From NCBI GenBank assembly GCA_037176725.1, contig JAZBRS010000029.1:46076001-46140000 (forward strand): 64,000 nt of DNA, written 5' to 3'. Positions 1-64,000 of the stretch are shown piece after piece (the first letter of the stretch is position 1; each line of letters begins with the position of its first letter). The stretch comes from Posidonia oceanica (taxonomy: Eukaryota > Streptophyta > Magnoliopsida > Alismatales > Posidoniaceae). A program made the position numbers and the translations under genes. Under the pieces are notes generated by a model. The model did no database searches, had not been told where the DNA came from, and saw only the letters and a program-made list of their open reading frames with translations.

Positions 1-830
1 ATCGTTTTGCGTGCCATTCTGTTTTGTTGTCTCGTTTTGCGTGCCGCCTTGCTTTTTCGCTCATTTTGCCAGCCGATTTCGTTCTTTTTGCACCGTTTTG
101 CGTGCCATTCTGCTTTCTTGCCTCGTTTCGCGCCCGTCTTGTTTTTCGCTTGCTTTGCGTGCCGGTTTCGTTCTTTTTGCATCGTTTTGCGTGCCATTCT
201 GTTTTGTTGTCTCGTTTTGCGTGCTGTCTTGTTTTTCGCTTGCTTTGCGTGCCGGTTTCGTTCTTTTTGCGTCGTTTTGCGTGCCATTCTGTTTTGTTGT
301 CTCGTTTTGCGTGCCGCCTTGCTTTTTCGTTCATTTTGCCTGCCGATTTCGTTCTTTTTGCACCGTTCTGCGTGCCATTCTGCTTTCTTGCCTCGTTTCG
401 CGCCCTGTCTTGTTTTTCGCTTGCTTTGCGTGCCGGTTTCGTTCTTTTTGCATTGTTTTGCGTGCCATTCTGTTTTGTTGTCTCGTTTTGCGTGCCGCCT
501 TGCTTTTTCGCTCATTTTGCCTGCCGATTTCGTTCTTTTTGCACCGTTTTGCGTGCCATTCTGCTTTCTTGCCTCGTTTCGCGCCCGTCTTGTTTTTCGC
601 TTGTTTTGCATGCCGATTTCGTTCTTTTTGCACCGTTTTGCGTGCCATTCTGCTTTCTTGCCTCGTTTCGCGCCCGTCTTGTTTTTCGCTTGTTTTGCGT
701 GCCGATTTCGTTCTTTTTGCATCATATTGCGTGCCATTCTGTTTTATTGTCTCGTTTTGCGTGCCGCCTTACTTTTTTTCGCTTGTTTTGCACACCGGTT
801 TCGCTCTTTCGCATCGTTTTGCGAGCGTTG
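1..830 (+). repeat. 90-bp tandem array inside LTR D (30-bp sub-units)
   Basis: The string GTGCCATTCTG recurs at 11, 102, 191, 281, 372, 462, 553, 642 and 731, a period of 89-91 bases. Each 90-base unit is built from about three 30-base sub-units containing variants of GTTTTGCGTGCC. The other LTR copies hold shorter versions at 4400-4660, 8500-8740, 25830-26060, 34300-34560 and 50780-50930, so the array was expanded in this copy. Because the period is close to a multiple of three and the unit lacks stops, all three forward frames stay open for about 300 codons; I do not regard these as genes. Confidence 0.9.
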
Positions 831-1502
831 TTCGCTTCCCGCCTCGTTTTGCTTGTTTCGCGCCGTTTTCTCTTGCATGTCGATCCCATTGCATGGTTTT
901 CACACTGTTTTGTTTTCTCACTTGCATTTGCATATAGGGCTGTGATGCTTACTGCCTGGAGTTCTCACGAGCTAGGTTTCGCCTGGTTCGGAACACGGAC
1001 AGCGTAGCTGAGCACTTAGAGAGCACGTTTACTTCCCAGCCTTGCATTTTCCCACTTAGAGCACTCCTTGAGCATTCATTTAGGCATTCATAGGCACATA
1101 GGCATTCAATCCTGCATCTCCCTGCATATGCGAGCGTAAGCCTAGAAAGACCGATTCTCGGGCGTGTCGGGGGTGCCTAACACCTTCCCCGCGCGTAATA
1201 GGAGTCCTTGCCCTGTCTTCTGGCCCGCAATGACCATATTGCCCCTATCCTAGGCTAGAGTCATCTCATTTGCATTTGTTTTCCTTTGCATTGCTTTGCT
1301 TTGCATTTCTTTCTTGGTTTTGCGTGTTAATTCACGCATTTCCCCCGGTTTTCCTTGTCTCCCGTTAATAGACATGGTGGCGACTCTGATTTGTCTTATC
1401 TTTCCCTTTTTCTCCTCGATTTTAAGTGTTTTCGAGTTGAGCCTCTTCCTCGGATCCAATCGCCGCTAATTAGCGAGCCTGATTCCGATCGGGATCGCTA
1501 CA
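1..1502 (+). mobile_element. 3' part of a Tat/Ogre-like LTR (copy D)
   Basis: The stretch matches the last part of the LTR ending at 51570 and, in reverse complement, the LTR copies at 3766, 7847, 25169 and 33651. It ends with the shared terminus GGGATCGCTACA at 1502. Immediately after it the sequence becomes minus-strand gag of another element, so this is the right end of an insertion into gag. The left end lies outside the window, so it could be the 3' LTR of a plus-strand element or a solo LTR. It carries no gene; the long open frames in it come from the tandem repeat. Confidence 0.88.
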
Positions 1503-2478
1503 CCTTGCCCTGCACTAGACGTAGTGCTTTCTCCAGAACGTCCATCTTGTCATTGATGGGGTCTGGATTGGCTGCCATAGGAGATGAGGCAACAGGGGTA
1601 GGGACCACATACGCCGAGTGGGTCGCACCTAAGTGCTCCTCCAGATCTACCATAACGTCGCTTGGTGGAGCAATAGGATGGCCGGCGTATCCGTGCGTGC
1701 GTGCAGTGTAGGCAGGAAAGTATGCTGGGTTCTAAACCTGATGTAAGGGAGATGGATGGGCAATATGCTGTGTAGTGCGATGTGCAGATTGTTGGAGCAA
1801 CAATTGCTGCACAGGCGCGATGCCGGGCAGTGAACCAGTGGGATACTGTGCTCCAACCAGCCCAAGAGACTGATCACCAGAAAAGGGAGTTGTATGCAGT
1901 GCATGGTGTTGTGCAGAAGCAGGAGATAGATGCCGCGCCCTCATCACCGGAGCAGTGTATAGCTCGGGCGATGGTCTGGGCGGGAGTGCAGTGTGTGCAA
2001 CAGCAGGCCGCAGAGGAACCTCAGGGGCAACAGGAATGCAAGAGGGTCGAACTGATAGAGCTATACCCTGTAGTGTGTGGGCAAGGTCCATCAGGTGCCG
2101 ATACCGCGCTTCAGGGGACCCGTGAGTGGGAACACTGAATTGCAGAATAGGCCGAGAGGCGGACTCAAGAGATTGAGAACCTAAAGCAAAGGTCGCCGCA
2201 GTAGAAAGGATGTCGGGAACGACATATCCCCCAGACGAAGGGGTCAGAGGCGCCTCTGGAACGCAAGGGGCGGTCATCGAGACAGATTCAACGACCGGAT
2301 CCAGAGTGGCGCAAGTTTGCCAAAGACCCGCAGCAGAAGGGAGTACCCTAGACGCCTGAGGATGGAATCCTGGTGTCACAGAGGGCACAGAGCGAATAGA
2401 AGTGAAATCCGGAGGAACCTAAGTGGTAAACCCCTCCGAATCAGCGGTAAAGTGGAGCCCATCGACAGACTGGGCCAT
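1503..2478 (-). pseudogene. Truncated gag N-terminal region of element 2
   Basis: This is the N-terminal half of a Tat/Ogre-type Gag polyprotein, read right to left. A conserved ATG at 2478 begins with MAQ, as in the gag of elements 1 and 3. The Pro-rich text that follows aligns along its length with theirs, but with many substitutions, so element 2 is a diverged subfamily. The frame is broken: an in-frame TAG lies about 19 codons after the ATG, the main open stretch (2388-1732) ends in a stop, and the homology then continues in another frame up to 1503, where LTR D interrupts it. The Gag core, zinc knuckle and pol are not present. No functional product is expected. Confidence 0.8.
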
Positions 2479-2611
2479 TGCTGACTGAGTCTAAGTGAGC
2501 AGAAGCTGCGACGAGAGAGAAAGAAGTAAAGTCTAAGGAAAGCTACCGCCGGAAGCGACGAGTAGCTCAGAGGAAGGACGCTCAGAGTCCGGGCAGCGGA
2601 TCCCGCACGTA

Positions 2612-2640
2612 CCTGCAAAAGAGTAAAGATGTTAGAGGTT
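2612..2640 (-). promoter_or_regulatory. Putative 3' splice site upstream of gag (element 2)
   Basis: Read on the minus strand there is a branch-like CTCTAAC, then a pyrimidine run ending in CTTTTGCAG, with the exon starting at 2612. Elements 1 and 3 have a different sequence at the equivalent place that also fits branch point, pyrimidine tract and AG. This is inference from consensus only; no transcript is available. Confidence 0.45.
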
Positions 2641-2782
2641 GTATGCAATAAAGAGTTATTAGGGGTGGCATGAATGACATACATGCAAATGAATGTCCTA
2701 AGATGCGCTCTCTCACCATGCAAGTCCTGAGTAGATGACCTACTAGGACACACTCAAGGGTAGTGGGTTTAGATAGACTCCA

Positions 2783-3020
2783 GGTCAGAAAAAGCAGGTT
2801 CCCTGTCGAACTCCTGGCCCAAAGCTCAGGTAATAACAGGGTGGTGCGTTGGTGGCCTCTACCCCGCCAAAGCGTGGGTGGTACCCTCTACTAACACCGA
2901 CACGACCCCCGGACAAGGGGGGACAGACCGACTGACTCGCGCCACGCTCAAAGCGGTGGAACAAGGGGCCGGGACTGTCCTTCGCAGACTGTGGGTGGAC
3001 TTAGAAGAGAGAATGCATGC
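2783..3020 (-). promoter_or_regulatory. Conserved leader block (element 2)
   Basis: This block of about 240 bases is closely similar to 32670-32910 of element 1 and 52309-52550 of element 3, although gag of element 2 is strongly diverged from theirs. It contains the shared core ACCCCGCCAAAGCGTGGGTG. It does not encode a conserved frame. A packaging or dimerisation signal, or another structured RNA, would fit its position after the PBS; that role is inferred. Confidence 0.5.
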
Positions 3021-3745
3021 TTTCTAAGATGAATCAATCATGCAAGATGCTTTGGAGTCTTTTACTTGCGTTTTATTAACCAGAAAGGGGGAAAATTGCA
3101 AGTTATCGGCTCTAGTTGTGCTTAGAAGTTATTGTTTAGCTTTATTGTAGCTTTTAGATTAAGCAAAAGGGAAAGCAAACATGTTTCTACTGTCCTAGGC
3201 ATGGCATACGCAAAGGGGAAAGAGACAGACAAACATGGCATGCAATCAATCACACAACAAAGCAAAAGGCATGCGCATGGAATGTGCAAGTGTTTGTGAG
3301 CATGATAGTGAAGAAAAAACATTCATCATGTCAAAAGGCATGTATGCAAGGCATGTGCGTGCGTAGTGACATAGCAAAGGTGTAAAAGAAGCATTCAGCA
3401 TTCAAAAAGCATGCATCGTAGCCAAACAAGTATGTAGACATGCAATGTGCGAGAATAAAGCAGTAAAAAGCAAGTAAGGCAAGGAAAGTAAAGACAAGTA
3501 AGCTGTAAAGGAAGTAAGAGCATAAGCAAGACAATAAGTAAATAAACAAGCAGAGAAGCAAAGCCAAGCAAAAGGGAGCGTAAACCAAGGCGAAAGAGGT
3601 GCAAAACCTAAGCAAAGTAGCCACGAAGCGACTTGCTAGGAGTTTGCACAGAAAAGCGAGCAAAACAGGCGAAGAAAGCACACAAGGCAGACAAAGCTGC
3701 AAAACAGGCGAGTGAAAAAGCCGGGAACAAAAGCCGAAGTCTATC

Positions 3746-3764
3746 ATCCCCAGCAGAGTCGCCA
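3746..3764 (-). other. Primer binding site of element 2
   Basis: Read on the minus strand the site is TGGCGACTCTGCTGGGGAT, one base after the LTR end. It fits the 3' end of a plant tRNA-Arg, the primer type known for Ogre elements. It shows that the adjacent LTR (copy E) is the 5' LTR of a minus-strand element. Confidence 0.85.
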
Positions 3765-5107
3765 CTGTAGTAATCCCAATCGGAATCAGGCTTACTATTA
3801 GCGGCAATTTGATCCGAGGAAGAGGCTCAACTCGAAAACACTTAAAATCGAGGAGAAAAGAGGAAGATAAGACAAATCAGAGTCGCCACCATGTCTATTA
3901 ACTGAAGACAAGGAAAACCGGGGGAAATGCATGGATTAAACATGCAAAACCAAGCAGGAAATGCAAAGCAAAGCAATGCAAAGAAAAACAAATGCAAATG
4001 AATGCAAATGAGATGACTCTAGCCTAGGATAAGGGCGATATGGTCATTGCGGGCCAAAAGACAGGGCAAGGACTCCTGTTACGCGCGGGGAAGGTGTTAG
4101 GCACCCCCGACACGCCCGAGAATCGGTCTTTCTAGGCTTACGCTCGCATACGTAGGAAAATGCAGATTTGAATGCCTATGTGCCTATGAATGCCTAAATG
4201 AATGCTCAAGGTGTGCTCTAAGTGGAAGGATGCAAAGCAAGGAAGTAAACGTGCTCTCTAAGTGCTCAGCTACGCTGTCTGTGTCCCGAAGCGGGCGAAA
4301 CCTAGCTCGTGAGAATTCCAAGCAGTAAGCATCACAGCCCTATATGCAAATGCAGGCGAAGAAGCAAAACAACGGCAAAACCATGCAATGCGATCGACAT
4401 GCAAGAGAAAACGGCGTAAAACGTGCAAAACGAGGCAAGAAACAAGAGTGGCACGCAAAAACGGGCGAAAAGCGAGGCGGCACGCAAAACGGTGCAAAAG
4501 AAGGAGAGCGGCACGCAAAACGGTGCAAAAGAAGAGGCGAGCGTGCAAAACGGTGCAAAAGCAAAGTAGGCACGCAAAACGGTGCCAAAACGAAAGCAAA
4601 CGCGCGAAACGGCGCAAAGGCAAAGCAGGCACGCAAAACGGTGCCAAAAGCAGCGAAACAAAACCTCGGAAAAGCTATGCGAATGCTTATGCAGGGAAAG
4701 TGATCAGAAGAGGCTAAAGGAGAGGTAAAACAGCGTGTGTGTGAGAACAGACGCTGTTCGGGGCCACACAGAGTAGGTATGAAGACCTACAAAGGGGAGA
4801 AGTGAGCAAATGGAGGGATTACCACTTTTTTGTGACCGTTTCCCACTAAACCGCTCCACGATGTGTCTCGCACACTGCCCAAAGCTCGCGATGCGATCAG
4901 ATCGTGGAAAAGGGGGAAGAAAGTCGTATTAAGTGGTGAATCCAGGGAAAACACAACACAAAACCCTTGGTGAAACGCGAAACGGGGATCGGAGTTGATA
5001 GACAAGAAGAGGAGACCTTATTCTACATGCTCAAAGAAACAGAAAGCGAAAACGAGGCAAACAATGCAAATGACATGCGAATGAATGCAATGCAGGGGTT
5101 CAGGAGG

Positions 5108-5118
5108 ACATACCTGGA
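5108..5118 (-). promoter_or_regulatory. Putative 5' splice donor in LTR E
   Basis: The minus strand reads CCAGGTATGT, a good plant donor consensus. The same motif is kept at the equivalent place in LTRs A (about 9196), F (about 26508), B (about 35000) and C (GT at 50318). Use as a donor is inferred. Confidence 0.4.
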
Positions 5119-6679
5119 AATCCTGGAGCCTGATCTGAAATCTACTTGGTCTATGCTGACGAGCGCTTCGCCGCGATCGTTTGGGCAGCTTGTTTGAGAA
5201 GATCCAATGGTCGGATTGGAAGATATCGCAGCTTCAAGGCAGAGGGCCAGAACAGGGGAGAAGAACAGATCTAAGTGTTCAGGAGGTCCTAGGGGTGTGC
5301 AGAAGGTCCTCCCAAGTGAAGGGGAGCTAAGAGTGCTTAGTGTGTGCAAAGGGATGCTAAAATGCAAAGCTAAATGAATGCAGGATGCATGCAAAAGCAA
5401 GAAAATACAAGGAAAAGAAATTTGGAAAAAATAGGAGTTCAAAAGCATTTTTGAAAAAGAAAAGGAGGCTAAAAGCAAATTTTCAAAAAGGATGGGGCCC
5501 ACAGGGGAGAGTTTTGAAAACAGGAGAGGGCAGAGGGTTATTTTGCAAAAGACTGGGTTCAGAAAGCCATTTTGAAAAGAGGGTATGCATTGGAAGAAGT
5601 TTTGAAAACAAAAGGAGGTCAGGAGGCAATTTTGGAAAAACTAGGGTCTAAAGTGCAAATTTTCCAGAAAACAGGGTTCTGGGGAGTCCGGGAATGCAAG
5701 TGGAGGGTCTACATGCAATTTTGTAAGCATGGGAGCTAAGATGCAACTTTAGGGACAAAATAGTCTTTTTACATGCTTTTAAAAGGATACAAGGACCTAT
5801 GTGTCATTCTTAAAACATGCAAGGGTCAAATATGCAATTTTATATGCAAAATATGCTCTGAAAACCAAAAGACAGGACCGATGTGCAATTTTAAAAAAAC
5901 AGGGGCCAAAATGCAATGCAATAAGCTAAAATGCATGCAAAATGGCTACTGTCCATTTAAAATGGACCTAAATGCAAAAATGAGAAAGTAGAGGGCAAAA
6001 CATGCAATGCAGTATGCAAAAATCAAAAATAAAACCTAAGTTTCTACAGTGCATGGACCTAAATGTAAAAACAGTAAAACATGGGGATACAGAATGCAAT
6101 ATGATATGTTAAACTATATGCAATTAAATGGTCTGATTTGAAACAGGACCTATATGCAAAAATTGAAAACAGGAGGACTAAAATGCAAAAGATTACCACT
6201 ACACAGCACAGTAAAAGGACTAAAAGGAAAATACTGAAAAGCATGAATAAAAGCAGCAATTTAGCATGATATTTAATTAAAAACTAAGCAGGTTAAATAA
6301 ACAGAGGACTAGAACGCAAAAATATAAAAACTTAAGGCAAGAATGCAATATCAACACAGAAACTATATTACTGAGAAAATAACGCTACAGTAATCTGCCA
6401 GCGGTGGCTGGCACTGTAGCAGTGAGCCACCAGCACCCACCACCACCGGCACAGGAGGGTTGCGGAGGTGCGAAAGGGCGGAGGCCACCATCGGCAACTG
6501 CACGGAGCTCTGGAGATCGTCAGGGGACCGTTCCACTAACTGGAATGTCCAGGAGACAGGAGGCCGACGCCGGAGAAGAAGAACTGACCGGCGTGTTGCA
6601 GTTGGAGCAGGAGGGCCGGAGAACTGGTTCTGGTCGGCGGAAAAGCATCAGGGGGAAGAGAGAGAGCGGGGGAGATTAG

Positions 6680-6690
6680 TGATTACCTGT
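6680..6690 (-). promoter_or_regulatory. Second putative 5' splice donor in LTR E
   Basis: The minus strand reads ACAGGTAATC at the border between a GC-rich block upstream and an AT-rich block downstream. Equivalent GGTAATC or GGTAAATC motifs occur in LTR A (10778), LTR B (36581) and LTR C (48591). Inference only. Confidence 0.35.
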
Positions 6691-7644
6691 CGTCGTGTCC
6701 GGAGTGCGCTCCCGACCTCGACAGGATCGGAGATGGCCGGCGGTCGTCGTCCGGTTGCAGAGGTGACCTCCAGCGGCTCGCGGTGGTTGCGGCTTCTTCA
6801 GGACGATCTCCTGGAGCTCCTCGGATGATCGAATGGTGCTTCTGCAGCTCGAGCGGAAGATCGGAGTTTGTGGGTTGACAGTGAACAGCCGGAGGTGGGG
6901 AGGCTTGTCCGCTGCTCCTCAGCTTGGATGGAGCCTTCCGGAGGATTGCTGGAGGTCCGGCGAAGGGGTCTGGATGCTTGGAAGGGCTTTCCGGAGAGTG
7001 TGGTGAGAGTTTGAGAGCTGGGTTGATCCTGGGTCTGGAGGTGACACAGGTGTTTGTAGTGAAGTTTGGGGTCTGTGGTGGATGGTTAGGTCTGATGTTT
7101 GGTGCTTTGGGAAGGTAGAGGCCAGGTGAATATCTAGGTGGAGTTTGGGAAGAAGTGATGGACGGTGGTGAAGGGAATTCTGGAGGGATCAGTGTTGGGT
7201 TGCTGTTGGCTTTCTGCGGGTGATCAGGGTAGTTTTAGGTGGTGAAAAGGTGATGGAAAGTGGGGAGATGAAGGCTGGTTGCTGGGTGAGTTTGGGGGGG
7301 TGATTGGGAGGAGTTCTGAGGTCGGGAAGAATGCTGGGTTATGGGAAAAAGGAGAGGAGGATTTTCTGAATTTTGGGAAAGAAACGGGAGAGGTTTCAGG
7401 AGTGGGAATGGTCTGGGATTTGGGTTCCTCTCCGGGGTGCAAAGGGAGACTCACCGACTCTCTCCCACTGCTCTCTTCTCTCTGTAATTGGAGGGTGAAG
7501 AGGAGGAAGAAAGGAGGTCGCTCAGGTGGGGAGAACGCTCTGGAAATGCTCTCTCAGGTCTACTCTCCACTCTCTGGTCTGCTCTAGCTGATGGTCTGCT
7601 GATTGTGGTTTCTCTCTAACTGATGGAATTGAAGGATGAACGGG

Positions 7645-7652
7645 CTTATATG
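7645..7652 (-). promoter_or_regulatory. TATA-like promoter element of LTR E
   Basis: The minus strand reads CATATAAG, about 1.9 kb from the LTR 5' end and just upstream of the GC-rich block. The same place holds GATATAAG in LTRs A and B. It is the best candidate for the Pol II TATA box of this family. Confidence 0.5.
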
Positions 7653-7841
7653 AGGAGGAGGCTAGCTGCTGGCGCGCTGGGACTTTTCAAATTCACCTGC
7701 GGCACTACAGCAGAAGCGACGGCGAGGCGACCGGCATTCAATGCCTCTCGGAAAAGGTGCTGAAATGGAAGAGAGGTGGCAAGCTCTGTAGGTGATTGGA
7801 TGGAAGGCTTGAATTCAAAAATGAAGGAGGGAAGACTGTTG

Positions 7842-7846
7842 GCAGC
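7842..7846. repeat. Target site duplication of element 1, left copy (GCAGC)
   Basis: GCAGC directly precedes the LTR terminus TGTAGCG at 7847 and is repeated directly after the other terminus at 39461-39465. Five bases is the usual duplication for Ty3/gypsy integrases. Removing element 1 and one copy restores a continuous LTR E. Confidence 0.9.
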
Positions 7847-10773
7847 TGTAGCGATCCCGATCGGAACCAGGCTCGCTAACTTTAGCGACGATTGAGATCC
7901 GAGGAAGAGGCTCAACTCGAAAACGCTTGAAATCGAGGAGAAAAGGGAAAGATAAGACAAATCAGAGTCGCCACCACGTCTATTAACGGGAGACGAGGAA
8001 AACCGAGGAAATGCGTGGATCAACACGCAAAACCAAGCAAGGAATGCAAAGCAAAGCAATGCAAAAAAAGATAAATGCAAACAAATGCAAAATAGATGAC
8101 TCTAGCCTAGGATAAAGGCAGTATGGTCATTGCGGGCCAAAAGACAGGGTAAGGACTCCTGTTACGTGCGGGGAAGGTATTAGGCACCCCCGACACGCCC
8201 GAAGATCGGTCTTTCTAGGCTTACGCTCGCATACGCGGGGAAATGCAGGATTGAATGCCTATGTGCCTATAAATGCCTGAATGAATGCTCAAGGCGTGCT
8301 CTAAGTGGGAAGAAACAAAGCAGAGAAGTAAACGTGCTTTCTAAATGCTCAGCTGCGCTGTCCGTGTTCCGAATTAGGCGAAACCTAACCCGTGAGAACT
8401 CCAGACAGTAAGCATCACAGCCCTACATGCAAATGCAAGCGAGAAAACAAAACAGCGAGAAAACCATGCAATGTGATCGACATGTAAAGGAAAACGACGT
8501 AAAACACACAAAACGAGGCGAGAAATGAGCAATGCGCGCAAAACGATGCAAAAGAGCGAAAATAGCGCGCAAAACAAGACGAGAAAACAGAAAGGCACGC
8601 AAAACGGTACAAAAGAACGAAACCGGCACGCAAAACGAGCGGAAAACCAGGCAACACACAAAACGAGACAAGAAAATAGAAGGGCACGCAAAATGGTGCC
8701 AAAACGAGAGCAGGCGCGCAAAATGGTGCCAAAACGGCGAAGCAAAACCTCGGAAAAAGCCATGAGAATGCAAGAATGCAGAAAGTGGTTAGAAAAGGTC
8801 AAAGGGGAGTCAAAACAACGCGTGTGTAAGAACAGACGTCATTCAGGACCACTCAGAGTAGGTGTGAAGACCTACAGAGGGGAGAGGGGGCAAACGGAAG
8901 GATTACCACCTCTTAGCGACTGTTTCCCGCTAAACCGTTCCACGGTGTGTCTCGCATGCTGCCCAAAGCTCGCGATGCGATCGGATCGTGGAAAAGGGGG
9001 AAGAAAGTCACACTAAGTAGCAAATCCAAGGAAAACTCAACACAAAACACACAGGAGTACGCGAAATGGGGATTTGAATAGACAAGCAGAAAGGGGAAGT
9101 CCTATTCTACATGCTCGAAGAGACAGAAAGCGAAAACAAGGAAAACTGTGCAAATGGCATGCAAATGAATGCAATGCAGGGGTTCAGGAGGACATACCTG
9201 GAAATCCGGGAGCCTGATCTGAGATCTGTCTGGTCCATGCAGAAGAATGCTTCGCTGCGGTCGCCTGGGCAGCTTGCCTGAGAAGATCCGACGGCTGGAT
9301 CAGAAGATATAGCAGCTCCAAGGCAGAAGGGCCAGAACAGGGGAGAAGAACAGATTTAGGTGTTCAGGAGGTCCTAGGGATGTACGAAAAGGTCCTCCCA
9401 AGTGAAAGGGAGCTAAAAGTGCTTAGTGTGTGCGAGAAGATGCTAGAATGCAAGACTAAATGAATGCAGGATGCATGCAAAAACAAGAAAAAGTAAAGAA
9501 AAGAAACAGGGAAAAACCAGGAGTTCAGAAAGCATTTTGAAAAAGAAAAGGGGCTAAAAGTGCAAATTTTCCAGAAAACAGGGCTCCATGGGAAAGGATT
9601 TTGAAAACAGGGGAAGACAGAGGTCCATTTGACAAAAAACTAGGCTCAGAAAGGTATTTTGAAAAGAGGGTATGCTTTGAAAGGGGTTTTAAAAGCAGAA
9701 GTGGACCAGAAGGTAATTTTAAGAAAATTGGGGTCTAAAATGCAAATTTTCCAGAAAACAAGGTTCCAGGGAGTCTGGGAATGCTAGTGGAAGGTCTGCA
9801 TGTAATTTGGTAGGCATTGGAGCCAAGGTGCAACCTAGGGGCAAAATGGTCTTTTCACATGATTTTTTTTTTAAAAGATGCAAGGACCTATGTGTGATTT
9901 TGAAATTATGTAGGGGCTGAAAATGCAATTCAGCATGGAAAATATGCTCTGAAAATTAAATGACAGGACCACAGTGCAATTTTTGGAAAATATGGGGTTA
10001 AAAATGCAATGCAGTAAGCTAAAAATGCATGCAACAGTTACTGTCCATTTAAAATGGACCTAAATGCAAATATGCAAAAGCAGAAGGTTGAAAATGCAAT
10101 GCAGTATGCAAAAATAAAAAATAAATCCTAAGTTGCTACAGTGCAATGGGGCTACATGCTAAAACAGTAAATTACAGGGACTCAGACTGCAATATTATAT
10201 GGTAAAGTATATGCATTTAAATGAAATGATTTAGTGCAGGACCTATATGCAAAAATCGAAAACAGAGGGGCTAAAATGCAAAATATCATAACAGCACAGC
10301 ACAGTAAATGGATCAGATTGCAAATACTGAATAACGTAAATAAAAACAGCAATTTAGCATAGTATTTAATTAAAAACCAAGCAGAATAAATAGCAGAAGG
10401 ACTAAAGTGCAAAAATTGAAAAACTTAAGCTAAACATGCAATATTTATACCTAAAACTATACTGAAGAAAAATAAATGAACAGTGTTGATCGTCGACGGC
10501 GACGAGCACTGTAGCACAAAGCTTCCAGAGCTCGTGCCGTCGACAGGGGAGGCTGAGGATGCGCGGGAAGGCGGAGAGCGACGTCGGCGATCGTCCGGAG
10601 CTCCGAGGGTCGACTGGAGCTCGCTCTGCTGGTCGGAGTGTCCGGAGGAAAAGCAGCCGGCGCCGGAGAAGGAGGACTGTCCGGTGAGCTGATGACGGAG
10701 CAGGAGGACCGGAAAGCCTATTCTAAAGGCTGGGGAAGCAAGAGAAGAAGGAGAGGAAGCTAGGGGAAGCAGT

Positions 10774-10784
10774 GATTACCTTTT
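10774..10784 (-). promoter_or_regulatory. Putative 5' splice donor in LTR A
   Basis: The minus strand reads AAAAGGTAATC at the 3' edge of the GC-rich block downstream of the TATA-like box. The motif is kept in LTRs E, B and C. Function is inferred. Confidence 0.35.
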
Positions 10785-11725
10785 CCCACGCCTGAGTCGT
10801 TCCCCCGACGTCAGTGGCTTCAGCTGTCGCCGGTGGAGGCCGTCCGGTCACTGCAGACGTCGCCGGCTGCTCGCGGAAGTTGGAATCGCTTCAGAACGTC
10901 CCTCCGGTGCTTCCTGATCGACCGGACCGAAGTTCTACAGCTCAGGTAACGTTTCGGCTTTTCTGGGTTCAGAGGATGCTGCCGGAGGTCGAGGGAGGTG
11001 TCCGCTGCTCGTCGGCTTGGATGGAGCGTTCAGGGAGATTGCTGGAGGTGCGGGGAGTGATTCTGGGTGGTTGAATTGTTTTTTGGGAGGCTATAGGTGG
11101 AGATTGGGAGTCGGCGAGTTTTCTGATCAGTGAGTGGTGTAAGTGTTTGTGGTGGAGTTTGGAAGCTGTGGTGAGCGGTTGGGTTCGAGGCCGGGGCTTT
11201 GGAAAGGTGGAGGCCTGGTGAGTAACTGGGTGAAGTTTGGGAAGGCCCGGTGGACTATGGTGAGGGGAATTGCAGATGGGTGGTGTCGGGTTGCAGTTGG
11301 TGGAGGTCAGGTGATTAGGAGTAGTTTTATGCGGTGAAAAGGCAGTGGAAGATCGAGGGATGAAGGCTGGCTGTTGGGTGAAGTTGGGGGGGGTAATTGG
11401 GAGGTGGATGAAGGCCTGGAGTGGGTTTGGTTTACTGGACAAGAAGGAAGAAGATTTTCTGAAGATTTCAGAAGGAATGGGAGAAGGATCAGGTGCGGGG
11501 ATTGGCCTGAGATGAGGCTTCTCTCCGGGATACCACAGGGACTCCCGAACTCTACTCTCACTGCTCTCTTTTTCTCGAAATGGAGGGTGAAGAGGAAGAG
11601 ATCAGAGGCTGTTTCAGGTGGGAAAAACGGTGGAATTCTGGGATTGCTCTTGCACTGATTCCTCTCTGGTCTGGCATTCACTCTCGGATGGCCAAAGGGT
11701 GATCGAAGGAGGGGAAATCTGGACG

Positions 11726-11733
11726 CTTATATC
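11726..11733 (-). promoter_or_regulatory. TATA-like promoter element of LTR A
   Basis: The minus strand reads GATATAAG about 1.92 kb from the LTR 5' end, followed by the GC-rich block. If used, U3 is about 1.95 kb and R plus U5 about 3.8 kb. Confidence 0.5.
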
Positions 11734-13634
11734 AGGCCGAGGGCTGCCGGTGCGCGCGCTGGAGATTTTTTGAATTCCTCCGGCGCGAGTACTGCAGCAG
11801 AAAAGAAGCGGATGCCGGCGAGACGACAGGCAATTAAAGCCTCCCGGAATCGGGGCTGAGAGATGAGAGAGCGGCGGACGCTGTTGCATGATCTGATGGA
11901 GAGCTTGAATTCAAAAAAGAAGGAGGGAATGGCAGCTGGCCGTGGGAAGGAAGCTGTGGAAAGAAGAAAGAAAAAAAACACAGAAGGAGGAGGAGGAAGA
12001 AGGGTTGCGTGGGCTGGACTGCTGCGGGCCGAGAAAAATAAAAAGTAAAAAAGAAGAAACGGGCCGGAGGGCCCAGTGAAGAAAGGGAAGAAAGAAAAAG
12101 AGAAGTAAGAGAGAAAGAGAGGGTGGAATGGGAAAATAAAATAGGTAAAAATAAACTAAAAATAAATAAAAATATTAGAAGAGTTGTGCTGCAGATTAGG
12201 ATCTTAATTAAGATTTTTAATGGTCATTTTGAGTTGATTAATGTGTTTTGGGCCTGATTAGGGTTTTAGGGTTTTGGTTTTACTTTTAATTAGTTTTCAC
12301 TTGTTTAAATGTTTGTTAATCCCTTTTTAAATTATTTTAAAAATTATATTTCTCTTGTTGGACACTTAGGATGTTAATTAGGATTTTTTAGGATTTAATT
12401 TCCCATTAATCAGGATGTTTTTTAGATTTTTAAGTTGTAGTCTTGTTAAGGTTTTTTTTTTTTTGTCTTAAGTCTTTTTAAGTTATGTCTTGATTTTTTA
12501 TTTATCGATTTTTCTTGAAGCTTTTAGTTGGATTTTTCTAGTTTGATAGGGTGTTTCTTAAGCCTTTCAGATGTGTTTTTCTTTCCCTTTTTTAATTAAG
12601 TTTTTAACTTGTTTCTCTTATGTTTATTAGGTTAAGTCTTTTGACTTCCTTAATTACTTGTTTTAGCATTTGATTTTTTTTAATTCTTGTTTTTGGGTTT
12701 GTTTTTAATTCTTCTGATGGGTTTTTACCTTTGGTGGGTTTTGATTTTATTTTAGTTTTTTCCTTGATTTTTCAGTGTTTTCTTTTGATTTGTTTTGCAT
12801 TTTTTAGTTTGCATGTTTGGTTTTTCCTTTAGCTTGCTTAAGTTAAGTTTAAGTTGTTGATTGCTTGTTTAACATTTTTTTTTTAATTGTTTTTCCTTAG
12901 GGTTCTGATTTGTTTCTTTTGTGTTTTGAGATTTTGTAGATTTTTATGGGTTTTTGTGGATTTTTGCAAAAGGGAGAAAAGGAAAAGAGAAGGAGGGAAG
13001 AAATGGAATAAAAAGGGAAATAAAAGGGGAAAAGATAGGTTGGGGGAAAACGATTTTTTAAAAAATTCAGAAAAGGTGTTAAAAATAAAGTAAAAATAGG
13101 GATAAAATAGAGGAGGGATAGAAGCACAGAGGGGGCCCACAGCCAGACCAGAAAAAGGATAAGAAAGGGATGAAAAGAGAGATGATAATCAGGAGAGAGA
13201 GAGGAGAGAGAAAATGATAATCCCGGAGAGAGAAAAGGATAATTTGGATGAAAGAGGGTCCTAAAGGTCTTGGAATGGGGTGAGAATTGGTAAGTGGGTA
13301 GTCTAGGGTTAGAAGTCTTGGTTCTGAAGTTTTGGTCTAGTTCTAAGGAGGTTTTGGAGGGGTTTCAAGGTGTAGAAAAAGGATAGTTTCACCTAAGTTT
13401 TCTAGGGTTTTTGGGAATGGGTTAGGCTTGGAAATTCCTAGGTCTTTGGGTAGGTTTGTTGAGTGGATAGTGGTGGGTTTTCCTATGAATTTTGGTTAGG
13501 TTTTGGGGTTGGGAAGGGGGGTAAAGGTTTAGGTCAAAATGGGCTGTTTTTGAAGGGCAGAGAGGAGGATTAGGGCTAGGGTTTGGTTGGGGTTTGATCC
13601 AGCAATCACCAAGAGGGCTCCAAGGGTCTAGGCC

Positions 13635-13726
13635 TGTCAAGATGGGGTGTCAACAGATGCCCCTCCCTGAGCGAGGGCAAGCGGAGCGCGGCCGCTGCTC
13701 AGGGTTGACAAGACACCCCATCTGAC
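13635..13726. repeat. Inverted repeat spanning the 3' LTR border and PPT
   Basis: GTCAAGATGGGGTGTCAAC (LTR terminus side, from 13635) is nearly complementary to GTTGACAAGACACCCC followed by ATCTGAC (from 13704). Inside it CCCTGAGC (13665-13672) pairs with GCTCAGGG (13697-13704). The polypurine tract is therefore held within a potential stem-loop joining internal region and LTR. Confidence 0.6.
13656..13675 (-). other. Polypurine tract of element 1
   Basis: The minus strand reads CAGGGAGGGGCATC directly before the LTR terminus TGTTGACACC. A G-rich purine run at this place is the primer for plus-strand DNA synthesis in LTR retrotransposons. It lies inside an inverted repeat that spans the LTR border (13635-13726). 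Confidence 0.75.
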
Positions 13727-14200
13727 CGGCGGGAGCAGCGGGTTGCTATGGGCATGAGCTACTTATTCGGCGGATGCACCGAAGATCATAGCCCGTTGCC
13801 GCAATGCAAGATGCCAGTGCAGATGGATGCTGTGCTGTGTGTGATATGCTAAATGCAATGCAAGAGTTAGTATAAAAGTTAGTGCAGCTGTAAGAAAAAT
13901 GCTGATGCTGTGCTAGTGATACTGATGATGCTAAAGTGATATGCAGTGCAAGCTAAGAAAGTGCTGAGATGATGCAGAAAAAATGATAAAAAGGCGCGAT
14001 GTGGTGCGAATGTCCGGCAAGGAGGCCAGACTTGCACGACAAAGCGAAGGAAGATAGGGTGCAGCTGGTCCCCACCCGAGGAGCAAGCTAGCGGGAAAGA
14101 AGGGTGCGAGGGGAGAGAGGCCAACTCTCCTATCGCAGAAAGGGGGTGCGTGACTTCGTCTTCCTGGGACAAGGTCACGCCGAAAAGGAGAAAAAAAAAT
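13727..14200 (-). other. 3' region of element 1, non-coding segment next to the PPT
   Basis: I see no gene. The segment has short GC-rich inverted motifs near 13735-13800, then a stretch rich in GATGCT and GTGAT motifs (13800-13990), then ordinary mixed sequence. Short open frames here do not resemble any family I know. Confidence 0.5.
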
Positions 14201-15120
14201 GATAAGGTGACGGGCTTATCGTCCGGATAGTTTACGGTCCTATCAACCGGGAGTGACAGTTTACGGTCCTGTCAACCGGAGCAGTTGTGAGTGATAGTTA
14301 CTGGATATCAGCCGTATAACATGGTTGTGGGTGATAGTTTAGGAGTATCAGCCTAACGACAGTTTACGGTCCTGTCAACCGGTGGATAGTTTACAGACCT
14401 ATCAACTGGAGGATAGTTTACAGACCTATCAACTGGAACCCACAAACCATGAGTGATAGTTACTGGATATCAGCCGTATAACGCAATGCCGGATAGTTTA
14501 CAGTCTATCATCTGGAACGACAGTTTACGGTCCTGTCAACCGGCAGATAGTTTACAGTCCTATCAACTGGTGGATAGTTTACAGTCCTATCAACTGGAAA
14601 CGGCATTGCGAGGGACAGTTACTGGATGTCAGCCGTATAACATCATTGCGCGTGGTAGTTTACAGTCCTACCAACTGGTGGATAGTTTACAGACCTATCA
14701 ACTGGAGCGACAGTTTACGGTCCTGTCAACCGGCGGATAGTTTACAGACCTATCAACTGGAAACGCGCAATGATGAGGGATAGTTACTGGATATCAGCCG
14801 TATAATGCAATTGCGGGTGATAGTTTAGGAGTATCAGCCTAACGACAGTTTACGGTCCTGTCAACCGGTGGATAGTTTACAGACCTATCAACTGGAGGAT
14901 AGTTTACAGACCTATCAACTGGAAACCGCAATTGCAAGGGACAGTTACTGGATGTCAGCCGTATAACGTAATTGCACGCGGTAGTTTACAGTCCTACCAA
15001 CTGGAGCGACAGTTTACGGTCCTGTCAACCGGTGGATAGTTTACAGACCTATCAACTGGAAAAGTGCAATTACGAGGGACAGTTACTGGATGTCAGCCGT
15101 ATAACACAACTGCGGGCCAA
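14201..15120. repeat. Hierarchical covarying palindrome array
   Basis: About 28 modules of roughly 25 bases each contain a short stem around a TTTA- or TTAC-type loop. The arms vary together: GATAG/CTATC, GACAG/CTGTC, GGTAG/CTACC, GATA/TATC, GACA/TGTC, GATAAG/CTTATC. Groups of three to four modules are enclosed by longer arms that differ in every group yet match each other: 14320-14332 with 14438-14451; 14482-14491 with 14601-14610; 14641-14653 with 14763-14775; 14806-14816 with 14926-14936; 14967-14977 with 15064-15074. Between groups lies a linker module with a GATA/TATC or GACA/TGTC stem followed by AGCCGTATAA. The array lies in the element's 3' region, between ORF3 and the 3' LTR. No coding function is suggested. 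Confidence 0.9.
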
Positions 15121-15360
15121 CCATGGATCGGCCAGAAGATAGTTTAGGTTATCAGCCTGAGAGTGATTGATTGTTGATAGTTTCGGATATCAGCCTAGCA
15201 CGAGTTTGTTTGATGATTGATAGTTTCGGATATCAGCCTAGCACGAGTTTGTTTGATGATTGATAGTTTCGGATATCAGCCTAGCACGAGTGATTGATTG
15301 ATTGATAAGAGGGGGCAAGATCATGATGAGAATGATAAGATATCGGACTTATCAGCCGGC
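15121..15360. repeat. Short tandem repeats continuing the palindrome array
   Basis: Three near-identical copies of a unit starting GATAGTTTCGGATATCAGCC follow one another from about 15175 to 15290. The last module (15334-15353) has the stem GATAAG/CTTATC. These resemble the modules of the preceding array but lack enclosing stems. Confidence 0.8.
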
Positions 15361-15880
15361 AAAGAGGGGATGAGGTAATGATGAGAAGTTAAGCTAAAGA
15401 GGGGGATGAGATTATGATGAGAAATTAAGCTAAAGAGGGAGATGAGATCATGATGTGAAATTAAGCTAAAGAGGGGGATGAGATCATGATGAGAAATTAA
15501 GCTAAAGAGGGAGATGAGATCATGATGAGAAATTAAGCTAAAGAGGGAGATGAGATCATGATGAGAAATTAAACTAAAGAGGGGGATGAGATCATGATGA
15601 GAAGCTAAGCTAAAGAGGGGGATGAGATCATGATGAGAAATTAAACTAAAGAGGGGGATGAGATCATGATGAGAAGCTAAGCTAAAGAGGGGGATGAGAT
15701 CATGATGAGAAATTAGGCTAAAGAGGGGGATGAGATCATGATGAGAAAATAAACTAAAGAGGGGGATGAGATCATGATGAGAAATTAAACTAGAGAGGGG
15801 GATGAGATCATGATGAGAAATTAAACTAAAGAGGGGGATGAGATCATGATGAGAAGTTAAGCTAAAGAGGGGGTGAGGGA
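15361..15880. repeat. 36-bp tandem repeat, about 14 copies
   Basis: The unit contains GATGAGATCATGATGAGAAA followed by an AATTAAGCTAAAGAGG-type segment, period 36. It contains the 8-base palindrome ATCATGAT. Since 36 is a multiple of three, the minus strand shows a repeated 12-residue open frame (SLISHHDLIPLF); I regard this as a by-product of the period, not a gene. Confidence 0.9.
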
Positions 15881-16045
15881 ATGATGAGAATGATAAGATA
15901 TCAGTCTTATCGGCCGGCAAAGAAGGGGCAAGGGAATGATGAGAATGATAAGATATCGGACTTATCGGCCGGCAAAGAAGGGGTAAGGGAATGATGAGAA
16001 TGATAAGATATCGGACTTATCGGCCGGCAAAGAAGGGGTAAGGTA
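15881..16045. repeat. About 55-bp tandem repeat, three copies
   Basis: Each unit has AATGATGAGAATGATAAG, then ATATC, a CTTATC arm and CGGCCGGCAAAGAAGG. Each contains the GATAAG/CTTATC stem also seen at 14201-14220 and 15334-15353, linking it to the palindrome array. Confidence 0.8.
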
Positions 16046-16063
16046 ATGATGAGAAGAAACCAT

Positions 16064-16090
16064 CCCTATGACGCTAGGAATGTCATAGGG
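16064..16090. repeat. Stem-loop with 9-bp perfect stem
   Basis: CCCTATGAC (16064-16072) pairs with GTCATAGGG (16082-16090) around a 9-base loop. It stands alone between two tandem arrays. Confidence 0.7.
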
Positions 16091-16132
16091 GGAAGGGGGA
16101 GAGAATGATACCTTGGGGCGATCTAAAAGATG

Positions 16133-16159
16133 CCCCTGGTGTCGGGATGACACCAGGGG
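16133..16159. repeat. Stem-loop with 11-bp perfect stem (left of a pair)
   Basis: CCCCTGGTGTC and GACACCAGGGG surround the 5-base loop GGGAT. A second copy at 16917-16943 differs in the stem by a compensated base pair. Confidence 0.8.
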
Positions 16160-16249
16160 TTGGCCAGCACGTCCATGGCATCGAAAGCGGAGAGTGATGA
16201 CAAGAGTGTCGTGCTTGTCAGACGAGCAGTTTGGGGTACCAGCCCGCAA

Positions 16250-16860
16250 GGGATTCAGCTGAGGGCGATCAGCTGGGGACTCAGCTGGGGATGATCGGCC
16301 GAGAAGAGTGTCAGGTTGACGGACCTTTCGCCGAGCAGTTTGGGGTGCCAGCCTGCAGAGATAATGATCCAGCTGGGGGCGACCAACTGGGGACTCGACT
16401 GGGGTGACCAGCCGAGAAGAGTGCCAGGTTGACGGACCTTTCGCCGAGCAGTTTGGGGTGCCAGCCCGCAAAGATCATGATCCAGCTGGGGGCGACCAAC
16501 TGGGACTCGACTGGGGTGACCAGCCGAGAAGAGTGCCAGGTTGACGGACCTTTCGCCGAGCAGTTTGGGGTGCCAGCCCGCAAAGATTATGATCCAGCTG
16601 GGGGCGACCAACTGGGGACTCGACTGGGGTGACCAGCCGAGAAGAGTGCCAGGTTGACGGACCTTTCGCCGAGCAGTTTGGGGTGCCAGCCCGCAAAGAT
16701 TATGATCCAGCTGGGGGCGACCAACTGGGGACTCGACTGGGGTGACCAGCCGAGAAGAGTGCCAGGTTGACGGACCTTTCGCCGAGCAGTTTGGGGTGCC
16801 AGCCCGCAGAAGACGATGATCCAGCTGGGGGCGACCAACTGGGGATGACCAGCCGAGAAG
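16250..16860. repeat. 113-bp tandem repeat, about five copies
   Basis: The string GGACCTTTCGCCGAGCAG recurs at 16321, 16434, 16546, 16659 and 16772, a period of 112-113. Units include CCAGCTGGGG, the palindrome GATCATGATC (in one unit) and the segment TTGACGGACCTTTCGCCG. The period is not a multiple of three, so the open frames on the minus strand shift frame between copies and are not credible genes. Confidence 0.9.
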
Positions 16861-16916
16861 AGGACTCAGCTGGGGATGATCAGCTGGGGATGATACCAAC
16901 GGGCGACCAAAAGATG

Positions 16917-16943
16917 CCCCTGGTATCAGGATGATACCAGGGG
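16917..16943. repeat. Stem-loop with 11-bp perfect stem (right of a pair)
   Basis: CCCCTGGTATC and GATACCAGGGG surround the loop AGGAT. Compared with 16133-16159 one base pair has changed on both arms (G to A, C to T), keeping the stem perfect. The two hairpins flank the 113-bp array. Confidence 0.8.
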
Positions 16944-17442
16944 ATGGTCGGTGCGCCCCCGACATCAGGATGCAAAGACAGATAAGCGAGCGGACAGATG
17001 ATAGGTTGACGGACCCATCGCCGAGCAGTTTGGGGTGCCAGCCCGCAAGGGACTCAGCTGAGGATGAACAGCTGAGGAGGATGCCAAGTTGACGGACCTT
17101 TCGCCGGGCAGTTTGGGGTGCCAGCCCGCAAGGGATAATGATCCAGCTGGGGATAACCAGCTGGGGATGCCGGACGGCGGAGCTTGGTGTCGTGGGCCTG
17201 CAGATGCTCTAGGCTCCGGATTGGGTGCTGAGGACTTCGCCGCGCTGGGATGTCTGCAAGCCTGATTAGAGGGCCCAAGATAATGATGGTGATGATATGC
17301 AATGTAGCAAAGAGTCTTGATGTGCAAGCAGAAAGCAGAAACAATTTTCATTGATATGACCTTGATAAGTACAATGCCTGCGGCAGGCCAGAAATGTACA
17401 GCACAATTTGGAAAGAAGACCACATGATGGTCGCACAAGGGC
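16944..17442 (-). other. 3' region of element 1 between the repeats and ORF3
   Basis: This contains diverged partial copies of the 113-bp unit (about 17000-17170), then non-repetitive sequence directly after the ORF3 stop. I see no gene. Confidence 0.6.
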
Positions 17443-18645
17443 CTAGTCAACCCGGGCCTTCTTTGGCTGCCTGGAGTCGGGGAACAGGGGGCCGCCTGGC
17501 GGGACTTCAGTGATTGGCCAGAGCTGTCGGACTTCAGCTTCATATTCAGGGGTGCACCCCACACCTCTCACAGCTGCAACGTCTGTAGATCGGACCCCAT
17601 GCTGCATCAGACTAGCAAGCTTCTTGGTTGGGGAAGTGGTGCTGAGAGAATAAGTCCGTAGAAGCTCGGGCGCTGTACTGTCGATGAAGGCGCCCTGCTG
17701 GAAGCCGAACTGGCGCATGACCCTGATTGGATGGTACTCTACGCCTGCTGTGAGGCCTGGAAGAATGATCAGCCGCGTGTCACGCGCGCTGAAGAAGACT
17801 GTGAAGGGCTCTGCTGCAGAGGGAATGATACGCCAGGTCACAGCGTCGTCAGTCAGTGCTGACAGCCTCTCGTACTCTTCTTTGACGCTCTTGTCTGCTC
17901 TGGTACGAACGCTGCTGCAGTATGCTTCGAAGGCGTGTACTTGAGGGCGCAAGAAGTCCATCTCTAAGTGCGCAGTCAGCCAGACTTGTATGAGTGCTCC
18001 GCAACCGTGGAAGTGGCGGCAGCGATGAGAAATGCGGTCCAGCCCTCGATAGGTCTCTGCCAAGACAACTGGTGCTAGATCTATGTGCTGGGTCACCACA
18101 GCTAGCGCAATTTCTGCAACCTCAATGGCCACCGTCAGTCGACCATGAGTGAAGATTAGTTCGCCTAGGAAGCGGATGACGAATCCTCGGAGCCACAGCT
18201 CATCTCCGAGGTCAGCACGCTTGTTCATGATATCCTCAAAGTGTGTAAGGCGAAGCATAGGCTCTAGTCCACTGGTGCAGATTAGCTTCTGTTGGCAGTC
18301 TTGAGTGGAGAGTCCAGTTAGTTGGTTCAGGACTCGGAGATATCCATCGCGCCTCATGAAAACAGGCGGCCCCATAATTTTTGAAAAGCCGCAGATCCGA
18401 CGCACCTCTTCCAGTGTAGGTGTCAGCTCAGTCTTGTTGAAGCGGAAGACATGATGCGCCGGCTTCCAGAATCTTGCGGCGGCACACAGAAGGTGGCGGC
18501 TTACTTCCACATCAGCAGCCTTCAGCAGTTTAGTTGGTATGCCCCACAGGCGCAGCTTTTCACAGTCTACTTGAGTGAGCCTGCCGATCCATTCTCGCAG
18601 GGTTTCTGAGCAATGTGCGGGAGTCAGCAGAGTAGGAAAACCCAT
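17443..18645 (-). CDS. ORF3: DUF7745-like (plant-mobile-domain-like) protein, 400 aa
   Basis: This is an uninterrupted ORF between pol and the 3' LTR, in the same orientation as gag-pol. I chose the ATG at 18645 (MGFPTLL) because the counterpart at 63004 starts there too and the counterpart has a stop in the upstream extension; an in-frame start at 18750 is possible. The protein has the look of plant transposon-associated DUF7745/plant-mobile-domain proteins: an N-terminal segment on an aromatic HHVFRFN-type motif, a middle with GDELWLRGF and FTHGRLTVAI, and a basic C-terminus (KKARVD). I see no catalytic motif, zinc finger or membrane segment. About 93% of the first 332 residues match the copy in element 3. 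The molecular role is unknown. Confidence 0.72.
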   Translation of the reverse strand: MGFPTLLTPAHCSETLREWIGRLTQVDCEKLRLWGIPTKLLKAADVEVSRHLLCAAARFWKPAHHVFRFNKTELTPTLEEVRRICGFSKIMGPPVFMRRDGYLRVLNQLTGLSTQDCQQKLICTSGLEPMLRLTHFEDIMNKRADLGDELWLRGFVIRFLGELIFTHGRLTVAIEVAEIALAVVTQHIDLAPVVLAETYRGLDRISHRCRHFHGCGALIQVWLTAHLEMDFLRPQVHAFEAYCSSVRTRADKSVKEEYERLSALTDDAVTWRIIPSAAEPFTVFFSARDTRLIILPGLTAGVEYHPIRVMRQFGFQQGAFIDSTAPELLRTYSLSTTSPTKKLASLMQHGVRSTDVAAVRGVGCTPEYEAEVRQLWPITEVPPGGPLFPDSRQPKKARVD

Positions 18646-20186
18646 TACACTTGATTGCAGAGGTAGAGGCTGATGGATGCAAAGCTTGAGTGTACCTGCT
18701 ATCAATAAACAGTCAGATCTCGCAGGCATATAATCTTTGATAGAAGACAAAGTCTGAAGCTGAAAAATGTAGTTTCATATGCATTTAGCAGTTGATAACG
18801 GAACATAGCAGTTAAGCACTGATAAGCAGGGGGGATTCTGTTGCAGTCTTGCGGACACGAGGGCGAGGGCTGGCAGAAGATCTGGACCAGCGCAGCTTGA
18901 GTGTCGCCGATGTGCCTCTGCTGGGGAGAAGTACTGTCTCAGGGCCTGAGCGTGTTGCAGAGCGGAGAGATCGGCGGAAGCGGAAAGGAAAGAAGGAAGA
19001 TGCATGAATGCAAGGTGCTAGTGATGTGCTTATGATGACAAGAATATTACTGGACGAATAAGTGTGCTTGAATGGATGGGTATGCTTGGATGGATGGGTA
19101 TGCTAGGGTGGATGGGTATGCTAGGGTGCCCTCAGCATACGGAGTGCTTTGGTGCCTGCTGCAGAGGAAGGGAGTGGCCCTTGACTCACAGGGCCCTACT
19201 CAGACTCTCGGCTTATTGGTGGCGCTCCGGAACAGGTTGTTGGCTTTATGCAGGTGGTGATGTGGTAAGGACAGGCTACTGGCTGCACTCTCAGGACCTA
19301 CACCTATCCTTTCAGCTCTCTTTTCTCTTGAAAGGTTTCTCCCTCATAGGTATGCAGTCTTTCTCTGCCCCTAGCTAGGAGAGGATATGTGTTTGCTCTT
19401 GGGAGGATGTGGTAGACCCCCTTTTCAGGCTTGACGTGCTGGGGATCTCTTAGTAAAGTATGGGGGATAACGGTGCCTGTGCTTTTTGGGCTACCTTTGC
19501 CTTTTTCCTCTTCTTTTTGTTGTTTTTTTTTTTTTTTTTTGCTTTTCTCCTTTTTTGTTTTTGTTTTTGTTGTATCTCTTTTTTTTGTTTGATTTTTCTC
19601 TCTTTTTTTCCAGGCTTTTGCTATCCCCATTTTGGTGGCAAAAGAAGGGTGCTTGACATGTAATGGATTCAGGTTTCGGGTCTGCTGTGCGATGGGTAGA
19701 AGGAGCAGGGTTAGACTGCACACCCCTATCTCTAGGGCCGGCTTCTGTCTTCGTCTTCTGTTCCTTGGAGGTGCCCAAACCTAGATGTCTATTCTCATTT
19801 TTTCTCAAGCTCACATCCTAACATTTTTTTCTCCCTCAGAGGTGTATGTCCTTGCGAGATTAGGCAGTTCGCCTGTCCTTGTTGGTGGTGGCTCCCTTAC
19901 TTGCTAAGACATCTAAGTAGTGCCTGGTGAGGCAGGGTGACTCTTTCCAGAGCAGGCAAGCACTTCCGGTTGTCATCACCGGGCGAAAGATGCAATGCTT
20001 GAGAGAATGACGATGATGATTTGAATAGGGATGCAAGAGTTGAAAGGATGACGATGATGATTTGAAACAGAGAGTTGCAAGAGTTGAAAGAATGACGATT
20101 ATGATTTGAAAGGAGATGAAGCAAGAAGGCGGGAATGAAAGTAGGTATAGGTGGGGGAAGGGCATCTACAACGGGGCCGCTTTCGG
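18646..20186 (-). other. Region between pol and ORF3 of element 1
   Basis: No gene is supported. It aligns with 61529-63003 of element 3. It contains three 18-base tandem units with GGATGGGTATGCT (19064-19125), a long T-rich tract on the plus strand (A-rich in the sense RNA; 19495-19615) and several direct repeats of a GACGATGATGATTTGAA-type segment (20000-20115). It may supply a subgenomic start or splice site for ORF3, but I see no clear signal. Confidence 0.55.
19495..19615 (-). repeat. Homopurine/homopyrimidine tract upstream of ORF3
   Basis: This is a run of T-rich sequence (A-rich on the sense strand). An equivalent A-rich tract lies at 62058-62170 in element 3, so the feature is shared but its exact sequence is not. 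Confidence 0.7.
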
Positions 20187-22137
20187 CTACTGATAGTACT
20201 TCATCAGATAGCAGAGGTTGACGGGCTCAGACTGCTCGACCTGGTCCATATCCTTGAGGGTTACAGCGCCTCCCGAAAAGATCTGCTTGACCACAAAGGG
20301 GCCACGCCAATTGGGTCGGAATTTCCCTCGACCGTCAGGCAAATGAATGGCACGCAAGACAAGGTCCCCTGGCTGGAAGCTTCTGGGCTGGACCTTCTTC
20401 AAGAATGCTCTGGCCATCCGCTTCTGATAGCAGTGAGCGTTGTGCATGGCTTGCAATCTGCGCTCATCAATCAAGTTCAGTTGGATGCAGCGGTCTTCGA
20501 CCCATTCTGCTTCTTCCAACTCAGCTTCCCGCAGGATGCGTAGAGAGGGGATCTCCACTTCAACAGGTAACACCGCTTCCATGCCGTACACCAGAGAGTA
20601 CGGGGTGGCTCCTGTAGAGGTCCGGATTGATGTCCTGTACGCCCAGAGCGCGTACGGGAGCTTATCGTGCCAATCCTTGTGGATTTCTGCCATTTTCTTT
20701 AGAATCTTGACAATGTTCTTGTTTGCAGACTCCACTGCTCCGTTCATCTGAGGCCGATAAGGCGAGGATCGATGGTGCTTGATCTTGAGACTATGCAGGT
20801 ATTCTTCGATCCTTTTGGCAATAAAGTTTGAGCCATTATCAGAAATGACAGAGTGCGGGACCCCATATCGGGCAACAATATTGTTTCTGATAAACTTCTC
20901 TGTTGCCGCAGCAGTGACTGTCTTGTAAGAAGCTGCTTCCACCCACTTGGTAAAGTAATCGATCGCTACCAGAATGTAACGATGACCATTTGAAGCAGCA
21001 GGGTGGATGGCGCCGATGACATCGATCCCCCAGGTGGAGAAAGGCCATGGCGAAGACATGTTGTGCAGCTGACGTGGAGGGGCCTTGATAAAGTTACCAT
21101 GGATTTGACAATTGTGGCATCTACACACGAACCGGCAGCAGTCGGCTTCCATGGTCTGCCAGAAATAACCCTGCAGCATGATCTTCTTGGCCAGGAGGAC
21201 GCCGTTCATGTGTGGGCCATAGGTCCCCGCATGCACTTGGAGCATCAGCGTGTCAGCCTCCGATTTGTTTAGACAGCGTAGTAGCATTTGATTGTATGAC
21301 CTTCTGTACAGCTGTCCGGCCCCTAACACATACTTTGACGCCAGACGCGCCAAAGTTCTCTTGTCTGCTGCCGTGGTATCAGGAGGAAAGTTACCAGACT
21401 CCAGGAAAGACTTTATGTCTTGATACCAGGGCTGCCCCTCTGCGGGATCCTCTTCTTCTATGCTCGTGCAGTATGCAGGCTGCTCAATGCGAGTGACTGA
21501 TACATCCACAGTGCTGTCTTCTGATATAGTGAGCCAGGATGCCAGAGTTGCTAGTGCGTCTGCATACGCGTTCTTCGCTCTGTTCAGGTATGTGAAGCGG
21601 ATGCTCTTGAATTCTTTCATCAGCCTCAATAGGTGTTCGTGATACGGCACAAGCTTGGGATCTTTTGTCTTCCAATCGCCGTTCACTTGAGAAATTACCA
21701 GCATGGCATCGCCGTGCACATGCAGCTTCTGTGCCTTATGCTCGAGGGCGACTTTCAACCCCAGGATGCATGCTTCGTATTCTGCTTCGTTGTTTGTGCA
21801 GGTGAAAGTCAGCTTCCTCGCGAAAGGAGTCATCTGTCCTTGGGGCGTGGCCAGCACTGCGCCTACGCCTCGGCCCTTCTTGTTGACTGCACCATCAAAG
21901 TAGAGCTGCCATTCCTCTGCTTCTTCAGGATATTTCTGCTCAGAGTCCTCCATTGCAAAGAGAATGTCTTCATCAGGGAACTGCGTCTGGAGGGGTTGGT
22001 ATTCAGGCAGAGGGAGGTCAGCAAGATGGTCTGCCATTGCTTGACCCTTCATGGACTTCTGTGTGACGAAGGTGATGTCGTACTGAGACAATAACACCTG
22101 CCACTTAGCACATCTGCCCACCATGGCCGGCTTCTGA
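20187..22137 (-). pseudogene. pol C-terminal part of element 1: second RNase H and integrase
   Basis: It is read in a frame one base off the upstream RT. The first domain is an RNase H with the order DGA, NNEAEYEA, GDAML and NAYADALA, matching the additional RNase H of Tat elements. The integrase follows: an HHCC zinc-binding region ending CHNC, then the catalytic core with Asp at 21021-21023, Asp at 20838-20840 and Glu at 20730-20732. The last two are 36 codons apart, the DD35E spacing. A C-terminal segment with GDLVLRAIHLPDGRGKF and a final YYQ closes it. The domains themselves have no stop; the break is the upstream frameshift. Integrase joins the element's DNA to the target and leaves 5-bp duplications. 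Confidence 0.9.
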
Positions 22138-22479
22138 AATGAGGAACTTGATAGGATCATGCCGGCATAAGAGCTGTACTGGGTATGCCATCATGTAGTG
22201 TCTCAGCTTCTGTGCAGCCCAGACAAGTGACAGGCAAGTCTTCTCTAGTGTTGTGTACCTGGCTTCACATTCATTAAATTTCTTGCTCAGGTAGTAGATG
22301 GCGCGCTCCTTTCTACCAGATTCGTCATGTTGGCCCAAGACGGCGCCCATGGAATGTTGCGTGGTAGAAAGGTAGAGAAGCAAAGGTCTCCCCGGCGTAG
22401 GCGGGACCAGGACAGGAGGCTTGATCAACAGCTGCTTGATCTTGGCAAATGCAGCCTGACACTCCTCGCTCCAGTGAAT
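22138..22479 (-). pseudogene. Gypsy-type RNase H of element 1, degenerate and frameshifted
   Basis: It continues RT after the TAG at 22480-22482. It keeps GRKERAIYYLSKKFNECEAR, the helix around TLEKTCLSLVWAAQ and the RHDPI segment of the standard Ty3/gypsy RNase H. The first catalytic Asp of the usual DAS motif is replaced (STTQHSMG). One extra base near 22139 relative to element 3 shifts the frame into the second RNase H. Loss of the Asp is shared by both elements, so it predates their breakage; the second RNase H would supply the activity. Confidence 0.8.
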
Positions 22480-25148
22480 CTACGCATTCTTCCTCAAGAG
22501 CTTGAAAATGGGTTCGCAGATGGGCGTAAGCTGTGCAATGAAGCGACTGATATATTGTAAACGCCCAAGCAGACTTCTGACTTCTTTTTCAGTTCTAGGG
22601 GGTGGCATGTCCACGATGGCTTGCGCTTTCAACGGGTCCACCTCAATCCCCCTCTGGCTAACAATGTAGCCAAGCAATTTGCCAGAAGACACCCCAAATA
22701 CGCACTTCTTGGGATTGAGGCGCAGCTTGTACTTTCGTAGACGATCAAAGAGCTTTCTGAGACAGGCAAGATGATCCTCGGGCTCTTTGGTTTTGGCGAT
22801 CATATCGTCTACATAGACCTCCACTTCTTGGTGCATGAGGTCGTGGAATAGCACAGTCATGGCCCTCTGATAGGTTGCACCAGCGTTTTTCAGGCCGAAC
22901 GGCATGACTTGGTAGCAGAAGACTCCCCAAGGGGTGATGAATGAAGTCTTTTCCATGTCCTCTTCTGCCATTTTGATCTGATTGTATCCAGAAAAGCCGT
23001 CCATGAAGGAGAGCATCTTGTGGCCTACTGTATTGTCGACTAGGACGTCAATGTGGGGCAGCGGAAAGTCGTCCTTGGGACTCTCCTTGTTCAGGTCCCT
23101 GTAGTCGATGCAGATTCGGATTCGGCCATCCTTCTTGGGCACAGGTACAATGTTTGCCAGCCATTCAGGATAAAGAACGACCTTCAGAAAGTTGACTCCA
23201 AGCTGCTTCATTATCTCTTCTTTGATCATGAGCAGCCACTGTGGTCGCCATCTTCTCAGTTTCTGCTTTACAGGCTTGGCATCCGGATTTAAGGGCAGAT
23301 TGTGCACCACTATCTCTATGTCAAGGCCGACCATATCTTCATAACTCCAGGCGAAGACATCCGCATATTCTTTCAGGAATGCGATGAATTCTGCTCGAAC
23401 CTGGGTGGACAGCTGGGCACTGATGCAAACTTCTCTGACTTCCTCAGCTGTGCCGATGTTGACAACCTCCGTTTCTTCTTCGACATGGAGGTTGGGGCCT
23501 TCTGGGTCGTCGTCATAGGGCCGGAACTCAGGCAAAGGTTCGTCAGTCTTATCCATGCCCGTATCATCCTCCTCTCCATAGGCAATAAGTTCTGAGAGGA
23601 TCTCTTTCTCAAAGGAAGGGCTTGTGATGTTGAAAGAGTGCATGTGTTCCGCTGCTTGGCCCTGGTGACGCTTCAGGATGGTCACGCTCACTCGGGTATT
23701 CTTGTAGCCTCGGTGCGCGACCTCCATCCCAGCAACTCCTTCTACCATTTGCTCTGGCCTGACTGGCTCTGCTGAGTGCTCTGTTGATACTGCTGAGGGC
23801 TTAGCTGACTCTACTGCTGGTACTACTGACTGCTCTGCTAACTGTGCTGCTGGGGCCGCTGAGTCATTCTGCTCTGCTGCTGCTGTATTTACTGCTGATG
23901 CTTCCCCCTCTGGGTCTTTTGGTGTGCTCGTGGAGGGTATGCCGGACTGGCGGCTGATCTGGTCACTGCCGCTCGATATATTGCTCAGGTGAGGCATGGG
24001 TTGCACAAACCACCTAGACCCACCTTCTGGTTGAAGAGTGATGAGCTCATCTGGTCTAGGGGAGTCCGGCGCTGCTGAGTCTTCTAGGACCATGATAGAG
24101 GCATGGTCCTTTTGTAGAGGAGGATCCGTGACTACGGCTTTCCCTTTCCTTTCTGCAGCTTGGTGATCTGCCAGGTCATCTGCTATCGACTTGAGTTGTT
24201 CTTGATAAAGCAACTCTAAGTCGGACATCCAGGAATCGACCTGGGCTTCTATCGCCACTCCTTCTTCTTCGTTCGAGGGGGAGTCGACGTAGTAAGCGCC
24301 GGGGGCCTGCGGCACTGGCCCGGCTGCAAGACGGATCGTTGCCCTTGGAATCTGCATGATCTGGTTCACGGGCGCGTCCGATGGTGGCAACTCTGATGTA
24401 GATGGCCCAAATAAACAGGCTAGCGGTGCTACCGATGGATAGGCTTCCAGGGTTACTGTTGGAGAATAAGCAGGGGTGCTCTTCAGGGGGCTCAAAGGCC
24501 CGGAGAGTGTAGTGCTCAGTTGGCCTTTTGTATCAGGCCGTAACTGAGAGAGTGCAGCCTCTGACGCCATGGGGTCTTGCCATGAGAGCTGCTGCTGGTT
24601 GTCAGGAGAATGCGAAGTGGACTGCGCCAGCTGCATTCCTGAAGATGATGCTGAGGGAGCGGGCTGAGCCGCGCTGCTGACTGAGCTGATAAATGGTCCC
24701 TCTAGAGATGGGGACAGTGGCACTGATGTGGTTGTGACCGCCGGTAGCATGTTTGGTTCTGTCAGAAGGAGTGTCTCTAACTCCTGCACTGCTGCCTGAA
24801 CTTGTGATGCAGATGTGGCTGCAGAAGAGTGGGAACTTGCTTGTTCTGCCACAGGGCCTGCTGAGCTGCCTGCTATATCTGCCAGAGGGAGAGCTGAAAA
24901 GACTGACTGTGGGGCCTCTGCTCTAACCACTGCTTCTACTGAGCTGATTGGGACTGCCTCAGTTGTGCCAGACTGCTCCTCATCCGAGTAGTAGTCCTCA
25001 ACACACACCCAATCCTCTGCCGGCGCTGTGGCTTGGTAGTCAGTTGATCCCAGAGTTCCTGCACTGGTAAAGTTAGTGAGGTCTCTGGGAATGGCTGGTG
25101 CATGGGCTTTGAGCTGGAAGCAGTGATCTTCTTCGAGCTTTAGCGGCC
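22480..25148 (-). pseudogene. Protease-RT linker and reverse transcriptase of element 1
   Basis: The region begins in sense immediately after insert F. The first 560 or so codons are a low-complexity, acidic Ser/Ala/Pro/Glu-rich linker with no recognised domain. RT follows from about 23290: WLANIVPVPKKDGRIRICID, then FMDGFSGYNQ, MPFGLKNAGATYQRAM, the catalytic YVDD at 22804-22815, and the thumb. The frame stops at TAG 22480-22482, where element 3 has CAG. The enzyme would copy the RNA genome into DNA from the tRNA-Arg primer. Confidence 0.9.
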
Positions 25149-28100
25149 ATCCCCAGCAGAGTCGCCACTGTAGCGATCCCGATCGGAACCAGGCTCGCTA
25201 ACTTTAGCGGCGATTGAGATCCGAGGAAGAGGCTCAACTCGAAAACGCTTGAAATCGAGGAGAAAAGGGAAAGATAAGACAAATCAGAGTCGCCACCACG
25301 TCTATTAATGGGAGACGAGGAAAACCGAGGAAATGCGTGGATCAACACGCAAAACCAAGCAAGGAATGCAAAGCAAAGCAATGCAAAGGAAGATAAATGC
25401 AAACAAATGCAAAATAGATGACTCTAGCCTAGGATAAAGGCAGTATGGTCATTGCGGGCCAAAAGACAGGGTAAGGACTCCTGTTACGTGCGGGGAAGGT
25501 ATTAGGCACCCCCGACACGCCCGAAAATCGGTCTTTCTAGGCTTACGCTCGCATACACGGGGAAATGCAGGATTGAATGCCTATGTGCCTATAAATGCCT
25601 GAATGAATGCTCAAGGCGTGCTCTAAGTGGGAAGAAACAAAGCAGAGAAGTAAACGTGCTTTCTAAATGCTCAGCTGCGCTGTCCGTGTTCCGAATTAGG
25701 CGAAACCTAACCCGTGAGAACTCCAGACAGTAAGCATCACAGCCCTACATGCAAATGCAAGCGAGAAAACAAAACAGCGAGAAAACCATGCAATGTGATC
25801 GACATGCAAAGGAAAACGACGTAAAACACGCAAAACGAGGCGAGAAATGAGCAATGCGCGCAAAACGATGCAAAAGAGCGAAAACAGCGTGCAAAACAAG
25901 ACGAGAAAACAGAAAGGCACGCAAAACGGTACAAAAGAACGAAACCGGCACGCAAAACGAGCGGAAAACCAGGCAACACACAAAACGAGACAAGAAAACA
26001 GAAGGGCACGCAAAATGGTGCCAAAACGAGAGCAGGCGCGCAAAATGGCGAAGCAAAACCTCGGAAAAAGCCATGAGAATGCAAGAATGCAGAAAGTGGT
26101 TAGAAAAGGTCAAAGGGGAGTCAAAACAACGCGTGTGTAAGAACAGACGTCATTCAGGACCACTCAGAGTAGGTGTGAAGACCTACAGAGGGGAGAGGGG
26201 GCAAACGGAAGGATTACCACCTCTTAGCGACTGTTTCCCGCTAAACCGTTCCACGGTGTGTCTCGCATGCTGCCCAAAGCTCGCGATGCGATCGGATCGT
26301 GGAAAAGGGGGAAGAAAGTCACACTAAGTAGCAAATCCAAGGAAAACTCAACACAAAACACACAGGAGTACGCGAAATGGGGATTTGAATAGACAAGCAA
26401 GAAGGGGAAGTCCTATTCTACATGCTCGAAGAGACAGAAAGCGAAAACAAGGAAAACTGTGCAAATGGCATGCAAATGAATGCAATACAGGGGTTCAGGA
26501 GGACATACCTGGAGATCCGGGAGCCTGATCTGAAATCTGTCTGGTCCATGCTGAAGAGCGCTTTACTACGGTCGCCTGGGCAGCTTACTTGAGAAGATCC
26601 AACGGCCGGATTGAAAGATATCACAGCTTCAAGGCAGAAGGGCCAGAACAGGGGAGAAGAATGGATCTAGGTGTTCAGGGGGTCCTAGGGGTGTGCGAAA
26701 AGGTCCTCCCAAGTGAAAGGTAGCTAAAAGTGCTTAGTGTGTGCGAGAAGATGCTAGAATGCAAGACTAAATGAATGCAGGATGCATGCAAAAACAAGAA
26801 AAAGTAAAGAAAAGAAACAGGGAAAAACCAGGAGTTCAGAAAGCATTTTGAAAAAGAAAAGGGGCTAAAAGTGCAAATTTTCCAGAAAACAGGGCTCCAT
26901 GGGAAAGGATTTTGAAAACAGGGGAAGACAGAGGTCCACGTGACAAAAAACTAGGCTCAGAAAGGTGTTTTGAAAAGAGGGTATGCTTTGAAAGGGGTTT
27001 TAAAAGCAGAAGTGGACCAGAAGGTAATTTTAAGAAAATTGGGGTCTAAAATGCAAATTTTCCAGAAAACAAGGTTCCAGGGAGTCTGGGAATGCTAGTG
27101 GAAGGTCTGCATGTAATTTGGTAGGCATTGGAGCCAAGGTGCAACCTAGGGGCAAAATGGTCTTTTCACATGATTTTTTTTTTAAAAGATGCAAGGACCT
27201 ATGTGTGATTTTGAAATTATGTAGGGGCTGAAAATGCAATTCAGCATGGAAAATATGCTCTGAAAATTAAATGACAGGACCACAGTGCAATTTTTGGAAA
27301 ATATGGGGTTAAAAATGCAATGCAGTAAGCTAAAATGCATGCAACAGTTACTGTCCATTTAAAATGGACCTAAATGCAAATATGCAAAAGCAGAAGGTTG
27401 AAAATGCAATGCGGTAAGCAAAAATAAAAAATAAATCCTAAGTTGCTACAGTGCAATGGGGCTATGCTAAAACAGTAAATTACAGGGACTCAGACTGCAA
27501 TATTATATGATAAAGTATATGCATTTAAATGAAATGATTTAGTGCAGGACCTATATGCAAAAATCGAAAACAGAGGGGCTAAAATGCAAAATATCATAAC
27601 AGCACAGCACAGTAAATGGATCAGATTGCAAATACTGAATAACGTAAATAAAAACAGCAATTTAGCATAGTATTTAATTAAAAACCAAGCAGAATAAATA
27701 GCAGAAGGACTAAAGTGCAAAAATTGAAAAACTTAAGCTAAACATGCAATATTTACACCTAAAACTATACTGAAGAAAAATAAATGAACAGTGTTGATCG
27801 TCGACGGCGACGAGCACTGTAGCACAAAGCTTCCAGAGCTCGTGCCGTCGACAGGGGAGGCTGAGGATGCGCGGGAAGGCGGAGAGCGACGTCGGCGATC
27901 GTCCGGAGCTCCGGGGGTCGACTGGAGCTCGCTCTGCTGGTCGGAGTGTCCGGAGGAAAAGCAGCCGGCGCTGGAGAAGGAGGACTGTCCGGTGAGCTGA
28001 TGACGGAGCAGGAGGACCGGAAAGCCTATTCTAAAGGCTGGGGAAGCAAGAGAAGAAGGAGAGGAAGCTAGGGGAAGCAGTGATTACCTTTTCCCGCGCC

Positions 28101-28508
28101 TGAGTCATTCCCCCGACGTCAGTGGCTTCAGCTGTCGCCGGTGGAGGCCGTCCGGTCGCTGCAGACGTCGCCGGCTGCTCGCGGAAGTTGGAATCGCTTC
28201 AGAACGTCCCTCCGGTGCTTCCTGATCGACCGGACCGAAGTTCTACAGCTCAGGTAACGTTTCGGCTTTTCTGGGTTCAGAGGATGCTGCCGGAGGTCAA
28301 GGGAGGTGTCCGCTGCTCGTCGGCTTGGATGGAGCGTTCTGGGAGATTGCTGGAGGTGCGGGGAGTGATTCTGGGTGGTTGAATTGTTTTTTGGGAGGTT
28401 GTAGGTGGAGATTGGGAGTCGGCGGGTTTTCTGATCAGTGAGTGGTGTTAGTGTTTGTGGTGGAGTTTGGAAGCTGTGGTGAGCAGTTGGGTTCGAGGCC
28501 GGGGCTTT
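25149..28508 (-). mobile_element. Insert F: 5'-truncated LTR plus PBS within gag-pol of element 1
   Basis: In sense orientation the insert starts in mid-LTR (equivalent to about 11194 of LTR A), runs through the LTR terminus at 25169 and ends with the 19-base PBS at 25149-25167. Its LTR part is nearly identical to LTRs A and B, with small differences such as an 11-base deletion near 26048. It has no target duplication, and about 20 bases of gag-pol around the site are missing or altered relative to element 3. A CTT is shared at the LTR/gag junction. The TATA-like box lies upstream of the truncation and is absent. It disconnects gag-protease from RT. Confidence 0.85.
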
Positions 28509-31500
28509 CAGACTTCCTTCACTCCACTGCTACGATCGGCTCCGCGATCCCTTGGCCGTGACGCTCGAGCGGCGTACCCTTTATGTAACCCCACCTGTGA
28601 CATACATTCTCGACCATTCGAAAGGGGTTACTGTGAACGGCCAATGAGTTGACACGTTCAAGATCAGGAACGAAGTTAACTGGCTCGCGCCGGTTAACGC
28701 GATAGAGGGCTTCAGAAGTCTCGGGGTCAAATGGGATAGATTGCGAAGACACGGGAGAGACTGCTTCGATCCGCTCCTTCTCAAAGTTCTCCGCCATGAC
28801 GACAATGACATCATCGCCACGACGGTACTTTATCATTCGATGGAGGGTCGAAGGAAGGACCTGATGCTTGTGAAGCCAAGGGCGCCCAAGCAGAAGATTG
28901 AAGTTAGGCTTCAAGTCGACGACATAGAATTCTACGTCGAAGACGACCGGACCGATAGCCAGAGGGATAATCAGAATCCCTAGAGTGTCATGGTGAGTGT
29001 TGTCAAAAGCAGTCATTCCCTTCACGGCTGGCGTGATATCCTCGGCTCTGAATCCGAGCTTGGTTGCTGTACGCAAGGGACAGACGTTAAGGCCTGACCC
29101 GTTATCAACCAGTGTTAGGGGAATGCGGAAGTTTTTGAACTGCACCGTGACGAATAGGGGCTGGTTGTGATTAATCCCTGCCGGAGGCAGCTCATCACTC
29201 GTGAAAGAGATGACCTGGGGTTCTGCGATTAACCCAACCATGCTCTCCAAGGCAGAAGGCTCAATGGACTGGGACACACGAGCAGCCTGGAACACGCGAA
29301 GAAAAGCCTCGCGGTGCTCGGCAGAAGTGTGGATCAAATCCCAGATGGAGATGTCGGCTTTGACCTTCTTAAGCTGGGAAGTTAGGTCTGCTCTGGGTTG
29401 GCTTCTCCTAGCAGCTGGAGGGGTGATCCTAGCAGGTTCTAAAAGGGTAGTGGCAGGAAGCTGGGTTACTACAGGCTGGCTAGGGGCTGGGCTAATTACA
29501 GGCTGATCTGGAGTTGGAGCTGCTAAGGGTTGGCCTGAGGGTGGGGGTATAACAGGTCTAGGGTGAGTTGGCCTAGTTGCCGGCACTGGGGGCCTATAAA
29601 CCCTCCCCGATCGCGTTACTTCCGCGCACATTTCTGTGGCGTAGCTATAAGGGACGCGTTGGGTGTCCAGGGTCAAATCAATGACGACTAGAGCACGTGC
29701 TGCGAGCACAGGAGGGGTTATAGGGGGGGCTACAGGATACTGAGGTCTGTCTGAGGGATATGGTTGTTGTGGTGGGAGGGCTAGGGCAGGTTGAGGTCTG
29801 CCTAGAAGGTGTAGCTGAGGCTGCCCTAAAAGGTGGATAGGGGAACTAGGCTGGGCTCTAGCTAAGAGGTGTACAGGGGATTGAGCCTGAGGGAGCACGG
29901 TGGGAGGCGCGAGAGGGCGCTCCGGCCTGGCACGCGGTCGGATCAAATGGATTCCCGACTCGGAGCCGGCGACTGCCGCCAGATAGAGACTGACTGGGAA
30001 AGGCTCAGAGATGTCAGAGATAAGATCAGAAGGGTCTACTACAGAAGTAGCAGGCCCAGAGGGAAAGACAGAGTGGACGCCTGAGGTTCCCGCCCCTCCC
30101 GGATAAGAGTGCTCCGGTAGAGGTTGGCGGACGATGCCAGAATGCGGGGGAACAGCTGGAGATGCAGATGCATGAGTGCGTGCTTGAGTGGGCGCCTCGT
30201 GCGTGTCGATCACAATCGTTCCCGATTCGATCAGGTCCTGAATTGCGTTCCGCAGGGAGAAGCAATTGTCCGTCGAATGCCCGACGCTTCGATGGAAATT
30301 GCAGAAGAGGTCCGACCTAAACCAATGCGGCAGAGGGCTTGGCGGCGGACGAACCTCCGGGAACTTCAGGAGCGATGCCACCTTTGGCAAGATGACCGTG
30401 AGTGGTTCCACCAGTGGGGTGAAATTCCGCCTCTCAGTGGGTGGTCTTCTTTGCCTCGGGTACGGGCCTTGCTGAACCGGTGCGGCAGGATAGACCGGTC
30501 TAGCGGTGGTTGTGATGTGCGGTGTGTGTGGGTTCCTCGGTGCAGGAGCGTACACCATCTGAGCTGGGGCAGGCCGAGACGGCAAGCGAACAGGCACAGC
30601 AGGAGAATCGACGAATGCAACAGCGGGTTTCGGCGAGTCCTTCCTCTTCGGGCGGTTGTTGTTGTTGCCGCTGTTGTTGTTGTTGGAGGTGCTGCTGTTG
30701 GCACTGTTGCTGCTGATCGCTGCTTGCTTAGCGAACGCAGAGAGAGTCGGGAAGTTGCCACTCCGCAAAGAACTCTCTACGCGCGCTCCAGCTCTGATGA
30801 GTGCCGCGAAAGTAGTGACTGGCTGAATGCTAAGCAGAGCTCCGAGAGACGGCTGCGCCCCTTTGATAACGATCTCGGTAGACTCCTCGTCGGAGGGTCT
30901 ATCTCGAACCTGAGAGGCAAGGGCGCGCCAGCGGCCGATGTACTCCCCGAACGGCTCGCTAGAGTTCTGCTTGATGGCGATCAAGTCCGCCCTCTTTGGG
31001 ACAAGATCGAGGTTGAAGGAGTATTGCTCCAGGAACGCCTGACTGAGGTCGTTCCAAGTCTTGATGGCTGACATATCGAGTGATGTGAACCACTTGAGTG
31101 CCGGCCCGGTCAAACTCTTCTGGAACAAGCGGATCAGCAACCTCTCGTCAGCCTGAAGCTGAGCGAGATCACCGCAATACGCCTTCAGGTGTGCTACAGG
31201 GCAGCCCCTACCATTATACTTCTCGAAGTCCGGGATTTTGAACTTCGGAGGGAGTACCGCCTCTGGAAAGCAGCAGAGGTCTCGGAATTGGTAGGTCTGG
31301 TGCTCAGTACCCTGCACTAGTCGTAGTGCTTTCTCCAAGACGTCCATCCGGTTATTGATGGGGTCTGGGATTGCTGCTGTAGGAGAGGGATCAGCAGGGG
31401 TAGCGAGCACATACGCCGAATGGGTCGCACCTAAGTGCTCCTCCGGATCTACCATAGCGTCGCCTGGTGGAGCAACGGGATGGCCGGCGTATCCGTGCTG

Positions 31501-32316
31501 GGGGATAGTGTATGCAGGAGTGTATGCAGGATGCTGGACTTGAGGGAGGGGAGAAGAATAAATGCCATGCTGTGCTGGGACAGGGGTAGGATGGCGGAGC
31601 ACCAATTGCTGTGCAGGCGGGGTGCCAGACAGCGAGCCAGTGAGGTACTGGGCTCCAGCCGATCCAAAGGGTTGACCACCAGAAGGAAGTGGAGCATGCT
31701 GTGCCAAGTGTTGTGCAGGAGGAGGCGGTAAACGAGCCCCCATCGTCGGAACCGTGAGCAGTTGCGACGATGGTCGAGGCAGAGGTGCAGAGGTTGATGC
31801 AAGAAATGCAGGAACTGGCCTCGGAGGAACCTCAGGGACGACAGAGACAGGAGAAGGACGAACTGATAGAGCCATGCCCTACAGTCTCTGGGCGAGCTCC
31901 ATCAGATGCTGGTACTGAGCTTCGGGCGTCTCGCCAGTGGGGACGCTGAAGTGCAGTGCCGGCGGAGATTGGTGAACAAGTGGCACAGACACAGACTGTC
32001 CGGAAGGGAAGGATTCTACAGGAAGAGTCGCAGCAGTGGTGGAAGGGATGTCGAAAGCGACGTATCCCTGGGACGGAGGGGGCAGTGGCGTCTCCGGAAC
32101 GCAAGTAACGGCCGTCAAGATAGACTCGACGACTGGATCCGGAGGGAGGGAGGCTTGCCACTGTCCCGGGGTGTACTGAGAACCTAGAGACGTTAGAGGA
32201 GGAAACCCTGGCGTCGGAGGGGGAACAAGAGGGACAGAGGGAGCAACCAGAGGGGCCGGAACGGAAACACCCTCCGTGACAGGAGTAAAAGAAGGCTCAC
32301 TAACGTACTGGGCCAT
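28509..32316 (-). pseudogene. gag and protease of element 1
   Basis: The ATG at 32316 (MAQYVSE) is shared with elements 2 and 3; the open frame extends upstream to 32475 without ATG. A Pro-rich N-terminus is followed by the Gag core (about 31275-30730; PKFKIPDFEKYNG, LKWFTSLD, FNLDLVPKRADL). A knuckle-like CNFHRSVGHSTDNC follows at 30262-30303, a CX2HX4HX4C variant of the CCHC knuckle. The protease (about 29170-28880) has VDNGSGLNV (DNG at 29098-29106), then NLLLGRPWLH. Stops: TAG at 31879-31881 where element 3 has CAG, and TGA at 28519-28521 just before insert F. Gag would assemble particles and the protease would cut the polyprotein. Confidence 0.88.
30262..30303 (-). other. Zinc-knuckle-like motif in Gag of element 1
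   Basis: The residues CNFHRSVGHSTDNC give the spacing CX2HX4HX4C, with His in place of the second Cys of the usual retroviral CX2CX4HX4C knuckle. It is followed by an FSLRNAIQDLIESG helix as in other Ogre-type Gags. It should bind RNA if it still holds zinc. In element 3 the central His is Gln. Confidence 0.6.
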
Positions 32317-32497
32317 TGCTGACCTAGAGCGCGTGAGAACCGGGCTGCGACGGGTATTCAAGCGGTGAGTCCTAAGAGGAGCTATCGTCGCAAATGCAGA
32401 TAGCTCAGAAGGGGAATGGTCGCGAATAGGTCGCAACAGGGGCGTCAACGAGGGTCGGTACTCAAGCTCTGGCAAAGGGAACTCGCTTACCGATCAC

Positions 32498-32530
32498 GCT
32501 GACACAACAGAAGGAAATTAGGGTTAGAAA
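32498..32530 (-). promoter_or_regulatory. Putative 3' splice site upstream of gag (element 1)
   Basis: The minus strand reads CTAACCC, then TTTCCTTCTGTTGTGTCAG, with the exon starting at 32498. It fits branch point, pyrimidine tract and AG. The same sequence is at 52691-52720 of element 3. Use is inferred. Confidence 0.5.
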
Positions 32531-32669
32531 CTAAGAGATGAATGCAAATGAGTTAATTAAGTGGCGTGAATGATATGCATGCTTTCTAGTATGCCCCCCT
32601 TTCCTGACTAGTGTTTCCTAGCAAGGTTGTCTACTCCGGGTATCCCTGGGTGTACGGGTCACCGACTCA

Positions 32670-32910
32670 GGTCAGAAAAAGTAGGTCCCCTGCCTAACTC
32701 CTGGCCCAAAGCTCAGGTAATGACAGGGTGGTGCGTTGGTGGCCTCTACCCCGCCAAAGCGTGGGTGGTACCCTCTACTAACACCGACACATCCCCCGGA
32801 CAAGGAGGGGACGGACTGACCAACTTATGCCACGCCCAAAGCAGTGGAACAAGAGGCCAGAACCGTCCTTCGCAGACTAGTAGGTGGACTCAGAGGAGAA
32901 GAATGCATGC
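32670..32910 (-). promoter_or_regulatory. Conserved leader block (element 1)
   Basis: It matches 2783-3020 and 52309-52550 (see the element 2 entry), including the core ACCCCGCCAAAGCGTGGGTG. No shared reading frame explains the conservation. Confidence 0.5.
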
Positions 32911-33630
32911 CCTATATGATGCTTATGCAAATGATTAAAGTTTTTTTTATCTTGCGCATTTTATTAACCAAAGGGAGTGAAGGATTGTTTGTAGTCTCTA
33001 GTTGCTCCTAGAAGTTCTTTTTACTTGCATTTTTTAGTTAACCATGGGGGAAGCAGACAAGTCTCTACTATCCTAAGCATGGCAAGTGCGAAAGGGAAGA
33101 AAATCAGTCAAAATGGCAAGCAACCATCATATAACACATCAAAAGGCATGTTCATGGCATGTGCGAGTGTTTGTGAACATGATGGTGAAAAAGAAACATT
33201 CATCAAGTCAAAAGACATGTAAGCATAATATGTGCGTGTATAGTGGCATAGCAAGAGTGTAAAAGAAGCATTCAACATCCAAAAAGCATGTATTTTAGCC
33301 AAACAGAGTATGTAGACATGCAATGTGCAAGAATTAAAGCAGTAATGAGCAAGTAAGATTAAATAAGGTAAAAGTAAGCAGACTGCAAGGGAAATGAGAG
33401 CATAAGCAAGACAGAAAGTAAATAAACAAGCAAAGGAGCAGAGTCAGGCAGAAAGAGAGCGTAAATCGAGGCGAAAGAGGTGCAAAACCTACACGAAGTA
33501 GCCACGAAGCGACTCGCTAGGAATTTGCACAGAAAAGCGATCAAAACAGGCGAAGAAGGCACATAAGGCGGACAAAACTGCAAAACAAGCGAGCAAAAAA
33601 GCTGAAAACGAAAGCCGGAGTCTAGTCTAC

Positions 33631-33649
33631 ATCCCCAGCAGAGTCGCCA
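33631..33649 (-). other. Primer binding site of element 1
   Basis: The minus strand reads TGGCGACTCTGCTGGGGAT, separated from the LTR B end (33651) by one base. It is complementary to the 3' end of a tRNA-Arg, as known for Ogre elements. Confidence 0.88.
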
Positions 33650-36577
33650 CTGTAGCGATCCCGATCGGAACCAGGCTCGCTAACTTTAGCGGCGATTGAG
33701 ATCCGAGGAAGAGGCTCAACTCGAAAACGCTTGAAATCGAGGAGAAAAGGGAAAGATAAGACAAATCAGAGTCGCCACCACGTCTATTAACGGGAGACGA
33801 GGAAAACCGAGGAAATGCGTGGATCAACACGCAAAACCAAGCAAGGAATGCAAAGCAAAGCAATGCAAAGGAAGATAAATGCAAACAAATGCAAAATAGA
33901 TGACTCTAGCCTAGGATAAAGGCAGTATGGTCATTGCGGGCCAAAAGACAGGGTAAGGACTCCTGTTACGTGCGGGGAAGGTATTAGGCACCCCCGACAC
34001 GCCCGAAGATCGGTCTTTCTAGGCTTACGCTCGCATACGCGGGGAAATGCAGGATTGAATGCCTATGTGCCTATAAATGCCTGAATGAATGCTCAAGGCG
34101 TGCTCTAAGTGGGAAGAAACAAAGCAGAGAAGTAAACGTGCTTTCTAAATGCTCAGCTGCGCTGTCCGTGTTCCGAATTAGGCGAAACCTAACCCGTGAG
34201 AACTCCAGATAGTAAGCATCACAGCCCTACATGCAAATGCAAGCGAGAAAACAAAACAGCGAGAAAACCATGCAATGTGATCGACATGCAAAGGAAAACG
34301 ACGTAAAACACGCAAAACGAGGCGAGAAATGAGCAATGTGCGCAAAACGATGCAAAAGAGCGAAAACAGCGCGCAAAACAAGACGAGAAAACAGAAAGGC
34401 ACGCAAAACGGTACAAAAGAACGAAACCGGCACGCAAAACGAGCGGAAAACCAGGCAACACACAAAACGAGACAAGAAAACAGAAGGGCACGCAAAATGG
34501 TGCCAAAACGAGAGCAGGCGCGCAAAATGGTGCCAAAACGGCGAAGCAAAACCTCGGAAAAAGCCATGAGAATGCAAGAATGCAGAAAGTGGTTAGAAAA
34601 GGTCAAAGGGGAGTCAAAACAACGCGTGTGTAAGAACAGACGTCATTCATACCACTCAGAGTAGGTGTGAAGACCTACAGAGGGGAGAGGGGGCAAACGG
34701 AAGGATTACCACCTCTTAGCGACTGTTTCCCGCTAAACTTTTCCACGGTGTGTCTCGCATGCTGCCCAAAGCTCGCGATGCGATCGGATCGTGGAAAAGG
34801 GGGAAGAAAGTCACACTAAGTAGCAAATCCAAGGAAAACTCAACACAAAACACACAGGAGTACGCGAAATGGGGATTTGAATAGACAAGCAGAAAGGGGA
34901 AGTCCTATTCTACATGCTCGAAGAGACAGAAAGCGAAAACAAGGAAAACTGTGCAAATGGCATGCAAATGAATGCAATGCAGGGGTTCAGGAGGACATAC
35001 CTGGAAATCCGGGAGCCTGATCTGAGATCTGTCTGGTCCATGCAGAAGAATGCTTCGCTGCGGTCGCCTGGGCAGCTTGCCTGAGAAGATCCGACGGCTA
35101 GATCAGAAGATATAGTAGCTCCAAGGCAGAAGGGCCAGAACAGGGGAGAAGAACAGATCTAGGTGTTCAGGAGGTCCTAGGGATGTACGAAAAGGTCCTC
35201 CCAAGTGAAAGGGAGCTAAAAGTGCTTAGTGTGTGCGAGAAGATGCTAGAATGCAAGACTAAATGAATGCAGGATGCATGCAAAAACAAGAAAAAGTAAA
35301 GAAAAGAAACAGGGAAAAACCAGGAGTTCAGAAAGCATTTTGAAAAAGAAAAGGGGCTAAAAGTGCAAATTTTCCAGAAAACAGGGCTCCATGGGAAAGG
35401 ATTTTGAAAACAGGGGAAGACAGAGGTCCACGTGACAAAAAACTAGGCTCAGAAAGGTGTTTTGAAAAGAGGGTATGCTTTGAAAGGGGTTTTAAAAGCA
35501 GAAGTGGACCAGAAGGTAATTTTAAGAAAATTGGGGTCTAAAATGCAAATTTTCCAGAAAACAAGGTTCCAGGGAGTCTGGGAATGCTAGTGGAAGGTCT
35601 GCATGTAATTTGGTAGGCATTGGAGCCAAGGTGCAACCTAGGGGCAAAATGGTCTTTTCACATGATTTTTTTTTTAAAAGATGCAAGGACCTATGTGTGA
35701 TTTTGAAATTATGTAGGGGCTGAAAATGCAATTCAGCATGGAAAATATGCTCTGAAAATTAAATGACAGGACCACAGTGCAATTTTTGGAAAATATGGGG
35801 TTAAAAATGCAATGCAGTAAGCTAAAAATGCATGCAACAGTTACTGTCCATTTAAAATGGACCTAAATGCAAATATGCAAAAGCAGAAGGTTGAAAATGC
35901 AATGCAATATGCAAAAATAAAAAATAAATCCTAAGTTGCTACAGTGCAATGGGGCTACATGCTAAAACAGTAAATTACAGGGACTCAGACTGCAATATTA
36001 TATGGTAAAGTATATGCATTTAAATGAAATGATTTAGTGCAGGACCTATATGCAAAAATCGAAAACAGAGGGGCTAAAATGCAAAATATCATAACAGCAC
36101 AGCACAGTAAATGGATCAGATTGCAAATACTGAATAACGTAAATAAAAACAGCAATTTAGCATAGTATTTAATTAAAAACCAAGCAGAATAAATAGCAGA
36201 AGGACTAAAGTGCAAAAATTGAAAAACTTAAGCTAAACATGCAATATTTACACCTAAAACTATACTGAAGAAAAATAAATGAACAGTGTTGATCGTCGAC
36301 GGCGACGAGCACTGTAGCACAAAGCTTCCAGAGCTCGTGCCGTCGACAGGGGAGGCTGAGGATGCGCGGGAAGGCGGAGAGCGACGTCGGCGATCGTCCG
36401 GAGCTCCGGGGGTCGACTGGAGCTCGCTCTGCTGGTCGGAGTGTCCGGAGGAAAAGCAGCCGGCGCTGGAGAAGGAGGACTGTCCGGTGAGCTGATGACG
36501 GAGCAGGAGGACCGGAAAGCCTATTCTAAAGGCTGGGGAAGCAAGAGAAGAAGGAGAGGAAGCTAGGGGAAGCAGTG

Positions 36578-36588
36578 ATTACCTTTTC
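36578..36588 (-). promoter_or_regulatory. Putative 5' splice donor in LTR B
   Basis: The minus strand reads AAAGGTAATC, as in LTR A (10778). In the 5' LTR this donor could join the acceptor at 32499, removing the PBS and leader from a spliced mRNA. Inference. Confidence 0.35.
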
Positions 36589-37529
36589 CCGCGCCTGAGT
36601 CGTTCCCCCGACGTCAGTGGCTTCAGCTGTTGCCGGTGGAGGCCGTCCGGCTGCTGCAGACGTCGCCGGCTGCTCGCGGAAGTTGGAATCGCTTCAGAAC
36701 GTCCCTCCGGTGCTTCCTGATCGACCGGACCGAAGTTCTACAGCTCAGGTAACGTTTCGGCTTTTCTGGGTTCAGAGGATGCTGCCGGAGGTCGAGGGAG
36801 GTGTCCGCTGCTCGTCGGCTTGGATGGAGCGTTCTGGGAGATTGCTGGAGGTGTGGGGAGTGATTGTGGGTGGTTGAATTGTTTTTTGGGAGGCTGTAGG
36901 TGGAGATTGGGAGTCGGCGGGTTTTCTGATCAGTGAGTGGTGTAAGTGTTTGTGGTGGAGTTTGGAAGCTGTGGTGAGCGGTTGGGTTCGAGGCCGGGGC
37001 TTTGGAAAGGTGGAGGCCTGGTGAGTAACTGGGTGAAGTTTGGGAAGGCCCGGTGGACTATGGTGAGGGGAATTGCAGATGGGTGGTGTCGGGTTGCAGT
37101 TGGTGGAGGTCAGGTGATTAGGAGTAGTTTTATGCGGTGAAAAGGCAGTGGAAGATCGAGGGATGAAGGCTGGCTGTTGGGTGAAGTTGGGGGGGGGTAA
37201 TTGGGAGGTGGATGAAGGCCTGGAGTGGGTTTGGTTTACTGGACAAGAAGGAAGAAGATTTTCTGAAGATTTCAGAAGGAATGGGAGAAGGATCAGGTGC
37301 GGGGATTGGCCTGAGATGAGGCTTCTCTCCGGGATACCACAGGGACTCCCGAACTCTACTCTCACTGCTCTCTTTTTCTCGAAATGGAGGGTGAAGAGGA
37401 AGAGATCAGAGGCTGTTTCAGGTGGGAAAAACGGTGGAATTCTGGGATTGCTCTTGCACTGATTCCTCTCTGGTCTGGCATTCACTCTCGGATGGCCAAA
37501 GGGTGATCGAAGAAGGGGAAATCTGGACG

Positions 37530-37537
37530 CTTATATC
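37530..37537 (-). promoter_or_regulatory. TATA-like promoter element of LTR B
   Basis: The minus strand reads GATATAAG. As part of the 5' LTR it is the copy that would drive the genomic RNA of element 1. Confidence 0.5.
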
Positions 37538-39460
37538 AGGCCGAGGGCTGCCGGTGCGCGCACTGGAGATTTTTTGAATTCCTCCGGTGCGAGTACTGCA
37601 GCAGAAAAGAAGCGGATGCCGGCGAGACGACAGGCAATTAAAGCCTCCCAGAATCGGGGCTGAGAGATGAGAGAGCGGCGGACGCTGTTGCATGATCTGA
37701 TGGAGAGCTTGAATTCAAAAAAGAAGGAGGGAATGGCAGCTGGCCGCGGGAAGGAAGCTGTGGAAAGAAGAAAGAAAAAAAACACAGAAGGAGGAGGAGG
37801 AAGAAGGGTTGCGTGGGCTGGACTGCTGCGGGCCGAGAAAAATAAAAAGAAAAAAAGAAGAAACGGGCTGGAGGGCCCAGTGAAGAAAGGGAAGAAAGAA
37901 AAAGAGAAGTAAGAGAGAAAGAGAGGGTAGAATGGGAAAATAAAATAGGTAAAAATAAACTAAAAATAAATAAAAATGTTAGAAGAGTTGTGCTGCAGAT
38001 TAGGATCTTAATTAAAATTTTTAATGGTCATTTTGAGTTGATTAATGTGTTTTGGGCCTGATTAGGGTTTTAGGGTTTTGGTTTTACTTTTAATTAGTTT
38101 TCACTTGTTTAAATGTTTGTTAATCCCTTTTTAAATTATTTTAAAAATTATATTTCTCTTGTTGGACACTTAGGATGTTAATTAGGATTTTTTAGGATTT
38201 AATTTCCCATTAATCAGGATGTTTTTTAGATTTTTAAGTTGTAGTCTTGTTAAGGTTTTTTTTTTTTTGTCTTAAGTCTTTTTAAGTTATGTCTTGATTT
38301 TTTATTTATCGATTTTTCTTGAAGCTTTTAGTTGGATTTTTCTGGTTTGATAGGGTGTTTCTTAAGCCTTTCAGATGTGTTTTTCTTTCCCTTTTTTAAT
38401 TAAGTTTTTAACTTGTTTCTCTTATGTTTATTAGGTTAAGTCTTTTGACTTCCTTAATTACTTGTTTTAGCATTTGATTTTTTTTAATTCTTGTTTTTGG
38501 GTTTGTTTTTAATTCTTCTGATGGGTTTTTACCTTTGGTGGGTTTTGATTTTATTTTAGTTTTTTCCTTGATTTTTCAGTGTTTTCTTTTAATTTGTTTT
38601 GCATTTTTTAGTTTGCATGTTTGGTTTTTCCTTTAGCTTGCTTAAGTTAAGTTTAAGTTGTTGATTGCTTGTTTAACATTTTTTTTTTTAATTGTTTTTC
38701 CATAGGGTTCTGATTTGTTTCTTTTGTGTTTTGAGATTTTGCAGATTTTTATGGGTTTTTGTGGATTTTTGCAAAAGGGAGAAAAGGAAAAGAGAAGGAG
38801 GGAAGAAATGGAATAAAAAGGGAAATAAAAGGGGAAAAGATAGGTTGGGGGAAAACGATTTTTTAAAAAATTCAGAAAAGGTGTTAAAAATAAAGTAAAA
38901 ATAGGGATAAAATAGAGGAGGGATAGAAGCACAGAGGGGGCCCACAGCCAGACCAGAAAAAGGATAAGAAAGGGATGAAAAGAGTGATGATAATCAGGAG
39001 AGAGAGAGGAGAGAGAAAATGATAATCCCAGAGAGAGAAAAGGATAATTTGGATGAAAGAGGGTCCTAAAGGTCTTGGAATGGGGTGAGAATTGGTAAGT
39101 GGGTAGTCTAGGGTTAGAAGTCTTGGTTCTGAAGTTTTGGTCTGGTTCTAAGGAGGTTTTGGAGGGGTTTCAAGGTGTAGAAAAAGGATAGTTTCACTTA
39201 AGTTTTCTAGGGTTTTTGGGAATGGGTTAGGCTTGGAAATTCCTAGGTCTTTGGGTAGGTTTGTTGAGTGGATAGTGGTGGGTTTTCCTATGAATTTTGG
39301 TTAGGTTTTGGGGTTGGGAAGGGGGGTAAAGGTTTAGGTCAAAATGGGCTGTTTTTGAAGGGCAGAGAGGAGGATTAGGGCTAGGGTTTGGTTGGGGTTT
39401 GATCCAGCAATCACCAAGAGGGCTCCAAGGGTCTAGGCCTGTCAAGATGGGGTGTCAACA

Positions 39461-39465
39461 GCAGC
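39461..39465. repeat. Target site duplication of element 1, right copy (GCAGC)
   Basis: It directly follows the LTR B terminus and equals 7842-7846. The sequence after it continues LTR E. Confidence 0.9.
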
Positions 39466-41186
39466 TCGCGGGAGAAAACTGGTGGAAAAAAATGCAGAGA
39501 AGGTGGGGAAGAAGAGGGGGAAGAAGAAAGGCGGGCCGGACTGTGCTGCGGGCCGAGAAAAAGAAGGAAAAATTGAAGGAAAAAGAGAAATGGGCCGACG
39601 GGCCCAGTAAGGAAAAGAAAGAAAGAAAGAAGAGAAATAAGAAAGAAAGAAGGGGTAGAATGGGGTAATAAAATTAATACAAATGAACTAAAAATAAATA
39701 AAAATACTAGGAAGGCTGTGTTGTGAATTAGGATTTTAATTAGATTTTTTAATGACCATTTTGGGTTGATTAATGTGTTTTGGGCTTGATTAGGGTTTTA
39801 GGGCTTTGGTTTTGCTTTTAATTAGTTTTCACTTGATTAAGTGTTTGTTAAACCTTTTTTAAATTGTTTTAAAAATTGTGTTTCCCTTGTTAGATACTTA
39901 GGACATTGATTAGGATTTTTTTAGGATTTATTTTCGTATTAATCAGGATTGGTTTTAGGTTTTTAAGTCTTAGTCTTCTTAGGGTTTTATTTTCTTTCTT
40001 ATGTCTTTTAAGTTATGCTTTGATTTTTATTTGTTGATTTTTCTTGAAGTTTTTAGTTAGATTTCTCTGGTTTGATGGGGTGTTTTTAAGTCTTTTAAAT
40101 GTGTTTTTTTTCTGATCCTTTTAATTAAGTTTTAATTTGTTTTTTTTTCTTAGGTTTGCTAGGTTAAGTCTTTTGCTTCTTTAATTAGTTGTTTTAGTGT
40201 TTGTTTTTTTAATTCTCCTTTTTAGGGTTTGTTTTTTTTTTAATTCTTCTGAAGGGGTTTTTACCTTTGGTGGGTTTTGATTTATTTTTGTTTTTTCCTT
40301 GATTTTTCAGTGTTTTCTTTTGATTTGTTTTGCACTTTTTAGTTTGCATGCTTGACTTTCTTTTTTAGCTTAATTTAGTTAAGTTTAAGTTTTTAATTGC
40401 TTGTTTGGTGTTTTTTAGTTGTTTTTCTTGGAACTCTGATTTGTTTCTTTTATGTTTTGGGGTTTTACAGATTTTTAGGGGTTTTCATGGATTTTTGCAA
40501 AAGAGGGCGAAAGAAAAGAGAAGGAGGAAGGAAATGGAAAAAAAGGGAAATAAAAGGGGAAGAGATGAGTTGGAGGGAAATGATTTTTTAAAATTCAAGG
40601 AAAATGTTAAAAATAAAGTAAAAATAGGAATAAGATAGAGAAGGGATAGAAGCACAAAGGGGGCCCACAGCCAGGCAAGAAAAGGAGTAAGAGGGTGATG
40701 AAAAGAGAGATGATAATCAGGAGAGAGAGAGGAGAGAGAAAATGATAATTCTGGAGCGAGAAAAGGATAATTAGGGCATACGGAAGGCTTAGAGGTCTTG
40801 GAATGGGATGAAACTTGGGGAGTGGGTAGTCTAAGTTTTGAAGAGCTGGGTCTGAAGTTTTGGTTTGGTTTCAAGAAGGTTTTGGAGGGGTTTTAAGGTG
40901 TAGAAAAAGGGAAGTTTTACCTAGGTTTTCTAGGGTTTTTGGGAATGGTCTTGGTTTGAGAATTTCTAAGTTCTTGGGCAGGTTTGCTAAGTGGGTGTTG
41001 GTGGGTTTTCCTATGGATTTTGGTCAGGTTTTGAGCTTGGGAAGAGGGGTAAAGGCTTAGGTCAAGTCGGCTTGGTTTTGAAGGGTAAAGAAGAGGGTTA
41101 GGGTTTGGTTTTAGGTTAGGGTTTGAGTCCAGCAATCACTAGGAGGGCCCCAGATGGTCCAAGCCTGTCAAGATGGGGTGTCAACA
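39466..41186 (-). mobile_element. 5' LTR of element 2, outer part (copy E, part 2)
   Basis: This continues the LTR cut at 7846 and ends with the terminus TGTTGACACC (minus strand) at 41186. It aligns with 11945-13655 of LTR A with more divergence than LTR B shows. The sequence beyond is an Athila-like element, into which element 2 was inserted. No genes. Confidence 0.9.
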
Positions 41187-41811
41187 CCGGGGTTATTTAA
41201 TTGTGCAGGTGCCTAGTGCACTTGGCCCCTCCCCCCAGACTTATAATACTTTCCTGGCTTCTGGCTCATGCAAATTGATTAGGGTCAGCTCACGACCTGT
41301 CTTGGACCAGTTAGGAGCGTCTAAGGAGATTGAGTCACGTTAGGTCTAAGCTAGTGTGTTTTCACTTGTTGTGTGTTTGACTTTTGTTTCTAGAGGTTAG
41401 GATTTCACCCTCCTCTATATGGTCACCTCTCATCTAAGCCACTTTCTTCTAACTCTCATCTCTTTCATCTATCTAAGTGGTTCCCCAAGTGCATGAGCAC
41501 CTAGACTAGGGACCCAGCAACAAATCGGTTGTTGAGATCACCGAGCCCTGAGTCAGATTGACCTAGGGTGTCAATTTCATCATCTTCTATTTCATCATCT
41601 TCATCAACTTTAGATTTTGGTGATTTTGGATCTTTACTCTTTTCACCCCAAATGGATCTTGAAGCTAGAGCCAACATGAGAACCTACATGTACCCTACAC
41701 GTGTTGCTCAACCTAGTTGCATTGGGTTGCCTCCAACTCCCTCATCATGGGTTAGAGATCTGGCAGGTGAACCAGATCATCTATAGTGATCTCACCCTTC
41801 CTCAGTAACAA
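41187..41811 (+). other. 5' segment of the Athila-like relic
   Basis: It is mostly non-coding, with a short open frame (41568-41786) whose end reads NMRTYMYPTRVAQPSCIGLP, like the start of Athila-type Gags. The Gag core that should follow is missing, so there is a large internal deletion before 41812. Its own LTR is not recognisable here. Confidence 0.5.
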
Positions 41812-43182
41812 TTGGTCGTGTCCATATGTGAAACTGATTTTATGGACCAAACACTAGAGCAGGCATGGGCCTTTTTGGAATCACTCTCCGAAAAGACTCG
41901 GCAATGGGTAGATGAGACAGAAAGCCACATCTCTATTGTGGCAACTCAGCCAACTACATCGAAAGGAGCCATCCCTATTACTCCTACTGTATGGATGGAA
42001 GCTAAAATGGCTACAATTCTGCGTAGGTTAGAAGCCCTCGAGGTTAAAGAGACTCCTAAATCGGTTCATCAAGTTTCCATGTCTGTACCATCTAAGGAAT
42101 CTTCCAACCCCTTTAAGTGTGTTGACCCTATGGTTAACAACCCTATTCTTTATGGCATAAGCGAGGATCAATATCTGGAACAAGTCAATGCCCTACTTCA
42201 GTTTAAGAAAATCCAGAACAATCCTTACTCTAACACATACAATCCTGGGTGGAGGAATCACCCAAACTTCTCTTGGAGTCAAGGTCCTCACCATGGAGGA
42301 CCTTCTCATTCGTTTGTGCCCTCTGGGCCTACGAATCAATATGTGCATTCTCAAGCACTGCATGGGCCTAATCACTTCAGTCCCATGTCAACACATCATG
42401 CTCCACTTGGTTTTCAACCTGAGCAGTGTTTAAACCGCATGGAAAAGAGCATCAAGTCCATAGAGCTGATGATAGGTTAGTTAGCTAGTGCCCTTACTGA
42501 ACAAGAAAAGGGGAAGTTGCCTAGTCCACCCATAGTTAACCCTAGACAGCCTATGAATCCACCACAAATGCCTTCTCAAGTTCACCACCTAAACAAGTAC
42601 CCTTTGAATGGTCAGGTTTTCCAAGCATCTCATATCCCTAATGGAGCTCTAGCTCCATTTCAATATGCACCATCTCACTCTGCTATGCTTAATATGCCTA
42701 TGTTGCCTTTTAGCATGACTAACTAGCCTGTCCAAGGTGGACACTTCCAATCCTCTATTCTAGGTCAAAACCAAGCTCAAAACATGACTCCTCAAAAAGG
42801 CCCAACCCAACAGCATCACCCTAACCAGGTTAATGCTATCCACACTCTACGTTCAAGTAGAGTTGTAGACAGTGATGTTCATCTTGCTAGGCCTATTCCT
42901 GTCTCTATGAGCCCATCTGGTGCCCATAATTCTATTTTGCTTGATAAATCTCAAACTACAATTGAGAAGCCAATTGAGCCAAGTAGACCTGTAGCCCCAT
43001 TCCCTTCATGTTTGACCTCCAAGAAAAAATCAACTAATGCCGACAAAATCTTGGATGTATTCAATAAAGTTCAGGTCAATGTCCCACTTTTGGATTTAAT
43101 CCAATAGGTCCTGAGCTATGCTAAGTTCCTGAAAGACCTTTGTACACAAAAGTGGACTACTGATGTCCTTAAAAAGGCTTTC
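41812..43182 (+). pseudogene. gag remnant of an Athila-like retrotransposon
   Basis: It is read in one frame continuous with pol downstream. The recognisable part is the region around NNPYSNTYNPGWRNHPNFSW, typical of plant Athila-type Gags, followed by a Pro/Gln/His-rich stretch. In-frame TAG stops lie at 42478, 42724 and 43105. Each is compatible with an original CAG. No zinc knuckle is visible. The N-terminal Gag core is deleted. Confidence 0.75.
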
Positions 43183-44292
43183 ATGGCGGCAAATATCAGC
43201 TCCATTCTCACTAGCCCTACCCCAGTCATGTACAAAGATCAAGGTTGCCCTACTATATCTTGTGTAATTGGCAACACCAAGATCGATCATGCCCTGCTTG
43301 ACTTAGGTGCTAGTGTGAATGTAATTCCCTTCTCTGTATACCAAAAACTAGGTTTGGGGGAGTTGTGTCCGACAAATGTAACCCTACAGTTGGCGGATCG
43401 CTCTATCAAGGTACCTAGAGGTATTGTTGAAGATGTTTTGGTGCAGGTTGGGACATTTGTGTTTCCTGTTGATTTTATCATATTAGACACCCAACCTGTT
43501 TCAAATCCCAATCTTGGTCGTCCATTCCTAGCCACATCTAATGCTTTGGTCAACTGCTGAAATGGTGTGATTAAATTCACATTTGGGAACTTGACTGAAG
43601 AGCTCAATATGTTTCATATGGAAGAGTAAGTCAAGAAAACAGGAGAACAACCCTTGGAAATAAACTTCATCTAAGAGGTTGAATCTGAGCTTCCGTATGG
43701 TGAATCCCTTGCCATGTGTCTGTCTCAATGGATGGAAGAATATGAATCTAAAAAGTACCTTGAAAATGTTAATAGCCTTTTTGACATAAACCATCCAAGA
43801 TGGGACCTAGTGCAACCGGAAACTTTAAAAGTTACTGAATCGGTTGCACGACCATCCATTGAGGTTCCACCTAAATTGGATCTCAAACCTCTTCCAGAAG
43901 GGTTGAAATATGCCTTTCTCGGATCTTCTGAAACCCTTCCGGTGATTATTTCATCTATCTTAAGTGCATCAGAAGAAGAAAAACTTCTACGAGTTCTTAA
44001 AAGTCATAAGGAAGCGATTGGTTGGACCATGGCTGACATTAAAGGTATTAGCCCATCTATAGCCCAACACCGGATCCACCTTACTGACGAGGCCTGTCCT
44101 AGTCGTAACCCTCAAAGACGACTGAACCTTGTGATGAAGGATGTGGTCCGAGACGATATCATTAAACGTCTCGATGCTAGGATTATCTACCCAATTTCTG
44201 ACAGCGAATGGGTTAGTCTTGTTCAAGTCATCCCAAAGAAATCTGACATTACAATAGTTGAAAATCAAGATAATGAACTTATTCCTACTTGA
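43183..44292 (+). pseudogene. Protease and pre-RT region of the Athila-like relic
   Basis: The aspartic protease has DLGASVNVIPFSVYQKLGLG at about 43300 (DLG in place of DSG or DTG), then QLADRSIKVPRGIVEDV and NPNLGRPFLAT. Stops lie at 43558 (TGA), 43627 (TAA), 43672 (TAA) and 44290 (TGA), all in the same frame as gag and RT. Each can be one C-to-T change from CGA or CAA. The pre-RT segment leads to WTMADIKGISPSIAQHRIHL, typical of this lineage. Confidence 0.8.
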
Positions 44293-44880
44293 GTCCAAAT
44301 TGGGTGGCGACTTTGCATCGACTACCGTAAATTGAATTCGGCAACAAGGAAAGATCACTTCCCATTGCCCTTCATCGACCAAATGCTTGAAAGACTAGCT
44401 AGTCATGAATACTACTGCTTTCTTGATGGCTATTCGGGATACAATCAAATCCACATAGCTCCTGAAGATCAAGAAAAGACCACCTTTACATGTCCTTTCG
44501 GTACCTTTGCGTATCGACGCATGCCCTTTGGGTTATGCAATGCTCTAGCCACCTTTCAAAGGTGTATGATGAGCATCTTCACAGGCATGATAGGGATCTT
44601 CATGGAAGTATTCATGGATGACTTCTCTATATATGGGTCAAGTTTTTCTGAGTGCCTTCACCATCAAGAGTCAGTTCTACTTCTATGCAAGGAGAACAAC
44701 CTTGTCCTTAACTGGGAAAAATGTCATTTCATGGTTAAGAAGGGCATCATTGTAGGGCACTTAGTTTCTAGCAATGGGATTGAGGTAGATAAGGCTAAAA
44801 TAGACTCTATTGCCAATCTACCACCTCCTAAAACTGTCAAAGAAGTCCGGTCCGTTCTAGGCCACGAAGGATTTTATCAT
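44293..44880 (+). pseudogene. Reverse transcriptase fragment of the Athila-like relic
   Basis: RT runs from WRLCIDYRKLNSATRKDHFP through FLDGYSGYNQIHIAPEDQEK and MPFGLCNALATFQRCM to the catalytic FMDD (44611-44622). FMDD with DFSIYG is characteristic of Athila-type RT. It is cut after the GHEGFYH segment at 44880, where another LTR begins. RNase H and integrase are outside the window or lost. Confidence 0.88.
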
Positions 44881-45864
44881 TGTAGATACCCCATTTTGAC
44901 ACGTGGCAGCGGATCAAACTTGGAGAAAGCGAGCTTGGAAACGGCGGATTCAACCTTTTCCCTAAAACCCAATCTTTCCACTCAAACTGACCCAATTTGA
45001 CCTAAAACCAAATCCCATTCCAAAATCTACCCAAAACCTACCCAAAACAATTCATTTCCCATTTCCCAAACATAACCTAAGCCTAAGCCCAACCAAAGCC
45101 CATTAACAGCCCAGCCTACTGTGTGGCACATTCAAGCACCGCACTCACGGGCGACTGGGCTTGGTCGCACCTTTGAGGAGCGACTAAGTCTGTCGCCTCG
45201 AGTCGCGGCGACTGGACTGTAAATCAGTCCACCTCCCAAGCTTCCCTGCCACCGGCCGTCTGTCTCCTGCCACGCCCGTCCCTTCACCACTTATGCAGTA
45301 CTACCTCCATGCGCTACGTGCTAAGAACCACTTACTCTCTGGCACGCCGTCGCTTCCTCGCCGGCGGAAAACCGGCACACACAACCCTTACTGTCACCTA
45401 CCGAACTTCCAGCCACCGGCAACCTCGACCTGCAGCCGTCACCTCCCTCGACTGCCACCCACACGCACAGCCTCTCATTGAGCCTCCCTCTGCCGCTGTC
45501 AGCTTGCCAGAGCTAATAGGCATGGAGGATCCCAGTGGCATGGAGGACCCTAGAATTCACACCCCGGCCATTGCCAAAAAACTAGAGCGAACCCATTCCA
45601 CAGCTGACTTCCATCGCTCCTCCTCCTTGGCTGCTTGTTCCAAAGCACAATTTGACCACCAAGACACCTTCACACAACCACCAGCAACATCACCAGCCTT
45701 TCAAACACATCCCTAGCATCCTGGACCGCCACGACGACCCTGAGCTCACCACCTCCTTACCGCCGCCGACCGACATTCCCAGAAGCCGCACCTCAACTCC
45801 GAACTCCGCTAAATTCTGGGCACACCACCGTAAGGCCGCCGCGAACTCATCTAGACCATCCTGC
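44881..45864 (+). mobile_element. 5' part of another Tat-type LTR (fragment G)
   Basis: It starts exactly where the Athila RT frame breaks, with TGTAGATACCCCATTTTGAC, which resembles the Ogre-like terminus TGTTGACACCCCATCTTG. Five bases before it (ATCAT, 44876-44880) are the candidate target duplication; the other copy would lie beyond the window. It is interrupted at 45865 by LTR C. It contains repeated GGCGACT-like words (45140-45220) and GC-rich text to 45864. Short frames in it have no recognisable relatives. Confidence 0.6.
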
Positions 45865-48585
45865 TGTTGACACCCCATCTTGGCAGGCTTGGACCCTTGG
45901 AGCCCTCTTGGTGATTGCTGGATCAAACCCCAACCAAACCCTAGCCCTAGTCCTCCTCTTTACCCCTCAAAATCAGCCTATTTTGACCTAAACCTTTACC
46001 CCTCTTCCCAAGCTCAAAACCTGACCAAAACTCATAGGAAAACCCACCAACACTCACCTAACAAGCCTACCCAAAAACCTGGAAATTTCCAAACCCAACC
46101 CATCCTTGAAAACCCTAGAAAACTTAGGTGAAACTCCCCTTTTTCTACACCTTGAAACCCCTCCAAAACCTCCGTGGAATCAAACCAAAACTTCAGACCC
46201 AAGACTTCAAACCCTAGACTACCCACTCACCAATTTTCACCCCATTCCAAGACCATTAAGACCCTCTTCCACCCAAATTATCCTTTTCTCTCTCCGGGAT
46301 TATCATTTTCTCTCTCCTCTCTCTCTCCTGATTATCATCTCTCTTTTCATCCCCTCCTCATCCTTTTTTGGTCTGGCTATGGGCCCCCTCTGTGCTTCTA
46401 TCCTTCCTCTATCTTATCCCTATTTTTACTTTATTTTTAACACTTTTTCTGAATTTTTAAAAATCGTTTTCCTCCAACCTATCTTTTTTCCTTATTTCCC
46501 TCTTTTCCCCTTTTCCTTCTTCCTTCTCTTTTTCTTTTCTCCCTTCTGCAAAAATCCACAAAAACCCATAAAAATCTGTAAAATCTCAAAACACAAAAGA
46601 AACAAATCAGAACCCTAAGAAAAACAATTAAAAAATGTTAAACAAGCAATTAACAACTTAAACTTAACTAAATCAAGTTAAAAGAAAAACCAAACATGCA
46701 AACTAAAAAATGCAAAACAAATCAAAAGAAAACACTGAAAAATCAAGGAAAATACTAAAATAAAATCAAAACCCACCAAAGGTAAAAACCCATCAGAAGA
46801 ATTAAAAAACAAACCCAAAAAGAAGAATTAAAAAATCAAATACTAAAACAAGTGATTAAAGAAGGCAAAAGACTTAACCTAGTAAACATAAGAAAAACAA
46901 GTTAAAAACTTAATTAAAAAAGAAAAGAAAAACACATCTGAAAGACCTAAAAAACACCCTATCAAACCAGAAAAATCCAACTAAAAACTTCAAGAAAAAT
47001 CAACCAAATAAAAATCAAAACACAACTTGAAAGACTTAAGAAGGAAAAAACCCTAAAAAGACTAAAACTTAAGGACCTAAAACCAACCCTAATTAATACG
47101 AAATAAATTCTAAAAAAATCCTAATTAATATCCTAAGTGTCCAACAAGGGAAATACAATTTCTAAAACAATTTAAAAAAGGTTTAACAAACATTTAATCA
47201 AGTGAAAATCAATTAAAAACAAAACCAAAGCCCTAAAACCCTAATCAAGCCTAAAACACGTTAATCAACTCAAAATAACCATTAAAAATCTTAATTAAAA
47301 TCCTAATCTACAGCACAACCTCTCCAGTATTTTTATTTATTTTTAGTTCATTTTTACCAATTTTATTTCCCCTTTTTGCCCCCCTCTTTCTTTCTCATTT
47401 CCCTTCTTTCTTTCTTTCCTTTCCTTACTAGGCCTGTCGGCCTGTTTCTCTTTTTTCCTTCAGTTTTATTTCTTTTTTTTTTCTTTCGGCCCACAGTCCG
47501 GCCCGCTCGCCTTCTCCACCCTCCTTCTTCCTCCTCCAACCTTCTGCTTTTTCTCTTCCGCCGGTTTTCTCCCGCGAGCTGCTGCTACAGCCTTCCCTCC
47601 TGGTTTAAATTTGAAGCTCAATCCTTTCAATCTACAGCAGCTCGCCGACTCCTCCATCTCAGCACCAAATCAGGGAGGCTTTAATTGCCTGTCGTCTCGC
47701 CGGCTGCTTGTCTCCCTCAGCAGCAGTGGATCGCACCGGTGGAATTCGAATTCCAGAGCGCGCGAGCAAGCCGGAGAGCAGCTGATAAAGCCTCAGCTTT
47801 CCGCCTCCTTCGATCGCCTTTTGCCATCCGAGAGAGAGAGAGCGAGAGAAATCCAGAGAATTCTCACCGAAATCTCCTTCTTCTCCCCCTGATTTTCAGG
47901 AGCATACTCCCTCTTTTCTTCTCCAGAAACCAAGCCCGTTCCATCCATCCATTCTCTTGCATTTCATCCCCCGAGTTCACCCAGAAACCCAGCAGCCTTC
48001 CTCCACCATTTCCCGGCCTTTCACCACCCAGAACACCCCGAATTCACCCGAACTTCCACCACTGAAACCAACTGCAACCCAACACCTTCCCTCCTGAAAT
48101 TGCCTTCACCACAGTCCACCGCATCTCCCCAAATCCTTCCCCGACACTCACCTGCACTTCACCTTTCCAGGCCACCTAATCTTCAGCCCTTTCCCTCACC
48201 ACAGACTCCAAACGCCACCACAAACAGTTGCTTCACCCACTGATCAGAAACCGACCCGACCTTCAATCTCCACCTATGCTCTACAGAAACCCAATTCGAC
48301 CGCCCAGAACCCTTCCCCAAACCTCCAGCAATCCCCCGGAGCACTCCATCCAGCCTGAGGAGCAGCAGACACCCTCCCCGGTCTCCGGCTGTCATCGCTG
48401 AACCCAAAAACGCCGGATTCCTCTCCGAGCTTCGAAGCTCGCGTCCGATCGCCCAGGAAGCACCAGAAGCACCCCCTGAGTAGATCCCAATCTCCGTGAG
48501 CGCCCGAGGACCACTGCTGCGACCGGACGATCTCCACCGACCAGTTCTGGAACCGCTGACGTCGGGGGGACGACTCAGACTCGAA

Positions 48586-48597
48586 AAAAGGTAAATC
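48586..48597 (+). promoter_or_regulatory. Putative 5' splice donor in LTR C
   Basis: AAAAAGGTAAATC (GT at 48591-48592) lies at the 3' edge of a GC-rich block. Equivalents lie in LTRs A, B and E. Confidence 0.35.
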
Positions 48598-50313
48598 TTG
48601 CTTCCCTTAGCTTCCTCTCCCTTCCCTCTTGCTTCCCTGCCCTCTAGGATAGTCTTTCCGGCCTTCCTGCTCCGAGTCAAGCTCCGGTCAGACCCTTCTT
48701 CTCCGACGACGTTTTCCGGACATCACGACGCTCCAGCCAGCGAAACTCGACCCCGGCGATCCCCGGAGCTCCGCACAGACGGCAGGAGACTCCTCCGGTC
48801 TTCAGAACGCAGCTCCGCTGCGTCGAGTGGCCGGACCGAGTTCCAGAAGTCCTGCAGACCTCCGGTGAGCGTTCCGGCGCGTTCCAGGCACCGTCGTCCC
48901 TCGCCGATCGTCGCCCTGCCTCCGTCGGCCTTAGGAGCAGCACCTCCGCCAGTCTGCACGTCTCCAAGCTCCCTGTGCCGGCGTTCATGGGCGCTGACAG
49001 CTTGCTGCTACAGTGCCCATGGCGCCGAAGCTTTTACTGTGCTTTTATTTTGTTCTAGCTAAAGTTTTTATGTAAATATTGCATATTTGGTTTAAGTTTC
49101 TGTCATTTTACATTCCAGTCCTTATTTCATTTAATCTGCTGTGTTTTTAAATTAAAATCATATTAAATTGCATAATCTGTTTATGGTTTTCAGTATTTGC
49201 AAGTTGGTCCATTTACTGTGCTGTGTTGTTGTATTATTTTGCGCTTTAGCCCTTCAGTTCTTGATTTTTACACTTAAGTCCTGCAGTAGTTTAATTAGAT
49301 TTAATGCATATAGTTTGCCATATAAAATTGCATTCTGGGCCCCTTTAGTTTTCAGTATTTGCAACCTGATCCTCTGCACTGTAGAACTTAGGTTTTATTT
49401 TTAATTTTTGTTTGTTGCATTGCACATTTGCCCCCCAGTTTTTGCATATTTGCATTTGGGTCCATTTTAAATGGACAGTAACTGTGCTGCATGCATTTTA
49501 GCTTATTACATTGCATTTTTGACCCTGATCTTTTTAAAAATTGCACTGTAGTCCTGTCCTTTACTTTTCAGAGCATGTTTTCCATATTAAATTGCATTTC
49601 TAACCCCCGCATGATTTAAAAATCACACATAGGTCCTTGCATCTTTTAAAAAATTATGTGAAAAGACCATTTTGCCCCTAGGTTGCATTCTAGCTCCTAT
49701 ACTTGCCAAATTACATGCAGACCTTCCACTAGCATTCCCAGACTCCCCAGAACCTTGTTTTCTGGAAAATTTGCATTTTAGACCCTAGTTTTCTTAAAAT
49801 TACTTTCTGATCCATTTCTGCTTTTAAAACTTCTTCCAAAGCATACCCTCTTTTCAAAACACCTTTCTGAGCCTAGTTTTTTGCAAAATAGACCTCTGTC
49901 CTCTCCTGTTTTCAAAACCCTTTCCTGTGGACCCCTGTTTTCTAGAAAATTTGCATTTTTAGCCCTTTTCTTTTTCAAAATGCTTTCTGAACTCCTGGTT
50001 TTTCCCAGTTACTTCTCTTTGCTTTTTCTTACTTTTGCATGCATTCTGCATCCATTTAGTCTTGCATTTTAGCATCCCTTTTGCACACACTAAGCACTTC
50101 TAGCTCCCCTTCACCTGGGAGGACCCTTTGCACATCCCTAGGACCTCCTAAACACCTAGATCTGTTCTTCTCCCCTGTTCTGGCCCTTCTGCCTTGAAGC
50201 TGCGATATCTTTCAATCCGGCCGTTGGATCTTCTCAAGTAAGCTGCCCAGGCGACCGCAGCGAGGCGTTCTTCAGCACGGACCAGACAGATTTCAGATCA
50301 GGCTCCCAGATTT

Positions 50314-50324
50314 CCAGGTATGTC
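50314..50324 (+). promoter_or_regulatory. Second putative 5' splice donor in LTR C
   Basis: CCAGGTATGTCC (GT at 50318-50319) fits the donor consensus and is kept in all LTR copies of the family. Joined to the acceptor at 52720 it would remove a 2.4-kb intron containing the PBS. Confidence 0.4.
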
Positions 50325-51571
50325 CTCCTGAACCCCTGCATTGCATTCATTTGCATGCCATTTGCATAGTTTTCCTCGTTTTGGTTTTCTGTCTCTTTGA
50401 GCATGTAGAATAGGGCCTCCCCTTTTTGCTCGTACCTTCAAATCCCCATTTCGCGTACCCCTGTGTGTTTTGTGTTGAGTTTTCCCTGGATTTGTCACTT
50501 AATGTGACTTTCTTCCCCCTTTTCCACGATCCGATCGCATCGCGAGCTTTGGGCAGCATGCGAGACACACCGTGGAACGGTTTAGTGGGAAACAGTCGCA
50601 AAGAGGTGATAATCCCTCCGTTTGCACACTCTCCCCTCCGTAGGTCTTCACACCTACTCTGAGTGGTCCTAAACGACGTCTGTTCTTACACACACGTTGT
50701 TCTGCCTCCCCTTTGGCCTCTTCTAATCTTTTTTTGCATTCTTGCATTTGCATGGCTTTTCCGAGGTTTTTGCTTCGCTGTTTTGGCACCGTTTCGCGTG
50801 CCCGCCCTCGTTTTCGCTCTGTTTTGCGTGCCATTCTGTTTTCTCGTCCTGCTTTGCGTGCCTTCCTGCTCTCTTGTCTCGTTTTGCGTGCGTTGCTCAT
50901 TTCTCGCCTCGTTTTGCGTGTTTTATGCCGTTTTCCCTTGCATGTCGATTGCATTGCGTGGTTTTCTCGCAGTTTCGCTTTTTCGCCTGCATTTGCATAT
51001 AGGGCTGTGATGCTTACTGTCTGGAGTTCTCACGAGCTAGGTTTCGCCTAATTCGGAACACGGACAGCGTAGCTGAGCATTTAGAGAGCACGTTTACTTC
51101 CTTGCTTTGTTTCTTCCCACTTAGAGCACACCTTGAGCATTCATTAAGGCATTTATAGGCACATAGGCATTCAATCCTGCATTTTTCTGCGTATGCGAGC
51201 GTAAGCCTAGAAAGACCGATTTTCGGGCGTGACGGGGGTGCCTAACACCTTCCCCGCACGTAACAGGAGTCCTTACCCTGTCTTTTGGCCCGCAATGACC
51301 ATACTGCCTTTATCCTAGGCTAGAGTCATCTCATTTGCATTTGCTTGCATTTGTTTTCCTTTGCATAGCTTTGCATTTATTGCTCGATTTTGCGCGTTAA
51401 TTCACGCATTACCCCGGTTTTCCTCGTCTTCCGTTAAAAGACGTGGTGGCGACTCTGATTTGTCTTATCTTTCCTTTTTCTCCTCGATTTTAAGCATTTT
51501 CGAGTTGAGCCTCTTCCTCAGATCCAATCGCCGCTAGATAGCGAGCCTGATTCCGATCGGGATCGCTACTG

Positions 51572-51590
51572 TGGCGACTCTGCTGGGGAT
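51572..51590 (+). other. Primer binding site of element 3
   Basis: TGGCGACTCTGCTGGGGAT, one base after the LTR end, is identical to the sites of elements 1 and 2 and fits a tRNA-Arg 3' end. Confidence 0.88.
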
Positions 51591-52308
51591 TAGACTAGAC
51601 TCCGGCTTTCGTTTCCGGCTTTTCGCTCGCTTGTTTTGCATTTTTTGACTGCCTTGTGTGCCTTCTTCGCCTGTTTTGCTCGCTTTTCTGTGCAAACTCC
51701 TGGCAAGCCGCTTCGTGGCTACTTTGCTTAGGTTTTTTGCACCACTTTTGTCTCGGTTTGCGCCTTCTTTTGCTTGGCTTTGCTCCTTTGCTTGTTTATT
51801 TACTTCTTGCCTTGCTTATGCCCCTATTTCATTTACAGTCTGCTTACTTTTACCTTGCTTTACCTTACTTGCTTATTATTGCTTTAATTCTTGCCCATTG
51901 CATGTCTACATACTTTGTTTGGCTAAAATACATGCTTTTTGGATGTTGAATGCTTCTTTTACACCTTTGCTATGTCACTACACACGCACATACCATGCTT
52001 ACATGCCTTTTGACTTGATGAATGTTTCTTTTTCACCATCATATTCACAAACACTCACACATGCCATGAACATGCCTTTTGCTTTGTTGTATGATGGTTG
52101 CTTGCCATTTTGACTGATTTTCTTCCCTTTTGCACTTGCCATGCTTAGGATAGTAGAGACTTGTCTGCTTCCCCCATGGTTAACTAAAAAATGCAAGTAA
52201 AAAGAACTTCTAGGGGCAACTAGAGACTACAAACAATCCTTCACTCCCTTTGGTTAATAAAATATGCAAGATAAAAAACTCTAAGCATTTGCATAAGCAT
52301 CATATAGG

Positions 52309-52550
52309 GCATGCATTCTTCTCCTCTGAGTCCACATACTAGTCTGCGAAGGACGGTTCCGGCCTCTTGTTCCACTGCTTTGGGCGTGGCATAAGTTGGT
52401 CGGTCTGTCCCCTCCTTGTCCGGGGGTCGTGTCGGTGTTAGTAGAGGGTACCACCCACGCTTTGGCGGGGTAGAGGCCACCAACGCACCACCCTGTCATT
52501 ACCTGAGCTTTGGGCCGGGAGTTAGACAAGGGACCTACTTTTTCTGACCT
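52309..52550 (+). promoter_or_regulatory. Conserved leader block (element 3)
   Basis: This is the reverse-orientation counterpart of 32670-32910 and 2783-3020, with the complementary core CACCCACGCTTTGGCGGGGT. The three blocks read the same relative to their plus-strand neighbours, that is, opposite to the sense direction in this element's strand listing, because element 3 is inverted with respect to elements 1 and 2; all three are in the same place relative to PBS and gag. Confidence 0.5.
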
Positions 52551-52690
52551 GAGTCGGTGACCCGTACATCCAGGGGTACCCGGAGTAGACAGCCTCGCTA
52601 GGAAACACTAGTTAGGTAAGGGGGGCATACTAGAAAGCATGCATATCATTCACGCCACTTAACTAACTCATTTGCATTCATCTTTTAGTT

Positions 52691-52720
52691 TCTAACCCTA
52701 ATTTCCTTCTGTTGTGTCAG
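52691..52720 (+). promoter_or_regulatory. Putative 3' splice site upstream of gag (element 3)
   Basis: TCTAACCC, then TTTCCTTCTGTTGTGTCAG, ending at 52720. It is a good match to branch point, pyrimidine tract and AG and lies 183 bases before the gag ATG. Confidence 0.5.
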
Positions 52721-52903
52721 CGTGATCGGTAAGCGAGTTTCCCTTTGCCAGAGCTCGAGTATCGACCCACGTTGACGCCCTTTTGCGACTTAGTTCGCGA
52801 CCATTCCCCTTCCGAGCTATCCGCATTTGCGACGATAGCTCCTCTTAGGACTCACCGCTTGAATACTCGTCGCAGCCCTGTTCTCACACGCTCTAGGTCA
52901 GCG

Positions 52904-55840
52904 ATGGCCCAGTACGTTAGTGAGCCTTCTTTTACTCCTGTCACGGAGGGTGTTTCCGTTCCGGCCCCTCTAGTTGCTCCTTCTGTCCCCCTTGTTCCCC
53001 CTCCGACGCCAGGGTTTCCTCCTCTGACGTCTCTAGGTTCTCAGTACACTCCGGGACAGTGGCAAGCCTCCCTTCCTCCGGATCCGGTCGCCGAATCTAT
53101 CTTGACGGCCGTTACTCGCGTTCCGGAGACGCCACTGCCCCCTCCGTCCCAGGGATACGTCGCTTTCGACATCCCTTCCACCGCTACTGCGACCTTTTCT
53201 GTAGAATCCTTCCCTCCTGGACAGTCTGTGTCCATGCCACTTGTTTCTCAATCCCCGCCGGCACTGCACTTCAGCGTTCCCGCTGCCGAGACGCCTGAGG
53301 CGCAGTACCAGCACCTGATGGAGCTCGCCCAGAGGCTGCAGGGCATGGCTCTATCAGTTCGTCCTTCTTCTGTCTCTATCGTCCCTGAGGTTCCTTCGAG
53401 GCCAGTTCCTGCATTTCTTGCATCAACCTCTGCACCTCCGCCTCGACCATCGTCGCAACTGCTCACGGTTCCGACGATGGGGGCTCGTTTACCGCCTCCT
53501 GCACAACACTTAGCACAGCATACTCCACTTCCTTCTGGTGGTCAACCCTTTGGATCGGCTGGAGCCCAGTACCTCACTGGCTCGCTGTCTGGCACTCCGC
53601 CTGTACAGCAACTGGTGCTCCGTCATCCTCCCCCTATCCCGGCACAGCATGGCATTTATTCTTCTCCTCTCCATCAAGTCCAGCATCCTGCATACACTCC
53701 TGCATACACTGTCCCCCAGCACGGATACGTCGGCCATCCCATTGCTCCGCCAGGCGACGCTATGGTTGATCCGGAGGAGCACTTAGGTGCGACCCATTCG
53801 GCGTATGTGCTCACTACCCCTGCTGATCCCTCTCCTACAGCAGCAATTCTGGACCCCATCAATAACCGGATGGACGTCTTGGAGAAGGCACTGCGACTAG
53901 TGCAGGGTACTGAGCACCAGACCTACCAATTCCGGGACCTCTGCTGTTTTCCAAAGGCGGTACTCCCTCCGAAGTTCAAAATCCCGGACTTCGAGAAGTA
54001 TAATGGTAGGGGCTGCCCTGTAGCACACCTGAAGGCGTATTGCGGTGATCTCGCCCAGCTTCAGGCTGACGAGAGGTTGCTGATCCGCTTGTTCCAGAAG
54101 AGTTTGATCGGGCCGGCACTCAAGTGGTTCACATCACTTGATATGTCAGCCATCAAGACTTGGAACGACCTCAGTCAGGCGTTCCTGGAGCAATACTCCT
54201 TCAACCTCGATCTTGTCCCAAAGAGGGCGGACTTGATCGCCATCAAGCAGAACTCTGGCGAGCCGTTCGGGGAGTACGTCGGCCACTGGCGCGCCCTTGC
54301 CTCTCAGGTTCGAGATAGACCCTCTGACGAGGAATCTATCGAGATCGTTATCAAAAGGGCGCAGCCGTCTCTCGGGGCTCTGCTTAGCATCCAACCAGTC
54401 ACTACTTTTGCGGCACTCATCAGAGCTGGAGCGCGCGTGGAGAGTTCTTTGCGGAGTGGCAACTTCCCGGCTCTCTCTGCGTTCGCTAAGCAGGCAGTGA
54501 TAAGCAGCAGCAGTGCCAACAGCAGCACCTTCAACAACAACAGCGGTAGCAGCAACAATCGCCCGAAGAGGAAGGACTCGCCGAAACCCGCTGTTGCATT
54601 CGTCGACTCTCCTGCTGCGCCTGTTCGCTTGCCGTCTCGGCCTGCCCCAGCTCAGATGGTGTACGCTCCTGCACCTAGGAACCCGCACACACCGCACATC
54701 ACTACCACCGCTAGACCGGTCTATCCTGCCGCACCGGTTCAGCAAGGCTCGCACCCAAGGCAAAGAAGACCACCCGCTGAGAGGAGGAATTTCACCCCAC
54801 TGGTGGAACCACTCACGGACATCTTGCCGAAGGTGGCATCGCTCCTGAAGTTCCCGGAGGTCCGTCCGCCGCCAAGCCCTCTGCCGCATTGGTTTAGGCC
54901 GGACCTCTTCTGCAATTTCCATCGAAGCGTCGGGCAATCGACGGACAATTGCTTTTCCCTGCGGAACGCAATTCGGGACTTGATCGAATCGGGAACGATT
55001 GTGATCGACACGCACGAGGCGCCCACTCAAGCATGCACCCATGCATCTGCATCTTCAGCTGTTCCCCCGCATTCTGGCATCGTCCGCCAACCTTTACCGG
55101 AGCACTCTTATCCGGGAGGGGCAGGAACCTCAGGCGTCCACTTTGTCTTTCCTTCTGGGCCTGCTACTTCTGTAGTAGACCCCTCTGATCTTATCTCTGA
55201 CCTCTCTGAGCCTTTCCCAGTCAGTCTCTATCTTGCGGCAGTCGCCGGCTCCGAGTCGGGAATCCATTTGATCCGACCGCGTGCCAGGCCGAAGCGCCCT
55301 CTCGCGCCTCCCACCATGCTCCCTCAGGCTCAATCTCTTGTACACCTCTTAGCTAGAGCCCAGCCTAGTTCCCCCATCCACCTTTTAGGGCGGCCTCAAC
55401 TACACCTTCTAGGCAGACCTCAACCTGCCCCAACCTTCCCACCCCAACAACCATATCCCCTAGATAGACCTCAACATCCTGTAGGTCCCCCTGTAACCCC
55501 TCCTGTGCTCGCAGCACATGCTCCAGTCGTCATTGATTTGACCCTGGACACCCATCGCGTCCCTTACAGCTACGCCACAGAAATGTGCGCGGAAGTAACG
55601 CGATCGGGGAGGATTTACAGGCCCCCAGCACCGGCAACTAGGCCAACTCACCCTGGACCTGTTATACCCCCACCCTCAGGCCAACCCTTAGCAGATCCAA
55701 CTCCAGATCAGCCCGTAGCTAACCAAGCCTCTAGCCAGCCTGTAGTAACCCAGCTTCCAGCCACTACCCCTTTAGAACCTGCTAGAATCACCCCTCCAGC
55801 TGCTAGGAGAAGCCAACCTAAAGCAGACCTAACTTCCTAG
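52904..55840 (+). pseudogene. gag of element 3
   Basis: The ATG at 52904 (MAQYVSE) is chosen by conservation with elements 1 and 2. A Pro-rich N-terminus is followed by the Gag core at about 53950-54480 (PKFKIPDFEKYNG, LKWFTSLD, FNLDLVPKRADL), Asn/Ser-rich linker, and a knuckle-like segment at 54911-54952 in which the central His is Gln (CNFHRSVGQSTDNC). A long Pro-rich stretch ends at TAG 55838-55840, where element 1 has CAG. The frame then continues into the protease. It would have been the structural protein of the particle. Confidence 0.88.
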
Positions 55841-56640
55841 CTTAAGAAGGTTAAAGCCGACATCTCCATCTGGGATTTGATCCACACTTCTGCCGAGCAC
55901 CGCGAGGCTTTTCTTCGCGTGTTCCAGGCTGCTCGTGTGTCCCAGTCCATTGAGCCTTCTGCCTTGGAGAGCATGGTTGGGTTAATCGCGGAGCCCTAGG
56001 TCATCGCTTTCACGAGTGATGAGCTGCCTCCGGCAGGGATTAATCACAACCAGCCCCTATTCGTCACGGTGCAGTTCAAAAACTTTCGCATTCCCCTAAC
56101 GCTGGTTGATAACAGGTCAGGCCTTAATGTCTGCCCCTTGAAGCCTAACTTCAATCTTCTGCTTGGGCGCCCTTGGCTTCACAAGCATCAGGTCCTTCCT
56201 TCGACCCTCCATCGAATGATAAAGTACCGTCGCGGCGACGATGTCATTGTCGTTATGGCGGAGAACTTTGAGAAGGAGCGGATTGAAGCAGTCTCTCCCG
56301 TGTCTTCGCAATCCATCCCGTTTGACCCCGAGACTTCTGAAGCCCTCTATCGCGTTAACCGGTGCGAACCAGTTAACTTCGTCCCTGATCTTGAACGTGT
56401 CAACTCCTTGACCGTTCACAATAACCCCTTTCGAATGGTCGAGAATGTATGTCACAGGTGGGGTTACACAAAGGGTACGCCGCTCGGGCATCACGGCCAA
56501 GGGATCGCGGAACTGATCGTAGCAGTGGAGCGGAGGAAATCTGAAGGTCTCGGCTACGAACCAAAGCCCAACGAAGATCACTGCCTCCAGCTCAGAGATC
56601 GTGCGCCAGCCATTCCCAGAGACCTCACTAACTTTACCAG
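55841..56640 (+). pseudogene. Protease region of element 3, internally deleted
   Basis: It is in the gag frame. A second stop, TAG at 55997-55999, replaces CAG. The protease start reads LVDNRSGLNVCPL, where element 1 has DNG, so the active-site Gly is Arg. Right after it 54 codons are missing relative to element 1; the join lies in CTTG at 56137-56140, a four-base microhomology. NFNLLLGRPWLH follows. The protease cannot be functional. Confidence 0.85.
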
Positions 56641-58381
56641 TGCAGGAATTCTGGGATCAACCAACCACCAAGCCACAGCGCCGGCAGAGGATTGGGTGTG
56701 TATTGAGGACTACTACTCGGATGAGGAGCAGTCTGATGCAACAGAGGCAGTCCCAATCAACTCAGCAGAAACAGTGGTCAGAGCAGAGGCCCCACAGTCA
56801 GTTTATTTAGCTCTCCCTCTGGCAGAAACAGCAGGCAGCTCAGCAGGCCCTGTGGCAGATTCAAGTTCTCATCCTTCAGCAGCCACAACAGCTTCTCAAG
56901 ATCAGACAGCAGCAGTGCAGGAGTCAGAGACACTCCTCTTGGCAGAACCAAGTATGCTACCAGCGGTCATAGCAACATCAGTGCCACTGCCCCCATCTCT
57001 GGAGGGGCAGTCCGTTAACTCAGTCAGCAGCGTGGCCCAGCCCGCTCCCTCAGCATCATCTTCAGGAATGCAGCTGGCGCAGTCCGCTCCGCATTCTCCT
57101 GACGACCTGCAGCAGTTCTCATGGCAAGACCCTATGGCGTCAGAGGCTGCGCTCTCTCAGTTACAGCCCGATACAAAAGGCCAACTGAGCACTACATTCT
57201 CTGGGCCCTTGAGCCCCCCAAAGAGCACCCCTGCTTATTCTCCAGCAGTGACCCTGGAAGCTTATTCATCAGTAGCACCGCTGGCCTGTCTATTTGGGCC
57301 TTCTACATCAGAACTGCCATCAGTAGACGCGCCCGTGAACAAGATGATTCAGACTCCAAGGGCGGCGATCCATCTTGCAGCCAGGCCAGTGCCGCAGGCC
57401 CCCGGCGCCTACTACGTCGACTCCCCCTCGGACGAGGAAGAAGGAGTGGCGATAGAAGCCCAGGTCGATTCCTGGATGTCCGACTTAGAGCTACTCTATC
57501 AAGAACAGATCAAGTCGATAGTAGAAGACCTGGCAAACCATCAAGCTGCAGAAAGGAAAGGAAAAGCCGTAGTTACGGATCCTCCTCTGCAAGAGGACCA
57601 TGCTTCTGTCATGGTCCTAGAAGACTCAGTAGCGCCGGACTCCCCTAGACCAGATGAGCTCATCACTCTTCAACCAGAAGGCGGGTCTAGGTGGTTTGTG
57701 CAACACATGCCTCACTTGAGCAGTATATCGAGCGGCAGTGCTCAGATCAGCCGCCAGTCCGGCATATCCTCTGCAGGCACACTAGAAGACCCAGAGGGGG
57801 AAGCATCAGCAGTTCATGCAGCAGCAGTAACAGAGCAGAAAGCAGAATCAGTAACAGAACTGTCAGCAGCCTCAGCAGTAGAACAGTCAGCAGCATCAAC
57901 AGCAGAATCAGCAAGGCCCTCAGTAGAATCAGCAAAGCACTCAGCAGAATCAGTCAGGCCAGAGCAAACAGCAGAAGGAGTTGCTGGGACGGAGGTCGCG
58001 CACCGAGGCTACAAGAACACTAGAGTAAGCGTGACCATCCTGAAGCGTCACCAGGGCCAAGCAGTGGAACATATGCACTCTTTCGACATCACAAGCCCTT
58101 CTTTTGAGAAAGAGATCCTCTCAGAACTTATTGCTTATGGAGAAGAGGATGATACAGGCATAGATGAGACTGACGAACCTTTGCCCGAGTTCCGGCCCTA
58201 TGACGACGACCCATAAGGCCCCAACCTCCATGTTGAAGAAGAAACGGAGGTTGTTAACATTGGTACGGCTGAGGAGGTCAGAGAAGTTTGCATCAGTGCC
58301 CAACTGTCCGCCCAGGCTCGAGCAGAATTCATTGCATTCCTGAAAGAATATGCGGATGTCTTCGCCTGGAGTTATGAAGAT
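56641..58381 (+). pseudogene. Low-complexity acidic linker between protease and RT (element 3)
   Basis: About 580 codons, in frame with both neighbours, start near DWVCIEDYYSDEEQ and are rich in Ser, Ala, Pro, Glu and Gln, with short repeats of AESA- and EQSA-type words near 57830-57970. No domain is recognised. One stop, TAA at 58214-58216, replaces GAA of element 1. Ogre elements are known to have a spliced intron near this place; here the frame is continuous across the whole region. Confidence 0.7.
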
Positions 58382-59690
58382 ATGATCGGCCTTGACATAG
58401 AGATAGTGGTGCACAATCTGCCTTTAAATCCGGATGCCAAGCCAGTAAAGCAGAAACTAAGAAGATGGCGACCGCAGTGGCTGCTCATGATCAAAGAAGA
58501 GATAATGAAGCAGCTTGGAGTCAACTTTCTGAAGGTCGTCCTTTATCCTGAATGGCTGGCAAACATTGTACCTGTGCCCAAGAAAGATGGCCGAATTCGG
58601 ATCTGTATCGACTACAGGGACCTGAACAAGGCGAGTCCCAAGGACGACTTTCCATTGCCTCACATTGACGTCCTAGTCGACAATACAGCAGGCCACAAAA
58701 TGCTCTCCTTCATGGACGGCTTCTCTGGATACAATCAGATCAAAATGGCAGAAGAGGACATGGAAAAGACTTCATTCATCACCCCTTGGGGAGTCTTCTG
58801 CTACCAAGTCATGCCGTTCGGCCTGAAGAATGCTGGTGCAACCTATCAGAGGGCCATGACTGCGCTATTCCACGACCTCATGCACCAAGAAGTGGAGGTC
58901 TATGTAGACGATATGATTGCCAAAACCAAAGAGCCCGAGGATCATCTTGCCTGTCTCAAAAAACTCTTTGACCGTCTACGGAAGTATAAGCTGCGCCTGA
59001 ATCCCAAGAAGTGCGTATTCGGGGTATCTTCTGGCAAATTGCTCGGCCACATTGTTAGCCAAAGGGGGATTGAGGTGGACCCGTTGAAAGCACAAGCCAT
59101 CGTGGACATGCCACCCCTTAGGACTGAAAAAGAAGTCAGAAGTCTGCTTGGGCGTTTACAATTTATCAGTCTCTTCATTGCACAGCTTACGCCCATCTGT
59201 GAACCCATATTCAAGTTCTTGAGGAAGAATGTGCAGATTCACTGGAGCGAGGAGTGTCAGGCTGCATTTGCCAAGATCAAGCAGCTGCTGATCAAGCCTC
59301 CTGTCCTGGTCCCGCCTACGCCAGGGAGACCCTTACTTCTCTACCTTTCTACCACGCAGCATTCCATGGGCGCCGTCTTCGGCCAGCATGACGAATCTGG
59401 TAGGAAGGAGCGCGCCATCTACTACCTGAGCAAGAAATTTAATGAATGCGAAGCCAGGTACACAACACTAGAGAAGACTTGCTTATCACTTGTCTGGGCT
59501 GCACAGAAGCTAAGGCACTACCTGATGGCATACCCAGTGCAGCTCTTATGCCGGCATGATCCTATCATGTTCCTCTTTCAGAAGCCGGCCATGGTGGGCA
59601 GATGTGCTAAGTGGCAGGTGCTATTGTCCCAATACGACATCACCTTTGTCACACAGAAGTCCATGAAAGGTCAAGCAATGGCAGACCATC
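58382..59690 (+). pseudogene. Reverse transcriptase and gypsy-type RNase H of element 3
   Basis: The stretch is uninterrupted. RT: WLANIVPVPKKDGRIRICID, FMDGFSGYNQ, MPFGLKNAGATYQRAM, YVDD at 58901-58912, then the thumb. The gypsy-type RNase H (about 59320-59570) keeps YYLSKKFNECEARYTTLEK and RHDPI but has STTQHSMG at the first catalytic Asp, the same loss as in element 1. It is in the same frame as gag. Pseudogene status rests on the stops elsewhere in the polyprotein. Confidence 0.9.
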
Positions 59691-60283
59691 TTGCCGACCT
59701 CCCTCTGCCTGAATACCAACCCCTCCAGACGCAGTTCCCTGATGAAGACATTCTCTTTGCAATGGAGGACTTTGAGCAGAAAGATCCTGAAGAAGCAGAG
59801 GAATGGCAGCTCTACTTTGATGGTGCAGTCAACAAGAAGGGCCGAGGCGTAGGCGCAGTGCTGACCACGCCCCAAGGACAGATGACTCCTTTCGCAAGGA
59901 AGCTGACTTTCACCTGCACAAACAATGAAGCAGAGTACGAAGCGTGCATCCTGGGGTTGAAAGTCGCCCTCGAGCATGAGGCGCAGAAGCTGCATGTGCA
60001 TGGCGATGCCATGCTGGTAATTTCTCAAGTGAACGGCGAATGGAAGACAAAAGATCCCAAGCTTATGCCGTATCACGAACACCTGCTGAGGCTGATGGAA
60101 AAATTCAAGAGCATCCGCTTCACGTACCTGAACAGAGCAAAGAACGCGTATGCAGACGCACTAGCAACTCTGGCATCCTGGCTCACCATTTCAGAAGACA
60201 GCACAGTGGATGTATCAGTCACTCGCATTGAACAGCCTGCATACTGCATGAGCATAGAGGAAGCGGATCCCGCAGAGGGGTAG
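59691..60283 (+). pseudogene. Second (Tat-type) RNase H of element 3
   Basis: It has the four catalytic acidic residues: Asp of DGA at 59819, Glu of NNEAEYEA at 59927, Asp of GDAML at 60005 and Asp of YADALA at 60155. The domain belongs to the extra RNase H known from Tat-lineage elements. It would remove the RNA template during reverse transcription. The frame ends at TAG 60281-60283, where element 1 has CAG, just before the integrase. Confidence 0.85.
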
Positions 60284-61528
60284 CCCTGGTATCAAGACAT
60301 AAAATCTTTCCTGGAGTCTGGTAGCTTTCCTCCTGATACCACGGCAACAGACAAGAGAACTTTGGCGCGTCTGGCGTCAAAATATGTGTTAGGGGCCGGG
60401 CAGCTTTACAGAAGGTCATACAATCAGATGCTACTGCGCTGCCTGAACAAATCGGAGGCTGACACGCTGATGCTCCAAGTGCATGCGGGGACCTGTGGCC
60501 CGCACATGAACGGCGTCCTCCTGGCCAAGAAGATCATGCTGCAAGGTTATTTCTGGCAGACCATGGAAGCCGACTGCTACCGGTTCGTGCGTAGATGCCA
60601 CAATTGTCATATCCATGGAAACTTCATCAAAGCCCCTCCGCATCAGCTGCACAATATGTCTTCGCCATGGCCTTTCTCCACCTGGGGGATCGATGTCATT
60701 GGCGCCATCCACCCTGCTGCTTCAAATGGTCATCGTTACATTCTGGTAGCGATCGATTACTTTACCAAGTGGGTGGAAGCAGCCTCTTACAGAACAGTCA
60801 CCGCTTTGGCAACAGAAAAATTTATCAGAAACAATATTGTTGCCCGATATGGGGTCCCGCACTCTATCGTCTCTGATAACGGCTCAAATTTCATTGCCAA
60901 AAGGATCGAAGAATACCTGCAAAGTCTCAAGATCAAGCACCATCGATCCTCGCCTTATCGGCCACAGATGAACGGAGCAGTGGAATCTGCAAACAAGAAC
61001 ATTGTCAAGATCCTGAAGAAAATGGCAGAAATCCACAAGGATTGGCACGACAAGCTCCCATACGCGCTCTGGGCGTACAGGACATCAATCCGGACCTCTA
61101 CAGGAGCCACCCCGTACTCTCTGGTGTACGGCATGGAAGCGGTGTTACCTGTTGAAGTGGAGATCCCCTCCCTGCGAATCCTGCGGGAAGCTGAGTTGGA
61201 AGGAGCAGAATGGGTCGAAGACCGCTGCGTCCAACTAAACCTGATCGATGAGCGCAGATTGCAAGCCATGCACAACGCTCACTGCTATCAGAAGCGGATG
61301 GCCAGAGCATTCTTGAAGAAGGTCCAGCCCAGAAGCTTCTGGTCAGGGGACCTTGTCTTGCGCGCCATTCATTTGCCTGACGGTCGAGGGAAATTCCGAC
61401 CCAATTGGCGTGGCCCCTTTGTGGTCAAGCAGATCTTTTCGGGAGGCGCTGTAACCCTTGAGGATATGGACCATGTCGAGCAGTCTGAGCCCGTCAACCT
61501 CTGTTATCTGAAGAAATACTATCAGTAG
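60284..61528 (+). pseudogene. Integrase of element 3
   Basis: It continues in the same frame after the TAG. The zinc-binding region has His near 60482 and CHNC at 60596-60607. The catalytic triad is Asp 60692-60694, Asp 60875-60877 and Glu 60983-60985, spacing DX60DX35E. A C-terminal GDLVLRAIHLPDGRGKF segment precedes the final YYQ and stop at 61526-61528. The domain itself has no internal stop. Confidence 0.9.
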
Positions 61529-63003
61529 CTGAAAGCGGCCCTGTTGTAGATACCCTTCTCCCACCTGCACTTGCATTCTAGCCCTCTTGCTTCAACTCTC
61601 TTTTCAAATCATCATCGTCATCCTTTCAGCTCTTGCACCCTTTCTTTTCAAATCATCATCGTCATCCTCTCAAACATTGCATCTTTTGCCCGGTGATGAC
61701 AACCGGAAGTGCTTGCCTGCTCTGGCAAGAGTCACCCTGCCTCACCTGGCACTACTTAGATGTCTTAGCAAGTGAGGGAGCCACCACCAATAAGGACAGG
61801 CGAACTGCCCAATCTCACAAGGACATACACCTCTGAGGGAGAAAAAATGTTAGGTTGTGAGCTTGAAAAAAGTGAGGATAGACATCTAGGTTTGGGCACC
61901 TCAAAGGAACAGAAGACGAAGACAGAAGCCGACCCTAGAGATAGGGGTGTGCAGTCTAACCCTGCTCCTTCTACCCATCACATAGCAGACCCAAAGCCTA
62001 AATCCATTACAATTCAAGCACCCTTCTTTTGCCACCAGAATGGGGATAGCAAAAGCCTGAAAAAAAAAGAGGAAAAAGGATAAAAAAAAAAGAAAGAAAA
62101 AAAGAGATAGAACAAAAACAAAAACAAAAAAAGGAGAAAAGCAAGCAAAACAAAAAAAAAGAGAAGAAGAAAAGGGCAAAGGTAGCCCACAAAACACAGG
62201 CACCGTTATCCCCCATACTTTACCAGGGATCCCAAGCATGTCAAGCCTAGAAAAGGGATCTGCCACATCCTCCTAAGAGCAAACACATACCTTCTCCTAG
62301 CTAGGGGCAGAGAAAGACTGCACACCTATGAGGGAGAAACCTTTCAAAAAAAGAGAGCTGAAAGAATAGGTGTAGGTCCTGAGAGTGCAGCCAGTAGTTT
62401 GTCCTCACCACATCACCACCTGTATAATGCCAACAACCTGTTCCGGAGCGCCACCAATAAGCCGAGAGTCTGAGTAGGGCACAGTGAGTCAAGGGCCACT
62501 CCCTTCCTCTGCAGCAGGCACCAAAGCACTCCGTACGCTGAGGGCACTCAAGCATACCCATCCACCCAAGTATATCCATCCATTCAAGCATACTTATTTA
62601 TCCAATAATATTCATCCTCATAAGCATATCACTAGCATCTTGCATTCATGCATCTTCCTTCTTTCCTTTCCCCTTCCGCCAATCTCTCCGCTCTGCAACA
62701 CGCTCAGGTCCTGAGGCAGTACTTCTCCCCAGCAGAGGCACATCGACGACGCTCAAGCTGCGCTGGTCTAGATCCCCTGCCGGCCCTCGCCCCCGCTTTC
62801 ACCGGACTGCTGCCAATTCCCTTTGTTCATTTGTGCTTAACTGCTATGTTCTGTTATCAACTGCTAAATGCATATGGAACTACATTTTCAGTCTCAGTTT
62901 CTGCTTGTTGTCAAAGATTACATACCTGCGAGATCTGACTGTTTATTGATAGCAGGTACCTCAAGCCTTGCAGTAATCAGCCTGTCATCTGCAATCAAGT
63001 GTA
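61529..63003 (+). other. Region between pol and ORF3 of element 3
   Basis: No gene is supported. It aligns with 18646-20186. It has an A-rich tract (62058-62170), CATCCATCCA-type short repeats (62555-62590), and a pyrimidine-rich stretch at 62655-62700 ending in CAG that could serve as a splice acceptor for ORF3 expression. None of these is decisive. Confidence 0.5.
62058..62170 (+). repeat. A-rich tract upstream of ORF3
   Basis: Runs of A interrupted by G on the sense strand; the counterpart in element 1 is 19495-19615. Confidence 0.7.
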
Positions 63004-64000
63004 ATGGGTTTTCCTACTCTGCTGACTCCCGCACACTGCTTAGAAACCCTGCAAGAGTGGATCAGCAGGCTCACTCAACAAGACTGTGAAAAGTTGCGCC
63101 TATGGGGCATACCAACCAAGCTGCTAAAGGCTGCTGATGTGGAGGTCAACCGCCACTTTCTGTGTGCCGCCGCGAGATTCTGGAAGCCGGCGCACCATGT
63201 CTTCCGTTTCAACAAAACTGAGCTAACACCTATACTGGAAGAGGTGCATCGGATATGCGGCTTTTCAAAGATCTTGGGGCCGCCTGTTTTCATGAGGCGC
63301 GACGGATATCTCCGGGTCCTGAACCAACTGACTGGACTCTCCACTCAGGACTGCCAACAGAAGCTAATCTGCACCAGTGGACCAGAGCCCATGCTTTGCC
63401 TTGCACACTTTGATGATATCTTGAACAAGCGTGCTGACCTCGGAGATGAGCTGTGGCTCCGAGGATTCGTCATCCGCTTTTTGGGCGAACTAATCTTTAC
63501 TCATGGCCGACTGACAGTGGCCATCGAGGTCGCAGAGATTGCATTAGCTGTGGTGACCCAGCACATAGATCTGGCACCAGTTGTCTTGGCAGAGACTTAT
63601 CGCGGGCTGGACCGCATTTCTCATCGCTGCCGCCACTTCCACGGTTGCGGAGCACTCATACAAGTCTGGCTGACCGCGCACTTAGAGATGGACCTCCTGC
63701 GCCCTCAAGTGCATGCTTTCGAAGCCTACTGCAGCAGCGCCTGTACCAGAGCAGAAAAAAGCGTCAAAGACGAGTACGAGAGACTGTCAGCACTGACTGA
63801 CGACGCTGTGATCTGGCGCATCATTCCCTCTGCAGCAGAGCCATTCACAATCTTCTTCAGCGCGCGTGACACGCGACTGATCATTCTCCCAGGCTTCACA
63901 GCAGGCGTAGAGTACCATCCAATCAGGGTCATGCGCCAGTTCGGCTTCCAGCAAGGCGCCTTCATTGACAGTACAGCACCCGAGCTTCTACAGACTTACC
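63004..64000 (+). CDS. ORF3 of element 3: DUF7745-like protein, truncated by the window end
   Basis: From ATG 63004 (MGFPTLL) the frame is open for 332 codons to the last base, without a stop. It matches residues 1-332 of the ORF at 18645-17443 with about 23 differences, many conservative. Shared segments include AARFWKPAHHVFRFN, GDELWLRGFVIRF, FTHGRLTVAIEVAEIAL and GVEYHPIRVMRQFGFQQG. The counterpart has 68 more residues. Unlike element 1, the upstream sequence has a stop in this frame, which supports this start. Family and role are as for the other copy: plant transposon-associated, function unknown. Confidence 0.72.
   Translation, partial: MGFPTLLTPAHCLETLQEWISRLTQQDCEKLRLWGIPTKLLKAADVEVNRHFLCAAARFWKPAHHVFRFNKTELTPILEEVHRICGFSKILGPPVFMRRDGYLRVLNQLTGLSTQDCQQKLICTSGPEPMLCLAHFDDILNKRADLGDELWLRGFVIRFLGELIFTHGRLTVAIEVAEIALAVVTQHIDLAPVVLAETYRGLDRISHRCRHFHGCGALIQVWLTAHLEMDLLRPQVHAFEAYCSSACTRAEKSVKDEYERLSALTDDAVIWRIIPSAAEPFTIFFSARDTRLIILPGFTAGVEYHPIRVMRQFGFQQGAFIDSTAPELLQTY

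Follow-up and report, generated by a model that had tools for sequence, protein, structure and literature searches.

The window, by which we mean the whole 64-kb stretch of Posidonia oceanica DNA analysed here, carries on its minus strand an Ogre-type LTR retrotransposon with two LTRs of 5.8 kb each (Table 1). The domains recognised by Pfam follow one another on that strand as gag, reverse transcriptase (RT), RNase H and integrase, which is the Ty3/gypsy order, and a protease-like match in the gag ORF lies under the Pfam cut-off. An additional RNase H (aRH) between RH and integrase is described as an Ogre feature, and an extra ORF with a plant mobile domain is present in 57% of Ogre elements (PMC6317226). 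In the window element a match of RNase H type (PF13456, PF00075), which does not separate RH from aRH, immediately precedes the integrase. Two Ogre features are present, the extra ORF with a plant mobile domain and tandem repeats that separate the coding region from the 3′ LTR. The array that concerns us lies between the plant-mobile-domain ORF and the 3′ LTR. In a protein search with the RNase H/integrase ORF, the nearest relatives among the best 120 of 1,835 are two unnamed proteins (60%), followed by angiosperm proteins at 54% (Punica, Cicer and others); two bacterial names (Salmonella, Weizmannia), the only non-angiosperm ones among the named entries of the same best 120, are probably contamination. 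Within its gag-pol region the element is interrupted by a 3.3-kb piece (25148-28508) that matches the 3′ part of the LTR at 98% identity, and a different gypsy-type fragment with an RT domain, flanked on either side by LTR-like sequence, lies on the plus strand at 41809-45000.

Table 1. Parts of the window element and of its 3′ array, in window coordinates, with branches numbered in sense order.
Feature	Position	Strand	Detail
Ogre-type Ty3/gypsy LTR retrotransposon bearing the array	7847..39460	-	31.6 kb; self-comparison of the window, LTR ends, PBS and TSD read
Target-site duplication GCTGC	7842-7846 and 39461-39465		flanks the Ogre-type element
3′ LTR, TGTTG...CTACA	7847..13655	-	99.1% identity to 5′ LTR
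Polypurine tract AGGGAGGGGCATC	13656..13668	-	directly before 3′ LTR
Terminal module CGG-AC-GATAAG-C-CCG-TCAC-CTTATC	14201..14225	-	array end
Example type A module CGG-TT-GATAG-GA-CCG-TAAA-CTATC (S1-L1-S2-L2-S1′-L3-S2′)	14226..14249	-	81,583 exact genome copies
Closing stem, 3′ arm CACAACTGC	14281..14289	-	paired in sense minimum-energy fold
Branch 5	14320..14451	-	stem CATGGTTTGTGGG/CCCACAACCATG, one bulge, four modules; arms 14439-14451/14320-14331
Branch 4	14482..14610	-	stem CGCAATGCCG/CGGCATTGCG, four modules; arms 14601-14610/14482-14491
Branch 3	14641..14775	-	stem CATCATTGCGCGT/ACGCGCAATGATG, four modules; arms 14763-14775/14641-14653
Branch 2	14806..14936	-	stem TGCAATTGCGG/CCGCAATTGCA, four modules; arms 14926-14936/14806-14816
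Branch 1	14967..15074	-	stem CGTAATTGCAC/GTGCAATTACG, three modules; arms 15064-15074/14967-14977
Separator module F	15078..15099	-	S2 GACA/TGTC or GATA/TATC, S1 poor (C.A)
Separator F, six copies	lower ends 15078, 14940, 14779, 14614, 14455, 14293	-	
Closing stem, 5′ arm GCAGTTGTG	15105..15113	-	paired in sense minimum-energy fold
Modules upstream of the tree	15138..17127	-	four G 15138-15282, four K 15334-16026, seven GG 16225-17127
Extra ORF, plant mobile domain	17443..18774	-	last such ORF before the array; PF10536 E 7e-21 (17446-18774)
RNase H and integrase ORF	20187..22190	-	Pfam PF13456, PF17921, PF00665
Reverse transcriptase ORF	22480..25197	-	Pfam PF00078 E 4e-31
gag ORF	28519..31878	-	Pfam PF03732 E 5.2e-12
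Primer binding site TGGCGACTCTGCTGGGG	33633..33649	-	directly after 5′ LTR
5′ LTR	33651..39460	-	self-comparison and ends read

Modules and the tree that they form

The first-pass annotation had read the array on the plus strand and taken its modules as plain hairpins, a reading that was dropped because the LTRs, primer binding site and ORFs place the element on the minus strand; the sense sequence is thus the reverse complement of the strand first read. In sense, most of the ~24-nt modules could form two interleaved helices, S1 and S2, in the layout of an H-type pseudoknot. The type A consensus is C(G/A)G-TT-GATAG-GN-C(C/T)G-TAAA-CTATC, in which C(G/A)G and C(C/T)G pair to give S1, GATAG and CTATC pair to give S2, and the helices therefore interleave. 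Across classes S1 has 3-5 bp, L1 1-2 nt, S2 4-6 bp, L2 0-2 nt and L3 mostly 3-4 nt, with L1 short and L3 A-rich, a spacing that suits classical H-type pseudoknot geometry. As a sequence layout, this arrangement is present in most A, K, G, H and GG modules, and separators lack the S1 part of it in 69 of 73 cases. Both helices vary while pairing is largely kept, S1 occurring as CGG/CCG, CAG/CUG, AGG/CCU, UGG/CCA and GGG/CCC and S2 as GAUAG/CUAUC, GACAG/CUGUC, GGUAG/CUACC, GAUGA/UCAUC and GGCA/UGCC. A scan for the layout in 14201-15400, sense, returns 25 matches, 24 of which are modules, against 5.4 in 100 dinucleotide shuffles (sd 2.0, max 11) and a mean of 5.0 (max 10) when 49 pieces of 1200 nt from elsewhere in the window are scanned.

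The same scan in antisense gives 18 matches, nine of which join neighbouring modules and three of which lie within G modules (2-nt L3), so the layout scan alone is no proof of the strand. Read in antisense, a type A module has just 1-2 nt with which to cross a 5-bp helix. Wobble direction does not decide between the strands: wobble pairs in S1 number 46 G.U to 40 A.C in 122 distinct modules, 137 to 154 in all collected modules and 115 to 143 in satellite-like modules; the genome-wide outer S1 pair (T.G 8,170, C.A 4,601) and the K modules (23 single G.U to 9 single A.C) favour sense. Of the 67 outer stems, 60 have a lower duplex energy when read in antisense than in sense, which we set aside as a nearest-neighbour composition effect.

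Between 14201 and 15120 we count 28 stem modules (18 type A, one A2, two G, one K and six F separators), in agreement with the estimate of about 28 in the first-pass annotation, out of 43 in the whole 3′ region, and the arms that it quoted as changing in a compensated way (GATAG/CTATC, GACAG/CTGTC, GGTAG/CTACC, GATAAG/CTTATC) are present. Its five larger palindromes, each with a private outer stem complementary to itself, could all be located as branches 1-5. That picture was incomplete in one respect, having overlooked a sixth stem that closes the whole tree. The unguided minimum-energy fold of the sense strand contains the closing stem and the five branch stems, with an energy of -282.6 kcal/mol where 20 shuffles average -248.3 (sd 7.9; z -4.32), and the plus strand folded as RNA gives z -4.87, with 0/20 shuffles as good on either strand. 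The tree of stem modules, with pairing at two levels above that of shuffled controls, is real. Upstream of the tree lie plain perfect hairpins at 16065-16089, 16133-16159 and 16917-16943, the first of which changes from CCTATGAC/GTCATAGG to CTCATGATA/TATCATGAG in locus L013, again a paired change. Two tandem arrays are found in the same region, a 36-nt unit repeated 15 times at 15361-15890, inside which no module was found, and a 113-nt unit repeated 5.5 times at 16223-16845, which contains the GG module.

Paired change within and between families

The comparison set comprises 16 arrays, that of the window (E1) and 15 others. Twenty adjacent 10-kb pieces around the window held arrays in seven (L013, L016, L019, L022, L024, L026, L029), and ten more loci were chosen among the 100 entries at the head of a list of 1,542 places whose outer S1 pair is changed, a choice biased toward variety; genome-wide counts refer to the 2.96-Gb assembly. 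Module and covariation counts omit L001-L008 (~99% copies), L031-L037 (satellite-like) and L045 (no separator found). Besides type A, the classes are K (CGG-CC-GATAAG-T-CCG-ATAT-CTTATC), G (AGG-CT-GATA-T-CCT-AAAC-TATC), H (TGG-CT-GATGA-T-CCA-AAAC-TCATC), GG (GGG-CT-GGCA-C-CCC-AAAC-TGCC) and a GGGC class (GGGC-T-GATA--GCCC-TAAC-TATC).

S2 is fully Watson-Crick in 94/98 K, 73/73 separators, 66/66 G, 14/14 H and 32/32 GG modules, where the search patterns fixed part of S2: G and GG had two pairs with both sides free, separators had one, and K and H only part of the 3′ arm. The free S2 pair of the separators reads GATA/TATC in 50 and GACA/TGTC in 23, with none mixed. S1, left free by the patterns in all classes except GG, is Watson-Crick in 58/98 K (25 more with G.U), 45/66 G (2 more with G.U), 9/14 H (2 more with G.U) and 31/32 GG modules, and in 4/73 separators, of which 60/73 have C.A; 11/66 G modules have AGG/CCG. 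The 254 type A modules in the 16 arrays reduce to 57 distinct sequences, which pair in 92.3% of 456 cells, or 307/342 excluding the two S2 pairs, first and last, that the search pattern fixed (it also fixed L3 and part of L1 and L2, so that constancy there is not a result). Changes occur on both sides in five of the eight pairs, and sliding the partners by 1-3 columns leaves 17-45% paired. The covariation of aligned modules that the first-pass annotation had anticipated is found in these 57 sequences, with a score of 0.173 against 0.131 (sd 0.010) and 0/500 shuffles as high. As related modules are not independent, we take this as support for the pairing and not as proof of it.

In 122 distinct modules of five classes the outer S1 pair is CG in 63, TA in 14, GC in seven and AT in four, the seven GC coming from a class whose pattern fixed that pair; a search with the 3′ S1 arm free again gave GGG/CCC as the commonest partner. 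Pair counts alone are used here, as G-statistics for pooled classes are dominated by class differences. When modules were detected by S2 only and then tested for S1, 83/252 distinct sequences had it against 54.7 (sd 6.1, max 71) for 300 re-dealt 5′ flanks, a detection that also caught GATATC inside K modules and separators and on which no covariation claim rests. Genome-wide, in one context, the third S2 pair is T-A in 81,583 and C-G in 45,977 copies, with C.A in 806 and T.G in 1,036; the mixed states are 1.4% of the total, and the paired states are two amplified lineages, satellite copies included, so that they do not count as independent events. The outer S1 pair is C-G in 81,583, T.G in 8,170, C.A in 4,601 and T-A in 650, the last a slight excess, 1.4 times the 461 given by the product of the single changes. 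These changes are mostly decay of old copies. The first-pass annotation had named free change of one arm as an observation that would speak against a maintained fold, and here the record is divided: one-sided outer S1 changes are many genome-wide and the satellite-like derivative is decayed, whereas differences between families are largely paired.

The same architecture with other stem sequences, which that annotation had suggested looking for in the host genome, is found across families. Over 67 outer stems in the 16 arrays, a stem arm binds its own partner with a mean of -14.4 kcal/mol and those of other branches of the same array with -6.3, the own partner being strictly best in 60/67, with one tie among the other seven. 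Branch 3 starts from CATGATTG/CAATCATG, seen as such in five arrays and carrying one additional change in four more; the intermediate CATCATTG/CAATCATG, with one C.C, occurs in L022, L024 and L042, and the end state CATCATTG/CAATGATG in E1, L009 and L019. Branch 4 begins as CGCAAATGCC/GGCATTTGCG in L013, L030 and L046, one pair shorter in L039, L041 and L043, passes through CGCAATGCC/GGCATTTGCG in L024 and L042, and ends as CGCAATGCC/GGCATTGCG in E1, L009, L019 and L022. On the sequences, both series read as stepwise compensation between families. Imperfect branch 4 stems also exist, with C.A in L038, L044 and L047 and a mismatch in L040. In a tree of the 3′ flanks of 14 arrays (L038, L044 and L045 absent), midpoint-rooted for drawing only, L047, L040, L039, L041, L043, L013 and L030 lie outside, followed by L046 and then by the six arrays with changed stems (support 99/98), an order that agrees with the direction in which the changes in branches 3 and 4 are written above. 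The agreement is imperfect: L022 groups with E1 and L009 yet retains the C.C, and among the six the tree does not resolve the position of L019. Recombination or repeated change must therefore be assumed.

Placement of the array and a non-autonomous family

In 17/17 loci that contain the purine tract and the LTR start, the array precedes the tract in the same orientation, the distance being 518-630 nt for arrays of the main type and 880-908 nt for those of the GGGC type; the printed 44 nt for L047 is a stray match, its array ending about 537 nt before the tract. One of these families appears non-autonomous. An element of ~19 kb (L025-L027, C28:46199501-46229500) is nested in the RT region of another element of the group. 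Its LTRs measure 5,992 bp with 99.87% identity between them, and it shares its primer binding site and purine tract with the window element. Between its LTRs the RT, RNase H/integrase and plant-mobile-domain proteins of the window find no match at E 1e-8, and it retains a gag (57% to that of the window) and its own array, with S1 GGGC/GCCC. Relatives in L016 and L029 match it at ~88-94% over the inner region. That an element with no detected pol, recently moved to judge by its LTRs, keeps its own version of the array suggests a cis-acting RNA function. Private outer stems are still kept in L013 and L044, where the extra ORF (partial, 118-132 residues aligned) is 64-66% identical.

Explanations for the array

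We favour the explanation that the 3′ non-coding region of this Ogre-type retrotransposon holds an RNA structure that acts in cis and is under selection, which, taken as a whole, we consider likely. That the array is a selected RNA structure seems to us highly probable, and that its modules would be pseudoknots rather than nested hairpins, probable. The genomic RNA would fold into a tree bearing dozens of similar pseudoknots, with separators joining the branches and one long-range stem closing the whole, and the repeated pseudoknot surface may be read by a protein. As to function, the genomic RNA would most likely offer proteins a multivalent docking scaffold, for packaging or export, since many copies of one fold are presented on drifting stems by a spacing scaffold. 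Gag, which would select and package the genomic RNA, is the first candidate reader, given that the non-autonomous family has kept the array together with gag; second comes a host factor for export or stability. Packaging by Gag specifically is offered tentatively. The fullest form of the model, a three-level tree of closing stem, private branch stems and pseudoknot leaves that serves as a multivalent dock and undergoes paired change at every level, is a serious possibility that we place somewhat below an even chance. The earlier proposal of a maintained folded form is supported in part, pairing at two levels being kept while the sequence drifts in a 3′ non-coding region, and its architecture is corrected to modules that are mostly better read as pseudoknots and to a third level, the closing stem.

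Of the alternatives, a selected RNA that is nested, with S2 hairpins or with S1 and S2 as the exclusive states of a switch, comes closest to this explanation. Nested folding of four single modules gives one helix each (-3.0 to -7.4 kcal/mol), the nearest-neighbour folds forming either an S1-type helix (CGG, GGGC) or S2 (CAG, K), and separators combine a poor S1 with an S2 that is perfect in 73/73. The other classes, however, keep both helices together in most modules, with a spacing within the usual limits for the H-type, and we find a nested structure rather unlikely. Palindrome correction without selection, in which template switching during reverse transcription or repair perfects inverted repeats, is an established mutational process. 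The one-arm-changed intermediates in L022, L024 and L042 are what it would leave behind, but S1 arms of ~3 bp seem, by reasoning, too short to serve as a switch template and nevertheless show several pair types. Nor would correction account for two interleaved helices kept in most modules of five classes, or for one place and one orientation in 17/17 loci and in a family with no detected pol. It is a serious rival, though an unlikely one, in a lineage whose 3′ region is known as hypervariable (PMC7004042).

The first-pass annotation had left the choice between RNA and DNA undecided, with cruciforms or repeated dyad binding sites as the DNA-level form. RNA palindromes are equally palindromic in DNA, a GATA core prevails in S2, and the plus strand folds as well as the sense strand. 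A binding site, on the other hand, needs no paired change of its two arms, extrusion of S1 and S2 together as nested arms is impossible when they interleave, and orientation is fixed relative to the element. The DNA half of that choice is weakened, since paired two-arm change in interleaved helices is unexpected of DNA binding sites, and we regard a DNA-level feature as very unlikely. Least probable of all are ordinary hypervariable Tat tandem repeats with no selected structure. Module number does vary, the satellite-like derivative L031-L037 exists, and Tat/Ogre 3′ tandem repeats are described as seeding satellites (PMC7004042). Tandem copying nonetheless leaves the paired differences between families unexplained, and private outer stems persist where the extra ORF has diverged in L013 and L044.

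A comparable principle is seen in the multi-site packaging signals of viral RNAs and in repeated export elements, where many similar folds are read by one protein; in the model proposed here that protein is a candidate only. To our knowledge no genomic-RNA scaffold of this kind has been described. No report of pseudoknot arrays in LTR retrotransposons, nor any earlier description for Tat/Ogre elements, whose lack the first-pass annotation had presumed, was found in the open-access literature searched, and a branched array of dozens of pseudoknot-like modules in an LTR retrotransposon did not turn up there either. The 3′ region that follows the coding sequence in Tat/Ogre elements is known for hypervariable tandem repeats that are a source of satellite arrays (PMC7004042, citing Macas 2009), a paper whose main text uses neither "secondary structure" nor "palindrome" (0 occurrences). 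Lineage, place after the coding region and the birth of satellites are shared with our array, but that region is described as tandem repeats, whereas here we find a paired RNA module with compensatory change between families. The upstream pseudoknot domain of the tobamovirus 3′ UTR, three consecutive pseudoknots with a stated role in replication and translation (PMC4683447), is alike in having small tandem pseudoknots in the 3′ non-coding region of a plant RNA; it differs in being three knots in a virus rather than 28 modules in a tree, on a branched scaffold in a retrotransposon. LTR retrotransposon genomic RNAs with folds and pseudoknots are also known from yeast, where Ty1 has a validated, functionally important pseudoknot and Ty3 two potential ones predicted in gag and pol; these are single pseudoknots, with no arrays described in the accessible part of the source (PMC11381356). 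Rfam gave 0 matches at gathering score in the 64-kb window and, for 13650-17400 with E up to 5, nothing relevant, one weak snoRNA-type match being returned.

If the model holds, no LTR retrotransposon would before this have been shown to use a pseudoknot array for packaging or export, and since just two module sequences account for 127,560 exact copies, it would perhaps be the most abundant pseudoknot in any one genome. Were the modules selected RNA folds, the repeats would gain a reason in multivalency, part of such plant genomes would encode a cis-acting RNA device, and the birth of satellites from Tat/Ogre elements would be its by-product. The array would also give studies of RNA folding a natural collection of very many pseudoknot variants, and genomic RNA selection by plant LTR retrotransposons would become directly testable. 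The arrays in L031-L037 (C73:57.24-57.44 Mb) are satellite-like, with type A modules mixed with GATAAG/CTTATC at 38-61 module matches per 3-kb locus and decayed in both helices, and the satellite is probably derived from the modules of the element. The S2 variant GTTAG/CTAAC has eight places genome-wide, one in L030 and the other seven in satellite-like arrays. L013 carries a very long run of K modules (positions 900-2450 of that locus) before its tree, so that families vary considerably in module number.
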